Part shown: positions 1-55,336 of the stretch, one piece after another
Layout: the number at the start of each line of letters is the position of its first letter
Position numbering within the stretch: position 1 is the first letter of the stretch
Assembly: GCA_021646465.1 (NCBI GenBank)
Contig: SOET01000030.1
Span: 1 to 55,336 of the forward strand
DNA length: 55,336 bases
From: Candidatus Kuenenia hertensis
Lineage (GTDB): Bacteria > Planctomycetota > Brocadiia > Brocadiales > Brocadiaceae
Reading direction: 5' to 3'
The notes under the pieces: generated by a model
Told to the model about the DNA's origin: nothing
Database searches by the model: none
Seen by the model: only the letters and a program-made list of their open reading frames with translations
Made by a program: the position numbers and the translations under genes

Positions 1-436
1 TTCCAACGATATTGTGAAACTCAAATTCAGATTGTATTTCTTTTCTCAGGCGGTTTACTTCTGCGGTGGTATTTTTGTGCTGGAGCGCTCTTTGTAATTT
101 AATAATTAATTCGTCAGTGGAAAAGGGTTTTGCGATATAGTCATATGCCCCTTCTTTTGTTGCTGCAACTGCACTTTCAAGGGTTCCATACGCAGTCATA
201 ATTACAACAATAATATCCTGATTGTAATTTTTGATTTCCTTCAAGAGTTCCATGCCGCTCATGTTTGGCAATCGTAAATCCGTTACCACGACATCAAATT
301 CTTCCGCCTTTATTAAATGTAATCCCTCATTTGCATTGTCAACTGAACTTACATCAAATCCTTCTTTTTTTAACTGGCTTTCCAATGAAATACGCATCAG
401 TTTTTCATCATCGACAATTAAAATCTTATTACTCAT
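1..436 (-). CDS. NtrC-type response regulator, N-terminal part (cut by window edge)
   Basis: The reverse strand opens with ATG at 436, preceded by an AGGAG ribosome-binding site. It encodes a complete receiver domain: acidic pocket D9-D10, phospho-acceptor D53 (in the context VVTDLRLP), the switch threonine in MTAYG and the conserved lysine in AKPF. The frame runs off the window just after a linker ending FHNIVG, which is where the AAA+ sigma-54 interaction domain normally begins in NtrC-family activators. The output domain is therefore expected outside the window but not seen. The histidine kinase gene ends about 170 bases upstream on the same strand, so the two probably form a cognate pair. 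Target genes are unknown. Confidence 0.9.
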   Translation of the reverse strand, partial: MSNKILIVDDEKLMRISLESQLKKEGFDVSSVDNANEGLHLIKAEEFDVVVTDLRLPNMSGMELLKEIKNYNQDIIVVIMTAYGTLESAVAATKEGAYDYIAKPFSTDELIIKLQRALQHKNTTAEVNRLRKEIQSEFEFHNIVG

Positions 437-504
437 ATAAAACTCCTGAAAATATAAAAATTTCTATATTTGTGTTTTAATAGACAATATCGTACAAGTT
501 CAAC

Positions 505-549
505 ACGGACAAACGTAGAGACGCATAGCAATGCGTCTCTACAGTCCGT
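505..549. repeat. Long palindromic hairpin between kinase and regulator genes
   Basis: A 12-bp inverted repeat (GTAGAGACGCAT / ATGCGTCTCTAC, 515-542, loop AGCA) is flanked by a second matching pair, ACGGAC and GTCCGT. This gives a long hairpin with an internal bulge. It lies in the short gap between two same-strand genes and resembles the dispersed palindromic repeats common in repeat-rich genomes. It could also attenuate read-through. Confidence 0.75.
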
Positions 550-609
550 GCCACCCTATTATCAATTTAAAATTCACATTTTATAAGCATCTTGAATATA
601 CTTTTCCTG

Positions 610-2958
610 TTAGTGCTGAGTCATTGCCTTGTTCACGGGCAAACATATGTAAAATGTTGATCCCTCCCCTAATTTACTATGAACAACAATGTTTCCGTCA
701 TGGTCTTCCACGATTCTTTTACTTATGGCAAGCCCTAAGCCGCTTCCCATTTCTTTTGTAGTAAAAAACGGGTTGAATATCTTGCTTAATATATCATCAT
801 TGATGCCAGGACCGGTATCGGTAATTTTTATGTGTATACTTGATTTTTGGTGATTGCAATAGCTGGTAGTAATGGTGAGCATTCCACCATCATCCATACC
901 GTCAAGAGCGTTTACAAGAATGTTAATAATAACCTGTGAAATCTGGTCTGCGTCTGCGTATATTTCGGGAAGACCGGAAAACAGGTGTTTTTCCAGTGTT
1001 ATGCGTTGTTCTTTGATTCTGTGGTCCAAAAACCGCAGAGAATTGCTTACTACCGCATTTACACAATGATTGGCCATATGTGTTGAATAAGGACGGGAAA
1101 ACGTCATGAGTTGTTTTACAATAACTTCTATCCTGTTCAGTCCTTCCGCCATTAGTTCCAGGAATTCCTTGTTTTGAGTGACATTTTCCGGTTCCCTCGT
1201 CATCATTTTTACGAAATTTTGCAAACCTCCCAGGGGATTGTTAATTTCATGGGCAACGCCCGCCGCCAGTTCTCCAACAGCGGCAAGGCGTTCGGTTTGA
1301 ATAAGCTGCAGTTCCATTCTTTTTCTTTCGGTGACGTCCCTGCAAATCCATTGGATAGTTCTTTTTTTGCCATATTCAATAATACTTGCGCTAATACTCG
1401 TCGGAATAATTTTCCCATCTGCGTGCTGGCAATCAAGGTTGTCCAGCATGCCGGAACCCTCCTTATTTATTTCCAACCATAATTGCCTGGTTTTTTGCCG
1501 ATCGTATTTGGGAACAATCTCCCATATTTTTTTCTGGCTTAATTCTCTTTTTGAATATCCCGTCAGTTCTTCCGCCTTTTTGTTTGAATCAATAATTTGT
1601 GCCATGACGGGATCAAGAGTAAAAATGGCGTCATTGGCAAGATTGATTGATTCCCTGTACTTTTCTTCGGATTCTCTCAACTGCGCGGTTCTCTCCCGTA
1701 TTCTTTGTTCAAGTCCCGCGTATGATTCTTCCAGTTTTTCTGCCATTTTGTTGAACTCGGAAGCAAGCCTGCCAACCTCATCTTCTGAATTAATTGATAT
1801 TCTGTGGTCCAGGTTTCCCTTTCCAATTGCTTCTGCACCTTTCACCAGCTGGAAAATTGGCTGAGTAATTCCGTGTGTAATGGCAAAAACGATAACGATA
1901 ATAATAAGGACGCTTGCACTGACTAAGGTAATAACATGAATTTTAAGTTTTATAATAGGTTTGAATGCCTCCTGTGTATCCTGCTTTACCAGGAGTCCCC
2001 ACTTTAACTGGGAAATATACCGAAAAGCACAGAGAACCTCTACGCCTCTATAATCAAACGCTTCCGTAATCCCCTCTTCTATAGAATCAAGCATAAAAGA
2101 TTCGGGGGCTATTAACCGCACAGGAATACTCATATTTAACGCCGTATTTGATAAATGACGCGAGTTATTGAGAAATATAAGATCATTATCTATACGACGT
2201 ACTAACAACGTTTCTCCCGTTTCCTCTCTCCCCGGCCAGTCTTGCATGAGCGCGCTGATGGAATTTTCGGTGTTTACCCGGATAAGGGCAATACCATTGA
2301 CGTCCTCCGTCTCCTCCATGGTTATCGAATCGGTAAGTTTTGTAGTGCTGAAAAAGGTCATTCCAATCTGCTTTGTATGTTCTGAATAGTGGATGTCTTT
2401 AAAAGGCATTCCGCCATTTTTCAAAACGTCAAGATAATAGTGATAATCCTTGTCTACTATGCCGATATTGGCAGGATTAGTGGATATAACGATTTCGCCG
2501 TTTTCAATATCGAGGATGGATATTTCATCGCAATAAATAAGTTTTTCCCTGAGGCTGTTCAGGTATTCTGACAGCCGGTTATAATACACCCTCCCAATCT
2601 CGGTTTCTTTCATGCTGCCAATAGTTCGAAACGCTTTTCTCAGGTAGAGCAGGTTGGAAAAAGATGCTTCTAAAGATTTATTTGTGGAAAGGACACTAAT
2701 ATCAACGAACCTTTCCCGCAGCCAGTTATGCATCTGTGTTTTTTTTAAATCGGCAATAGAAGTGAGCTTTTCCATAACCTTTTCGTTTAACGCTTTTTTG
2801 CCTTTTTTGTATGAAGTACTGATTACTACGAGAATAGGGATGGTAGTGATAAGAATAAAATAGAAAATAAGTTTTATTTTTATGGTCTTAAAAAAGCGAA
2901 AATATCCTTTTTTCTGTTTAAAGATATTGTTTTTGATCGTTTTCAACGGCAACCCCAA
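610..2958 (-). CDS. Membrane sensor histidine kinase (dCache-like, HAMP, PAS, HisKA, HATPase)
   Basis: This 782-residue protein has a membrane helix at about 27-47, a roughly 290-residue extracytoplasmic sensor region resembling a dCache fold, a second helix at about 340-362, a HAMP segment to about 415 and a PAS domain at about 432-545. The kinase core follows: phospho-accepting H570 (GVAHEINNP), an N box around 675-690 (INILVNALDGM), DTGPGIN at 714 and GSGLGLAI at 738. All key catalytic motifs are intact. The start is uncertain because only TTG codons (2958, 2952, 2946) precede the first helix, and a GGGG tract fits the one at 2946. It is transcribed toward the NtrC-type regulator at the left edge, its likely partner. 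The ligand cannot be deduced. Confidence 0.93.
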   Translation of the reverse strand: MGLPLKTIKNNIFKQKKGYFRFFKTIKIKLIFYFILITTIPILVVISTSYKKGKKALNEKVMEKLTSIADLKKTQMHNWLRERFVDISVLSTNKSLEASFSNLLYLRKAFRTIGSMKETEIGRVYYNRLSEYLNSLREKLIYCDEISILDIENGEIVISTNPANIGIVDKDYHYYLDVLKNGGMPFKDIHYSEHTKQIGMTFFSTTKLTDSITMEETEDVNGIALIRVNTENSISALMQDWPGREETGETLLVRRIDNDLIFLNNSRHLSNTALNMSIPVRLIAPESFMLDSIEEGITEAFDYRGVEVLCAFRYISQLKWGLLVKQDTQEAFKPIIKLKIHVITLVSASVLIIIVIVFAITHGITQPIFQLVKGAEAIGKGNLDHRISINSEDEVGRLASEFNKMAEKLEESYAGLEQRIRERTAQLRESEEKYRESINLANDAIFTLDPVMAQIIDSNKKAEELTGYSKRELSQKKIWEIVPKYDRQKTRQLWLEINKEGSGMLDNLDCQHADGKIIPTSISASIIEYGKKRTIQWICRDVTERKRMELQLIQTERLAAVGELAAGVAHEINNPLGGLQNFVKMMTREPENVTQNKEFLELMAEGLNRIEVIVKQLMTFSRPYSTHMANHCVNAVVSNSLRFLDHRIKEQRITLEKHLFSGLPEIYADADQISQVIINILVNALDGMDDGGMLTITTSYCNHQKSSIHIKITDTGPGINDDILSKIFNPFFTTKEMGSGLGLAISKRIVEDHDGNIVVHSKLGEGSTFYICLPVNKAMTQH

Positions 2959-3069
2959 TTATGGTTTATTTTATTTTGCTATCTGTTCAATTTTTATATA
3001 ATACTATAATCTGAATTTCTTAAAAACACCAAAGTAGCTTTACCTGACTGTTATTATAGGAGCAAATTT

Positions 3070-4239
3070 ATGCCAGGAAAAACGAATTTCTATTTTATTC
3101 CATTTCTTTCTATTATTATAGTAACAATTACCATTCAGTTCAAATCACTGCAAGCCGGAGATTCGGAAATCCCATGGCAGATGTTTAGAAGAGATTTGCA
3201 GCACACAGGACAAAGTCCTTTTATCGGGGCACAAAACAATGATTTAAAGTGGTCTTTTAAAATCGATACACGTATTACTTCCTCTCCTGCTGTAGGAAGT
3301 GACGGTTCCATCTGTTTCGGCTCTGTAGACGGAAGATTATATGCCCTTAACCAGGATGGCACAAAAAAATGGATACTTCAGGTTGGCGACGAAATAACCG
3401 CTTCCCCTGCTATCGGAAGTAATGGAACAATTTATGTTGGCTCACGGGATAAAAAGATGTATGCGGTCTCTCCGAAAGGAAAGGTAGAGTGGACGTATAA
3501 AACAGATGGGATCATTATTTCTTCGGCAGCAGTAACAGAAGATTCCCTATATTTCGGATCTGATGATAACATACTTTATGTTCTTTCTCTGGATGGCAAA
3601 TTAAAATGGAAATATATTGCCCCAAGCCATTTGAAGGCGTCCCCTTCTTTATGGGATGATGGTACTGTCTGTATCTTCGGAGAAAGAGGTACCCTTCACG
3701 CAATTTCCACCGATGGTCGTGAAAAATGGGCAAAAAAAGTGGGTACTGGTGTGTATTCTTCATTTTCGTCTCCCTCTATTGGAAAAGATGGGGTGGTGTA
3801 TGTCGGTGCGGATAATGGAAGACTGGTTGCCATAAACCCTGACGGAAAGATCCGGTGGTTTGTCAATACCGGGAAAGCGGTACATAGCAGTCCTGCAATA
3901 GGAGAGGATGGATCAATTGTATTTGGTTCGTATAATGGCTTTGTGTATGCGGTTCACCCGGACTGTAAATTAAAATGGAGCTTCAGAACGGGAGGATGGG
4001 TAGAATCATCCCCCGCAATTGATGCAGAGGGAACTGTTTATATTGGTTCAAGCGACGGAAAGCTTTATGCCATCAACGCAAAAGGTAATTTGAAATGGTC
4101 ATTCCAAACCATGGGCGTAATTGAATCATCACCTGCCATTGGCCCTGATGGTACCATTTATATCGGATCTAATGATAACCATCTTTATGCAATTGGAGGA
4201 GAGGGGAAAAATACTTCGGTACCTTTATTTGATGAATAG
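3070..4239 (+). CDS. Secreted PQQ-like beta-propeller protein
   Basis: The ATG at 3070 follows TAGGAG. The 389-residue product begins with a hydrophobic signal peptide (about residues 8-30). The rest consists of tandem repeats of about 38-40 residues with the signature SSPAIG-x-DGTIYIGS-x-DGKLYAIN and a following G-x-x-KW-x-F. This is the PQQ-like / BamB-type beta-propeller pattern, with about eight blades. Such proteins act in the periplasm or outside the cell, either binding PQQ in alcohol dehydrogenases or serving as protein scaffolds. No cytochrome c motif or dehydrogenase calcium-site signature is visible, so a non-enzymatic scaffold role is more likely. It is divergent from the kinase gene at 2958 and followed by a response-regulator remnant. 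Confidence 0.9.
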   Translation: MPGKTNFYFIPFLSIIIVTITIQFKSLQAGDSEIPWQMFRRDLQHTGQSPFIGAQNNDLKWSFKIDTRITSSPAVGSDGSICFGSVDGRLYALNQDGTKKWILQVGDEITASPAIGSNGTIYVGSRDKKMYAVSPKGKVEWTYKTDGIIISSAAVTEDSLYFGSDDNILYVLSLDGKLKWKYIAPSHLKASPSLWDDGTVCIFGERGTLHAISTDGREKWAKKVGTGVYSSFSSPSIGKDGVVYVGADNGRLVAINPDGKIRWFVNTGKAVHSSPAIGEDGSIVFGSYNGFVYAVHPDCKLKWSFRTGGWVESSPAIDAEGTVYIGSSDGKLYAINAKGNLKWSFQTMGVIESSPAIGPDGTIYIGSNDNHLYAIGGEGKNTSVPLFDE

Positions 4240-4249
4240 GTTTCATAGG

Positions 4250-4330
4250 GAGATAGTGAATTTTCAGATGCCAAAGATGAACGGATTGGATTTTATAAAA
4301 AGAGTGCGGAAGGCTCAGACAGCGAAATAG
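4250..4330 (+). pseudogene. Remnant of a response-regulator receiver domain
   Basis: Immediately after the propeller gene, in another frame, the sequence encodes the phosphorylation-site region of a receiver domain, QMPKMNGLDFIKRVRK, followed by a stop. The motif MP-K-MNGL-x-FI normally follows the phospho-acceptor aspartate by about three residues. Here the aspartate position reads as Asn (VNFQMP), and neither the preceding beta strands nor the rest of the domain is present. It has no start codon or binding site of its own. It looks like the decayed trace of a regulator gene. Confidence 0.55.
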
Positions 4331-4346
4331 TAATAATATAAATTAG

Positions 4347-4369
4347 GCTGCCTTTGGCAGCAACTTTTT
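4347..4369 (+). terminator. Putative intrinsic terminator after propeller gene
   Basis: A 6-bp GC-rich stem (GCTGCC / GGCAGC, loop TTT) is followed by a run of T at 4364-4369. It is placed to end transcription of the propeller gene. The stem is short, so efficiency is uncertain. Confidence 0.5.
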
Positions 4370-4484
4370 ATCTCCCCTCTAATAAGAGGGGTCGGGGGTG
4401 TGTAAAAAATGCCTTTAACACACCCCTTAATCCTCTCTTTTTAGAGGGGAAACCAAGATTGAAATTCCTAAACATTAAATTACG
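4370..4484. repeat. CCCCTCT-type inverted repeat with TTGAAATTCCTAAAC tail
   Basis: This is an imperfect inverted repeat built from CCCCTCT / AGAGGGG blocks and GGGGGTGTGT / ACACACCCC arms. It is followed by TTGAAATTCCTAAACATTAA. Related CCCCTC/GAGGGG material occurs at 17072-17145, 23575-23605, 36455-36485 and 52418-52485. The TTGAAATTCCTAAAC-like tail recurs near 29030, 30688 and 52494. Confidence 0.65.
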
Positions 4485-4499
4485 GTTAAAATATACTAT

Positions 4500-5492
4500 A
4501 TGAAGAATAAGGGAAAAATCAGCCGTAGAGGTTTTTTAAAGACAGGCATAGCAGTCGGCGCTGGAGTGTATGGCCTGTCGTACCTTAGTACGATAAAGAA
4601 AAAACCTAAGCTGAAACAATTGAAGAAACATAACTTAAAACCGGATTTGGTTGTGGTTCATGGAAGTCTGACAAGCGCAAATGAAGAAGCAATTATTGTC
4701 AATGAAATGGTACGACGTGCTGTTAGCGCACTGGGAGGAATGCGCAAACTTGTTTCCAATGGAGACAAAGTGCTTATCAAGCCGAACATTGCCTGGAACC
4801 AGGCGCCAGAATTTGCCGCCAATACGAATCCCTATGTCGTTGCCGCACTTATTGAGTTATGTAAAGATGCCGGCGCCCGTTCGGTGAAAGTTATGGACCA
4901 CACATGCTCCACAAACCCGGAAACCTCATACAACAGAAGCGGCATTGCTTCCGCCGCCATTCAGGCGGGTGCAAAAGTTTCATACGTGAATAAAAACCGT
5001 TTCCGTGATTTCGTTATTCCTGACGGTACGGTTTTAAATCTATGGCCTTTTTATGAGGAAATGGTATATAAAGATGAAGTGGATGTGCTCATTAACGTAC
5101 CCATAGCAAAACAGCATGGTACGTCAAGGCTTTCCATGGGTTTGAAAAATGTCTTCGGCATGATCGGCGGAGACAGGGGCAGCCTGCATACCGATATACA
5201 CGCAAAAATTGCAGACCTTAACAAATTTGTAAAAGTAGACCTTACCGTGCTTGACGCATTCAGGATTTTAAAAAAGAACGGCCCCACGGGAGGGAGACTG
5301 GACGATGTTGATAATTCCCCCGGAAATGCAAGGCGCATTATCGTTAGCACAGACCCGGTTGCGATTGACGCATATGGCGCCACATTGTTTGGCATTCAAC
5401 CTAAAGATGTGGGATATATCAGGAAATCCCATGAAGAAGGATTGGGGGAAATGGATTACAAATTAAGGGGTTTTGAAGAATTCCACCTATGA
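4500..5492 (+). CDS. DUF362 family protein with Tat-type signal
   Basis: This 330-residue protein starts with a twin-arginine signal (SRRGFLKTGIAVGAG), so it is probably exported folded, with a cofactor. The body matches the DUF362 family: LIKPNIAWNQAP, a DHTCSTNPETSY-like segment, NVPIAKQHGTSRLSMGLKN and TDPVAIDAYGATL. Family members often sit beside or are fused to ferredoxin-type iron-sulfur domains, but their reaction is not established. The stop codon overlaps the start of the polyferredoxin gene (ATGA, 5489-5492), which implies translational coupling. I infer a shared membrane-associated redox role. No strong ribosome-binding site is seen, and the upstream repeat leaves the promoter unclear. 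Confidence 0.87.
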   Translation: MKNKGKISRRGFLKTGIAVGAGVYGLSYLSTIKKKPKLKQLKKHNLKPDLVVVHGSLTSANEEAIIVNEMVRRAVSALGGMRKLVSNGDKVLIKPNIAWNQAPEFAANTNPYVVAALIELCKDAGARSVKVMDHTCSTNPETSYNRSGIASAAIQAGAKVSYVNKNRFRDFVIPDGTVLNLWPFYEEMVYKDEVDVLINVPIAKQHGTSRLSMGLKNVFGMIGGDRGSLHTDIHAKIADLNKFVKVDLTVLDAFRILKKNGPTGGRLDDVDNSPGNARRIIVSTDPVAIDAYGATLFGIQPKDVGYIRKSHEEGLGEMDYKLRGFEEFHL

Positions 5493-7933
5493 AGAAAAAA
5501 CAAAACAATTGGCCTTTTTACACACGCAGGGTCATTCAATTTATTAGTTTCTCTCTCTTCCTTTATCTGTTGCTCTTTTTAGACCCGCTGACAGAAAGAG
5601 ACGCATCCGTAAATGTATTTCTTCGCATGAGCCCCCTTTCCGCTATAGGTGCAATGATGGCGGCAAGGAAGTTTATCTTCAACTACTGGCCTGCATTCCT
5701 TATCTTATTTTTAACCATACCCTTCGGGCGTTATTTTTGTGCGTGGATTTGCCCTCTGGGAACAACAATAGATATTACCGATGGGTTTTTTGCGGGTTTC
5801 AGAAAATATGCGCGAAAGTCCGTATATGATGGAAGGCGGATAAAATACTATCTCCTTGCGTTTCTTTTATTAAGTCTGCTCCTGGGGTTGCAATGCGCCG
5901 GCTGGTTTGACCCTCTCTCTATTGCAACAAGCGTATTCGCAATGAGCATTCATCCTTATATTGTCCATCTTGGTGATTCCTTTTTTGGTTATTTGGGAAA
6001 TATTCCTTTTTTTGGGCATGTATTTTCTTTTTTCCATACTTTTTTTCAGGATGTACTTTTTGCTTACCATGCTCCCTTTTTCCGTGCCCATGGAATCCTC
6101 TTGTTTGTTTTTATCCTCATCATTACCTTTGGAATAGTGTTGAGGCGCTACTGGTGCAGGAACATTTGCCCGATGGGAGCCCTGTTCGCGCTTTTCTCTG
6201 ACTGGTCGTTCTTTAAGCGTAATGTTTCATCAACATGCACAAGCTGCGGTTTATGTGTTGAAAAATGCGGTATGGGCGCGATAGGGAGCGATGGGAAAAG
6301 CACAAAAGAGGGAGAATGTATTTTGTGTATGACCTGCCGGAAAGTATGTCCGGAACACAGTGTTACTTTCAGAAGACAACAGCCTCCTATACAAAAATAT
6401 GCCATCGACCTCTCCAGGAGGGCTTTTGTGGTTAGTGGTATTACAAGCGCCGCAATCATCCCTTTTTTGAAATTGAACTATCGAAAGAAAATTAATAAGG
6501 AAAATGTTTCCGTAATTCGTCCTCCGGGCGCTGTAAATGAAAAAGAATTTCTTGCCCGTTGCATACGGTGCGGGGAATGTATGAAAGTTTGCAAAACGAA
6601 CGGCCTGCACCCTGTTTTATTGGAATATGGTATTGACGGCGTATGGACGCCGCAATTAATTCCAAGAATAGGATATTGTGACTATGGTTGCGTATTGTGC
6701 ACACGGGTGTGCCCGTCAGGGGCTATTAAACGTTTGCCGCTTGAAGAAAAACGATGGGTTGCGTTAGGAAAGGCCAGGATAGATCATAACCGGTGTATCC
6801 CCTGGGTAGGTTATTCACGCCTTCCGGAACTCAAGAAAGAATGGCAGGATTTTAATTGCGGCGTATGTGAAGAAGTGTGTCCTGTGCCCACAAAGGCAAT
6901 CCATTTTAATACGTATGTGGACGAACAAGGAAGGGAAATTCGAAGACCTTTCGTAAGAGAAGACGTTTGCGTGGGATGCGGTTTTTGCGAAAAAGTATGC
7001 CCAGTTTTAGGGACTTCCGCTATTGTCGTGGAAGGAATCCAGCCCCAAACGACTGTTAAAAAAGAAAGGGATCTGAAAATATTGCCATCCGGCAACTTTC
7101 TCCCCAAAACACTTGGAAACTGGAAAAGAATTACAGAGACGAAGGCTTATGAAGGAAAGGAAAAATTGTACGAATATATAAATGGAGGTGCGGAGCCGTA
7201 TTTATCGTATTCATTTATTCGTGTGACCAACGCGGAGTATGGCGATGACACAGGAAAAGAGATTTTGATAGATATTTGGGAATTTGAGACTGCGGAAGAT
7301 GCATTCGGAGTCTTTACAAAAGACCGTGCGGGTATTGACATAAAATTAGGCAACAGGGCTGCTTTGTTCGAGAATTACTTATGCATCTGGAATGATGTGT
7401 ATTGCATAAAAGTGGAACCGCGGCAGGGCGATATTCCCGCCGGGGAAATCACCGCTGCTGGTAAATCCGTTATAGATTTAATGCCGTACAAAAAGGAAAT
7501 GCTCCCCGATATAGTACGGTATTTGCCGGAAAATAATCTTGTGAAAGAAAGCCTGAAATTTTTTCACAAAAAAATAATCCTTGATAACATCTTTATATCA
7601 GACAATTTTATTGAAGAAAACGTATTTCATTTAAGCGAACAGACCAATGCTGTTATTGCAGAATATGAATATGGGGAAGAAGTTTCTTTGTTACTCATGC
7701 TGGTAAAATACCCTGACAGCAATATTGCCTCAAGCGCATTAGAAGATGCAATTCAGTTGTGGAGGGCATGGGGAGAAAATGAGATGGTTACTGATGCCAT
7801 CCATACCTTTCAAAGTAAAAACGCATACTCTACCTCTTTTTTGCGGGAAAAACATTTCTTAGCGGCAACATTTCTTTCCAAAAACAGGGAAGAGGGTGAA
7901 AAATTACTTAAAAGTGTTTTGGAAAAATTATAA
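5489..7933 (+). CDS. NapH-like/NapG-like polyferredoxin fused to a DUF6599-like domain
   Basis: The 814-residue membrane iron-sulfur protein has three parts. Residues 1-240 carry several membrane helices and two NapH/NosR-type CxxxCP motifs (CAWICPLG near 84, CRNICPMG near 223), followed by two ferredoxin motifs (CTSCGLCVEKC at 250, CILCMTCRKVCP at 277). Residues 305-515 resemble a NapG-like ferredoxin. This part starts with SRRAFVVSG and a hydrophobic stretch, like a Tat signal, then has further Cys clusters (CIRCGECMKVC, CDYGCVLCTRVCP, CGVCEEVCP, CVGCGFCEKVCP). Residues 535-814 resemble DUF6599, with YINGGAEPYLSY. It probably moves electrons between the quinone pool and an extracytoplasmic partner, perhaps the DUF362 protein encoded just upstream. 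The electron acceptor is not identified. Confidence 0.88.
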   Translation: MKKKQNNWPFYTRRVIQFISFSLFLYLLLFLDPLTERDASVNVFLRMSPLSAIGAMMAARKFIFNYWPAFLILFLTIPFGRYFCAWICPLGTTIDITDGFFAGFRKYARKSVYDGRRIKYYLLAFLLLSLLLGLQCAGWFDPLSIATSVFAMSIHPYIVHLGDSFFGYLGNIPFFGHVFSFFHTFFQDVLFAYHAPFFRAHGILLFVFILIITFGIVLRRYWCRNICPMGALFALFSDWSFFKRNVSSTCTSCGLCVEKCGMGAIGSDGKSTKEGECILCMTCRKVCPEHSVTFRRQQPPIQKYAIDLSRRAFVVSGITSAAIIPFLKLNYRKKINKENVSVIRPPGAVNEKEFLARCIRCGECMKVCKTNGLHPVLLEYGIDGVWTPQLIPRIGYCDYGCVLCTRVCPSGAIKRLPLEEKRWVALGKARIDHNRCIPWVGYSRLPELKKEWQDFNCGVCEEVCPVPTKAIHFNTYVDEQGREIRRPFVREDVCVGCGFCEKVCPVLGTSAIVVEGIQPQTTVKKERDLKILPSGNFLPKTLGNWKRITETKAYEGKEKLYEYINGGAEPYLSYSFIRVTNAEYGDDTGKEILIDIWEFETAEDAFGVFTKDRAGIDIKLGNRAALFENYLCIWNDVYCIKVEPRQGDIPAGEITAAGKSVIDLMPYKKEMLPDIVRYLPENNLVKESLKFFHKKIILDNIFISDNFIEENVFHLSEQTNAVIAEYEYGEEVSLLLMLVKYPDSNIASSALEDAIQLWRAWGENEMVTDAIHTFQSKNAYSTSFLREKHFLAATFLSKNREEGEKLLKSVLEKL

Positions 7934-8028
7934 ATCGTAGTTGCAATTTATATTCCAATTTGTATAATGCCGCTATTTTATATCCTACTACATTTACCAT
8001 CTCTTTAGATTTCGGAGGCAAAATTTTA

Positions 8029-10146
8029 ATGAATATATTAAAATCGTTGTCTTTTGTTATCACCTTAACGACAATTATTTTTGTGACGGGTTTATATTCC
8101 TTTAATTCAATCGGATATGCCAGCCAATTTAAAACCATTGATATAATGGAAGGACACGGCGATTGTATAAATGACAATATCACAAACGCCGTATCCAATA
8201 AAAAGAAGAAAAAAAGTGAAGAATATCTTCCAGAACTAAAGGAGGATACCCTCAAATTTGGCAGTGGCCCAACGTGGTTGTGGGCAGGAATTGAAGCAGA
8301 AACCGGAATTGATGATCCGGCTACCATTACCTTTTGGCTTGAAGACCAGAATGGGAACGAGATCAGTGGAACAAGAAAAACCGTAGAATTAACACAGTCT
8401 GGTGATGGGAACGGAAGTGAGAATGCACTTTCTGAATGGTTTGAGTTTAATGGTGATGATCCTGATACACAAGGTTTGAGTCAATTAAACCCTTCAACGC
8501 TTTATATAGCAAATTTCGAAGTATCAAATAGTTACGGCAACGTCTCTCTGGAACAACAAATATCTACTACTGCGGATGATAATGATAGTGCGCCAAAAAT
8601 TAGCAGCATAAATACAAAGGTTGGTTCAAATTGGTTTTATATGGGGGCGTATTTTCAGGAGCCTCATGACCAGGAAGCTCCTATTGAAGTAACAATGGAA
8701 TTGCAGAAAAGTGGAGATGAGTGGGTTATCGTACAACAAGTGAATACATCAGGCGCGGAGTGGGTTGACATTAGCTCGAGCGAACTTCCGGAGGATAATC
8801 CAATGTCCGTAGTAACACCGAATACCGTTTATAACTATCGTTTTACGGCAATTGATGATGATGGAGATCAGACGGAAGCAACAGGCTCTTTCACAACGGA
8901 TTCGTTGTCGGAAGACCCCCCCGTCTTAGGTTCTTCCGGAGTAAAAGTTTCTCCGGATGCATACAGCGCCTGGCTTGGTTTTTGGGCGTATGAGCAAAAT
9001 GATTCGGATGCACTGCTTACCGCAAGGCTTTACCTTGGTGATACCGAAGATAGTCTGGAGTTGATAGATCAAAAAACGAGAGAAGGCGATGGCATGATAG
9101 AGTTTAACCTCAGCCAGTTAACACCGGAAACAACCTATTACTATATGGTGGAATTGGATGATGATGATGGCCAAAGTCTTGATCCTCCGGTTACGGGACA
9201 TTTTGAAACACTCACTCCGGAAGAAGAAGCGCCGGTTTTCGGAGATTCCGACCCTGTAAAATCGGTAGGTCCTTATGGAGCATATATAGGAACATACATC
9301 AAGGAACCTGGTGATCCTGAAGCGGTACTTACTATGGAACTTAATGTAACTGGTCCGGAAGATTATTTCTATTCAGAAGTATTAACCGATTTGGCGGAAG
9401 GTTATTATGGGTTTAATTATGTACACGGTTCGCCAAATAATACCTATGATTGGACTATCTATCTGACGGACGATGATGGGCAGACGACAGAAAAATCCGG
9501 GTCATATACAACACCATGGCCTACCGAACTAAAATCGGGTGATCCAAAAGTAAAAACGGGATCTGGCTGGGCTTATGTTGGTATCTGGTTCAATAAACCT
9601 GATACAGAAGCCTGGTTGTATGTTGAAGATCCGTACAACACAGGAAATGAATCTGAAATTTATTTAGGGATAAATTCTGAAGATCACCTATTTATTGGCA
9701 ATACGATAAGTTCGTCCTCTGTAGATTTTCAATTACCTGTAGAAAATAATGTTGTTATGAATTATAGAATAGCAGGAGTAAATGGAAATGAAACCCTTGA
9801 AGTTAATGGATCATTTACCTGGATTCCGACTGAATTGAAAATGGCTAGTATGAAAACTATAGAAGGTGAAGGATATGTGTATATTGGTGCATGGTTTAGT
9901 AAAAAAAATACTCAGGGAACTTTGTATATTGTTAATCCTGATAATGTAGAGAGTGAAGCAGCAATTGATCTTGGTGTGACTACCTCGGAAGACTCCTGGT
10001 TAGGCACAACTATTAAGCAGACAACCGACCTGGGATTTGACTTGATAGATGGGCAAACGTATAACTTCAGGGTTGCAGGCGACTTTAATGGCGGCGAAGA
10101 AATTGTTGAAGAAGCAGGATCTTTTACCTGGAATGCACGTGATTAA
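8029..10146 (+). CDS. Secreted multi-repeat (FN3-like) surface protein
   Basis: I place the start at ATG 8029, preceded by CGGAGG and followed directly by a signal peptide; an upstream ATG at 7960 lacks a binding site. The 705-residue product has an acidic, Asp/Gly-rich extracellular region made of about six repeats of 95-110 residues. Each begins with a segment such as GSNWFYMGAYF, GPYGAYIGTYI, GSGWAYVGIWF or GEGYVYIGAWF and ends in a GSFTT/GSFTW-like strand. The last two repeats are the most similar. The overall pattern suggests immunoglobulin or fibronectin-III-like beta sandwiches. No enzyme motif, sortase signal or PEP-CTERM tail is present. Its function is unknown; adhesion or a surface layer is plausible. 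Confidence 0.75.
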   Translation: MNILKSLSFVITLTTIIFVTGLYSFNSIGYASQFKTIDIMEGHGDCINDNITNAVSNKKKKKSEEYLPELKEDTLKFGSGPTWLWAGIEAETGIDDPATITFWLEDQNGNEISGTRKTVELTQSGDGNGSENALSEWFEFNGDDPDTQGLSQLNPSTLYIANFEVSNSYGNVSLEQQISTTADDNDSAPKISSINTKVGSNWFYMGAYFQEPHDQEAPIEVTMELQKSGDEWVIVQQVNTSGAEWVDISSSELPEDNPMSVVTPNTVYNYRFTAIDDDGDQTEATGSFTTDSLSEDPPVLGSSGVKVSPDAYSAWLGFWAYEQNDSDALLTARLYLGDTEDSLELIDQKTREGDGMIEFNLSQLTPETTYYYMVELDDDDGQSLDPPVTGHFETLTPEEEAPVFGDSDPVKSVGPYGAYIGTYIKEPGDPEAVLTMELNVTGPEDYFYSEVLTDLAEGYYGFNYVHGSPNNTYDWTIYLTDDDGQTTEKSGSYTTPWPTELKSGDPKVKTGSGWAYVGIWFNKPDTEAWLYVEDPYNTGNESEIYLGINSEDHLFIGNTISSSSVDFQLPVENNVVMNYRIAGVNGNETLEVNGSFTWIPTELKMASMKTIEGEGYVYIGAWFSKKNTQGTLYIVNPDNVESEAAIDLGVTTSEDSWLGTTIKQTTDLGFDLIDGQTYNFRVAGDFNGGEEIVEEAGSFTWNARD

Positions 10147-10206
10147 AAACAATATTCCATTGTTTTTTTCTTTTCCCTGGTACATTTGTCTGAAACAAAT
10201 TAATTA

Positions 10207-10234
10207 TTGACAAAAAAACGAATGATTTTATAAT
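10207..10234 (+). promoter_or_regulatory. Consensus sigma-70 promoter for the riboswitch-amidase unit
   Basis: TTGACA (10207-10212) and TATAAT (10229-10234) are separated by 16 bases. Both hexamers match the consensus exactly. Transcription would begin near 10241, about 40 bases before the aptamer, giving a leader of about 260 bases. Confidence 0.8.
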
Positions 10235-10274
10235 GTAGTTGTCATTTATATCAGATCTTTTTTAAAGTAAATAT

Positions 10275-10375
10275 CGATAAAGGCAAACCAGTTGTGAGAC
10301 TGGGACGCAAAGCAAAGGATCTTTTTACTTACTAAACGGCAATCAAGGTGTAAAGCAAAAAACCAATTGGGAGAT
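10275..10375 (+). promoter_or_regulatory. GEMM-I (cyclic di-GMP-I type) aptamer, divergent 3' half
   Basis: The 5' half matches the c-di-GMP-I riboswitch core: GGCAAACC (10282-10289), a stem CCAGTT/GACTGG closed by the GNRA loop GTGA, then GGGACGCAAAGC (10302-10313). The usual closing GGTTGCC/GGTTACC strand is not evident; GGTGTAAAGC occupies that place. The second hairpin is also atypical and longer. It sits between a consensus promoter and a strong terminator ahead of the amidase gene, as a riboswitch should. Whether it binds c-di-GMP, a related dinucleotide or nothing is open. Confidence 0.7.
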
Positions 10376-10401
10376 GAAAATAGAAATTTCCTGAAACCGT
10401 T

Positions 10402-10480
10402 AAAGAAAGAAAGCCCTGCTACCGAACAAGAACTGCTTAAAGTTTATTTTGTTCTGTAGCAGGGCTTTCTTTCTTTATTT
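10402..10480 (+). terminator. Strong intrinsic terminator (expression platform) before amidase gene
   Basis: A 21-bp perfect stem (arms 10402-10422 and 10456-10476, core AGCCCTGCTAC / GTAGCAGGGCT) continues into GAACAA/TTGTTC. It is followed by a T-rich tract, TTTCTTTCTTTATTT. It lies 23 bases before the amidase start, so leader transcripts would stop unless it is prevented from folding. Confidence 0.85.
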
Positions 10481-10502
10481 GTGCACTAATTGAGACATTA
10501 AT

Positions 10503-11186
10503 ATGACTAATACAAAGAATCGTACATATGAAAAAATGATTCAACGTATATCGCTTGCCTTTATGGTTGCTGCGGGCGGCGTTATTGGGTCGTTACCGGT
10601 TTTTAACGGTAAAGATGCGGATGCAAAGGTGGTAAAGGTTAAAAACGATATTTTGGAAACAGCGTTTGCACAAAATATATCTCAGGTTTGCGATGTAGGT
10701 ACAAAGGAAAGGCACTGGCAATATATTGTTATACACCATAGCGCTTCTGAAAAGGGAAACGCAACCCGGTTTGATACCTATCATAGAAAACACAGAGGGT
10801 GGGAACATGGGCTGGCATACCATTTTGTAATTGGCAACGGGTCGCTTTCTGGAGACGGAGAAATAGAAGTGGGAAATCGCTGGAAAGAACAAATTCATGG
10901 CGCTCATACGGCAAATATGGATTGTAACAAGGTGGGGATAGGGATTTGCCTGGTCGGTGATTTTGAAAATGGTGGTGTTCCTACAGGAAACCAATTTGAC
11001 TCTCTGATCAGGTTAACCCGATATCTTTCCTGGAAATACGATATCCCTTTATCGAACATAATATTGCATAGCCAGGTTCATCAAAAAGGAACGGCATGTC
11101 CAGGTAAAAATTTTCCTTTAGATGAATTTAAGACGAGTTTAATCCAAATAGCCTCAAATGAAATATCCCCAGCCCGAAAATCATAA
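10503..11186 (+). CDS. N-acetylmuramoyl-L-alanine amidase (Amidase_2/PGRP fold)
   Basis: This 227-residue protein has a hydrophobic N-terminal segment (about 13-35) suggesting export or a membrane anchor. The Amidase_2/PGRP domain follows at about 70-215. The zinc site is recognisable: H78 in VIHHSA, H189 in ILHSQV and C199 in GTACPG, together with the family segments YHFVIGNG and VGIGICLVGDF. Enzymes of this family cut the amide bond between N-acetylmuramic acid and the peptide stem of peptidoglycan. No separate cell-wall-binding domain is present. A GEMM-type aptamer and terminator precede it, so a second messenger probably controls it. Its stop lies 77 bases from the convergent end of the pilus locus, and wall opening for pilus or secretin assembly is a possible role. 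Confidence 0.9.
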   Translation: MTNTKNRTYEKMIQRISLAFMVAAGGVIGSLPVFNGKDADAKVVKVKNDILETAFAQNISQVCDVGTKERHWQYIVIHHSASEKGNATRFDTYHRKHRGWEHGLAYHFVIGNGSLSGDGEIEVGNRWKEQIHGAHTANMDCNKVGIGICLVGDFENGGVPTGNQFDSLIRLTRYLSWKYDIPLSNIILHSQVHQKGTACPGKNFPLDEFKTSLIQIASNEISPARKS

Positions 11187-11263
11187 TAGTTTTTCTGACT
11201 GCACATAATCCAGCCGATTGAAGCGTGTAATATAAAATCTTACATTTTCAAAAATAAGAAAAT

Positions 11264-12604
11264 CTATTCGTTATACTTTTCTCTCCACGAATCCACCTCA
11301 AAAGTAAGCGGGTCTGCATAATTGCTTATTGCCTCCGTACTGTAATAAACATGCATGGTTCCTTTTGGTATCTCTAGTCGTTCTTCACCACTAACACTGG
11401 TGCAAGGGGATTCGCTATACGTAATCATAATTATTTGCCCCCACATATTGAAAATACCGCCGCTTGCCACGATTTCAAGCTGCCCCCGGCAAACGATATA
11501 TATCACACCATGGAACTCAAAGGTGGAACTCCCTTTTATTTTTAAATTTCCTTCGACAACCATAATGCCATATCCGGTAATACTATTATCAATATCGAAA
11601 TCATCCGGAAAGTAGGTTATTTTTGGGTCGCTTGCGGTTCCAAAATTTGTGTATGTTGTTTGAGAGAGTTTATTTGCGGTTATGGAATAATCTGCTTTGT
11701 TTTGAAGGTATGAAACCTGGGATTTGACTTTTGTTTCTGTTGGGCCTGCTGCTATGGTTCCGGTGCCATATGCAGACGAAGAACCACCGTCCAGCACGGG
11801 ACGAACAAAATTCGGGTCACTGCTATTGTAAAGAAGTTCGTTAGAGAATCCTACCTGTACAAGAACCGCAGGGTCCTGTACTCCTCCTTGTACCCTGAAC
11901 TCTTCCTGTGATGCAATCCCAAGTTTATCGTCACCCGAACCATCCCCGGTATTTGTTGAGCTATCAAGTGTATCGTCTCCCGTGATAAAAACGTCCTTAA
12001 CAACATTTCCTATTTGTTCTCCATTATCACCTATTGGATCGATATCTACCCCGCTTCCCAGTACGATTCTATCATTATCAATTGTACCATTTTCATTGTC
12101 AATCATAGTAATTGCCGCCGGATAGCTGTCAAAATGAATTTTACTGACAGTAGCTTCAGTAATATGTGTACTGCCATTTGATAAGGTTCCTGTTGATGTA
12201 ATAACAACTTTACCATTACTATCTGCGGTAGTATCTCCATCCCAGTCATTGCTATCATCGCTGACGGTTACTGTGTATGTACCATTGCCAAAAGAAACGT
12301 TTTCACCAAAATTTAAGATTCCCGGGCTGCCTCCGTATGTCCCATCTAATACGTCATCAAAAGGTGTTACTTTCAAAACTGCTTTAGCATGCTCAAACCC
12401 GGCTTCCGCAATATAAAATGATTGCATGCTGGATTTATAATTACTGCTTATGGTAATATCTGTAATAGTTGTTACAACTCCTACTGTTCCTGCAATCGCC
12501 AGGACAGCAACAAGCACCAAAGCAGCAATTAAGGCTATTCCTTTATCATTTCTGAATAATGTTTGTTTGATAGTTTTGATCATAATTGTTTGAAATGCAG
12601 TCAC
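11264..12604 (-). CDS. PilX-like minor pseudopilin, second set
   Basis: This 446-residue protein has an N-terminal PilX-type segment: RNDKGIALIAALVLVAVLAI, then ISSNYKSSMQSFYIAEAGFEHAKAVL. That matches pilus-assembly PilX proteins, which lack the strict prepilin-peptidase motif. The long C-terminal part, rich in Gly, Ser, Thr and Asp, contains GYGIMVVEGNLKIKGSSTF followed by alternating hydrophobic strands that look like a short beta-solenoid. It overlaps the preceding PilW-like gene by four bases (ATGA, 12601-12604), so translation is coupled. It is the last gene of the pilus locus. A paralogue with the same layout lies at 14175-15551. Confidence 0.8.
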   Translation of the reverse strand: MTAFQTIMIKTIKQTLFRNDKGIALIAALVLVAVLAIAGTVGVVTTITDITISSNYKSSMQSFYIAEAGFEHAKAVLKVTPFDDVLDGTYGGSPGILNFGENVSFGNGTYTVTVSDDSNDWDGDTTADSNGKVVITSTGTLSNGSTHITEATVSKIHFDSYPAAITMIDNENGTIDNDRIVLGSGVDIDPIGDNGEQIGNVVKDVFITGDDTLDSSTNTGDGSGDDKLGIASQEEFRVQGGVQDPAVLVQVGFSNELLYNSSDPNFVRPVLDGGSSSAYGTGTIAAGPTETKVKSQVSYLQNKADYSITANKLSQTTYTNFGTASDPKITYFPDDFDIDNSITGYGIMVVEGNLKIKGSSTFEFHGVIYIVCRGQLEIVASGGIFNMWGQIIMITYSESPCTSVSGEERLEIPKGTMHVYYSTEAISNYADPLTFEVDSWREKYNE

Positions 12605-13380
12605 TGGTTTCTTATCTTTATTGTTGAAGTCACCGTTGCCCTCCTGTAACCATCCCCGGTGTAATAAGGATCTTGTATAGCAGTGCGTCCTGTAATTACA
12701 AGGTTAACAGTATTTGTTGCCCCGGAGGTTGCATCTGTATCATACGTAAAACTCAACGCCTCTATATTTTCAGCAACTGGTTGATTGTTTCTTTCTATTT
12801 TCAGATTACTTGTATCATGGCTAAAGGTAATCACTTCTATGGTTCTTACCGTGGTACTTCCCAGATCAGTATAGGAATGTGTTAAAGGAGTGCTGAGATA
12901 GATTGTGTCTGGCTCTCCAGAGACACTATATGCAGTGGGAGAACCTGCCAGAATAATATCTGTGCTGCTGCCTTCGCTATCAGAAATGTAAATATAGTCA
13001 GTTGAAGCAACGGAATCATTGCTATCGGATAAATTAACTGAAATTTGAATATCTCCTGCATTGGCTGGATTTGTATTAAGTGTTGCCACAATGTCGCTGT
13101 CAATGTCGCTTAAAAAGGTAATGGTATTTGTGCCGGAATTTGTAATGACAGCGGTAGTTCCTACCATATATCCTGCCATTCTCACCTCACGGGATACATA
13201 GTCCATGGCTGCCCTGACATTATGCTGCATTTCCGAAACCTGTTCCTGTACGGTAAAAACCTTGCGTTGTAAAAGAAAAATGCGAACAGCTACAATCGCA
13301 AGAATAAGAAAAATTGCAAGGCTTACGATCAATTCGATTAAGGTAAAACCATTCGTAGTGTCAAACTTTTTAGTGTTCAT
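12601..13380 (-). CDS. PilW-like prepilin, second set
   Basis: This 259-residue protein carries a type III prepilin signal, NGFTLIELIVSLAIFLILAI, with Gly before the cleavage point and Glu at +5. A helix ending RKVFTVQEQVSEMQHNVRAAMDYVSREVRMAGY follows, which is typical of PilW and type II secretion GspJ-like minor pseudopilins. The C-terminal part is a Thr/Ser/Asp-rich beta domain. The paralogue at 15582-16154 shares the LLQRKxFxVQEQVSEMQ segment almost exactly, so the two arose by duplication. It starts 13 bases after the FimT-like gene and overlaps the PilX-like gene. Confidence 0.88.
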   Translation of the reverse strand: MNTKKFDTTNGFTLIELIVSLAIFLILAIVAVRIFLLQRKVFTVQEQVSEMQHNVRAAMDYVSREVRMAGYMVGTTAVITNSGTNTITFLSDIDSDIVATLNTNPANAGDIQISVNLSDSNDSVASTDYIYISDSEGSSTDIILAGSPTAYSVSGEPDTIYLSTPLTHSYTDLGSTTVRTIEVITFSHDTSNLKIERNNQPVAENIEALSFTYDTDATSGATNTVNLVITGRTAIQDPYYTGDGYRRATVTSTIKIRNQ

Positions 13381-13393
13381 ACCAATGAGTTTT

Positions 13394-13840
13394 TTAGTTT
13401 ATTTTTATCCTTCCGGCAATGCTTACGGTAATTGTTTTCTCACCAGCAGGGTTTGTTAAAGTGATGCTTGTGCTTGGTGCGGCATTTCCTCTGGGATGAA
13501 AGATGGGATTTGCTGTTGCAGAGAAAGTGGTATCATAGTATTCGGTTTGTATATCCCTTGTTGTTACCTCTTCGCCGCTGTCAATTGTTCCATCATTATC
13601 ATTGTCATCCAGGATTTGATATTGGTGGTTATCTACAAAAAATATTTTGTATTCGTTGTTTTGGCTGATTGCCTTCATCCGTGCATTTGCGAGATCGCCC
13701 ATTACTTGCCTTGCAGCTCCATTCAACCTGAGCTGTGGTTTCATATTCAGGTAAACAGATACTGAAATTCCTGCAATTATGCTGATGATGATTAAGGTTA
13801 CCATAAGTTCAATTACGGAAAATCCTTTTTGGCGTTGCAT
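13394..13840 (-). CDS. FimT/GspH-like prepilin, second set
   Basis: The protein begins MQRQKGFSVIELMVTLIIIS, a prepilin signal, and continues with PQLRLNGAARQVMGDLANAR, the conserved segment of FimT/GspH pseudopilins. I chose ATG 13840 because the paralogue at 16554-17012 starts at the equivalent MQNQKGF; a TTG at 13870 would add ten residues. The 148-residue product is close to the usual size. The segment YKIFFVDNHQYQILDDNDNDGT recurs nearly unchanged in the paralogue. It is the first gene of the second minor-pseudopilin set, which follows the first after about 330 bases. Confidence 0.87.
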   Translation of the reverse strand: MQRQKGFSVIELMVTLIIISIIAGISVSVYLNMKPQLRLNGAARQVMGDLANARMKAISQNNEYKIFFVDNHQYQILDDNDNDGTIDSGEEVTTRDIQTEYYDTTFSATANPIFHPRGNAAPSTSITLTNPAGEKTITVSIAGRIKIN

Positions 13841-13870
13841 AATAGTTGATGGCCTGTCAAAAGGGGACAA

Positions 13871-14174
13871 TATATTTAATTATATATTTTAATAAGAAAA
13901 GAGCATTTTTAAATGCATATGAGCATCATCGGCAGAAATGATAATTAACGAAGGTTCTAAAATTTAGCAAAAGGGGTATTGAAATGCAATCATTATTTTA
14001 CATGGTGTGTGTGATACGATGTTATGGAGTAACAGAAAAATCAATAAATAGTAAGGTAAATTTTCGGAAATGTGAGACGTTAAAAAATGGGTGAATAAGG
14101 AAAGGCTAAGGATTTATTATGATGTATCGTAGAAAAGGGAATGAAACGTTATACTATTTAAAACTATTACCACC
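13871..14174. other. AT-rich gap between the two pseudopilin sets
   Basis: No credible reading frame is seen. On the minus strand, TTGCAT and TAAATT occur with a 17-base spacing around 13960-13990 and could form a weak promoter for the second set. No terminator hairpin is obvious, so read-through from the first set is also possible. Confidence 0.4.
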
Positions 14175-15551
14175 TTAATTGTTATATTCCATTTTCCAAC
14201 TGATCGGAATTACCGGTCGTGTATATAATGCATTGGCAATTGTACAGCTGCTATATTCTATGACGCTACACCCATTCATATCATTAACGTCATTGCCAAG
14301 AATGGCCCCATGTATATTAACCATATTTGGCCCACCCCCTCCGTTCAGGTCAACTTCTCCTGTACAAAGTATGAGTCCGTTCCAGCTAAATCCACCTTGT
14401 GGTCCCGATGATCCACCACCAAGATTCAGCTCTCCATTTACAAGCAATAGGCCGTATCCAGTTACGTTATTTAGAGTAAGTTGGTTTCCAGAAAAGCCCG
14501 TGGCATCCGCATACCATACCCCATAGTCACTTGCGCTACCCCAATAGGTTATATTACTGGCATTGTTGTTTGTAATTACCTGCGCCCCCTCTTTTAACAT
14601 ATCGATGTACATATCGAAATCGATATCAATTGTACCGTATTCTATTGGAGAGGTTGGCCCAATATGAGGGGTATTACCGTGCTTGTCTACCGTTTCCATA
14701 GTATAAATTGGGTCAAGAGGGGGCTGAGCCCCACATTCATCATTACCATCTACAGTATTTCCATGCCCATTAATATCTACCTGTGTCTTTGAATATAAAG
14801 CCGCCAAAATTGGCGGCCCCGGATTGCTGGCTACTTCTTCTACCGTTATTTTTTTGCTGCCAGAGCTGTATCCATATGAAGTGATAATATCTACAGGCTT
14901 ATGCGTTGTACTGGCTGCAGTGAATTGAACGGGGGTTGCTGGTTGTGAAGAATCTCCGAATCCCCAATAGATAATATTGCCGGGGGATGCAGCCGTATGA
15001 GTGCCAGTATTTCCGTCAGTATCATAATAGTGTGGATTTGAAACAGTATGTCCTTGCAGTTCGGCGTCATATTCTCTTTTGTGTTTTATCTTGACCCAAT
15101 AGGGTATATTTGATGCTGTTTGTATTGTGTTCGTTCCTACGGTAGTATTTGTTGGGTTGTTGGATGTAGGAAAGTAATTTGTATATGAAGCGTTGTAATC
15201 AGGGTCGTCTGATGTTTGCCATGAACTTGTTGCTACAATATAAGCACACCATGATGGATCAGGAGTTGTAATATCATCTCCCGCATAGCTGGTATTAGTA
15301 TTTGGGCCGCTAGGTTGCCCTCTCAGGCGCGACCGTGCTTCCTCAATTCCGGCCTCGGCTGAAAAAAATGCCTGAGTATTGGTTTTATAATTACTGCTGA
15401 TTTTGAGATCTGTGGTTGTTGTGATAGCGGCAACAGAACCTATTATCGCCAAAATAGCTATTAATGCCAGAATGGCGATAAAAATTATACCCTCCTCATT
15501 TTTCATTTGAGAAATTATCACTGTTGTCTTTGGTTTTTGTTGTGTATTCAT
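14175..15551 (-). CDS. PilX-like minor pseudopilin, first set
   Basis: The 458-residue product has the same architecture as the protein at 11264-12604. A PilX-type N terminus (NEEGIIFIAILALIAILAIIG, then KISSNYKTNTQAFFSAEAGIEEARSRL) is followed by a long Asn/Thr/Gly-rich region. The C-terminal part contains GYGLLLVNGELNLGGGSSG and NGLILCTGEVDLNGGG, again a beta-solenoid-like pattern. PilX-type proteins belong to the minor-pilin complex that primes pilus assembly. The C-terminal domain is much larger than in classical PilX, so it may be displayed at the fibre tip. It starts 30 bases after the PilW-like gene. Confidence 0.8.
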   Translation of the reverse strand: MNTQQKPKTTVIISQMKNEEGIIFIAILALIAILAIIGSVAAITTTTDLKISSNYKTNTQAFFSAEAGIEEARSRLRGQPSGPNTNTSYAGDDITTPDPSWCAYIVATSSWQTSDDPDYNASYTNYFPTSNNPTNTTVGTNTIQTASNIPYWVKIKHKREYDAELQGHTVSNPHYYDTDGNTGTHTAASPGNIIYWGFGDSSQPATPVQFTAASTTHKPVDIITSYGYSSGSKKITVEEVASNPGPPILAALYSKTQVDINGHGNTVDGNDECGAQPPLDPIYTMETVDKHGNTPHIGPTSPIEYGTIDIDFDMYIDMLKEGAQVITNNNASNITYWGSASDYGVWYADATGFSGNQLTLNNVTGYGLLLVNGELNLGGGSSGPQGGFSWNGLILCTGEVDLNGGGGPNMVNIHGAILGNDVNDMNGCSVIEYSSCTIANALYTRPVIPISWKMEYNN

Positions 15552-15581
15552 AGGTTTTACCTCGAATAGTATTGATGTATT

Positions 15582-16154
15582 CTAATAGTCAAGATTTTTA
15601 GGAGTTACAAAAGACGTAAGGGTGGCATATTTGTATTCACCGGAAATCGGATCGATATTTTCTGTCCTCCCCGTTATGGTAATTTTTATTTTTCTGATAT
15701 CAGACAATGTAGCAGTTGTTGCCCCGTCACCATCATAATATAAGAACGTGAGATTATCGATGTTTTCCGCAAATGGCAGTGCTCCGTTACCGTCATTTGC
15801 GTTTCTATCAATTTGGCTATTTGCAGAGTCGTAGGCATAGGTAATGGACTCTGAGGCAGTGATCGTGCCATTGCCATCATTATCCATAGAAAAGGTAAAC
15901 GTTCCCGTTTGGGCAACATTTATACCGTTAAAACTTGCTCCTGTTGGATTGTATCCTGCCATCCGTGCTTCTCTGCTGATCGCATCCATAGAGGATCGAA
16001 TGTATTGTTGCATTTCGCTTACCTGCTCCTGAACATTAAATGTTTTTCGTTGTAAGATAAGCAATTTGACCGCAATGCTCAGTATAATAACCATGAGGAC
16101 AAGGCCCACTACTAATTCTATCAAGGTAAAACCCTGTTCATTATTGTTAATCAT
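15582..16154 (-). CDS. PilW-like prepilin, first set
   Basis: This 190-residue protein has the prepilin signal QGFTLIELVVGLVLMVIILS and the PilW/GspJ-like helix LLILQRKTFNVQEQVSEMQ, followed by REARMAGYNPTG. The C-terminal half is a compact beta domain ending near TGRTENIDPISGEYKYATLTS. It is shorter than its paralogue at 12601-13380 because the middle region is reduced. It lies nine bases after the PilV-like gene, within the first minor-pseudopilin set. The products should be processed by a prepilin peptidase, which is not encoded in this window. Confidence 0.88.
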   Translation of the reverse strand: MINNNEQGFTLIELVVGLVLMVIILSIAVKLLILQRKTFNVQEQVSEMQQYIRSSMDAISREARMAGYNPTGASFNGINVAQTGTFTFSMDNDGNGTITASESITYAYDSANSQIDRNANDGNGALPFAENIDNLTFLYYDGDGATTATLSDIRKIKITITGRTENIDPISGEYKYATLTSFVTPKNLDY

Positions 16155-16163
16155 AATAGATTC

Positions 16164-16535
16164 CTATTGCGCTATGATGGTGTTTAATTGAACTTTATGT
16201 ACAGATGTACTTGTCGCCGGGTTCCAGTAAACATTAATTGTGACTGTTTTTGTGTTTGCAACAGGAGTGTCTGTATCAACAGTTGCCTGCAAGTAGTAGT
16301 CAGGATTATTGTATACAGTGTATGTACCCGCAATATCATCATAATCCATATTCCTGAAATCCTCTAATTTATCTTGTGCTAACGTCATAGCGGTAGTTGA
16401 CTTGCTGCTATGGGTATTGCCTTTTATTACAACAATAAGTACGCTCATTACTGCAAATAACCCAATGGCAATAATTGCGATAGAAATCATAATTTCGATT
16501 AAAGAAAATCCTTCGTCTTTATGAGAACTCGTCAT
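16164..16535 (-). CDS. PilV-like prepilin
   Basis: The 123-residue product begins with the prepilin signal DEGFSLIEIMISIAIIAIGLFAVM. The segment TTAMTLAQDKLEDFRNMDYDDI follows; similar A-x-x-KLE-x-(F/L)R motifs are typical of PilV/GspI pseudopilins. The C-terminal strands end VHKVQLNTIIAQ. It is the only member of the first set without a counterpart in the second. The start is the ATG ahead of TSSHKDEGF. Spacing to the neighbours is 9 and 18 bases, consistent with one transcript. Confidence 0.88.
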   Translation of the reverse strand: MTSSHKDEGFSLIEIMISIAIIAIGLFAVMSVLIVVIKGNTHSSKSTTAMTLAQDKLEDFRNMDYDDIAGTYTVYNNPDYYLQATVDTDTPVANTKTVTINVYWNPATSTSVHKVQLNTIIAQ

Positions 16536-16553
16536 ATTTAATCTCTCAAGATA

Positions 16554-17012
16554 TTAATTAATTTTTACACGTCCCGTACGGGCAACGGTTAGAGATTTTT
16601 CTCCGTGTGGATTTTCCAAAGTTATGGTGACTTCCAAAAGCCCGTATAATAATCCATCCGGACTAAATATTGGATATTGTGATGGTACAGGATTAAAGAT
16701 TACGTCCAGATAGTTATTCTGTAAATCCTTTGTTATGATCGTTTCGTTTATATCAGCGGTTCCATTATTATTATCGTCATCTAAAATCTGATATTGGTGA
16801 TCGTTTAAAAAAATTATTTTATATCTGTTGTTTTGACTGACTGCTTGCATTCTTGCCCACATAAGATCTCCCATTACCTGCCTTGCTGCACTATTTATGT
16901 TGATTTGCGGTTTCATATTGTGATAGACGGGAATTGCTGTTCCTGCGACAATTCCCATAATAGACACAACAACAACCAGTTCTATGAGAGAAAATCCTTT
17001 TTGGTTTTGCAT
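16554..17012 (-). CDS. FimT/GspH-like prepilin, first set
   Basis: This 152-residue protein starts MQNQKGFSLIELVVVVSIMG, a clear type IV prepilin signal, and has the FimT/GspH segment QININSAARQVMGDLMWARM. It is a close paralogue of the protein at 13394-13840 over its whole length, including HQYQILDDDNNNGT and the C-terminal GEKSLTVARTGRVKIN. It opens the first minor-pseudopilin set. The 390 bases separating it from the secretin gene are filled with repeats, which may break the transcript. Confidence 0.88.
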   Translation of the reverse strand: MQNQKGFSLIELVVVVSIMGIVAGTAIPVYHNMKPQININSAARQVMGDLMWARMQAVSQNNRYKIIFLNDHQYQILDDDNNNGTADINETIITKDLQNNYLDVIFNPVPSQYPIFSPDGLLYGLLEVTITLENPHGEKSLTVARTGRVKIN

Positions 17013-17020
17013 AATATTTT

Positions 17021-17299
17021 TTGATTAATAGCGATATAACCAGACAAATCTGATTTTCGAATATTTACACACCCCTAAATCCCCTCTTGATAGAGAAGAC
17101 TTGCCCTCTCTCCCCTCTATCAAGAGGGGGCGGGGGGGGGTGTTTTATCAAATAAATCTGTTTTTTCAAAAGCCTAAATTTCGAAAATCAGATTTGTTTG
17201 ACTCTATATACATTCCTGCCCGTCGGCGGACAGGCCATGGCTAAATTGCCACGTATGAAACGTGGGGTTCAGGTCACAGACCTGAACCCGCCGCCGGGA
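17021..17299. repeat. Dispersed ~130-bp hairpin element (copy A), interrupted
   Basis: The element starts with GATTAATAGCGATATA (17023-17038) and resumes at CTATATACAT (17203 onward) with CATGGCTAAATTGCCACG and the hairpin GGGGTTCAGG/CCTGAACCC. Copies B (36638-36771, reverse orientation) and C (52043-52142) are continuous through this point, which shows that copy A is split by the insertion at 17044-17197. Confidence 0.75.
17044..17197. mobile_element. MITE-like insertion with 18-bp perfect terminal inverted repeats
   Basis: The terminal repeats are ACAAATCTGATTTTCGAA at 17044-17061 and its exact reverse complement at 17180-17197. The 154-bp unit carries an internal CCCCTCTTGATAGAG / CTCTATCAAGAGGGG inverted repeat and a poly-G tract, with no coding capacity. 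It interrupts a dispersed repeat whose uninterrupted form is seen twice elsewhere in the window. TATA occurs at both junctions and may be the target duplication. Confidence 0.65.
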
Positions 17300-17329
17300 A
17301 TGTACAGGAATTTCAATGTTGCCATAAAA

Positions 17330-17402
17330 TATCCGGCGGGTTTGGAAACCCGCCCTACAAATATATTATTCTATTACCTGTAGGTCGGGTTTCTTACCCG
17401 AC
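17330..17402. repeat. Two short palindromes abutting the secretin gene
   Basis: GGCGGGTTTGGAAACCCGCC (17335-17354) and GTCGGGTTTCTTACCCGAC (17384-17402) are dispersed hairpins. The second recurs at 29427-29493. They lie just beyond the secretin stop codon (17406) and could act as a terminator. Confidence 0.65.
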
Positions 17403-17405
17403 ATT

Positions 17406-20000
17406 TTACTGTTTTTTTGTGTTTAAAATTGGCGGTATATAGGATTTCTCGTTTGTTAGTCGAAGCAATTTTTCCTGTTCTTCTTTAATAATGATAGTTG
17501 GTTTTAGTAAGATAATAAGATTCGATTTATTACGGGTTTTCTGATCACGGGTGAATAGTTGTTTAATAACCGGTATTTTGGATAATACAGGAACGCCGCT
17601 CGTCGCGTCTTCATTGTTGAGAGAGCCTAATCCCCCAATCATGAGAGTCCCTTTGTCTGGTACGCATACGGTAACCGAAACCTGAGAAACATTTACCCTT
17701 GGAAGCTGAACTGTTTGTTCTGGCGGTATGTAAGTAGTGCCGTCTCCTCCTCCGACATTTACATCTTCTGATAATCCACTAAAAGTAAAAGATTCAATCT
17801 CTTCAATATCAAAGACTGAAGGGGTTACTTCCATGTAAACAAATTTCCTGTCGGCGCTCACGATAGGCCTTACGTCAAACGTGGAACCTTCCGGCACCGT
17901 GCCGATAACAGGTGTGACAATACCATCTTCAACGGTTGTACTTTGTATATAATTTCGGGTTTGCAGAACGGCAATGTTTCCGCGTTGTGTATTAGAAAGC
18001 GTTATTCGTGGTGAAGTAAGGACTTCCGAACCTTTACTTTCCTGCACCGCCTTTAAAAAACCTTTTATTCCGGAAGATCCAAATATGGCAAAACTGAGAT
18101 CCATGCCGCTGCCTAAATCTCCTATAATATCTGCCGCGCCGGTATCCAGGGAAATCTTATCACTAAAAAAACTGTCGATATTGGTTCCGATATCCTCCAA
18201 AAATTCATCCGATACCGTAATAAACCGTGCTTCAATGTTTACTTGCAAATTCTGAGCGGTTCTGAGTGACGCCAGTATATCCTCTATCTGCTTGTGAATG
18301 AATTTTGTATTTACTACAACCAGATCTCCAGGCTGTCCCATACGTGCAGTAATACTTCCCTCTCCCAACCCGCTTGTTCTAACAGTTCTTTGTTCTGTCG
18401 TATCGGAGGTTCCTATGATTCCGACATTCGTTGACCAGGAGGACGGTTCGATTGTGGTAACAATCATTTCTATTAGATCCAAAACCCGTTCAGAAGGGTC
18501 TCTCACTTTAACAGGTTCACCTTTTGTTACACTTAATTGACTGGATGTCGCCGCAGTGATGTCAAATTCAAGAGGTTCCTTATCGTCAAGGTTGATTAAT
18601 ATATCCCTCACATCATAAACCCTCAGTTCCATTTTTTCTTTGTATATGTGCAATATATCTCCCTCAACGAGATACTCGTATCCTTTCGGAAGCAAATAGG
18701 TGAACGCAGTCCTTACGGATACTTCGTCCAGTTTTAATGTGATGGGAACGTTTCCCGCGTTTGCATCAAGCACCATATTTATGTTTGTTTTTTCTCTGAT
18801 AAAGGCAATAACATCCTGTAAAGAAGCATCAATAAATTCAAAAGAAATAATGGTATTTAAGGCGTCTTCGATTTTTTGAGAAAATTGTATCTCTGTAGGA
18901 TTTGGAATCGTTCTTAAGAATTCAGTCCTGGTTTTGTTTTCCTTTACGGCTTCGGATAATTCCGGGAGTTTACGGTTTGCAATATCGTCCCACTGTTTTT
19001 GATCGGGAAAGCGAACAATATCCTGGTATGGAATAGACGCTTCCTTGAGATACTCTTTGTTTCGCAGTTTTTCCTGAGAATGAATTGTTTTAAGATTTTC
19101 ATAATTCCATTTGTGTTTTGTTTCATTCACTTTTTCTTTAAGGTATAACGCTTCTTCGTTATGCGGTTCTATTTCTTCGAGTTTCTGTTCCAAACTCTTT
19201 CTATTTTCTATTGAACTAAAAGTTTGTTGTTTCTCTTCAGCAACCTTATCGCTTGAAAGTGTATCAGATATTTCCAGGGATTCTTCATAGGGCATCTGCA
19301 ATAATTCTTTATTTCTTACAACAGTATCCAAATGTTGAAGGGGAATTGCCTCTTCTTGTTTGCTTAATGATTCCGGTGAGTTGTCTGTTTCGTCAGCAAC
19401 CTTAATAGGCTCATTTTCTGTGTTATTGGGGGCGCTTAGGTCTATTATTTCTATTTCTTCATTCTTTGTGCCTGAAGCATCGTTGTTTTCCTGAACCACC
19501 ACAGACGCTTCTTTTGCTGCCTCCTGTTTGTGTTTTATTTCATGTATTTTTTCTTTAAAATACAAAGCCTTTTTATTGCCGGGTTCTATTGTAAGCGCTT
19601 GTTCCAATATTTCTATGGCATCATCATACCGGTCATTTTCTGCTGCGGTACGTGCATTTTTTATTAATGTTGATATATCATTTGATTTTGCAGGGTCTGA
19701 TGCTACACCTTCTGTTGTGCTTGGTAAGACCGTATTTTCCTCAAGAAGTGAAACCGCTTCATTTTTAAGTAGTTGCGCTTCAGTGTTGGCTGGTTCTAAT
19801 AAAATAGCAAGTGTTAATTCATTAATAGCCTTTTGATAATCAGCCGATTCCAGGTATTTTTTTGCAGATTTAAGATAGTAATTGTCTGTGAGAGATGTGT
19901 TATCTTCAGTAATATCTTTATCCTGAGACCATGTTTGCTGTGTTTCGAAGGACACAAAAAGTAAAAGAACAAAAGTAGTATAAACAAAGACACTTTTCAT
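17406..20000 (-). CDS. PilQ/GspD-like secretin with N-terminal TPRs
   Basis: The 864-residue product has a signal peptide, TPR-like repeats at about 40-160 (YLESADYQKAINELTLAILLEPAN, YDDAIEILEQALTIEPGN) and a long charged linker. A secretin short domain follows (SLQDVIAFIREKTNINMVLD). The secretin module itself has VYDVRDILINL, GDLVVVNTKFIHKQIEDIL and VNIEARFITVSDEFLEDIG, and ends with the typical GVPVLSKIPVIKQLFTRDQ and LIILLKPTII. Secretins form the outer-membrane channel for type IV pili or type II secretion. The length and added TPRs exceed classical PilQ. It follows the PilM-N/O/P-like genes as in pilM-Q operons. No AMIN domain is apparent, so PilQ versus GspD remains open. Confidence 0.9.
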   Translation of the reverse strand: MKSVFVYTTFVLLLFVSFETQQTWSQDKDITEDNTSLTDNYYLKSAKKYLESADYQKAINELTLAILLEPANTEAQLLKNEAVSLLEENTVLPSTTEGVASDPAKSNDISTLIKNARTAAENDRYDDAIEILEQALTIEPGNKKALYFKEKIHEIKHKQEAAKEASVVVQENNDASGTKNEEIEIIDLSAPNNTENEPIKVADETDNSPESLSKQEEAIPLQHLDTVVRNKELLQMPYEESLEISDTLSSDKVAEEKQQTFSSIENRKSLEQKLEEIEPHNEEALYLKEKVNETKHKWNYENLKTIHSQEKLRNKEYLKEASIPYQDIVRFPDQKQWDDIANRKLPELSEAVKENKTRTEFLRTIPNPTEIQFSQKIEDALNTIISFEFIDASLQDVIAFIREKTNINMVLDANAGNVPITLKLDEVSVRTAFTYLLPKGYEYLVEGDILHIYKEKMELRVYDVRDILINLDDKEPLEFDITAATSSQLSVTKGEPVKVRDPSERVLDLIEMIVTTIEPSSWSTNVGIIGTSDTTEQRTVRTSGLGEGSITARMGQPGDLVVVNTKFIHKQIEDILASLRTAQNLQVNIEARFITVSDEFLEDIGTNIDSFFSDKISLDTGAADIIGDLGSGMDLSFAIFGSSGIKGFLKAVQESKGSEVLTSPRITLSNTQRGNIAVLQTRNYIQSTTVEDGIVTPVIGTVPEGSTFDVRPIVSADRKFVYMEVTPSVFDIEEIESFTFSGLSEDVNVGGGDGTTYIPPEQTVQLPRVNVSQVSVTVCVPDKGTLMIGGLGSLNNEDATSGVPVLSKIPVIKQLFTRDQKTRNKSNLIILLKPTIIIKEEQEKLLRLTNEKSYIPPILNTKKQ

Positions 20001-20023
20001 GTGGTTTCTCTCCTTTAATAATT

Positions 20024-20821
20024 TTAATTGCCGGTCATTGTATTTTCAGAAGAAACGATTGACACCGTTTCCGTCCCTAAATTTACCAATTCTCCTGCCC
20101 AAAGGCTGTGTGACTCCCCGTCCCTGTTTTTGAATAAAATTTTGGATGATGTAATCATATGTGGTTCTTCCAGGATGGTTGATCCTATAAATTCTCCTTT
20201 TTCATTTCTTTGAAGAATGCGTTTTTTTATGATAATTGGTTTTTGAGCGGATGGGATAATTTCCATAAGTTTGCATCGTGTATCAAAATTTATCGTTTCT
20301 TTTCCTACTATTTTCTTTGTACCGATAGGCATTCCTTTTGAAACAGCAAAGCTGTTTTCTCTCCAAACATCCTGATATAACTTTCTTACCTGAATCAAGG
20401 CAAGGTCTCCTGTACCGCCTTTATAAATGAATTCCGTATCGCCTTTTTCTGTCACCGTCAGGCGGGATGCATCCCGATATTGTCTCTTTTTTAACAAATC
20501 TTTGATGTTTATATTTTCCCGGCTATCTTTTATTGAGGTATTAAAAACAAACGCCCGCTGCAATACATTTGGCTCAGGAGGTTGCGTAAAGCGCAATTCC
20601 ATTTGTTGCGCGTTTGCCAGTGATATTTCACCTTCAGATGGTTTGCTTGTTAAGAGTTTTCTTTCAATTACATTGGAAGACGAATCCAGCGATGATACAA
20701 TTTTGAGTGTTTTTGAATTCAACAGAATAAATGTGTGAAACATCGTGTAAAAGAAACAACACACCATAACGCCTAAAATAAATTTTCCGCTATGCTTAAT
20801 TAGTAGAGTATTTATATCCAT
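20024..20821 (-). CDS. Membrane-anchored pilus protein in the PilP position
   Basis: From ATG 20821 (MDINTLLIKHSGKF) the product is 265 residues, with one N-terminal membrane helix at about 12-32 and a periplasmic remainder. Its C-terminal region contains a short beta-rich stretch (KLMEIIPSAQKPIIIKKRI, GSTILEEPHMITSSKILF). A TTG at 20860 would add 13 residues and overlap the upstream gene. I recognise no domain by sequence. Its position between the PilO-like gene and the secretin gene, and its single-helix topology, match PilP or GspC proteins, which link the inner-membrane ring to the secretin. That role is inferred from context. Confidence 0.7.
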   Translation of the reverse strand: MDINTLLIKHSGKFILGVMVCCFFYTMFHTFILLNSKTLKIVSSLDSSSNVIERKLLTSKPSEGEISLANAQQMELRFTQPPEPNVLQRAFVFNTSIKDSRENINIKDLLKKRQYRDASRLTVTEKGDTEFIYKGGTGDLALIQVRKLYQDVWRENSFAVSKGMPIGTKKIVGKETINFDTRCKLMEIIPSAQKPIIIKKRILQRNEKGEFIGSTILEEPHMITSSKILFKNRDGESHSLWAGELVNLGTETVSIVSSENTMTGN

Positions 20822-20843
20822 TGGGTAAACGAGTATTCGCTCT

Positions 20844-21749
20844 TTAAGTTTTAAAGTCAATCACATATGCATCAATAAGAATGTTGATTACCGGCATTGC
20901 CATGAAAGCATCTTGATTCTTAAAGCTACTGCCCAAGGTTTTTCCGGAATTCATGTGGGATGTTTTTTTGGTAGTGCTTTCAATGTTTATATTTTCAATC
21001 ACAAAAGGAATGCCGGATTTAAGAAGTTCATTCAGTAAGAATTGCACACGTTCCGCTTCAAGCTCTAATGAAATTGTTAAAGGGATAGTGGAATAAAGAG
21101 ATTCGTAACGGGTATCGATGTTGTTAGGAACAGTTTTGAAAGATATTTTTTCAAGTTTTGTTACCCCCGTATTTTTAAGAAGTATATTAACAAGCGCATC
21201 GAGTATCCAAAATCTTTTTTGTTCAGGGATAATTTCTTCCCACGCAGGGATATTGGCTGCCCAATCATAAAATGGCAAAGCAGATTCGTGAAATTCGATG
21301 TTACTCTTTTCCAATTTTGTTAATAACAAGGAACCTCTTTTTAAATATTCCTGTTTCCATAAAGCTTCGTCCTCAATTTTCACTACACCCTTTTCCGGGA
21401 TGTTATTTGAAAAGGTCATTTCCAGTTGATTATCCATACGATTTATCAGGGAACGACATTTTTCAATTTCTTCATTATATATGTTCGCTTCCTGCTCTTT
21501 GGCGGATATCCATTTATTATTATAAGTAGTTTTTGCCAGGGCATATCGTTCCAGCATGGAAGATAAATTTCCCAGATCGTTGTGAATAGTGGTATGTTGT
21601 TTTAAAAGAGAATAGTTAACTGTAAAAAAAACAATTATCATCACAAGAAAAATGACGCCTGTAATTATCCAAAAACGATATATGGATAAAAAAAAGGGGG
21701 GATTCTGTTTCTTCTCTTCTGGCAGATTATTATTTAAACCGGCATCCAT
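20844..21749 (-). CDS. PilO/GspM-like inner-membrane assembly protein
   Basis: The 301-residue product has a short cytoplasmic N terminus, one membrane helix (FWIITGVIFLVMIIVFFTVNYSLL, about 27-50), a coiled-coil-like region to about 110 and a C-terminal alpha/beta domain. The segment IPLTISLELEAERVQFLLNELLKSGIPFVIENINIES resembles the ferredoxin-like fold of PilO/GspM, in which KLLxxLexxxxfi-type helices are followed by a strand. It sits between the PilM-PilN gene and the PilP-position gene, the standard order. The start lies 23 bases after the upstream stop. Confidence 0.78.
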   Translation of the reverse strand: MDAGLNNNLPEEKKQNPPFFLSIYRFWIITGVIFLVMIIVFFTVNYSLLKQHTTIHNDLGNLSSMLERYALAKTTYNNKWISAKEQEANIYNEEIEKCRSLINRMDNQLEMTFSNNIPEKGVVKIEDEALWKQEYLKRGSLLLTKLEKSNIEFHESALPFYDWAANIPAWEEIIPEQKRFWILDALVNILLKNTGVTKLEKISFKTVPNNIDTRYESLYSTIPLTISLELEAERVQFLLNELLKSGIPFVIENINIESTTKKTSHMNSGKTLGSSFKNQDAFMAMPVINILIDAYVIDFKT

Positions 21750-21772
21750 AAAATTTTCTTTCTGTTAAATTT

Positions 21773-23500
21773 TTAAATACCATTGGAAATATTTTTTTCT
21801 TCCTGTAAATCTATTTTTTCCGATTCGGCAATAATTTCTTCCTGTGATTTTACAATCCACCTTATCTCAAAACTGATGCACTCTGTTGTGTCTGCTTCGG
21901 AATATACCTGGCGGCATGAGTTGGGGACAAGTTCAACATTTTTAAAAGCGGCAACTTTTTGCCCAAAAAGTGTTAACTCTTTAATTGGCTGTAAAACATT
22001 TTCTTCAATAAAACGTATCCCTGGTTCTCTGCTTTCTCCTTTTATGCCTATAAACAAACATTTTTTTGCAGTGTTGTCGTCCTTTTGGTTTTTTTTCGCT
22101 TTGCCTTCATTGATATTTAATGTATCAGGGTCTATCCAGGAAGACTGTAAAGAGTTTATGGATACATTGCCGGGAATACTTTCCAGCAGTTTTTCTATTG
22201 CTTCAATCCAAAAAAATCTTGAAGAGTCTATAGAAGAAATAAGTTCCAGTTCCGATTTCTTTTCATTAAAGGTTTTTTCCGTTTTTTTATATGTGCTTTC
22301 AAGATTTTTTACATTTTGCAATATTGCCTGATGATAATTGTGTGCGTTATTAAGTTTGGAAATATGAAAACGCAGCCCAAAATATTGGGCAACGATTAAC
22401 AGTGCAAAACATCCAAGACCTGCAATTGCATAAGGTTTTATTTTTGATACTTGTGCAGCTCGTACTAGCTCTTTTGGCAATAAATTTACCGCTGTTTTTC
22501 CCAGCCCCACCCCTTGAAGAGCAAGCCCCAATGCAACGCTTAACGAAACACAATTGCCGGAGAAAAAGGCGTGATCAATGTTGCCGGAAATTCTTATATT
22601 GTTTAGTGTATTTAGTACTTCTACTTTATAGGCAAAATTGTCCTTAATGGTGTTTTGCATCAATGGATCATTGAATTTATTCCCGATGAGTAAAAGTTTC
22701 TCGAAATGAACCGTGTCTGTATCTTTACTTAAAGATTTATAATATTCCATAGACCGTTGTATTTCTTTTACGAAATCTGCATTTACCTCACGCAATGGGA
22801 TGGTTCTCAGCCAAAAGTGGGAGTGATCTATAATAATCAGGTCGGTGTTTTCTTCCTCTATATGAACAATGATGGTTGGCCCTTCCACCTGCTGATCGAA
22901 AAGAACTAAATTATATATTGCTAAAGGTGAGGTCAGTAAGGCGGTTAGGTTAAATTCCCGGAAAGAGATATTGTTTATAATAGAGTGAAGTGTTTCCCGT
23001 TTTGATGCAAAAAATCCAATTTCAATACCTTCTTCACTTGGCACCCGTCCTGATAACTGATGATAATCCCACACAACGTCTTTAAGTTCGAACGGTATCT
23101 GTTGTTGCGCTTCATAGTTAACGAGATTTCTTAATTGCCTTTTGTTAACAGGTGGAATAGTGCTGAATCTTGACATAGCTAATTGTCCGGGGACGGACGC
23201 CACAATATCAATCTTTTTATTGAAAGCATGTTTTGACAGAAAAGTTTGAATTGTATTGCGGACGTGGTGAGATTCCAGCAGTTTTGTACTTGATAGCGGA
23301 GCGGGGTATTCAATAATATCAACGTCGTCAACTATTACATCGTTATTTTTTCTGGTAATTTTTACTGCTTTTAATGCATTATCGCCAATATCCAAACCCC
23401 ATACTGTTTTTATATTGCGTTGTTGAAAGACAGACGGCCTTCTTTGTGAAACAGGTTTGCGGGTACCGGGATTTTTTCGTAGTTTTGGAAAGTTTATCAT
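21773..23500 (-). CDS. PilM-PilN fusion, type IV pilus inner-membrane platform
   Basis: I take ATG 23500 (MINFPKLRKN), which follows CAGGGA; the longer frame to 23545 lacks a binding site. The 575-residue protein has a PilM-type actin-like domain (VWGLDIGDNALKAVKI, IVASVPGQLAMSRF, QLRNLVNYEAQQQIPF, VVWDYHQLSG) over about 350 residues. A membrane helix (AIAGLGCFALLIVAQYFGL) and a coiled-coil plus C-terminal domain follow, corresponding to PilN. In most pilus systems these are two proteins that bind each other, so here they are joined in one chain. No separate PilN gene is seen before the PilO-like gene. Confidence 0.87.
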   Translation of the reverse strand: MINFPKLRKNPGTRKPVSQRRPSVFQQRNIKTVWGLDIGDNALKAVKITRKNNDVIVDDVDIIEYPAPLSSTKLLESHHVRNTIQTFLSKHAFNKKIDIVASVPGQLAMSRFSTIPPVNKRQLRNLVNYEAQQQIPFELKDVVWDYHQLSGRVPSEEGIEIGFFASKRETLHSIINNISFREFNLTALLTSPLAIYNLVLFDQQVEGPTIIVHIEEENTDLIIIDHSHFWLRTIPLREVNADFVKEIQRSMEYYKSLSKDTDTVHFEKLLLIGNKFNDPLMQNTIKDNFAYKVEVLNTLNNIRISGNIDHAFFSGNCVSLSVALGLALQGVGLGKTAVNLLPKELVRAAQVSKIKPYAIAGLGCFALLIVAQYFGLRFHISKLNNAHNYHQAILQNVKNLESTYKKTEKTFNEKKSELELISSIDSSRFFWIEAIEKLLESIPGNVSINSLQSSWIDPDTLNINEGKAKKNQKDDNTAKKCLFIGIKGESREPGIRFIEENVLQPIKELTLFGQKVAAFKNVELVPNSCRQVYSEADTTECISFEIRWIVKSQEEIIAESEKIDLQEEKNISNGI

Positions 23501-23545
23501 ATTTATTTTTTTCCCTGCGGGATCACATTTGAAACGTAATGTCAT

Positions 23546-23740
23546 TAAGTTGAGCTACCAGCCGCAAAAGCCACCCTTAGCAAGGGGGATTCAGGGGGTT
23601 GTTTCTATAAAATAATTCTTACTTTAATGACATTGGTTTGCAACGCAATCCCATATTTTATATTTTTCAACGCATTATTACCGATAAGACGTTTTATGTA
23701 CTATCCAAATCGGGGTTCAGGTTACAAACCTGAACCCACC
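23546..23740. repeat. Repeat cluster between pilM-N and miaA
   Basis: A CCCTTAGCAAGGGGGATTCA-type repeat (about 23575-23600) is followed by a hairpin at 23714-23738 (GGGTTCAG...CTGAACCC). The hairpin belongs to the same family as the ends of the ~130-bp dispersed element and overlaps the 3' end of miaA. Confidence 0.65.
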
Positions 23741-24661
23741 AGCAACAAAATAATCCAGGATATTTTCTATTACATCCTTATCATCAAATGAGTCGGGGGC
23801 AATCCAATGAATATCAGTAAAACTTCTAAACCATGTCATTTGCCTTTTTGCAAAACGGCGTGTACCTTGTTTGATTGCACTGATTGCCTCCGAAAGTGAA
23901 TGATTTCCATCAAGGTAATCAATCACTTCTTTATATCCCAGCGCCTGAGAGGCTTGCTTGCTTAACCCCAATGGATTATTAATTAAAGTTTGTACTTCAT
24001 CAACAAGTCCTCGCAAAAACATACTATCCACACGCGATTCTATTCGTTTATACAATTCATTCCGATCATGAGCAATTGCAACCACAATGCAGTTGTACTT
24101 TGGATTTTTACTTCCAAACTGGGTTTGATAAGAAGAAATAGTTGTTCCCGTCTGTTTAAAAACTTCAAGCGCCCGGATTATTCTTCTTTGATCATGAGAA
24201 TGTAATCTGTGGGCAGTTTTCGGATCAATTGCTTCAAGCATATTGTATAAATAATCCGTTCCTTGTTCTTTTGCGATTGTTTTCAATTGGTTTCTATATT
24301 CCCAGTTTGCAGGAGGACCGTTAAATAACCCTTCCATAATGGCTTTCAGATAAAGTGCTGTACCTCCCACTACAATGAAGGGTTTTTCCTGTGCATAAAG
24401 ACTATTTGTGACTTCTTCAAAATCTTTTATATAATTTCCTACGCTGTATTCTTCCCAGGGATCTCTGATGTCTATCAGGTAGTGAGGAATTTTTTTTCTT
24501 ATTTCGGCAGAGGGTTTTTCCGTCCCGATATCCATGCCGCGATAAATCAACATAGAGTCTGCGGAAACTATTACAGCCCCGGTTTGCTCCGCTATCTTTA
24601 TGGCAATTTCCGATTTTCCACTTGCCGTAGGGCCGGTAAGGATACAAATTGTATGAGACAT
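23717..24661 (-). CDS. miaA: tRNA dimethylallyltransferase MiaA
   Basis: The ATG at 24661 gives MSHTICILTGPTASGKSE with the P-loop at the N terminus; a longer frame to 24724 would bury it. Family motifs are clear: DSMLIYRGMDIGTEKP, PHYLIDIRDPWEEYSV, VGGTALYLKAIMEGLF, HDQRRIIRALEV and ALGYKEVIDYL. The enzyme adds a dimethylallyl group to A37 of tRNAs that read UNN codons. The length of 314 residues is normal. The last residues (GFRFVT) and the stop codon come from a dispersed hairpin repeat, so the native C terminus has probably been replaced. The gene lies in line with the pilus genes, a housekeeping function within that locus. Confidence 0.95.
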   Translation of the reverse strand: MSHTICILTGPTASGKSEIAIKIAEQTGAVIVSADSMLIYRGMDIGTEKPSAEIRKKIPHYLIDIRDPWEEYSVGNYIKDFEEVTNSLYAQEKPFIVVGGTALYLKAIMEGLFNGPPANWEYRNQLKTIAKEQGTDYLYNMLEAIDPKTAHRLHSHDQRRIIRALEVFKQTGTTISSYQTQFGSKNPKYNCIVVAIAHDRNELYKRIESRVDSMFLRGLVDEVQTLINNPLGLSKQASQALGYKEVIDYLDGNHSLSEAISAIKQGTRRFAKRQMTWFRSFTDIHWIAPDSFDDKDVIENILDYFVAGGFRFVT

Positions 24662-24773
24662 AAAACACTCTCTATTATCGAAAATCAAGGATTTTTTCAA
24701 TTTTTTAAGATTTATCGTAACCATATTTTACAAACTGATTTATAATAAGCAAGCAACTATAGCAAGAAATAAT

Positions 24774-25328
24774 CTAAAATTTTGTACCTTTCGTAATTTT
24801 TGTATTGTTTGACACTTTATTCTCCCTGTTTTCGTTATTATTTTTTCTCATTTTACTCAAAAAACTGTTTGATGTAATTGATGCTATATTTTGCATCCCA
24901 TTTCCGATTGCAGTCGCTACTTTTGAGGTGTAAATCACTTCGCATGCCGGTTTATTGCATAAACTGAGGATACCGAAGATGATTGCGCCGCAGAAGATCG
25001 TTCCTTTCACTAATCCAAGTACCGCACCGAATAAATTATACCAACTGCCGATTTTCAGGTTGTCGATCATATTTTTGGGAAAATCAGCAATAATCGTGGT
25101 AATAAGTGCTACAAGAGCAAATATGATGAAATAGCTCAATATATTATTCAATGAGACAGAAAAAACATTTTTGAAAATGTTACTTATGATCGCGTTGTAA
25201 AAAAGCGCCGCACAAAAAGAAATAAACAAACTGCTGATTCTGAGAAACTGGCATATAGGCCCGTCAATAAAGCCAAAAATTATTGAAATACATAGGACTA
25301 CAAATATTGTTATATCTATCCAATTCAT
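24774..25328 (-). CDS. cvpA: CvpA family membrane protein
   Basis: Starting at ATG 25328 with AAAGGAT upstream, the 184-residue product (MNWIDITIFVVLCISIIFGF) has four membrane segments. The pattern matches CvpA/colicin V production proteins: an N-terminal NWIDI-type helix, then a conserved LFGAVLGLVKGTIFCGAIIFGIL stretch. The C-terminal 40 residues are polar and Asn/Lys-rich. CvpA proteins are linked to envelope homeostasis, but their molecular activity is not settled. The gene begins 14 bases after the TPR gene. Confidence 0.8.
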   Translation of the reverse strand: MNWIDITIFVVLCISIIFGFIDGPICQFLRISSLFISFCAALFYNAIISNIFKNVFSVSLNNILSYFIIFALVALITTIIADFPKNMIDNLKIGSWYNLFGAVLGLVKGTIFCGAIIFGILSLCNKPACEVIYTSKVATAIGNGMQNIASITSNSFLSKMRKNNNENRENKVSNNTKITKGTKF

Positions 25329-25342
25329 TTTTATGTATCCTT

Positions 25343-26254
25343 TTATTGTGCATCCAAAGCGTTTAAAATTTCCCGACACGTTTTATTATCTGAGTTCATT
25401 GACAGAATAAAATGAATTCTGCGACGAATCTCCCCTTTCCTCGATGCTTCAGGATTTAAACAATATTGAAAATAGTGTGATTGTATAAGACTCATATGTA
25501 TATCTTCCTGGAACGGGTTTAATGCAATGGATTGTTTTAAGACTTCCTCAGCGGCAGAATAATTTGAAATTGTCAAATACATTTCTCCCAGTTTATTGAG
25601 AACCGCCACTTCGTATGGTTTCAATTCAGAAGCCCGTTTAAGAAACCGGATCGCCTCCTGGCAATTCCCCAACTGTGCATAAAGATTTCCCAAATTAAAT
25701 AAGGCTTTTATATGATTGGGGTCTCTTTTTAAAACATTTTCATATTCCTTTATGGCTTCATCAAACATGTCATGTGTATCATAGAGAACCGCCAGGCAGA
25801 AATAGGGAAAAATGGCATTCGGATCATGAGCAATCGTTTTTTTATATTGTTCTACTGCTCCATTATAATTACCTTCCAATTCGAGTATTTTAGCAATATT
25901 AATCATTGCCTCAATATTTTCAGGATTTATCTTTAAGGCTTTTTCGTACATTTGTTTTGCACTGCCTAACCTGGCCATTTTCTCATAAACATAGCCAAGA
26001 TTATTAAACGCTTCTTCGTTATCGGGCTCCAAAGCGGTCGCTTTCTGAAAACACTTTAGCGCCTCATCATAATCGTTCCTGGCAAGATAAATAAACCCCA
26101 GGTTCACATAGGCATCGGTGAAACTGTTATCATTCCTGATACTTTGTTTGTAAGCCTCTATTGCCTGTTCCGAATTGGGAAGAATGTGATCATATTTTTT
26201 CCCTTCTGCGAACCAATTTCGTGCTAATGTTTTTTTGTTCATTGCTATGAGCAT
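25343..26254 (-). CDS. TPR-repeat protein
   Basis: The 303-residue protein is almost entirely tetratricopeptide repeats: at least seven units of 34 residues such as AYVNLGFIYLARNDYDEALKC, AFNNLGYVYEKMARLGSAKQ and ALFNLGNLYAQLGNCQEAIR. There is no signal peptide or membrane segment, so it is probably cytoplasmic. An internal ATG four codons downstream is an alternative start. It lies between the ExeA-like ATPase gene and cvpA. TPR proteins in pilus loci (for example PilF) often act as assembly pilotins, but those are lipoproteins; the lack of a lipobox argues against that role here. Confidence 0.87.
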   Translation of the reverse strand: MLIAMNKKTLARNWFAEGKKYDHILPNSEQAIEAYKQSIRNDNSFTDAYVNLGFIYLARNDYDEALKCFQKATALEPDNEEAFNNLGYVYEKMARLGSAKQMYEKALKINPENIEAMINIAKILELEGNYNGAVEQYKKTIAHDPNAIFPYFCLAVLYDTHDMFDEAIKEYENVLKRDPNHIKALFNLGNLYAQLGNCQEAIRFLKRASELKPYEVAVLNKLGEMYLTISNYSAAEEVLKQSIALNPFQEDIHMSLIQSHYFQYCLNPEASRKGEIRRRIHFILSMNSDNKTCREILNALDAQ

Positions 26255-26306
26255 AGTATAGTAGTAAAAAAAAACGAAAAGTATTTGTGCTCCCGACCAT
26301 TATCTT

Positions 26307-27656
26307 TTATCCTATCTTGCTTAATACCAGATCTCTGATTTCACTCCAGATAGATACCGGATCTGCATAAGGAGATTTTGTCAACTGCGGATTTTCTTTA
26401 AGAGTTTTGGCCGCCATTGCGCCTGCTAATTTAAGGCGGTGTTCCTGTGTAGTTGATTGAGCCTGCTGGATTAAGTCAGAAGGGAGAATTATTCTCAGCT
26501 TGCACTCCCCGATTTCTGTTTCTGCTATATCATCTTGCACTAAAGAATCGTTGTTTATAACAGATGCAGGCATCGCGCATGAACTTGACTGCGTTATGAA
26601 TGGCTCAAAGTACTCATTTTTATTTAATGACAAGGAGTCTTCTTCCGTAGAATTTTCTTCAGGCAAATCAATTGACGGTTCTTTCATACTCCACTTTTCG
26701 ACCAATTGTTCATCGTGTTCTTCTTTCTGATTTACGGATACTTTCTCGTGTACTATTTCCAGTTCCTCTACAGAAGAAGGAATCATTTCCTCCTTTGGTC
26801 TTTTTCGCGGCATCCTCTTTTGGACGGCAGGGCCGGTGATTTTACGGAAACGTTCTCCTACCTGATGTATCACCTCTCCATTAATTTCACAGAATCCGTT
26901 TGTTTCACCTGCTTTTAAAGCTAATTTGCAAATTTTATTAATAAGACGGGGTATGCCATGTTCCGAATGTTCCCATATAATATTAAACGCATCATCAGTA
27001 AAAATTTTTCTTTTTCCCCCCGCAAGCTTTATCCGTGTTTCAACATAAGACTTTACCATATCGATCGATGGAATTTTTTCAATTTTGTTATACGTCCCGA
27101 TACGTTGAAAAAGATTTGCAAATTTCGGTTGTTCAAGCCTTCGTGCTAGCTCCATTTGTCCCGCGAGCACCATGGTGAATAAGTTCCGTTTATCGTCCTG
27201 CATATTGGTAAGCAACCGTAAATTTTCCAGGTTTGCAGAAGAAATGGCATTTGCTTCATCAATAAAAACGAGAACCTTTTTCCCCTCGTCAATAGTTTTA
27301 AACAATAATTTATTAAATATTTCTATTAAATCGACTTTCTTCTTTTCTTCACATTGCTTTCCGGTTATCTGTCCGATTATTTCCCTCATAAGCTGCACAA
27401 ATGTAGTGCTTGGATTCGTAATAAGAGCAATTTTATATTTATCCTGAGCTATCGAATCTATAATCATTCTAAGAGACATGGTTTTACCAAGTCCCACATC
27501 TCCGACGATAACGGCGATACATTCTCCGCCTTCCTCTATTGCAAATAGAGTTTCTGCAATTGCATTTTCCATGGAAGTATGACATTCTGCATACATTGAA
27601 GGGTCCGGAACATTATCAAAGGGCGGTTTTTCAAGATTCCAGTAATTGTAGTACAT
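26307..27656 (-). CDS. ExeA/GspA-like AAA+ ATPase
   Basis: ATG 27656 follows GGAGG. The 449-residue protein starts MYYNYWNLEKPPFDNVPDP, the hallmark N terminus of ExeA-type ATPases (YxxxWgLxxxPFxxtPDP). It has Walker A GDVGLGKT near 52-59, Walker B VLVFIDEANA near 124-133, and a sensor region ending HGIPRLINKICKLAL. ExeA with ExeB helps insert or assemble the secretin through peptidoglycan; related ATPases also occur in exopolysaccharide loci. Unlike classical ExeA there is no membrane helix or peptidoglycan-binding domain. After residue 270 the chain is an acidic, low-complexity linker with a short conserved-looking tail (LIQQAQSTTQEHRLKLAGAM). It lies in the same direction as the secretin and PilM-O genes. 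Confidence 0.88.
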   Translation of the reverse strand: MYYNYWNLEKPPFDNVPDPSMYAECHTSMENAIAETLFAIEEGGECIAVIVGDVGLGKTMSLRMIIDSIAQDKYKIALITNPSTTFVQLMREIIGQITGKQCEEKKKVDLIEIFNKLLFKTIDEGKKVLVFIDEANAISSANLENLRLLTNMQDDKRNLFTMVLAGQMELARRLEQPKFANLFQRIGTYNKIEKIPSIDMVKSYVETRIKLAGGKRKIFTDDAFNIIWEHSEHGIPRLINKICKLALKAGETNGFCEINGEVIHQVGERFRKITGPAVQKRMPRKRPKEEMIPSSVEELEIVHEKVSVNQKEEHDEQLVEKWSMKEPSIDLPEENSTEEDSLSLNKNEYFEPFITQSSSCAMPASVINNDSLVQDDIAETEIGECKLRIILPSDLIQQAQSTTQEHRLKLAGAMAAKTLKENPQLTKSPYADPVSIWSEIRDLVLSKIG

Positions 27657-27670
27657 TTTTTTACCTCCGT

Positions 27671-28171
27671 TTAGAATGTTGGCTTGTTTTTTTCTGCTTC
27701 ACTTTCTACATTTTTAGCGAGATAATCCAGCACATCATCCATTGAAACACGTCTGAGTTTCCCCAACTTGTAGCTTTTTATTTTTTGTTTCAATATGAGT
27801 TTTTTTAGAAAACTTTTGCTTATTTGCAGCATTTGACATACTTGTCTGGGCTTAAGCATTTTTAATGAATCTGGTTTTTCGAGATAAAATTTAAAGATTA
27901 TTTGCCCTGTACCCTGCTGGCGCAGGTTTAACAAAGAATCATTAGAGGCTGTATTCATCAAGGAATTAACATACTCATTCGATTTCACTACGTTACATTG
28001 TTCCTGAGTCAATCGAAAAGTAATTACGTTATTGTCGTCGTTCAATGATTCCTGTATTGTGCTATCCCCTTCACTATGAATGTCTGTATTACCTGACAAT
28101 ACTGATAGCGCATTAAAATTATTTTCCAGAAAACCTTGTTTCCTCCTTTTGACAATACATAATTTTTCCAT
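27671..28171 (-). CDS. Excisionase/MerR-like helix-turn-helix protein
   Basis: The 166-residue product begins 14 bases upstream of the ExeA-like gene and has AGGTGA before its ATG. The C-terminal third (about 108-160) is an excisionase-type winged helix: MLKPRQVCQMLQISKSFLKKLI, then QKIKSYKLGKLRRVSMDDVLDYL. This matches the helix_turn_helix_17 family. The N-terminal two thirds are polar and match nothing I recognise. It is the first gene after the tandem riboswitch leader, so it may be a regulator made only when the leader is read through. Direct DNA targets are unknown. Confidence 0.8.
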   Translation of the reverse strand: MEKLCIVKRRKQGFLENNFNALSVLSGNTDIHSEGDSTIQESLNDDNNVITFRLTQEQCNVVKSNEYVNSLMNTASNDSLLNLRQQGTGQIIFKFYLEKPDSLKMLKPRQVCQMLQISKSFLKKLILKQKIKSYKLGKLRRVSMDDVLDYLAKNVESEAEKNKPTF

Positions 28172-28300
28172 AGTTCACCTACCATAAAGTTTTTAAGACA
28201 AGTTTACGAATGTATCCGAAGAAAATATCCGGATGAATCATTGTAAAATATTCAGAACATACTAATGCAACATGAAAAGTATGTAAAACCTCCTTTCATC

Positions 28301-28350
28301 AAAAAAAAAGACCCAAGGCAGATATTTGATATCTGACGCTTGGGTCTTCG
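28301..28350 (-). terminator. Terminator of second riboswitch (leader-proximal to pilus locus)
   Basis: On the minus strand, AAGACCCAAGCGTCAGATAT pairs with ATATCTGCCTTGGGTCTT, followed by nine T residues. The 5' arm CGAAGACCCA (28341-28350) is exactly complementary to TGGGTCTTCG inside the upstream aptamer (28508-28517). That allows a mutually exclusive antiterminator. Confidence 0.85.
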
Positions 28351-28484
28351 TTACACAATGCGGAAGTAAATAACGTATTATTTAACGTTCACATAGTCTG
28401 GCGTTGCAGGACTAACTAATTACAGCCGTTACATAGACAAAAGATGTTCTGAACGATAAATAAACTTTTTTATCGGCTGAATTT

Positions 28485-28560
28485 GGTAACCTGGCATTCT
28501 TCTTTATCGAAGACCCATGGCTTTGCGTCCCAGCCTCACGGCTGGTTTGCCTTTTTCAAA
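28485..28560 (-). promoter_or_regulatory. Cyclic di-GMP-I (GEMM-I) riboswitch aptamer, second of tandem pair
   Basis: Read on the minus strand: GGCAAACC, a hairpin CAGCC-GTGA-GGCTG with a GNRA loop, GGGACGCAAAGC, a second hairpin TCTTC...GAAGA, and the closing GGTTACC (28485-28491). All conserved blocks of the c-di-GMP-I class are present in order. A terminator lies about 135 bases downstream and the pilus locus begins about 310 bases downstream. Class and ligand follow from family knowledge; binding is not shown. Confidence 0.9.
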
Positions 28561-28784
28561 TTGCTGTTTTATTTTTATAGTTTACTGGATTTTGTTTCCT
28601 CCTTTTTTTCTAATAAAAACTATTTTCATCCAACATTCTATGTCGGTGCAATTTTGATTACACTGAAAAAATGATCGGATGAAAACGGTACGGATTTAAG
28701 GAAAATATAAAAATTTTTTTCCCTCTCAAATACCAACTATGCATTAATTATTTGAACGTCATCGTTTATTATAATTTTTTGCTC

Positions 28785-28832
28785 AAAAAAAAAGACCCAA
28801 GTACAGATACATTATCTGCCGTGGGTCTTTTT
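28785..28832 (-). terminator. Terminator of first riboswitch
   Basis: On the minus strand, AAGACCCAC...AGATA pairs with TATCT...TTGGGTCTT, followed by nine T residues. The 5' arm AAGACCCA is complementary to TGGGTCTT in the first aptamer. The layout repeats that of the second terminator with different loop and stem details. Confidence 0.8.
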
Positions 28833-28929
28833 AGTTTCAATAAAGAAGGTTTTCAATCTCAACACATAAGCGAAACACGTGATTGCAACGTTTTTTTCCA
28901 AAGCTTACGTGTAAAAAAGAAACATAATT

Positions 28930-29050
28930 AAATGGTCCTTGGCCGCCTTGACTCCTCGACTCCGCCCGGAATGACATCATGCTAAGCGGATCGAAATAAC
29001 GTCATGCTGAGCGGAGTCGAAGTATTGACATTTCTAAACGTTTAATTATG
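28930..29050. repeat. GTCATGCTGAGCGGAGTCGAAG-type repeat in the leader
   Basis: The segment holds CTCGACTCCGCCCGGAATGAC and, inverted, GTCATGCTGAGCGGAGTCGA, plus a degenerate middle copy. This is a repeat type widespread in bacterial genomes. It lies between the first aptamer and its terminator. It ends in ATTTCTAAACGTTTAATTA, related to the tails near 4460, 30690 and 52494. Confidence 0.6.
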
Positions 29051-29059
29051 TTTCCTTCT

Positions 29060-29140
29060 AAAACTGGCAACCTGGCATTCTTCTTTATCGAAGACCCATG
29101 GCTTTGCGTCCCAACCTCACGATTGGTTTGCCTTTTTCAA
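29060..29140 (-). promoter_or_regulatory. Cyclic di-GMP-I (GEMM-I) riboswitch aptamer, first of tandem pair
   Basis: The minus strand reads GGCAAACC, CAATC-GTGA-GGTTG, GGGACGCAAAGC, CATGGGTCTTCG, GAAGAATGCC and GGTTGCC (29066-29072). It is nearly identical to the downstream aptamer, with compensating changes in the first stem, which supports a conserved structure. GGTTGCC restores a perfect pairing with GGCAA. Confidence 0.9.
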
Positions 29141-29178
29141 ATTATCGCATGTCTGTTTGTGACTTTTATCACAAACAG
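29141..29178 (-). promoter_or_regulatory. Candidate promoter with CRP/FNR-type palindrome upstream of the riboswitches
   Basis: CTGTTTGTGA and TCACAAACAG form a perfect 10-bp-arm palindrome (29153-29178) containing TGTGA-N6-TCACA, the CRP consensus. On the minus strand, TGCGATAAT (29141-29149) resembles an extended -10 box placed so that transcripts begin at or just before the first aptamer. The palindrome would be centred about 30 bases upstream of that start. Confidence 0.5.
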
Positions 29179-29426
29179 AAAAACAAATCAAGTAAAAAAT
29201 AAAATGGTTATTAAGTTAACGCTGCTTTCCTTCCTATCGCTATATCGCATCACAAGCATCCTGCCTGTGTTTTTACCGCTCAAGCTGCCTGCCTGTCGGC
29301 AGACAGGAACCCCGCTCTGAATGACAAAGCTCGTCATGAGTAAAGCGAACGGAGCGAAGGGCTCAGATGACATCCACAGTCATCTATGAAAAAGCATGTC
29401 CCTGAGCACATCCGCAGACTCTGTCT

Positions 29427-29527
29427 GTAGGTCGGGTTTCTTACCCGACAACCCGTTTTCATATTGTATTGTCGGGTAAGAAACCCGACCTACTCCCAAA
29501 TTGCCCTGCCAATACAATATGAAAACG
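29427..29527. repeat. Two interleaved inverted repeats
   Basis: Arm A (29427-29450, core GGTCGGGTTTCTTACCCGAC) has its complement at 29470-29493. Arm B (CGTTTTCATATTGTATTG, 29454-29471) has its complement at 29510-29527. The order A-B-A'-B' means that both stems cannot form as a simple nested hairpin. The A motif recurs at 17380-17402. Confidence 0.75.
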
Positions 29528-29677
29528 GCAATTAGTTTCTACAAAAAATCGGGAATGCTCCCTTTCATTTTTCAAACGTATTCGTTGCACTAAAGCATGT
29601 AAATCTTTATAATATTAGCAAATCTGCAATGCCTGTATTTAAAATAAATCAGAAACCGTATTGACAATGTAAATACC

Positions 29678-30633
29678 ATGGAAATCAACAATCCCCATGA
29701 TAAATTTTTCAAAGAGACTTTTTCGATACGGGAAAATGTGATAGATTTTCTTGAGGGGACTTTTCCCCCGGAATTTTAAAAAGACTCGATATATCTACCC
29801 TGGCGCTCGAAAACAACTCCTATATTGACGAGGAACTCAAGGAACATTTTTCGGATATTGTATACACATGCCTTTGTAATGATAAAGAGTTAAAAATCAC
29901 CCTTTTATTTGAACATAAGAGCCATCCTGAAAAGTGCCCACACCTGCAATTATTAAGATATCTTCTCAAGATATGGGAAACGAATATGAAGCAAGTGGAA
30001 GGGCTTGTACAAGTAATTCCAGTGATTTTGTACCATGGAAAAGAAACATGGAAAATCAGGAGATTCAGCGATTGCTTTGAAGGAACGGATGAGGTATTTT
30101 ACCGGTTCATCCCGGAGTTTGAATATCTGCTTACAGACCTTAGTGATTACAGCAACGAGGAGATAAAGGACAAGGTATTCAGAAGGGCGTCTCTTCAAAT
30201 AGCCATGTTGTTAATGAGGAACATATTTGATGAAAAGCATCTTGAAGACAAGTTGAAGGAGTTTTTTGAAATAGGGAAGCGGTATTTTCAGGAGGAAGAA
30301 GGATTAAGGTTTTTAGAAAGTGTAATCAGATATTTATACAATGCACCGGAAATCCCGGTAGAACGGGTAATAGAGACAGTAAAAGAAATATCAGAGGAAG
30401 GAGGTATATTAAGTATGACAATAGCGGCTAGGTTAATAGAAAAAGGGAAAATAGAAGGGAAGATAGAAGGGGAAAAATCACTGTTAATTCGTCTGATAGA
30501 GAGAAAATGGGGCAGGTTGCAACCAAGTATAAAGGAACGTTTGAATAAAATAAATACGCTGGAAGAATTAGAGGCATTAGGTGAAAGGGTTATTACTTCC
30601 GATTGTATTGAAGAATTATTCAGAAACGAATAA
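29678..30633 (+). pseudogene. Rpn/YhgA-like PD-(D/E)XK nuclease, frameshifted
   Basis: ATG 29678 opens MEINNPHDKFFKETFSIREN, the typical start of Rpn-family recombination-promoting nucleases (PDDEXK_2/Transposase_31). After EGTFPPEF a stop appears at 29777-29779. The family sequence resumes in the next frame at about 29782 (RLDISTLALENNSYIDEELKE) and continues to 30633. Restoring one T in the TTTT run at 29774-29777 would join the parts. The catalytic Asp (SDIVY) and ExK (FEHKS) lie in the second frame, upstream of its first ATG at 29986, so a protein started there would lack them. The gene is therefore inactivated, unless the shift is a sequencing error or is bypassed by slippage. Confidence 0.8.
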
Positions 30634-30656
30634 ATCTTCCTGGTGTTAAGATTCAA

Positions 30657-30686
30657 TGTAGGGGCTGAAAATCTTCAGCCCCTACA
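30657..30686. terminator. Bidirectional hairpin between convergent genes
   Basis: TGTAGGGGCTGAA and TTCAGCCCCTACA form a 13-bp stem with loop AATC. It is placed between the end of the Rpn gene (plus) and the end of comEC (minus). It also resembles dispersed repeats and is followed by the TTGAAATTCCTAAACGTTTA tail. Confidence 0.6.
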
Positions 30687-30707
30687 AAGATTGAAATTCC
30701 TAAACGT

Positions 30708-33209
30708 TTAATTTCTATAAACTGAATACGTTATACCATTCTTGCCCAACAAAAATGTTATAGCCCCGTCTTTGTGTGTTTGAGTGGTTATAATGCTGCG
30801 ATTGTGTAATACATCGATTGTCTTGTGAGACACAGTATTATCATGCGAGTTGATAAATGCGTATGATGGCTGAACCATATCTATAAACGCCTGCAAATTA
30901 TTTGAAGAGGAACCGTGGTGAGGTATTTGAATAATGTCCGACTTGATATGTTCCTGTTTTGATAAGAGCGCCTTTATCCCCTGCCGCTGAATATCCCCAC
31001 ACAAAAGAATTGAGCGTCCGATATATTCAATCATTACCACGCAGGAATTATCATTTGTTGTTGAAGTAGTTAAAGAAAATAATGAAGGATGGAACACTTT
31101 AACTGTTGCGGGTTCAAAACCTTTTATCTCCAATCCATGAAATAGTGCTGCGGTACGGATATTTTTTTTCTGTAAATGTCCGAGTATTCTACGGCCTGTT
31201 TCCGATTTAAAGAAATATGGTTGCGAATAAACTCGCTTTACACTGAATCTTTCAATGATTGAAGGCAAACCATTCCAGTGATCATTATGTTCGTGGGATA
31301 AAATTACCAAATCAATCTTCTTTACTTTTTCAGACCACAAAAAGGGCGCTGCAATGTTCCTTCCTGCATCATAGTTGTGCCATGTGCCTGCATCGTACAG
31401 GATATTTTTACCATTGGGAAATTGAATAAACAGAGCACCACCATGCCCAACATCTAAACAGGTTAATTTTAACGAATGTGAATGGGATTTTATTATGCCG
31501 GAGAATGTGAGAATATTGGCGCTTAATAAACCCCACAATGCAATGTAAATATAGCTTATTGATAAATAAGTACGATAAAGAATTAAGAGCAGTAATGAAT
31601 AATATACTAAAATCCCTGTTAAAGAAGGCCCAATGACATAAAAATGAGAATACGGTAAATGAGAAAGAGTGGTTACGAGTGATTCTAATACAATATCGGT
31701 AGCAGATGCCAGCCATGCAAAAACAGAAGCTAAAGGAGGGAATGCAATTCCGGATATTAGTAAAACAATACCACTGACAATAACAATCCAGAATAATGGA
31801 AACACTATTATACTGGCGATAGAAACGTACGGCGTAAAAAGATGAAAGTAGTATGCAGTGAGTGGAAGGGTCGCTATCCATGCTGCCAGTGAGATGCAGA
31901 AGAGTTTGCGTATATATTTTTTTATCAAAAATAATCTGCCACGTTCTTCCGGCACTTGCAATTTTTCTACAAATAAAACAGTTCTGAATAACGTTGCTTC
32001 AATCTTTGAAGCACCATAGACAATCCCCATCGTTGCCAATATTGATAACTGAAATCCGATGTTGAAAAGATCTGATGGATTTCGCAGGAGTATAAATAAT
32101 ATAGCAGTAAATATGCTGCTGGTAATATCCCATTGCCGGTGTACTAAATAACCAAAAAAGAAAACAATAGCCATAATACTTGCTCGTTGCACGGGAGGAT
32201 TGAAGCCGGTTAAAAACGCGTACAAAAGAGTAACTGACACTATTATGCCTATGGTAACTGTTTGATTGACTCCCAGGGCACGCAATGGAAAAAGTACAGT
32301 AACTATTACTATTCCCACATGAAATCCGCTGATGGCAATGAAGTGAATGATTCCTGTTTTTATAAAAGTATCGATTGTTTCTTCTGACAATCCAACCCTG
32401 TCGCCGAGTAACATACTGCTGATTAACGGGGCGCTATTACTGAAAGTGTGAGTATAAATGGTGTTATTTAGATAATTTTTCAATGCGTACATGAAACCAT
32501 AGAACAGGTTGCGGGGATGCACACCTGATATTTCAATATTGTCTGTATTTATTATTGTCATTAAGGAATGAATAGCATGTTTTTGTCGTTTTAAATATGT
32601 TTTATAATTAAATTCTCCCGGATTACCCGGAGTCTTTGGGAGATACACACAACCAAAGAGTTCTACTTTTTGACCGTAAACCAATTGATGTAAGAGCCGT
32701 TGGCCTTTATTGGAAATTGCCAAATCCTCGTGCGGAAGGTATACATTTACTTTGATATAGCCGGATGACTTTTTCCATCCCGAAACGGTTTCTATCTCAT
32801 TCGTTTGTATGATGAAGGATATTTTATAATCAGAACTTTTATTAAAAGTTTCTGATTGATATTGCAATAATCGTTTATTTGGCGCATTTCCCTTTAAAAT
32901 AACAGGCGGCTTAATAATTGTTCCTCTTACACGTTGTATGGATTTTTTTGCACTTAGTGTATGTGCAATGTGGTTGTCAGGGAGAAAATCATTGCGGCAA
33001 TCGAAGTACGCAACAGAAAGCGCAATCACAAGAACAGGCATAAATATCAGTAATACCGTGCTGTTTTTGGTTAAAAACAAACAGAAAAAACATACCATCC
33101 AGATCATCAGGCATATCCCCAGGGTTATATGCAGGGGAATTTCTGTCAGGGAACCCAGGTAAACACCGCATATAAACAGAAGTGTAATGGGAATGATGGG
33201 TCTTTGCAT
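30708..33209 (-). CDS. comEC: ComEC/Rec2 family DNA-uptake channel
   Basis: From ATG 33209 (MQRPIIPITLLFICGVYLGS) the product is 833 residues. It has N-terminal membrane helices and a soluble OB-like domain (about 90-220), a central competence domain with about eight membrane helices (LLGDRVGLSEETIDTFIKTGIIHFIAISGFHVGI), and a C-terminal metallo-beta-lactamase-like domain with SHEHNDHWNGLPSI, SILLCGD and PHHGSSSNN. ComEC forms the inner-membrane channel for single-stranded DNA in natural transformation, and the hydrolase domain is thought to degrade the other strand. The zinc-type motif is complete. The nearby pilus locus would be a natural partner for DNA uptake. Confidence 0.92.
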   Translation of the reverse strand: MQRPIIPITLLFICGVYLGSLTEIPLHITLGICLMIWMVCFFCLFLTKNSTVLLIFMPVLVIALSVAYFDCRNDFLPDNHIAHTLSAKKSIQRVRGTIIKPPVILKGNAPNKRLLQYQSETFNKSSDYKISFIIQTNEIETVSGWKKSSGYIKVNVYLPHEDLAISNKGQRLLHQLVYGQKVELFGCVYLPKTPGNPGEFNYKTYLKRQKHAIHSLMTIINTDNIEISGVHPRNLFYGFMYALKNYLNNTIYTHTFSNSAPLISSMLLGDRVGLSEETIDTFIKTGIIHFIAISGFHVGIVIVTVLFPLRALGVNQTVTIGIIVSVTLLYAFLTGFNPPVQRASIMAIVFFFGYLVHRQWDITSSIFTAILFILLRNPSDLFNIGFQLSILATMGIVYGASKIEATLFRTVLFVEKLQVPEERGRLFLIKKYIRKLFCISLAAWIATLPLTAYYFHLFTPYVSIASIIVFPLFWIVIVSGIVLLISGIAFPPLASVFAWLASATDIVLESLVTTLSHLPYSHFYVIGPSLTGILVYYSLLLLILYRTYLSISYIYIALWGLLSANILTFSGIIKSHSHSLKLTCLDVGHGGALFIQFPNGKNILYDAGTWHNYDAGRNIAAPFLWSEKVKKIDLVILSHEHNDHWNGLPSIIERFSVKRVYSQPYFFKSETGRRILGHLQKKNIRTAALFHGLEIKGFEPATVKVFHPSLFSLTTSTTNDNSCVVMIEYIGRSILLCGDIQRQGIKALLSKQEHIKSDIIQIPHHGSSSNNLQAFIDMVQPSYAFINSHDNTVSHKTIDVLHNRSIITTQTHKDGAITFLLGKNGITYSVYRN

Positions 33210-33516
33210 GCTTTTTGTCTTTTGAAAACAATAAAACTCTTTACCAAATAAAATATTATAAAATATCAACTCATATTGCCAAATTAAATACACCCATTGG
33301 TATCAATCCTTTTTGGTGTATTTACATATACAAATATTATTGTATATTCTGAAATGGTGTACGGATATAAAAAATAAAAAAGAAACGTATTGAACCGGAC
33401 TGAGAGAAGTTATTGAAATAAATCGTCTCGATAATATCGATAAGAGGGCTGTTTTATTTTCTCAAAAGAGTATAACCGGACTTCTTCAGTAAATGAATAC
33501 TATGGAAGGGGATAGT

Positions 33517-34773
33517 ATGAAATTAAATATAAGTGACAGCAAAACCTTACAAAACAAGTTCGCATATATCACAAATAAAAACCCGAATCCGGTATTGCAA
33601 GTAACAAAGGAAGGCGTCATAACATTTGCCAATAAAGCAGGATTATGGTTTTTAAATTTCTGGAATAAACAAGTAAATGAATATGTTCCCGCACAATGGA
33701 ACAAAGTGATTGCCGACGCATTCAATACCGATTCAAACAGGGTAGTGGAAACGGTATACGGAAACACTGTATTCGCATTAACTTTTGTGCCGGTTACCGA
33801 AGAAGGATATATAAACATTTATATAATTGATATCACAGAGCAGAAACATTTGCAGGAGAAAGCGGCACAATTAGAAAAATTAAATATCTTAAGCATGATG
33901 TCGTCAGAAATAGCACATGAAATCAATACCCCAATAGGCGCATTCAGCTTATGTGCCCAGGAAAGTATGAAATATTTTAATAAGATTGCCATGGCGCTCA
34001 ACCACTTGGAAACACAGATTGATGCCATTTCCGGCAATCTGGATAAATTACGTACACTTATGAGCGCAAACGGCGAAAGTATGACGTATGAGGAGGTATT
34101 GACTCAATGCATGAACAATTTGGATACCTGTGAAAAAGAATTGAAAAAGGAACAACTATCCCTGCGGAACAGTGAATCGCATTTGGGCGAGTATTTAAAA
34201 AATTCTATAAGGGAATCTATTAATTGTAAAGAAGCCGTTAATAATCTGCTGAATTTCGCAAATCAAATAGTACTGTGCAAGAGAAATTATAATGTAAATT
34301 GTCTAATAACAGACGCAATCGTTTCAATATACAGAATGTTTAACGAAAACAAAATCGATATCATCTTTAATCTCTCAGACAACCTTCCCAATGTTTTAAT
34401 AGATATCTGCAAAATGGAATTGGTTTTCGTGAATATATTTTATAATTCTATCTACGCTATAAATGCATTGACAAAAGATCAGGCACGCACTAATAATCTT
34501 ATAAACGGTACAATAACTGTAGGAACGAGTATGGGCAAAAACAAAGACGAGATTGAAATATCAATAAAAGATACCGGAGCGTGTGTTCATAAAAACAATT
34601 TGAAAAAAATATTCACCCCCTTTTTTACCCAAAAAACGGAAAATGAAAGGCCTGTTATTGGTTTAGGTATTGCAAATAAAATCGTCAGGATGCATAATGG
34701 AACGATCAAAGTGGAAAGCGAGAAAGAAACAGGAACAACATTCAGAATATCTTTGCCTTTAAAAGAAACTTGA
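33517..34773 (+). CDS. Cytoplasmic PAS-type sensor histidine kinase
   Basis: I choose ATG 33517 (MKLNISDS), preceded by AAGGGGATAG; the ATG at 33493 lacks a binding site. The 418-residue protein has no membrane helix. A PAS-like domain occupies about 10-110, ending IDITEQK, and the phospho-acceptor is H134 (SEIAHEINTPIGAF). An inserted coiled region (about 165-235) lies between the phospho-acceptor helix and the ATPase. The ATP-binding domain has ELVFVNIFYNSIYAINAL as N box, DTGACVHKNN in place of DTGxGI, and VIGLGIANKIV. The missing second glycine of the G1 box is unusual. It precedes the sigma-54 activator gene and is probably its partner. Confidence 0.88.
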   Translation: MKLNISDSKTLQNKFAYITNKNPNPVLQVTKEGVITFANKAGLWFLNFWNKQVNEYVPAQWNKVIADAFNTDSNRVVETVYGNTVFALTFVPVTEEGYINIYIIDITEQKHLQEKAAQLEKLNILSMMSSEIAHEINTPIGAFSLCAQESMKYFNKIAMALNHLETQIDAISGNLDKLRTLMSANGESMTYEEVLTQCMNNLDTCEKELKKEQLSLRNSESHLGEYLKNSIRESINCKEAVNNLLNFANQIVLCKRNYNVNCLITDAIVSIYRMFNENKIDIIFNLSDNLPNVLIDICKMELVFVNIFYNSIYAINALTKDQARTNNLINGTITVGTSMGKNKDEIEISIKDTGACVHKNNLKKIFTPFFTQKTENERPVIGLGIANKIVRMHNGTIKVESEKETGTTFRISLPLKET

Positions 34774-35056
34774 ATCAGAAATACTGTAATTATTATAGCG
34801 TAATTCAATTTCGTATGTTAATATTTTGTCTATTGCCTTTAACCTCCTGAAAAGTTCTGCAGCGAAAGGCAGCATATTTTTCAAATACCGGAGCGCCCGG
34901 AACATTAAAAAACTATGACCCGAAGTAATGCACAATCTTATCTTCATTTGACCATATAACCTTCTCCACACAAGACGAGCAGTTTGGTATCAAATTTGCG
35001 AATAGTCTCTTTGGTTTATTGTGAACAATTTATTGCTTTATAACAGGTAAAAGACT

Positions 35057-36436
35057 ATGGATAAAATAAAAGTTTTGATTATAGAAGATGAGGAAATTTA
35101 TCGGAAAATATTGCGCAATACTTTGAAAGAACACGGCATGGATGTTCACGCTGCTGAATCGGGAGAGGAGGCGTGGGAACTCATTAAACAGCACAGATTT
35201 CCGGTGATTATATCCGATATCAGACTTTCCGGAAAGATCAGCGGGATGGATATATTGAAGGATGCGAAAGAATTGTATGACCCCTCGATATTAATGATCA
35301 CTGCTTTTGGTGAAATAGAAATGGCTGTTGAGGCAATGAGATTAGGAGCCTTTCATTTTATCACCAAGCCTTTTGAAGTCGAAGATATTCTGAAAAATAT
35401 CGACCGCATGATATTACAGCAAAAGATTATATCCGACCAATTGCAGCCTTCCAGTCTTGAGGAGTTAAGCAGAAATTCCGGCATTGTCGGCAACTCAAGG
35501 AAAATGTGCAACCTGATGAATATCGCGTTAAAGGCGGCGCGCAGCGATGCGACCGTATTAATCACCGGAGAAAGCGGCACAGGGAAAGAACTTATCGCCA
35601 AGGCGATTTACCTGAACAGCAGCAGAAAAGACAAAGAATTTGTAGCGATAAACTGCGCTACTTTGTCAGATGAATTTCTGGAAAGTGCCCTGTTCGGCCA
35701 TGTGAAAGGTTCCTACACGGGAGCCATTAAAGACAAGGTGGGATTATTTGAAAAAGCAGATGGCGGAACGCTCTTCATGGATGAAGTGGGCGATATTTCA
35801 AAATCGATTCAGGCAAAAATATTGCGTGTGTTGCAGGAAGGCGAATACATCCCCCTGGGAAGTACCGAGACGAAGAAAGCGAACGTGCGTATTATCGCCG
35901 CAACAAACAAGAATTTGTTAGAATCAGTAGATAACGGCGAATTTCGCGAAGATTTGTATTATCGCCTGAATGTAATAAACATAATGATGCCGCCGTTGCG
36001 GGATAGGAAATCGGATATCCCACTTCTGATCAACCATTTTATTAAAAAGTTCAATGCCAAATTACAAAAAAAAGTTACAAGGATTTCTCCTGAAATAGAG
36101 GATATTCTGATGGACTATGATTGGCCGGGGAATATTCGCGAACTGGAAAATGTGATAGAAAGGGCAATGGTGTTGTGTTCCGGCAACAAGATATCAAAGA
36201 AACACCTGCCGGGAAGTATTGTGCCCAGAAAAGGCGACATCCCCCCTATTACATTAACACCGGGCACCTCCTGGAAGGATGCGGAAAAAGAACTTATCAT
36301 AAAAACCCTTCAGTTAACAAAAGGCAACAAGCAGGAAGCCGCAAAAATGCTGGGGATATCTCTGAGAAAAATTGAGTACCGGGTAAAAGAATGGGGTATC
36401 ACCAGTAGTCAAAAAACAAATAGTAATTGCAATTAA
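35057..36436 (+). CDS. Sigma-54-dependent NtrC-family response regulator
   Basis: This 459-residue activator has a receiver domain (D54 in ISDIRLSGK, ITAFG, TKPF), an AAA+ domain at about 142-370 and a Fis-type helix-turn-helix at about 423-447 (NKQEAAKMLGISLRKIEYRVKEWG). Walker A is GESGTGKE (171-178), Walker B is GGTLFMDEVGD, and the arginine region is REDLYYRLNV. The sigma-54 contact loop reads GSYTGA (219-224) instead of GAFTGA. The receiver has a short insertion after RLSG. It lies 280 bases after the soluble kinase gene and 950 bases before the polysaccharide locus, which carries a candidate sigma-54 promoter. Control of that locus is inferred from position. Confidence 0.93.
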   Translation: MDKIKVLIIEDEEIYRKILRNTLKEHGMDVHAAESGEEAWELIKQHRFPVIISDIRLSGKISGMDILKDAKELYDPSILMITAFGEIEMAVEAMRLGAFHFITKPFEVEDILKNIDRMILQQKIISDQLQPSSLEELSRNSGIVGNSRKMCNLMNIALKAARSDATVLITGESGTGKELIAKAIYLNSSRKDKEFVAINCATLSDEFLESALFGHVKGSYTGAIKDKVGLFEKADGGTLFMDEVGDISKSIQAKILRVLQEGEYIPLGSTETKKANVRIIAATNKNLLESVDNGEFREDLYYRLNVINIMMPPLRDRKSDIPLLINHFIKKFNAKLQKKVTRISPEIEDILMDYDWPGNIRELENVIERAMVLCSGNKISKKHLPGSIVPRKGDIPPITLTPGTSWKDAEKELIIKTLQLTKGNKQEAAKMLGISLRKIEYRVKEWGITSSQKTNSNCN

Positions 36437-36505
36437 GTTCTCTGCTAAACACCTCCGGAACTCCCCCTTAATCCCCCTCATTGATCTTATCATTACCCAC
36501 AAATT

Positions 36506-36640
36506 CTACTGGACAAATCTCGGTGGAGATAATGAGTGAGGGGTAGGTTCATTAACAAATACTTTCCACATAGCGGTCATATCATCAAGCCGTTGTATCC
36601 CAAGCCAAAGGGGAGCATTCCCAAATTTTTGCAAAATCCC
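36506..36640 (-). pseudogene. C-terminal remnant of an IS4-like transposase
   Basis: On the minus strand an open stretch reads KFGNAPLWLGIQRLDDMTAMW and continues KVFVNEPTP before a TAG stop. The motif LWxGxQRLxDxxxMW is characteristic of the C terminus of IS4-type DDE transposases. The upstream part is missing and is replaced by a poly-C tract and the ~130-bp dispersed element. Only the last 45 or so codons survive. Confidence 0.55.
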
Positions 36641-36771
36641 CCCCCCGGCGGGTTCAGGTCTGTGACCTGAACCCCACGTTTCATGCGTGGTAATTTAGCC
36701 ATGAAATGTATATATCGCTATTAATCACATAAACTATTGGGTTCAAATTACAAATCTGAACCCGCAAGGGG
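36638..36771. repeat. Dispersed ~130-bp hairpin element (copy B, reverse orientation)
   Basis: Read on the minus strand it contains GGGTTCAGATTTG...TTTGAACCC, GATTAATAGCGATATATACA, CATGGCTAAATTACCACG, CATGAAACGTGG and GGGTTCAGGTCAC...CTGAACCC. Three hairpins follow one another. Copy C at 52043-52142 and the split copy A share the same order. Confidence 0.8.
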
Positions 36772-37385
36772 CTGAATAAATAAATTAATACAAAAAAATC
36801 TATTGCCTTGCTCTACATGCAAAACGTCCATTTCCATATAATCAATCCATTAAAATAAACGTGCATTGCAACAGGCTGTTTTTCCTTATCTTCAATACTT
36901 TGATTTTAATTCTGCAAATTTTGCGTAGGGAAACCATGCCCTTTTTTGTTTACCACAAACATTCGAATCATTAACTTAAACAAGTACATTGCAATTACTT
37001 AGATTAAATACAAGAAAACGGTTTTTAATAATATGAGACAAAACAGCAAACTCACAATTTTAACACAATCTGCAAACAGCAGGGTTTTCAGTAACGTAAA
37101 TAGTTACACGGCATCGGATATATCTTCGCAAATTTTGCAGAAGAAACCTTATTCGAAAACATTTCACTTTAGCCCTTTTTATCCAAAAGATTATTGTTTT
37201 TTATTTTCAAATTGGTTTTATCCACTTTTGTTTTAAACAGTTAGTAATAAAACAGAATATCTGAGACAGGCACTTTGGTCTTTGCTTTGCTATTTATCAA
37301 CCGCAAGATACCTGATCAACACATGAGTATGGTTAATGAATTTTTTTGAACGTAACTAATAGTAACAAATTTAAAAGGGGGTATT
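36772..37385. other. Long upstream region of the polysaccharide locus
   Basis: No convincing gene is seen; the small frame at 37033-37236 lacks a binding site and any recognisable feature. The near-palindrome GCAAATTTTGC occurs at 36914-36924 and again at 37128-37138. GTAAC-N7-GTTAC is at 37091-37107. A GG-N10-GC sigma-54-like element is at 37276-37291. AAAGGGGG at 37372-37379 is the binding site of the epimerase gene. Confidence 0.5.
37276..37291 (+). promoter_or_regulatory. Candidate sigma-54 (-24/-12) promoter
   Basis: TGG at 37276-37278 and TTGCT at 37287-37291 give the invariant GG-N10-GC arrangement with a good -12 element. The -24 element matches only TGG of TGGCAC. It lies about 95 bases before the epimerase start and downstream of a gene for a sigma-54 activator. 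Confidence 0.35.
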
Positions 37386-38348
37386 ATGAAAGTACTCGTA
37401 ACAGGCGGGGCGGGATTTATTGGCTCTCATCTAGTAGATCAATTAATCGAACATGGACATCGTGTTGCAGTAGTAGATGACCTTTCAACGGGGAAAGAAG
37501 AAAACATCAATAGAAAAGCGGAGTTTTTCAACATTAATATCTGTGACATGAAAAGCCTGGAAGAGGTTTTTAATAAGACAAAACCCGATATAGTAAATCA
37601 CCATGCCGCACATGCAAACGTTCGGAAATCAGTAGAAATGCCTGTTTATGATGCGAATATAAATATTTTGGGATCTTTGAATCTCTGCCAGTTATCAAAA
37701 AAATATCAAATTAAAAAATTTATTTATGCATCTACAGGGGGCGCTGTCTATGGAGAGCCAAAAGACTTACCTGCAAATGAAACTACCCCTCCCGAACCCC
37801 TTTCGCAATACGGAGTAAGTAAGCATACGGTAGAACATTATTTGTATGTTTTCTATAAATTATACAACCTGAACTTTACCATTTTAAGATATCCCAATGT
37901 ATACGGACCACGGCAGTCCCCACATGGAGAAGCGGGAGTTGTCGCAATCTTCAGCGAACAGATGTTACGGAATAAACAACCCACCATTTTTGGCGACGGT
38001 TCAAAGACAAGAGATTACGTTTATGTTGATGATATAGTGAAAGCAAATCTTGCGGTTTTGGATAACAACGTAGGTAACGGAGAAATCTATAATCTTGGAT
38101 GGGGAAAGGAAATTTCTGATATTGAGGTATTCCTGGCTGTAAGACGGGCATTAAATTCACGACTGGAACCTATCATGGGCCAGAAACGACACGGAGAGGT
38201 TGATCACATCAGCCTGGACAATTCGAAGGTAAAGAAGGAGATCAAGTGGACGCCAAAAGTTACTTTTGAAGAAGGCATCAAGAAAGCAACCAAATATTAT
38301 AAAAAATTTGTAACCGCTGAAAAATTATACGAGACGGTAAAAGTCTAA
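37386..38348 (+). CDS. NAD-dependent nucleotide-sugar epimerase/dehydratase
   Basis: The 320-residue protein starts MKVLVTGGAGFIGSHLVD, with a GxxGxxG NAD-binding loop. It carries VDDLSTG, STGGAVYGE and the catalytic YGVSK (Y-x-x-x-K) of extended short-chain dehydrogenases. Further matches (NVYGPRQSP, EAGVVAIF, DGSKTRDYVYVDDIV, GEIYNLGWG) point to the UDP-glucose 4-epimerase-like group. The ribosome-binding site AAAGGGGG is strong. It opens the polysaccharide locus and would supply an activated sugar, probably a galactose or uronic-acid derivative; the exact substrate cannot be read from sequence. Confidence 0.93.
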   Translation: MKVLVTGGAGFIGSHLVDQLIEHGHRVAVVDDLSTGKEENINRKAEFFNINICDMKSLEEVFNKTKPDIVNHHAAHANVRKSVEMPVYDANINILGSLNLCQLSKKYQIKKFIYASTGGAVYGEPKDLPANETTPPEPLSQYGVSKHTVEHYLYVFYKLYNLNFTILRYPNVYGPRQSPHGEAGVVAIFSEQMLRNKQPTIFGDGSKTRDYVYVDDIVKANLAVLDNNVGNGEIYNLGWGKEISDIEVFLAVRRALNSRLEPIMGQKRHGEVDHISLDNSKVKKEIKWTPKVTFEEGIKKATKYYKKFVTAEKLYETVKV

Positions 38349-38401
38349 AGGTAACATCATTAAATTAAACTTATTAATCATACTATAAATATTTTTTATC
38401 C

Positions 38402-39970
38402 ATGTTAACAAAACAACCTCCATTGAAGACACCACAACAAGCGATATCAGAAGATACGGCAAAAGATGTAAAAAAATTTGCAAAAGGTGCAAGTTTCAGT
38501 TTTATTGGCAGTGTAATTGGAAGGGTTATTTGGTTTATATCGCAGGTCATAACAGCCCGCTTTCTCGGCACAGAAGTATTTGGGTTGTTCATTCTCGGAC
38601 TTCTCGTTGTAAAAATCTCAAGCCAGATCGCACGAACAGGCCTCAATGCAGGTGCACTTCGTTTTGTCTCCATGTATCGAAATGAAGATATTAAAAGGAC
38701 AAAAGGTGTTTTAATCAATTCCTTTTCAATCTCTTTTTTCAATGGTATATTGCTTGGCGCCATCACATATTTTTCCTCCGATTTTATTTCAGAATCAATA
38801 TTCCATAAACCTCACTTGTCAGAAATAGCAAAAACATTTGCCTTTTCCATTCCGTTTCTTTCTACTTTACACGTCGTAGCATTTGCATCAAGGGGTTTTC
38901 AGACAACAAAATACTCAGTATATATAGTTGAAATTATTCAACCTTCCTTAAATTTATTACTCATAATCGCCGCTATTTATCTTGATTTTGGCATCCTGGG
39001 CATTATTTGCGCATATATAGTATCGCATGGAATAGCTCTTTTAGCCGGGTATTATTTTATTGCGAAACAATTTCCTGAAATAAAATCAAAAACAATCAAA
39101 CCTGTTTATGAAGTAAGAAAACTCTTAAACTATTCCTCGCCTCTCTTATTGAGCGGATTTTTAATGTTCCTGCTATCATGGGTTGATACTCTCATGTTAG
39201 GATTTATGAGGACATCAGCTGACGTAGGTATTTACCGGGCAGCATCCCAAATACCCATATTTCTTCTTTTGGTATCAAGGGCCTCCAATTCAATATATGC
39301 CCCTGCCATTGCCGAATTGTATTATCAGGATAAAAAGGATAGACTGCAGAATCTTTTAAAAACTTCCACACGTTGGATATTTTTCTTTACCCTTCCATTA
39401 ACATTAATACTTATTTTTTCTCCAAAAGAGATATTGTCAGTCTTCGGGAAAGAATACACGGAAGCAGGCTCATTGGTTTTAATAATTCTTGCTTTGTCGC
39501 AGTTTGTCAATTGTGTAACAGGAGGCGTTGGAATGAATCTTTCCATCTGCGGGAAACAAAATCTCGAATTGTTTAACAATATTGCTATGTTTGTCGTGAA
39601 TGTAATACTCAATTATTTTCTTATTTCAACTTATGGCGCTGTCGGTGCAGCATTTGCGACCGCTATTTCTATTGCATCCATTAATATAATCCGGCTTTTT
39701 CAGGTATACATTGTTTTTAAAATACACCCTTATAACGCCAGTTATATAGCAGGAATTATCAGTGGAATAATTACCTTTTTTCTTCTCTATTATTATGGGC
39801 ACCATCTGCCGTATAAATCTTATGCAACAAGCCTTGCAGCAAAAAGCCTCGGGGTAGGGCTTGTTTTTGCCATCACTTTTCTTATTACCGGCCTTAAAGA
39901 GGAAGACAAAGTTTTGTTTTCTTCAATAAAAAATAAATTCAAACTAAAATCATCTCTAGTAAAAGCATAA
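38402..39970 (+). CDS. Wzx-like polysaccharide flippase
   Basis: This 522-residue membrane protein has about 14 hydrophobic helices after a polar N terminus of about 25 residues. The opening segment (FAKGASFSFIGSVIGRVIWFISQVITARFLGTEVFGLFIL) and the helix pattern match the polysaccharide-transport members of the MOP/MVF superfamily. Such flippases move undecaprenyl-linked repeat units across the inner membrane for polymerisation. The stop codon shares one base with the start of the next gene (39970). A ligase-like polymerase gene lies at 43146-44573, so a Wzx/Wzy-type route is likely. No chain-length regulator gene is seen. Confidence 0.9.
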   Translation: MLTKQPPLKTPQQAISEDTAKDVKKFAKGASFSFIGSVIGRVIWFISQVITARFLGTEVFGLFILGLLVVKISSQIARTGLNAGALRFVSMYRNEDIKRTKGVLINSFSISFFNGILLGAITYFSSDFISESIFHKPHLSEIAKTFAFSIPFLSTLHVVAFASRGFQTTKYSVYIVEIIQPSLNLLLIIAAIYLDFGILGIICAYIVSHGIALLAGYYFIAKQFPEIKSKTIKPVYEVRKLLNYSSPLLLSGFLMFLLSWVDTLMLGFMRTSADVGIYRAASQIPIFLLLVSRASNSIYAPAIAELYYQDKKDRLQNLLKTSTRWIFFFTLPLTLILIFSPKEILSVFGKEYTEAGSLVLIILALSQFVNCVTGGVGMNLSICGKQNLELFNNIAMFVVNVILNYFLISTYGAVGAAFATAISIASINIIRLFQVYIVFKIHPYNASYIAGIISGIITFFLLYYYGHHLPYKSYATSLAAKSLGVGLVFAITFLITGLKEEDKVLFSSIKNKFKLKSSLVKA

Positions 39971-40941
39971 TGTATAAAATAATATTTACCAAAAAAGTCT
40001 TTATTATTGGCGGTACAATGAAAGCCGCAACAACATCTGTTTTCATGTATTTAAATGCACATCCTCAAATATGTGGTTCTTCCGTTAAGGAGACTACATT
40101 TTTTGGTGATCAATTTACAGGCAATTGGGATATCGACATCAATAAGTATTCAAGCTACTTTAAAAAATGTTCTTCTGATGTTGATTATATAATGGAAGCC
40201 TCAACTGGGTATCTTCATAACGGAATAAAAGTTGCGCAGAGAATACATTCTATGCTACCAGATGTAAAATTGTTATTCATATTAAGAGAACCTGTAGACC
40301 GGCTTTATTCTTATTACAATCATATGATAAGTAAACTAGTTAAAGATTTTGATAGAACTGTTTCTTTCAATGAATATGTCGAAAAATGCTTTGAATATTC
40401 AAATAACGGAATAAATAGCGTGCAATCCAAACTAAACCATATGCACTATGCAGCTTTACAATATGGCAGATACGCTAACTACATAAATGAATATCTCCAA
40501 ATTTTCCCCCGTGAACAAATAAAGATTATGTTTTATGAAAATTTAGAAACTAATCCTAAAAAATTCATGCACCAATTATGCAATTTTCTGGGGATTAACG
40601 CTCATTTATATGATAATTACGAATTTACAAGGGCAAATGAAACGTTCGATTCAAAAATAAAAATTATTCATAAGGCGGCATTATACATTAATAAAAAATT
40701 AGAGCCGTATTTGCGCAACAATCAGTCGATAAAAAATAAAATCACTAATGCTTACAAATATATTAATAAAAATAATGCATGTGTAATACCTATGTCAGAA
40801 TCAACAAAATTGCTGTTACAAAAATATTATGAAAAGAGCAACAGTGAATTAGCGAGTATTGTTTCAACAAATGATCTTCCTGGTTGGGTAGATTTACAAA
40901 GGAAATATCCCTCTCATGAAGAGCACATAATGAATAAATAA
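39970..40941 (+). CDS. Sulfotransferase (PAPS-dependent, heparan-type)
   Basis: The 323-residue protein carries the 5'-phosphosulfate loop FIIGGTMKAATTSVFMYL near its N terminus and the 3'-phosphate motif LREPVDRLYSYYNHMI at about 108-123. Both are typical of Sulfotransfer_1/Sulfotransfer_3 enzymes acting on glycans. EASTGYLHNG and QYGRYANYINEYLQIFPREQIKIMFYE complete the family pattern. The reaction moves sulfate from PAPS to a hydroxyl or amine of the acceptor. The gene overlaps the flippase gene by one base, so they are co-translated and the acceptor is likely the lipid-linked or growing polysaccharide. Confidence 0.9.
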   Translation: MYKIIFTKKVFIIGGTMKAATTSVFMYLNAHPQICGSSVKETTFFGDQFTGNWDIDINKYSSYFKKCSSDVDYIMEASTGYLHNGIKVAQRIHSMLPDVKLLFILREPVDRLYSYYNHMISKLVKDFDRTVSFNEYVEKCFEYSNNGINSVQSKLNHMHYAALQYGRYANYINEYLQIFPREQIKIMFYENLETNPKKFMHQLCNFLGINAHLYDNYEFTRANETFDSKIKIIHKAALYINKKLEPYLRNNQSIKNKITNAYKYINKNNACVIPMSESTKLLLQKYYEKSNSELASIVSTNDLPGWVDLQRKYPSHEEHIMNK

Positions 40942-41069
40942 TGATATCATTATAATTATACAGCTTCCTTTCTGGTACATTTTACAAAAAACTTTTGGCA
41001 TTTATTAAGTTAGTTATTTAAAGCGGTTATTTGTATTTTACATTTTTGAACTTTTCCCCTTAAACCAAA

Positions 41070-42008
41070 ATGTCCAAGTATATATATATTTGTTCTGCAA
41101 ATTTTTCAGGCTCAACCTTGCTAGACCTTCTTATTGGTTCGCATTCCAGGATTGAATCATTAGGCGAGATTTCGCAACTACCAAAAGATCTGTCATTAAA
41201 TGCCTTATGTACTTGTGGCAAACAGGTTAAATCATGCTCTGTTTGGATTAAGGTTATAAATATCATGAGTGAAAAACTAGGAATAGACATTAATAAAAAT
41301 CCGTATTTTCTGAATTTGGGCAATATCAGAACACGAGTGAATACCGATGTGAATAACAACTCCACATTTTATACATTCAAAAGAAAGCTAAAATCTGCTT
41401 TTAGATATTCGGAATTAAGTTTTGGCGCCCCTTTTCTATCGTCCCTAATTACAGATGTGCATAAAGGCATTAAGAACAATTTTCTATTATATGAAGCGGT
41501 AATATCTGTTCTTGGTGCAGATGCTATTGTTGATTCGTCAAAGGATTATCTTAAGGCTGTAGATCTTTATAAAAATGCTCCTGAGAAGGTTAGGATTATT
41601 TTATTGATACGTGACGGACGAGCTGTGTTCTTTTCCGGGCTGAAGAGAAATTTTTCTTATAAAAAAAGCCTTAATTCTTGGAAAAATCTTTACACTCGAG
41701 CATTGCCATTAATAAGAAAACATGTTGCACCGGAACATGTGTTACAAATCAGATATGAGGATCTTGTAAATGATATACATTATGAACTAGCTAAAATATG
41801 TGAGTTTGTTGGATTTCACTTTGAAAAAGAAATGATTGATTTTACCAGAAAGACACATCACATTACTGCTGGAAATGACATTCGTTTTTGTAAATCTTCT
41901 GCTATACGAAAACCTGATATGTTATGGAAAGAAAAAATGACAAAAGAAGATTTAAAATATTTTGAGAAAAAAGCCGGCACACTTAATCAAGCATTTGGTT
42001 ATCACTGA
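41070..42008 (+). CDS. Sulfotransferase family protein, second
   Basis: The 312-residue product starts MSKYIYICSANFSGSTLLDLLIGSH, a phosphosulfate-binding loop of the S-x-RSGSTLL type. It then has CTCGKQVKSCSVW, probably a small metal or disulfide site, and LLIRDGRAVFFSGLKR, the 3'-phosphate-binding region. HVLQIRYEDLVNDI and MLWKEKMT close the family pattern. It differs strongly from the first sulfotransferase, so the two probably modify different positions. It sits 128 bases after the first gene, and no ribosome-binding site stands out. The PAPS-forming genes are not in the window. Confidence 0.85.
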   Translation: MSKYIYICSANFSGSTLLDLLIGSHSRIESLGEISQLPKDLSLNALCTCGKQVKSCSVWIKVINIMSEKLGIDINKNPYFLNLGNIRTRVNTDVNNNSTFYTFKRKLKSAFRYSELSFGAPFLSSLITDVHKGIKNNFLLYEAVISVLGADAIVDSSKDYLKAVDLYKNAPEKVRIILLIRDGRAVFFSGLKRNFSYKKSLNSWKNLYTRALPLIRKHVAPEHVLQIRYEDLVNDIHYELAKICEFVGFHFEKEMIDFTRKTHHITAGNDIRFCKSSAIRKPDMLWKEKMTKEDLKYFEKKAGTLNQAFGYH

Positions 42009-42129
42009 TCTCCCCAGATCACTATAAACTGTAAATTTATTATCATGAAAAACAATTATCCCGCTGGCCGGCTCAAATATTAAAACTATTTGAACCTACC
42101 AATTAGGAATTTTCGATGGAGTTTAATTT

Positions 42130-43149
42130 ATGGGTTACTGCTATTCCTTTCCACAACTTACGAATTATTTCAAATCTAAACTAGGGAAACATTCTTCCTT
42201 ATGTAATAATGAGCCGCTTCAAATAGGCTTATATTTGACGGATAGATGCACTTTGTCTTGTTCATGGTGCCTAAGACAATCCCCCTCAAGCGATAATTAT
42301 GGAAATGGCTTTGAAAAGAAAAGAGACGATATAACACTCGAAAGGGCGAAAGAAATTTTATCATTTTTCCCCAAAGCCGGGCATGTAAACTTTGCAGGTT
42401 TCGGCGAGCCATTAATGGTTAACGACTTATTCAGAATTAATGCGGAGTTCAAGAAACGCCAGATGAGGACAAGCATAATTACCAACGGCACTCTCCTGCT
42501 TGACAGACTGAACGAAGTGTTACAAGCAAATTTCAAATATATCTCGATAAGTCTTAATTCCCTGGACGCAAAGAATTATGCTATAATCTGCGGTTCCAGC
42601 GAAAATACCTTTTACAATGTATTAAAGGGTATTCAATTATTAGTAGAAAGACGAAAATCATCCAAACCACGTGTTCATATATCATTCGTATTAACGCGCG
42701 ACTTATTTAACCGCACACCGGAAATTGTCAAATTAGCCCAGGAATTACATGTCGATTGCCTAGATCTGCATAATGTAATATCACACAACAATTACAATGA
42801 TTACGATAACGTGCTAACAACCGATGATAAAGAAGTTGCTGCAAAAATCTCTGAATGGAAAAACCAGAAATACACCGTGCACATTAATTGGCCGACATTA
42901 GTCAAAAAGGGGTTAGAAAAGCCGGTAAGAATATGCAAACCTTTATGGAACTGGCTTGGTATCGATATGGAAGGCAATACTGCAGGCTGCCATAAGGCGA
43001 TGGGAACGGATAAAAAATATGGGAACATTTTCAAAGAAGGCAATAATGTATGGAATAATGACTTTAGAAAAAACCTGAGAAAATCATTTGTTGATGGATG
43101 TAACTTCTTATACGATTGTTGCAGAACTTGTGTTGTTGGTCAACCATGA
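42130..43149 (+). CDS. Radical SAM/SPASM protein, first
   Basis: This 339-residue protein has the radical SAM motif CTLSCSWC (C-x3-C-x2-C) at about residues 39-46, GFGEP for SAM binding and a (beta/alpha) barrel. A C-terminal Cys cluster follows (ICKPLWNWLGIDMEGNTAGC, then CNFLYDCCRTC), matching SPASM-type auxiliary iron-sulfur domains. These enzymes modify peptides or sugars by radical chemistry. In a polysaccharide locus a sugar dehydrogenation or epimerisation is possible, but the substrate is unknown. Its stop overlaps the start of the polymerase gene (ATGA, 43146-43149), which implies coupled translation. Confidence 0.88.
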   Translation: MGYCYSFPQLTNYFKSKLGKHSSLCNNEPLQIGLYLTDRCTLSCSWCLRQSPSSDNYGNGFEKKRDDITLERAKEILSFFPKAGHVNFAGFGEPLMVNDLFRINAEFKKRQMRTSIITNGTLLLDRLNEVLQANFKYISISLNSLDAKNYAIICGSSENTFYNVLKGIQLLVERRKSSKPRVHISFVLTRDLFNRTPEIVKLAQELHVDCLDLHNVISHNNYNDYDNVLTTDDKEVAAKISEWKNQKYTVHINWPTLVKKGLEKPVRICKPLWNWLGIDMEGNTAGCHKAMGTDKKYGNIFKEGNNVWNNDFRKNLRKSFVDGCNFLYDCCRTCVVGQP

Positions 43150-44573
43150 AAAAATCAGAGATAATTATAGCAATTTGCCTTTCATTGTTTGTTTCTATTT
43201 TACTATTAATTGGAAACAAAAATTCCTATGGAATAATATTTTCTGTTTTTTTCAGCATAATCTATTTCATTTTAGTCTTAAGACTAAAAGTAGAAAACGT
43301 AACGAAATATACGCTGTACTTTGTCATTTTTACGCTCCCCTTTCCCTATTTAATCAAATTTGGAGGGAGCGATGCCTTAACTATTAATACAGTACTCATA
43401 TATTTTGTTTTTACCATTGTAGTCATAAATAACATGGTAAACAAAACATCTTTTTTTAAACTCGAATATGAATTTATCTTGCCTACGTTTCTTCTTTTTG
43501 GTTTCACCATGACGTTATTGTGTAACCCACATTTTTTAGGAGAGTCCGTCAGGCAGTACATTTCACATTGCAGTGGAATATTGTTATATTTTGTACTCCT
43601 TGCAACGGTAAAAAATTATTCAGAAGTATTACTGATTATAAAAATAATACTATTCACTCTTATTTTGCAGGCAATAATATCGCTCTTACAGATTGAATAT
43701 CCTGGAATAGCTTCTTTTTTTGAAATTTTCAAAAGAGGCGAAGTTGAGGTCAGTGCGGCTTTCAGACATGACAGTATAAGGGCTATGGGCACTTTCGGGG
43801 AATATGAACTTATTGCAGAATGGTTTCTTATTGGCACCATATTATCATTAGCCCTTATTTATGAAACCAGACAAAACAAGTATTTTTTCCCTTTGTTTTG
43901 TTGCCTGTCAGGCATTGTTTTCACCAAATCGCGGGCACCTTTAGGCTTGTTTTTCTTCCTGTTCTTTTTCGTCTCAATTTTATTTTTTCTGTTTAAATCA
44001 GACAAAAGGCGAATTACCGTTAAGTTAATCTTAATATTGTCTTTCCTATGCGGGGCGATTTTCGCTCTGTTTAGCACCCATGTCGATCAATTAATTGGAA
44101 GAATTGAACAATTTTCAAGCCTGACACATTCCACAGACCTTACCGCTATCCATAGAGACGTTGCATGGGGAGCAGCATTCCATGCCCTAAAAAAACCAAC
44201 ACTCTTTGGCAGAGGTTTTAGCAGTTTAGCAAATTTTTTCAGTATAAATTCGTTTCACTCACTATATTTAACAACCATATTCCGGTTCGGAATCTTTGGT
44301 TTGGTGATTCATTTGCTATTTTGGTTTATCATGCTGAAACATGCCTGGCTTCTTCTATTAAGGCATGGGAAAATAAAAAATTGGTGTTTACTTTTTTTCC
44401 TAACAGTAACAATAATGGCCATGTTGCTCGATGAAATTATTATAGAATATTTCAGACAGTCACTCACTATTCAATTTGCATGGACTTTATATGCGCTACT
44501 CATTATTTCTTTAAGACTAAATAAAAAAGCTGATGAAAGCATTGTGGTTCCAAAGTTTGCAGTTCGATATTGA
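43146..44573 (+). CDS. O-antigen ligase/polymerase (Wzy/WaaL-like) membrane protein
   Basis: From ATG 43146 the product is 475 residues with about 12 membrane helices. It has a large extracytoplasmic loop near IGRIEQFSSLTHSTDLTAIHRDVAWGAAFHAL and the flanking TKSRAPLGLFFFL and GRGFSSLANFF. That layout, with R and H in the big loop, matches the Wzy_C/O-antigen ligase family. These enzymes polymerise or transfer lipid-linked oligosaccharide units on the periplasmic side. With the Wzx-like flippase upstream, it most likely polymerises the repeat unit. Ligase activity toward lipid A or a protein cannot be excluded. Confidence 0.85.
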   Translation: MKKSEIIIAICLSLFVSILLLIGNKNSYGIIFSVFFSIIYFILVLRLKVENVTKYTLYFVIFTLPFPYLIKFGGSDALTINTVLIYFVFTIVVINNMVNKTSFFKLEYEFILPTFLLFGFTMTLLCNPHFLGESVRQYISHCSGILLYFVLLATVKNYSEVLLIIKIILFTLILQAIISLLQIEYPGIASFFEIFKRGEVEVSAAFRHDSIRAMGTFGEYELIAEWFLIGTILSLALIYETRQNKYFFPLFCCLSGIVFTKSRAPLGLFFFLFFFVSILFFLFKSDKRRITVKLILILSFLCGAIFALFSTHVDQLIGRIEQFSSLTHSTDLTAIHRDVAWGAAFHALKKPTLFGRGFSSLANFFSINSFHSLYLTTIFRFGIFGLVIHLLFWFIMLKHAWLLLLRHGKIKNWCLLFFLTVTIMAMLLDEIIIEYFRQSLTIQFAWTLYALLIISLRLNKKADESIVVPKFAVRY

Positions 44574-44641
44574 CATGCTGTATATAACCATTCTGTATAA
44601 AGCACACAAATTTGTTTCAAAACAAAAAAAGGATATTTTTT

Positions 44642-45703
44642 ATGAAAACCATCGAGAATGAAAGCGCTGCAAGAGTAAAGCATCTAAATGATTTACCAAT
44701 GATTTTCATTGTTGGAAATAGCAGAAGCGGTACAACTATGATGGGAAGAATATTGGGAAACAATCCAAATGTTTTTACCTTTCATGAACTTCATTTCTTT
44801 GAGCAATTGTGGTCAAAAAGTGATAGCGATCGGATTCTTTCGAAACAAAAAGCAAAAAAACTGTTCCTGCAATTAATGAAGAGACAAAATAACGGATATA
44901 TTAGCAATACTCTTTATTCAGGAAATATAAATAATATTGCAAATAAATACATTAATAATTGTTTATTAACAGAAATATACACAAATTTTCTTTTTTACAT
45001 AACAGAAGAAAACGGGAAAAGTATACCCTGCGAACAGACGCCGCGGTATGTCTTTTTTATTCGTGAAATTTTGAAGTTTTTTCCGGAAGCTAAAATTATT
45101 AATATGATTCGTGACCCGAGAGATGTCCTTTTATCTCAAAAAAGAAAGTGGAAAAGAAAGTTTTTTTTAGGTGCAAAAGGTTTTCCACTTTACGAGGCTA
45201 TTCGTATGTGGGCAAATTACCATCCTGTATTTATCAGTAAATTATGGAAAGCATCTCTGACTGCTGCTGATAAATATTCAACATCAGAAAGAGTATTCTT
45301 CCTGCGTTTTGAGGATTTAATTGAATGTCCGGAAAAATACATACAGGATATATGTAATTTTATTGGCATCCTGTATAGCTCTGATATGCTAAAAGTTCCG
45401 CAAGTTGGTTCTTCAAATTTTATAAATCAACCAGACAAAAAAGGAATAAATAAAGATGTTACAGGTAAATGGCAAACAGGAGGATTGAATTCAGCAGAAA
45501 TTTATCTCTGTCAGAAAATTACCGGTGCTTCTATGGCTAAACATGGTTATGGCGCCATACCTGTAAAACCAAGCCTTTTTCTTTTATTTTATTACAAACT
45601 GACTTTGCCAATAAAACTGGCATTGGCTTTTATGCTAAACCTGAAAAGAATTAAAAATATTAAGGAAGCCATAAAAAGGCGTTTGGATATTGATAATTCA
45701 TAA
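44642..45703 (+). CDS. Sulfotransferase, third
   Basis: ATG 44642 is preceded by AAAGGAT; the longer frame to 44612 lacks a binding site. The 353-residue product has the phosphosulfate loop FIVGNSRSGTTMMGRILGNN, HELHFFEQLW, EQTPRYVFFIREILKFFPEAK and the 3'-phosphate motif NMIRDPRDVLLSQKRKW. LRFEDLIECPEKYIQDICNFIG completes a Sulfotransfer_3 type enzyme. The C-terminal 50 residues are basic with a hydrophobic stretch (LFYYKLTLPIKLALAFML), which might hold it at the membrane. Its presence with two other sulfotransferases argues for a multiply sulfated product. Confidence 0.9.
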   Translation: MKTIENESAARVKHLNDLPMIFIVGNSRSGTTMMGRILGNNPNVFTFHELHFFEQLWSKSDSDRILSKQKAKKLFLQLMKRQNNGYISNTLYSGNINNIANKYINNCLLTEIYTNFLFYITEENGKSIPCEQTPRYVFFIREILKFFPEAKIINMIRDPRDVLLSQKRKWKRKFFLGAKGFPLYEAIRMWANYHPVFISKLWKASLTAADKYSTSERVFFLRFEDLIECPEKYIQDICNFIGILYSSDMLKVPQVGSSNFINQPDKKGINKDVTGKWQTGGLNSAEIYLCQKITGASMAKHGYGAIPVKPSLFLLFYYKLTLPIKLALAFMLNLKRIKNIKEAIKRRLDIDNS

Positions 45704-45736
45704 AAGTATAAAAAGAATTTTTGACAATAGAAAAAA

Positions 45737-47944
45737 ATGACATATCTTACAAAAATAACGTTTATACTATTTTTCTTTTGCTTAACCTCTGTTCTGTCAG
45801 GACAGTACCCAACAACTCTTGCACAATCTAATCCTAATAAAATTGGAAAATATTTGAGCTATGATGCTTTACCAGCCTGGAAACCCTTACCTTTAAGGTC
45901 TGTTGCTCAAAAAAAAGCGGGATTGTCTGGGGGAGAAGGTATGCAAATGGTGCAAATGATACAATATGCACCCTCTAATCCTGATATCGTTTATGCGGCA
46001 GTTGATACCTCTCAGGTATGGAAATCTGATAATGGCGGATTTTCATGGTATTCAGTGCGTGAAGGATATAGAGCTTTAGGAGGTTTTTCGTTAAGTATCG
46101 ATCCTCGAAATGAAAATATCGTCTTTGTAAGCGGCGCTCTGCCAAGAGGTGGTTCACCTGTAGACGGAATTTATCGTACCTTAGACGGAGGGAAAAACTG
46201 GAAATTGGTAAGGCAAACCTATTACTCAAAGAATACAAGCAACAATCCTCTTGATGTCGGAGAGGGGCAGCATTACGCATTTGACTCTACAAGCTTTAAT
46301 GGCACGAGGCATCAGACTATTTACGCGGGCACGCATAGCGAAGGATTATTAAAATCAACTGATGGCGGAGACACCTGGCAAACAATTGGATTAAAAGGCT
46401 TAAGAATCTTAGATATAGAACTAGCAACCAACTCTAATGCAAATATACTCTATGTTGCAACAAATAATACAAAAGCCCCTGGCAATGGTTTATACAAAGT
46501 TGTTGATGGCAAAAAAAATAATACATATGCTATTACCCCGATAGGTAATTTACCGGATTTTCCCCGAACAATTGCTATAGATACGCAAACCAATCACAAT
46601 AATACTATAATCTATGCGGCTGTTGGAGATCATAAAGTATATAAATCTTTTGATGGCGGAAAGAATTTCCTTTGCAAAAGTAATGGACTGCCACAAAGCG
46701 GTGAGTATAGAACCATTACCATTCACCCGACAGATCCCAACTATCTCTATGCTAAACTAGGCAGGTGTGTTGGAAATGTATTAAATCCATTTTACAGCAC
46801 CGATGGCGGAGAAACATGGTACTCGCCGAAGAATTTAAACGCAGGAATGATTGATTTGCAATGGATAGGTCCTGGTCATGGTATTCCTGTTGCGCCTCAT
46901 CCAAATGATCCGAACATTGCCTTAGGATCAATGTTAAGTAGCATCAGAAAAACAATAAATGGAGGAAAAACATGGGAATATTCCGGTAACGGATTTATGG
47001 GTGCGCGCCGGTCCTTTAAAACTTCTACTTATTTTGATCCGGAAAACCCTGATCGACAAATATTCTTCTTATTTGACTTTGGGCCAGTAATGACAGAGGA
47101 TGGTGGTGATTCATGGAAAAGATTAAAAGTAAAAGGAAAAATAAAAGGAAGGACGGCTGCCGTTGGGGCAGTGGATAATAATAGGAAAATAATGCTTGTT
47201 GCGAACGGCACATGGAATTCCCAAACAATTCTACGATCAGAAGATGGTGGCAATAGCTGGGAAACAGTAAGCAATACCAGCGATCGATTTTTATTTATGA
47301 AATTTCATCCACAGGATTCGAATTATGTTTATGCAGGTACAAAATCAGGAAGCTGGATAAGTAAAGATAACGGAAAGTCATGGACGTTTATAGTTGATAA
47401 AAGCATTCGGGCTGTGTATCCGAAAAACGGCGATATTGTTTATGCTATTGAAGAATCTTTAAATGAAAATTCAATATTATGGCGTTCAAATGATAGAGGT
47501 ATAACATGGAAACGCTCCATTCCCGAAAAACAAAATCCGTTTAAGTATGCATTGGATGTTGATATTGATCCTGATAATTCTGACAGACTTTATGTTGCTG
47601 CAAATGAAGGCTTATACATATTTAATGGAAAAAACTGGAATGAAACTACCAAATCAGGAGGAATAACTCCGGAAGTCTATGGGAATATTGTCTCTTACAA
47701 GGTGAGCGCCGTCGCAGTAGATCCTTTTAATCCAAACAGAATTTATATCGGAAAAAGGGACGGAAATCTTGGTCATCCGAAAAACTATATTTTCTGCTCT
47801 GATGATTATGGATCCACCTGGAAAGATATAAAATACAATCTGCCCGGTTATTCAGGTGTATTTAGTTTAGCTATCGAACCAACAACCGGCGATCTTTATA
47901 TGTGCAATGCACATGGAAATTATTATATTTCATTTTACCATTGA
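45737..47944 (+). CDS. Secreted BNR/Asp-box beta-propeller protein
   Basis: The 735-residue protein has a signal peptide (about 1-30), then repeated Asp-box motifs such as SDNGGFSWYSV, STDGGDTWQTI, SEDGGNSWETV, SKDNGKSWTFI and SDDYGSTWKDI. These alternate with HPxDPNxxYA-type strands, a pattern typical of BNR/sortilin-like (VPS10-type) propellers and of some exo-glycosidases. No sialidase FRIP motif or obvious catalytic triad is seen, so binding or lyase activity toward the exported glycan is more likely than sialidase activity. It lies between the third sulfotransferase gene and a glycosyltransferase gene. Confidence 0.85.
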   Translation: MTYLTKITFILFFFCLTSVLSGQYPTTLAQSNPNKIGKYLSYDALPAWKPLPLRSVAQKKAGLSGGEGMQMVQMIQYAPSNPDIVYAAVDTSQVWKSDNGGFSWYSVREGYRALGGFSLSIDPRNENIVFVSGALPRGGSPVDGIYRTLDGGKNWKLVRQTYYSKNTSNNPLDVGEGQHYAFDSTSFNGTRHQTIYAGTHSEGLLKSTDGGDTWQTIGLKGLRILDIELATNSNANILYVATNNTKAPGNGLYKVVDGKKNNTYAITPIGNLPDFPRTIAIDTQTNHNNTIIYAAVGDHKVYKSFDGGKNFLCKSNGLPQSGEYRTITIHPTDPNYLYAKLGRCVGNVLNPFYSTDGGETWYSPKNLNAGMIDLQWIGPGHGIPVAPHPNDPNIALGSMLSSIRKTINGGKTWEYSGNGFMGARRSFKTSTYFDPENPDRQIFFLFDFGPVMTEDGGDSWKRLKVKGKIKGRTAAVGAVDNNRKIMLVANGTWNSQTILRSEDGGNSWETVSNTSDRFLFMKFHPQDSNYVYAGTKSGSWISKDNGKSWTFIVDKSIRAVYPKNGDIVYAIEESLNENSILWRSNDRGITWKRSIPEKQNPFKYALDVDIDPDNSDRLYVAANEGLYIFNGKNWNETTKSGGITPEVYGNIVSYKVSAVAVDPFNPNRIYIGKRDGNLGHPKNYIFCSDDYGSTWKDIKYNLPGYSGVFSLAIEPTTGDLYMCNAHGNYYISFYH

Positions 47945-48043
47945 TACCGTAGCGAGGCAGCCATCTGGCTATTGCCATCTATCAGTATTCTTTGGCTGCA
48001 TAATTATTTTACTATTACAATCGATACTCAGAAAGAGCATATT

Positions 48044-49258
48044 TTGAAAGTACTGCTTGCAAATAAATTTTTTTATCCAAAAGGGGGGGATGCAATCGCC
48101 TTCTTTTCTACCGCGGATATTCTAAAAAGAAACGGACACGAAGTATCCTTCTTTTCTATGTTAAGCCCAAACAATATAGATTCTCCCGATTCCCGGTATT
48201 TTGTTTCTCACGTTAACATGGAGGGTGGAGGATTAGGAAATAGCATAAAAACAGCCGGAAAGATACTGTATTCATTTGAGGCAAAAAGCAAGATATCCGA
48301 ACTGATCAGTAAACAGCACCCTGATATCGCCCACCTCCATAATATTTGTCATCAAATATCTCCTTCCATTATTGATGTTTTAAAAAAACACAATATCCCG
48401 GTGGTCATGACCATGCACGATTACAAACTTACCTGCGCGGCCTATACTCTTTTAGCAAATGGCCGTGTTTGTGAGGACTGTTCCGGCGGGAAATATTATA
48501 AAGCTTATAGAAATAAGTGCATCAAAGGGTCCCGGTTAAAAAGCACTGTAAACGTGGCAGAAATGTATTTACATCATAAAATACTTCATATTTATGACAA
48601 GGTAGATCTTTTTATTTCCCCTAGTAGATTCCTTATAGAAAAGACGAAAGAAATGGGATTTTCCGGCAAATTCACTCATTTACCAAACTTTGTAAATGCG
48701 AACCAATTTGAACCTTCATATAACGACAGTAATAGAACCATCGTTTATTTTGGAAGGCTAATACAGGAAAAAGGGATTATGGTTTTGATTGATGCCGTGA
48801 AAGATATCGATTTGCAATTGAAAATAATCGGTGACGGCCCGCAAAGAAAAGAACTGGAAGAGAAAGTTTTGCGTGAAGGCATGTCCAACATTGAATTCCT
48901 CGGCTATAAAACGAAAAACGACTTACAAAGTGAAATCCGCAACGGCTTATTTACTGTCTTGCCTTCAGAATGGTATGAAAATAATCCTTTTTCGATAATA
49001 GAATCATTTGCCCTTGGAAAGCCGGTTATCGGTGCAAAAATCGGTGGTATACCGGAATTAATTAAAGAAGGAGAAAACGGACTTTTATTCGAACCGGGAG
49101 ATTCAATTAACTTAAGGGAAAGGATAGAGTTTTTATTATCTGATCATAGTTTATGTCACAAAATGGGGAGTAATGCAAGAAAGTTTGTAGAAGAGGAGCT
49201 TAACCCTGAAAAACATTATCAATCTTTATTAAATATTTATCAATCTCTGGTCAAATGA
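48044..49258 (+). CDS. GT4-family glycosyltransferase
   Basis: I place the start at TTG 48044, preceded by GAAAGAG, so that the protein opens LKVLLANKFFYPKGGD, the usual N terminus of GT-B enzymes. The 404-residue chain has HLHNICHQISPSIID, VVMTMHDYKLTC, a Cys cluster CEDCSGGKYYKAYRNKC, IVYFGRLIQEKG, IIGDGPQR and the nucleotide-sugar-binding ENNPFSIIESFALGKPVIG. This is the GT4 (Glycos_transf_1) pattern. The Cys-rich insertion after the first HDY block occurs in a subset of these enzymes. It would add a sugar to the lipid-linked unit in the cytoplasm. Confidence 0.9.
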   Translation: MKVLLANKFFYPKGGDAIAFFSTADILKRNGHEVSFFSMLSPNNIDSPDSRYFVSHVNMEGGGLGNSIKTAGKILYSFEAKSKISELISKQHPDIAHLHNICHQISPSIIDVLKKHNIPVVMTMHDYKLTCAAYTLLANGRVCEDCSGGKYYKAYRNKCIKGSRLKSTVNVAEMYLHHKILHIYDKVDLFISPSRFLIEKTKEMGFSGKFTHLPNFVNANQFEPSYNDSNRTIVYFGRLIQEKGIMVLIDAVKDIDLQLKIIGDGPQRKELEEKVLREGMSNIEFLGYKTKNDLQSEIRNGLFTVLPSEWYENNPFSIIESFALGKPVIGAKIGGIPELIKEGENGLLFEPGDSINLRERIEFLLSDHSLCHKMGSNARKFVEEELNPEKHYQSLLNIYQSLVK

Positions 49259-49297
49259 AACATCCATGTGCCTATTGCTCACAAAAGGGAATGAAAA

Positions 49298-49405
49298 TAT
49301 TCACACAAAGACGCGAAGTTCACAAAGAAAGAAGATTTTTTTACTTTCTGCTTTTTATCATTTTTTGTGTCCTTTGTGTTCTCAGTGTGCTTCGCGGTGA
49401 AAATC
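49298..49405. repeat. Imperfect inverted repeat, CGCGAAG...CTTCGCGG type
   Basis: The left arm ATTCACACAAAGACGCGAAG and the right arm CTTCGCGGTGAAAAT (with CCTTTGTGTTCTCAGTGTG) are reverse complements with gaps. This CACAAAG/CTTTGTG family is a common intergenic repeat. It fills the gap between the glycosyltransferase and the second radical SAM gene. Confidence 0.65.
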
Positions 49406-49471
49406 TTTTTTGATTGCAGCTATGCTGCACTATGTATTGTTAATTTAGACGATTTTACAAGGAATCCTATC

Positions 49472-50518
49472 ATGATACGAAACATACCTTTACCAAAAGA
49501 AATTTGCATTATTCTGACGTATAGATGCAATGCCAGGTGCAATATGTGCGATGTGTGGCATTACCCTTCAAAATTCCAGGATGAAATTACCCCGGAAGAT
49601 TTGGAGAAACTACCATCTGGCCTGAGATTTATCAACATAACAGGCGGAGAGCCTTTTGTGAGAAAGGATATAGAAAAAATCATCGAAGTAGTGCATCCAA
49701 AAACACAACGGGTGGTTATTAGTACAAATGGGTTCTTTACAGAAAAAATAATTAATCTTTGTAAAAAATACCCTGACATTGGCATAAGAATAAGTATAGA
49801 AGGATTGCAAAAGGCAAATGATGCAATCAGAGGGATACCAAACGGATTTGACCGGGGCATCAGAACATTACTCACTTTAAGAGAAATGGGAATGAAGGAT
49901 ATTGGCTTTGGTATGACAGTACAAGACAGGAATTACAAAGATCTTTTACCTCTTTATGAATTATCAAATGCGTTGGGGTATGAATTCGCAACGGCAACCC
50001 TTCATAATTCCCATTACTTTCATAAGCTGGACAACCGTATTGAAAACAAGGATTTAATATGCAATGAGTTTTCAAAACTTATCAATGAATTATTAAAATC
50101 TAAATCAATGAAAAAATGGTTCAGGGCGTATTTCAATTATGGACTCATGAATTATATATATGGTAACGAAAGATTTCTCAAATGCGAAATGGGAACAGAA
50201 GCTTGTTTTATTGATCCTTCGGGAGATGTGCTTCCCTGCAATGGCATGACGGTTAAAATGCCAATGGGAAATATTAAAGAGCAATCATTCAGTGAGATAT
50301 GGAATAGCAGTAATGCAGAAAAGGTTCGCAATGCGGTCACTGCTTGCAACAAACAGTGTTGGATGGTAGGAAACGCCGTTCCCGTTATAAAAAAGCATAT
50401 GCGTGTACCTGTTAAATGGATTTTGAAGAATAAACTGCGTGTTACTCTGGGTAAAGAGCCTGAATTGTGCTTCTCAAATATGAGCAATGATTCTTTGCTC
50501 ATGGTTCATGGCTCCTGA
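49472..50518 (+). CDS. Radical SAM/SPASM protein, second
   Basis: ATG 49472 follows AAGGAA; the longer frame to 49367 is repeat-derived. The 348-residue product has CNARCNMCDVW (C-x3-C-x2-C) close to the N terminus, NITGGEPFVRKD for SAM binding, and GIRISIEGLQKANDAIRG. Its SPASM-like C-terminal part reads CEMGTEACFIDPSGDVLPCNGM, then GNIKEQSFSEIWNS and CNKQCW. These are the features of SPASM enzymes that modify peptides or small molecules. It shares only general features with the protein at 42130-43149. The substrate is unknown; modification of a sugar or a glycan-linked group is a guess from context. Confidence 0.9.
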   Translation: MIRNIPLPKEICIILTYRCNARCNMCDVWHYPSKFQDEITPEDLEKLPSGLRFINITGGEPFVRKDIEKIIEVVHPKTQRVVISTNGFFTEKIINLCKKYPDIGIRISIEGLQKANDAIRGIPNGFDRGIRTLLTLREMGMKDIGFGMTVQDRNYKDLLPLYELSNALGYEFATATLHNSHYFHKLDNRIENKDLICNEFSKLINELLKSKSMKKWFRAYFNYGLMNYIYGNERFLKCEMGTEACFIDPSGDVLPCNGMTVKMPMGNIKEQSFSEIWNSSNAEKVRNAVTACNKQCWMVGNAVPVIKKHMRVPVKWILKNKLRVTLGKEPELCFSNMSNDSLLMVHGS

Positions 50519-50652
50519 TGATAGTTAATAATTGATGGAGAGAAGAATGAGCGAAGTTAAACTTACGTTTAGAAATTTCAATCTTATAGAAGCAATTCAT
50601 GAATTGCTTCTACATGTAAATAAAAAAAGTAGACGGACGCCTAATTAAAATT

Positions 50653-52065
50653 TTGAAGATTTTGTACGTTTTGCAAAAAGCTGTAGTTTTTGCTGTAAGT
50701 GTCAATGATATTACTGAAATGATAAATTCGATAAGGAACACCTTTGAGCATGAGACGCCTACTATGAGCCATCAACCATCAGCCATCAACCATTCTAAAC
50801 TTAAGATAACAGTTCTTGGCACACGCGGATTTCCACAAGTACAGGGTGGCGTTGAGGCCCATTGCGAAAACCTTTACCCTCAATTGGTTGAAAGAGGATG
50901 CGATGTAGTAGTATTTACAAGAAAGCCGTATGTAAACAACACTGATACTTTTTACAAGGGTGTTCATTTAATTCCTTTATTTTGCCCAAAGAATAAATTT
51001 CTTGAAGCTTTCTTTCATACCTTCATTGGAATACTCGCCGCCAAAAAACATTCTCCTGATATTTTGCATATTCATGCAATTGGGCCTTCACTTATGGTTC
51101 CATTGGCACGGTTACTCGGATTTAAAGTGGTTATGACACACCACGGGCCTGATTATCAAAGAAAAAAGTGGGGGAAATTAGCAAAAATTGTTCTGAAACT
51201 TGGTGAAAAATATGGTTGCAAATGGGCGAATAGTATAATCACTATTTCCGATACCATTGCAGACCATATAAAAAACAGATATAAGAAAAATGTAAAGGTG
51301 ATCCCCAACGGTGTAATATTGCCGGATATTTTACAAAGTAATGATTGTCTGATGAAATATGGGTTAACAAAAGGAAATTATATCCTTGCAGTTGGCCGTT
51401 TTGTTCCCGAAAAGGGTTTTCACGATCTCATCACCGCTTTTAATCAGCTTTACAGCGTTGATTTTACAAGTTTAGAATATAAAGAACCACTGCAAACGAA
51501 TCATTGGAAACTGGTAATCGTCGGAGAGGCTGACCATGAAGACGTTTATAGTACCAATCTGAAGGTGCAAGCGAAAAAAAACAGCGATATTATTTTAACA
51601 GGGTTTCTAACAGGGAAACCATTACAGGAACTGTACAGCAACGCAGGAATATTTGTGCTTCCGTCTTATTACGAAGGATTACCCATTGTCCTTCTTGAAG
51701 CACTCAGTTATGGACTGTCCTGTATTGCTTCAAACATTCCCGCTAATAAAAACGTAAAGTTATCCGATGACAGATTTTTTGAGGTTGGTAATATTACTTC
51801 ACTTGCAAAAAAAATACAAGCTTTCATGGAAAAGCCGATTACCGACAAAGATAAAAGGGAACAAAGAAACATGATCGTAGCAAATTATGATTGGGGAAAC
51901 ATCGCAGAAGAAACATTGGAGGTGTACAAAAAGGTTATTAACAGAGACAACGACAAAAAAAAGATTAATGATGAGATTACACAAAAACATCGCAGCATTC
52001 AATCACAGGTTAATCATTTAAGTCTTTACCTTTTTGCTTTTCCCCTTGCGGGTTCAGATTTGTAA
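50653..52065 (+). CDS. GT4-family glycosyltransferase with repeat-derived C terminus
   Basis: The 470-residue frame holds a GT-B enzyme beginning at about residue 49 (LKITVLGTRGFPQVQGGVEAHCENLYPQL). Further motifs are DILHIHAIGPSLMVPLARLLG, VVMTHHGPDYQRKKWG, ISDTIADHI, VIPNGV, ILAVGRFVPEKGFHDLI and PSYYEGLPIVLLEALSYG. The real start may be ATG 50764, shortly before the conserved part; its first codons lie in an ATCAACCATCAGCCATCAACC-type repeat. The final residues (PLAGSDL) and the stop lie in a dispersed hairpin (52050-52074), so the C terminus is probably not original. It is related to rhamnosyl- and glucosyltransferases of exopolysaccharide loci. Confidence 0.88.
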   Translation: MKILYVLQKAVVFAVSVNDITEMINSIRNTFEHETPTMSHQPSAINHSKLKITVLGTRGFPQVQGGVEAHCENLYPQLVERGCDVVVFTRKPYVNNTDTFYKGVHLIPLFCPKNKFLEAFFHTFIGILAAKKHSPDILHIHAIGPSLMVPLARLLGFKVVMTHHGPDYQRKKWGKLAKIVLKLGEKYGCKWANSIITISDTIADHIKNRYKKNVKVIPNGVILPDILQSNDCLMKYGLTKGNYILAVGRFVPEKGFHDLITAFNQLYSVDFTSLEYKEPLQTNHWKLVIVGEADHEDVYSTNLKVQAKKNSDIILTGFLTGKPLQELYSNAGIFVLPSYYEGLPIVLLEALSYGLSCIASNIPANKNVKLSDDRFFEVGNITSLAKKIQAFMEKPITDKDKREQRNMIVANYDWGNIAEETLEVYKKVINRDNDKKKINDEITQKHRSIQSQVNHLSLYLFAFPLAGSDL

Positions 52066-52142
52066 TCTGAACCCAATAGTTTATTTGATTAATAGCGATA
52101 TATACATTTCATGGCTAAATTGCCACGCATGAAACGTGGGGT
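52043..52142. repeat. Dispersed ~130-bp hairpin element (copy C)
   Basis: It reads GGGTTCAGATTTGTAATCTG, ATTAATAGCGATATATACAT, CATGGCTAAATTGCCACG, CATGAAACGTGGGG, then breaks off before the second GGGTTCAG hairpin. It matches the reverse complement of copy B over about 100 bases with a handful of changes. Confidence 0.8.
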
Positions 52143-52148
52143 GCTCTT

Positions 52149-52392
52149 TTGACAGAAAAACTAATAGATTTTGCTACGTCTTTTTCCCCCTGGGGATACT
52201 TCATTGTCAAGCAAGAAGACTAAAAGCAAATGGCGTGAATTTGCTTTTATGCTTAATCAAGTAAAACGGGCTATAGAACCAGCGTTATCATTACAGGAAG
52301 TTCTTAAGTGCTGGAATGACATTGCTTGTTCTTTAGCAGAAAATACAAGAATCCGAAAAACACAGATATCAAAATACTTCGAGCGCACCTAA
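52149..52392 (+). pseudogene. Short degraded reading frame next to the repeat, possible transposase remnant
   Basis: A TTG-started frame encodes LTEKLIDFATSFSPWGYFIV and stops at 52223. An overlapping frame (52171-52392) then gives KWREFAFMLNQVKRAIEPAL, SLQEVLKCWNDIACSLAE and ISKYFERT. The second part looks like a genuine helical protein tail. The pair resembles one gene broken by a frameshift near 52215. I do not recognise the family with confidence; its place beside the dispersed element suggests a mobile-element relic. Confidence 0.4.
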
Positions 52393-52409
52393 AACAAGTT
52401 AGCGCTTAT

Positions 52410-52525
52410 GGGTGTCCACCCCCTTCACCCCAGCCAGAGGGGGAATAGTTGTTGTCCCCCTCATTGAGGGGGATTAAGGGTGAGGAGAAAAGTTTGAAAG
52501 TCTTAAACATTAAACATTAAATTAA
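52410..52525. repeat. CCCCTCATTGAGGGGG-type repeat with AAACATTAAA tail
   Basis: It contains CACCCCCTTCACCCC, CCCCCTCATTGAGGGGGATT and a TTGAAAGTCTTAAACATTAA tail. It is the same repeat type as at 4370-4484, inserted before the nucleotidyltransferase gene. Confidence 0.6.
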
Positions 52526-52541
52526 CTAAAATTGAAAAAAC

Positions 52542-53603
52542 ATGAAACCTGAAGATAAACTTCTTTTCATTTGTACGAGGCAGAATTTTTCAGATACACA
52601 CCAGAAAGCAGTTCTCAATTTGTGTAATAGAAAAAAAATCCATTGGGACAAAATATATTACACGGCAAAACTACACGGTGTTGCACCTTTAATCTATTTA
52701 AACTTACAAAAATGTACTGAAAACGGCCTTACCATTCCGCCTGATATTGCAGATAAATTTAAACTCTATCTCTATACCAGAAAGGTATTGGAAATTAAAT
52801 GGGAAGAAACTTTAAAAGACTCACTATATTATTTTCATCAAAGATTTATCGATGTCATGCTTATAAAGGGAGCAGCATTAAACGCGCTTGTATATAAGCA
52901 TCCATGGCTCGTTAATAAAAATGATCTTGATATTATAATACGACCAGGAACAAATACACCAACAATAGTGGAAAAGAATGAAATAGAAGATTATATCCGA
53001 AGTATTAGATTAAAGGGAATTGAGTGTGACTATTTCCACCATCATGATATTATTTGCGCAGAAACACTTCCCATAGATTTTGCAAATATCTGGCACAATG
53101 CAAAAAAGATTCATTGTTTGGGATACCGCGTCTATGTTATGTCCCCTGAAGACATGCTCATCATCGCATGTATTAATTCCAAACGCAAAAGATTCTTTCG
53201 GCTTAAGTCATTATTTGATATAGCAGAAATAATTCGTTCTTACCCTGATTTGAATTGGGAGGATTTTGTAAGGAAGGCAAAAAAATACCGTTGCAATATT
53301 CTTATTTATACTGCTCTTTTTGTTACAAAAAAAACAATAGGATGCAATTTCCCTGAAACAGTTTTTAAAGACCTGGCGGTGTTTCCTGTAAGAAAGTCGA
53401 TAATACACCTGATTATTCGTCATTTAAACTTACGTATGCCTTTAACTTCTCTTTATCCGTTTTCAGAAGAAAATCCATTAACAAGAAAAACAAATTTGTC
53501 ATTGGCATTGCCATTTGCTACCTTTCAATGGCAGCACTTCTATCTCAAAATATTCCATAACAAGAAAAAACCTGCAAAAAATAGAGAAATTCTATCCGCC
53601 TGA
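52542..53603 (+). CDS. Nucleotidyltransferase-fold protein (PF14907-type)
   Basis: The 353-residue protein resembles the uncharacterised NTP_transf_5 family. It has an N-terminal helical region (HWDKIYYTAKLHGVAPLIYL), then VMLIKGAALNALVYKHPWLV and NKNDLDIIIRP, giving the paired acidic residues of a nucleotidyltransferase fold. The segment LPIDFANIWHNAKKI supplies the third acidic position. MSPEDMLIIACINSKRKRFFRLKSLFDIAEII is also typical. Such genes are frequent at the ends of exopolysaccharide and PEP-CTERM loci, where they may modify a sugar or protein, but the reaction is unknown. It is the last plus-strand gene before a terminator. Confidence 0.85.
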   Translation: MKPEDKLLFICTRQNFSDTHQKAVLNLCNRKKIHWDKIYYTAKLHGVAPLIYLNLQKCTENGLTIPPDIADKFKLYLYTRKVLEIKWEETLKDSLYYFHQRFIDVMLIKGAALNALVYKHPWLVNKNDLDIIIRPGTNTPTIVEKNEIEDYIRSIRLKGIECDYFHHHDIICAETLPIDFANIWHNAKKIHCLGYRVYVMSPEDMLIIACINSKRKRFFRLKSLFDIAEIIRSYPDLNWEDFVRKAKKYRCNILIYTALFVTKKTIGCNFPETVFKDLAVFPVRKSIIHLIIRHLNLRMPLTSLYPFSEENPLTRKTNLSLALPFATFQWQHFYLKIFHNKKKPAKNREILSA

Positions 53604-53638
53604 AAAATAATAATAATTTACTTGATTTTTACAATAAT

Positions 53639-53670
53639 AAAAGAGGCGAAAACATGTTTTCGCCTCTTTT
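53639..53670. terminator. Bidirectional intrinsic terminator
   Basis: A 32-base perfect palindrome with 16-bp arms (AAAAGAGGCGAAAACA / TGTTTTCGCCTCTTTT) has A and T tracts on both sides. It ends the polysaccharide locus and the convergent LamG gene. Confidence 0.9.
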
Positions 53671-53699
53671 ATTAAATATAATGTTCACACTACGTAACA

Positions 53700-55336
53700 T
53701 TAATAGCCGTTATATAAGTTCAGAACTTCCTGATCACTCAATGGATAATCGTAAACAGATACTTCATCGATTATGCCATTGAAATAACCATTGTTTACCC
53801 TTGAATGCCCGATACGCATATCCGAATACGAACTTAACGGTACTATTGTATTTCCCGCAGGATGGTTTTCCGTTACTGCCAATACACCATTTATGTAAAG
53901 CTTCTGTTCTCCTGTTGATTGATTATATGTACCGACAACATGATACCATGTCCCGGTTGAATTCCCCAAGTTGCTGCTTACCGCTTTTATGGTCCTGGTT
54001 CCACCCGTATCTTCTGTTACAAGGCAAAAGTCAATGGTATCCGGAGAGTTTTTATGAAAACGGATATCAAAACCTTCGTTCATTTGTTCATCTGAATTCC
54101 ATTTCCAGCCGCCAAATATCGCATCCGCATTCGTTGCATCATTCTCATTTTTATAAAACCATGCGGATATTGAAATCTCATCATAATTCATGCATGGGAT
54201 AGATACGTAATCATCTGTCCCGTCAAACGCAAGCCCTGAGCCACTCTTTCCCGTTGAAAATACAGCACCCGTAATAACTCCGTCATTGCCGTTGCCCGAT
54301 GTATCCACTGCAACAGCACCGCTACCTTCATCAAACGTATAGTAAGCAGCTTTAGCATCAATTGAACTGTTATATACATCCAGAACTTCCTGATCACTCA
54401 ATGGATAATCGTAAACAGATACTTCATCGATTATGCCATTGAAATAACCATTGTTTACCCTTGAATGCCCGATACGCATATCCGAATACGAACTTAACGG
54501 TACTATTGTATTTCCCGCAGGATGGTTTTCCGTTACTGCCAATACACCATTTATGTAAAGCTTCTGTTCTCCTGTTGATTGATTATATGTACCGACAACA
54601 TGATACCATGTCCCGGTTGAATTCCCCAAGTTGCTGCTTACCGCTTTTATGGTCCTGGTTCCACCCGTATCTTCTGTTACAAGGCAAAAGTCAATGGTAT
54701 CCGGAGAGTTTTTATGAAAACGGATATCAAAACCTTCGTTCATTTGTTCATCTGAATTCCATTTCCAGCCGCCAAATATCGCATCCGCATTCGTTGCATC
54801 ATTCTCATTTTTATAAAACCATGCGGATATTGAAATCTCATCATAATTCATGCATGGGATAGATACGTAATCATCTGTCCCGTCAAACGCAAGCCCTGAG
54901 CCACTCTTTCCCGTTGAAAATACAGCACCCGTAATAACTCCGTCATTGCCGTTGCCCGATGTATCCACTGCAACAGCACCGCTGCCTTCATCAAACGTAT
55001 AACTCGCTGCTTTTCCACCAAATGACATACCACCGGTATCCAGCGTAACCGTGATCGACGCCGTTCCCTCATTCCCTGCATCATCGGTTTCAGAGATGGT
55101 AATAGTATTCTCACCCTCAATCAGGTCTCTGCTGACCGTTTTCTGAGCCCCTCCATCCACAGTATACGTCACGTCTATCGGGGTGCTGGACACCACAGCC
55201 CCATTCTCTGGTGAGACAATTGCAACTACTGGTGCCGTTGTGTCCGGATTGTCATCAATTGATGCTTCGTTATCCAGAATAACCGTGATCGATTCTGATC
55301 CGGTATTTCCGGCAACGTCTGTTTCGGTTATGGTAA
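53700..55336 (-). CDS. LamG-domain extracellular protein, C-terminal part (runs off window)
   Basis: The frame stays open to the right edge, so this is the C-terminal 545 or so residues of a larger protein. It starts inside Ig-like repeats (TITISETDDAGNEGTASITV; an upstream unit reads ITETDVAGNTGSESITV). Two concanavalin-like LamG_3 domains of about 200 residues follow: AAxYTFDEGSGAVAVDTSGN, ISISAWFYKNEND, WYHVVGTYNQSTGEQKLYIN and GIIDEVSVYDYPLSDQEVL. LamG domains bind carbohydrates or form adhesin modules. The two copies are identical over most of their length, at the DNA level too. No C-terminal anchor is present; the chain ends after DQEVLNLYNGY. A function in surface adhesion is inferred. 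Confidence 0.9.
   Translation of the reverse strand, partial: TITETDVAGNTGSESITVILDNEASIDDNPDTTAPVVAIVSPENGAVVSSTPIDVTYTVDGGAQKTVSRDLIEGENTITISETDDAGNEGTASITVTLDTGGMSFGGKAASYTFDEGSGAVAVDTSGNGNDGVITGAVFSTGKSGSGLAFDGTDDYVSIPCMNYDEISISAWFYKNENDATNADAIFGGWKWNSDEQMNEGFDIRFHKNSPDTIDFCLVTEDTGGTRTIKAVSSNLGNSTGTWYHVVGTYNQSTGEQKLYINGVLAVTENHPAGNTIVPLSSYSDMRIGHSRVNNGYFNGIIDEVSVYDYPLSDQEVLDVYNSSIDAKAAYYTFDEGSGAVAVDTSGNGNDGVITGAVFSTGKSGSGLAFDGTDDYVSIPCMNYDEISISAWFYKNENDATNADAIFGGWKWNSDEQMNEGFDIRFHKNSPDTIDFCLVTEDTGGTRTIKAVSSNLGNSTGTWYHVVGTYNQSTGEQKLYINGVLAVTENHPAGNTIVPLSSYSDMRIGHSRVNNGYFNGIIDEVSVYDYPLSDQEVLNLYNGY
53722..54982. repeat. Tandem 660-bp repeat with 601 identical bases
   Basis: Bases 53722-54322 are repeated at 54382-54982 without a visible change. 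A single A/G difference follows, then about 17 more matching bases. The period of 660 bp equals 220 codons, so the frame is kept. The unit corresponds to one LamG domain plus linker. Confidence 0.9.

Follow-up and report, generated by a model that had tools for sequence, protein, structure and literature searches.

The minus strand of the window, as we call the whole 55,336-nucleotide stretch of DNA analysed here, carries two c-di-GMP-I aptamers one behind the other in front of a type IV pilus locus, and this arrangement raises the question of what the pair would do to the genes behind it. Our answer, which we hold with good but not full confidence, is that two complete transcription-terminating c-di-GMP-I OFF riboswitches stand in series under one promoter upstream of aptamer 1, such that high c-di-GMP would turn the pilus genes off. 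The aptamers, the terminators, the complementarity between them, their exclusive genome-wide coupling and the synteny in relatives carry this reading. The host genome encodes hydrazine synthase alpha (PF18582), which is found in 19 of 33 genomes of the host family and in 0 of 14 control genomes, and one same-genus relative is a Planctomycetota MAG (VGXV01), which by agreement in contig number and coordinates we equate with the second species (G002) below; we therefore take the host to be an anammox (anaerobic ammonium-oxidising) planctomycete. Anammox bacteria live in granules, are responsible for much of nitrogen removal and are difficult to obtain as pure cultures. All 33 genomes searched of the host family (f1) contain c-di-GMP-I, with 1 to 56 copies each (56 in G020), and none was found in the nine genomes of the sister family f2; the host genome itself has 18 copies alongside 25 GGDEF matches. 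A family with up to 56 such elements per genome, together with a link from signal to pilus that can be read from sequence, offers a concrete and testable circuit.

Read on the minus strand, the leader consists of a promoter-like site, aptamer 1, a spacer, terminator 1, a spacer, aptamer 2, a spacer and terminator 2, followed by the first gene at 28171, with two complete units of aptamer and platform, both of one ligand class, in a single leader. Both aptamers are full-length in cmscan: aptamer 1 (29141-29062) scores 66.3 bits (E 1.6e-13) against RF03167 and 70.6 bits against RF01051, and aptamer 2 (28560-28481) scores 70.1 bits (E 1.3e-14) and 74.0 bits, where the gathering scores are 59 bits for RF03167 and 35 bits for RF01051. 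The top-scoring Rfam family for both is RF03167 (c-di-GMP-I-GGC), and the cut-off of RF01051 (c-di-GMP-I) is passed too. Every GEMM-I block is found in each aptamer, namely GGCAAACC, a GNRA loop on the first hairpin (GTGA in both), GGGACGCAAAGC and the closing GGTTGCC/GGTTACC, and the covariance scan thus bears out the sequence-only reading, which had proposed two GEMM-I aptamers with all blocks on this strand and had placed the start and end of the element correctly. The canonical c-di-GMP-I pocket, which we take to be G20, A47 and C92 in Vc2 numbering, is represented in both aptamers by G, A and C at the ligand-contacting positions of the cmscan alignments.

Behind each aptamer stands a terminator ending in a T9 tail, as had been claimed: terminator 1 at 28832-28785 (5' arm AAAAAGACCCA, dG about -20.6 kcal/mol) and terminator 2 at 28349-28301 (dG about -24 kcal/mol). 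The Shine-Dalgarno-like AAAGGAGG lies downstream of each, at 28605-28598 and at 28296-28289, the latter not at ribosome-binding distance from the first gene; the reading frame behind it has only 2-3 codons, and the same motif stands 3' of the terminators in some other OFF units. In unit 2 the perfect 10-base complement described earlier proved exact on re-checking: the aptamer strand TGGGTCTTCG (28517-28508) matches CGAAGACCCA (28350-28341), which is both the 5' arm of terminator 2 and the antiterminator partner, and only 0.7% of dinucleotide shuffles of the unit-2 spacer equal it. For unit 1 an 8-base match had been noted, which is correct but understates the pairing, since beside this core the aptamer's 13-nt TTCGATAAAGAAG (29092-29080) pairs with CTTCTTTATTGAA (28848-28836) in 13 pairs including one G-U; the aptamer-1 strand open to the antiterminator, TGGGTCTTCG plus TTCGATAAAGAAG, thus spans 29098-29080, and the energy of extension and core as one duplex is reached by 0.55% of core-keeping shuffles. 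In its two sister copies, unit 1 relies instead on CATTCTT paired with AAGAATG and on AACC/GGTT (shuffles as good in 4.9% and 16%), and the extended pairing thus appears to be kept with different letters, each case being weak by itself. The unit-1 spacer also holds an insertion of about 110 bp (29040-28930) that is absent from the other two leader copies and contains many CGACTCCGCTCAGCATGAC-type inverted repeats. In predicted folds of the transcript up to the terminator 5' arm, whose energies leave out ligand and tertiary contacts, all 10 antiterminator pairs form in the minimum free energy (MFE) fold of unit 2 and 7 of 8 in unit 1, at 7.1 and about 19 kcal/mol better, respectively, than the aptamer folded apart.

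This coupling extends across the genome. A search of its 4.17 Mb for GACCCA-N12-40-TGGGTYTTTTT gives 11 distinct places, each within a few hundred bases behind a c-di-GMP-I aptamer, whereas the reversed pattern gives none; aptamer-complementing terminators are therefore found only behind c-di-GMP-I aptamers. Judging from the sequences, common descent of the units adds to this exclusive coupling, yet the stem is constant while spacers and hairpin loops differ widely. Across 30 OFF-type units from four genomes, picked by their TGGGTC and CCC[AG] content and many of them related copies, at least 8 contiguous aptamer-terminator pairs are present in 23, and in 26 the MFE fold of the RNA up to the terminator 3' arm includes the antiterminator; the terminators of C5a, C5b, C49 and unit 1 of the second species (G002) were read by hand where the automatic finder chose the wrong hairpin. 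Covariation beyond the shared core, assessed with own against swapped partners, was not significant over these 30 units (run length p 0.28, duplex energy p 0.35), with positions 9-10 alone giving p 0.04; the evidence for the antiterminator is therefore complementarity and exclusivity rather than covariation. Each of the two terminators brings a separate 5' arm, which lies outside the aptamer and is complementary to it. Sequence and folding together thus give an aptamer-independent terminator and a mutually exclusive antiterminator that uses an aptamer strand, and the predicted logic is OFF because the terminator can coexist with a folded aptamer, the antiterminator alone depending on an opened one. 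The OFF switch put forward by the sequence-only reading is accordingly supported, as a prediction, by terminator layout, folding and genome-wide coupling.

A single candidate promoter would serve both units. The site TTGATT-17-TGATAAAAG, with an extended -10 (29191-29163), is nearly identical before aptamer 1 in the window, in G002 and in a paralogous leader on contig C5 of the host genome. Of 25 OFF units that are first or single, 16 have TTGA-N18-20-TA in the 75 nt before them, where shuffles predict 2.9, and of six second units none has; the difference (Fisher p 0.007) follows one widening of the pattern, the narrower extended -10 test having given 8/25 against 0/6. Promoter-like sites at first or single units and none at second units support one promoter for both, and with it the claim that the aptamers act in series. 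In the mechanism we propose, this promoter just upstream of aptamer 1 would start the leader, and at low c-di-GMP the nascent terminator 5' arm would invade its own aptamer at the second hairpin, pairing TGGGTCTTCG with CGAAGACCCA (for unit 1 this takes the form of an 8-pair helix and a 12-13-pair helix). With the aptamer invaded, the terminator would be blocked and transcription would go on, read-through without ligand resting on the pairing TGGGTCTT/AAGACCCA; with c-di-GMP bound, the aptamer would retain its strand, the terminator would form and transcription would end. The polymerase would have to clear both decision points, and the response should therefore be steeper and tighter than that of a single unit. 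A NOR-like gate had also been suggested, and this we do not uphold: such a gate requires two distinct ligand inputs, and the identical pocket residues of the two aptamers mean a single one. The best reading of a tandem with one ligand is a steeper, pseudo-cooperative OFF switch, the class to which a review of tandem riboswitches assigns same-ligand pairs (PMC9481103).

The genes behind the leader, all on the same strand, begin with an HTH_17/excisionase-type DNA-binding protein of 166 aa (27671-28171; PF12728, TIGR01764), an AAA_22 (ExeA/MshM-like) ATPase of 449 aa (26307-27656; PF13401), a TPR protein (25343-26254), a CvpA-family protein (24774-25379; PF02674) and MiaA, a tRNA dimethylallyltransferase (23717-24724; PF01715). 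The pilus genes follow: a PilM-like protein (21773-23545; PF11104, with TIGR01175 and NF045709 below cut-off), two genes of PilN/PilO position without a family match (20024-21749), a secretin of MshL/PilQ/GspD type (17406-20000; PF00263) and minor pilins and pseudopilins (GspH, PilV-, PilW- and PilX-like; 11264-17012). PilM, the secretin and the prepilin-like genes mark a type IV pilus target, as the earlier identification of a pilus/secretin locus had it, and the motor ATPases of the pilus lie on other contigs. That the leader gates this locus holds in so far as the pilus genes are downstream on the same strand, but the HTH, ATPase, TPR, CvpA and MiaA genes come first; because of these, and because PilM starts about 4.6 kb downstream past a 172-bp gap, we infer the read-through to the pilus genes. 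Gaps of 172 bp before pilM, 394 bp after the secretin gene and a further 305 bp could hold other promoters; a promoter pattern scan of the three gave nothing above chance. The output would be an HTH-AAA-TPR-CvpA-MiaA operon, presumably with the PilM, secretin and pilin genes behind it, and on these sequence grounds high c-di-GMP would most likely shut off the pilus cluster.

Relatives preserve the arrangement to differing degrees. The related-genome search that had been proposed shows the tandem leader, with the same succession of genes behind it, preserved in G002 (its HTH protein and the window's are 86% identical) and the leader split in a third species (G001). There the order is a ComEC fragment, unit 1, a transposase-like ORF (418 aa), unit 2, TPR, CvpA-like, MiaA and PilM, the HTH and AAA genes being absent and gene names assigned by reading-frame resemblance to the window. 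With the units 2.2 kb apart and a transposase-like gene between them, series control in G001 is probably broken. In another genus, G010 has ComEC, then a terminator of this type standing alone, one unit and HTH-AAA-TPR-MiaA-PilM, which looks like what the loss of a first aptamer would leave. The host's contig C5 paralogue (7310-9306; L037) repeats the whole tandem leader and also has a third, degenerate aptamer (40 bits), for which no terminator was found, right before a predicted exported protein of 1003 aa. Outside the family, one aptamer precedes the HTH orthologue of a 'Deltaproteobacteria' MAG (L024), with no clear terminator, and no aptamer above cut-off was found in the DNA obtained around the remaining HTH relatives (L020-L023 and L025-L027, with little upstream DNA in L020).

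The window holds a third c-di-GMP-I element, separate from the tandem, at 10272-10426 on the plus strand (RF01051, 56.2 bits), or 10272-10475 with its platform. Its platform is of ON type, the aptamer 3' strand GCCCTGCTACCGAA doubling as the terminator 5' arm. It has a TTGACA-16-TATAAT promoter-like site, precedes a gene for an N-acetylmuramoyl-L-alanine amidase, which is convergent with the pilus locus, and has similar copies in G002 (C28:32060) and G001 (C1:3231488). If both polarities are true, high c-di-GMP would turn the pilus off and the amidase on. A genome whose near-identical aptamers carry ON platforms in some units and OFF platforms in others also offers a natural set for studying the evolution of polarity. 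Elsewhere in the host genome, on contig C86 (L039), a single OFF-type unit with a TTGACA-16-TATAGT promoter-like site stands before two prepilin-like genes, and pilin-type genes therefore recur among the predicted c-di-GMP-OFF targets.

Three other explanations of the leader deserve weight, and they concern its ligand, its polarity and its continuity. Switches for 3',3'-cGAMP (GEMM-Ib) have the first G of GGCAAACC replaced by A (G20A), and here that position is G in both aptamers, each of which reads AAAAAGGCAAACC; the c-di-GMP-I-GGC variant passes on score, but both aptamers have A after GACGC, in agreement with the general c-di-GMP-I consensus, where the RF03167 model has a conserved G, presumably the middle one of 'GGC'. 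Because the pocket letters fit neither variant, c-di-GMP is the inferred ligand of both aptamers, and we consider it distinctly unlikely that they bind another dinucleotide (3',3'-cGAMP, or the unknown ligand of the GGC variant), even with GGC as the best Rfam family and a cGAMP-binding GEMM-I switch on Geobacter pilM (PMC9262584) in its favour. An ON polarity, in which ligand favours read-through, is found in the Geobacter pilM switch and in the triple tandem of B. thuringiensis (PMC4759541), and ON platforms exist in the host genome itself, including the element at 10272; the placement of both terminator 5' arms outside the aptamers they complement, with antitermination requiring an unfolded aptamer, makes it highly improbable for this leader.

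The remaining alternative is that the units do not act in series, with unit 2 or the HTH gene using a promoter of its own and unit 1 belonging to a separate transcript or being a relic of duplication. Weak promoter-like matches between the units (28840-28811, 28729-28702) and after terminator 2 (28287-28259) would allow this, in a scan whose yield is near chance (7 found against 4.6 +/- 2.1 expected), and the separated units of G001 and the single unit of G010 behind its lone terminator point the same way. The absence of the conserved promoter from the second units argues against it, as does the persistence of aptamer, terminator and extended antiterminator of unit 1 in three copies, and we regard it as rather unlikely. 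Two OFF switches under one promoter, both reading c-di-GMP, thus remain the explanation we prefer.

The pilM locus of this family bears c-di-GMP-I elements at a second position as well. Three further genera, represented by six genomes (G007, G014, G018; G012, G005; G003), have c-di-GMP-I directly before PilM, and 3' of MiaA wherever MiaA was found. The terminator 5' arm of these units (e.g. AGAGCCTTACTACCGAAA) mimics the aptamer 3' strand and pairs with the aptamer 5' strand in predicted folds, and from such models the platforms look OFF by design and built differently from the tandem. The units concerned (L095, L096, L098, L105, L106, L107) suggest how an ON switch could become an OFF switch, through duplication of the aptamer 3' strand. 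No pilM-adjacent c-di-GMP-I was found in genera g5, g7, g10 and g11 in the stretches scanned, some of them short or cut by a contig end. That a single locus has such elements at two positions (the tandem before the HTH-AAA-TPR block, the single unit between MiaA and PilM) and with two types of platform suggests that they may have been recruited repeatedly. We give even weight, for and against, to the wider proposal that the anammox family recruited c-di-GMP-I OFF switches to the pilM locus at least twice and that c-di-GMP represses pilus transcription as cells aggregate; if true, this would be the opposite of Geobacter pilM. According to work cited in PMC8851195, anammox aggregation is linked with c-di-GMP, and surface colonisation by Ca. 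Jettenia with type IV pili.

The combination of leader and locus had been thought undescribed. As a concept it is published, in that 347 doublets and 12 triplets of c-di-GMP-I tandems are on record (PMC9481103) and a GEMM-I switch sits on Geobacter pilM, but the claim may hold for anammox bacteria: no paper joining anammox and c-di-GMP riboswitches was found in the open-licence literature searched, a confinement that leaves the evidence for novelty weak. Elements of this type are familiar; what seems undescribed in that literature is the group of hosts, how densely the switches occur there and their repeated use at the pilM locus. Closest in layout is Bc3-5 of B. thuringiensis, a triple tandem that gave tighter, more digital control in reporters (PMC4759541) and that likewise strings together complete switches of the same class, every one having a terminator of its own, with a steeper response expected; it is an ON system before adhesin-like genes in a Firmicute, whereas the leader described here is OFF-type and precedes a pilus locus in an anammox planctomycete. 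Two OFF switches in series also make up the SAM-I/AdoCbl tandem NOR gate (PMC9481103), which takes two different ligands where the present pair takes one and forms no two-input gate. The Geobacter metallireducens pilM switch (PMC9262584) likewise has a transcription-terminating GEMM-I aptamer upstream of a type IV pilus operon with pilM, but is a single, cGAMP-binding ON unit in contrast to the OFF-type tandem of the window with its predicted response to c-di-GMP. OFF logic itself is established for Cd1 of Clostridioides difficile (PMC9262584), where the terminator's own 5' arm likewise pairs with the aptamer as an antiterminator without ligand; Cd1 is a single unit whose antiterminator takes the aptamer 3' strand and the pocket C, whereas the window's units would give up the second hairpin's 5' strand and, in unit 1, also the loop and the 3' side.
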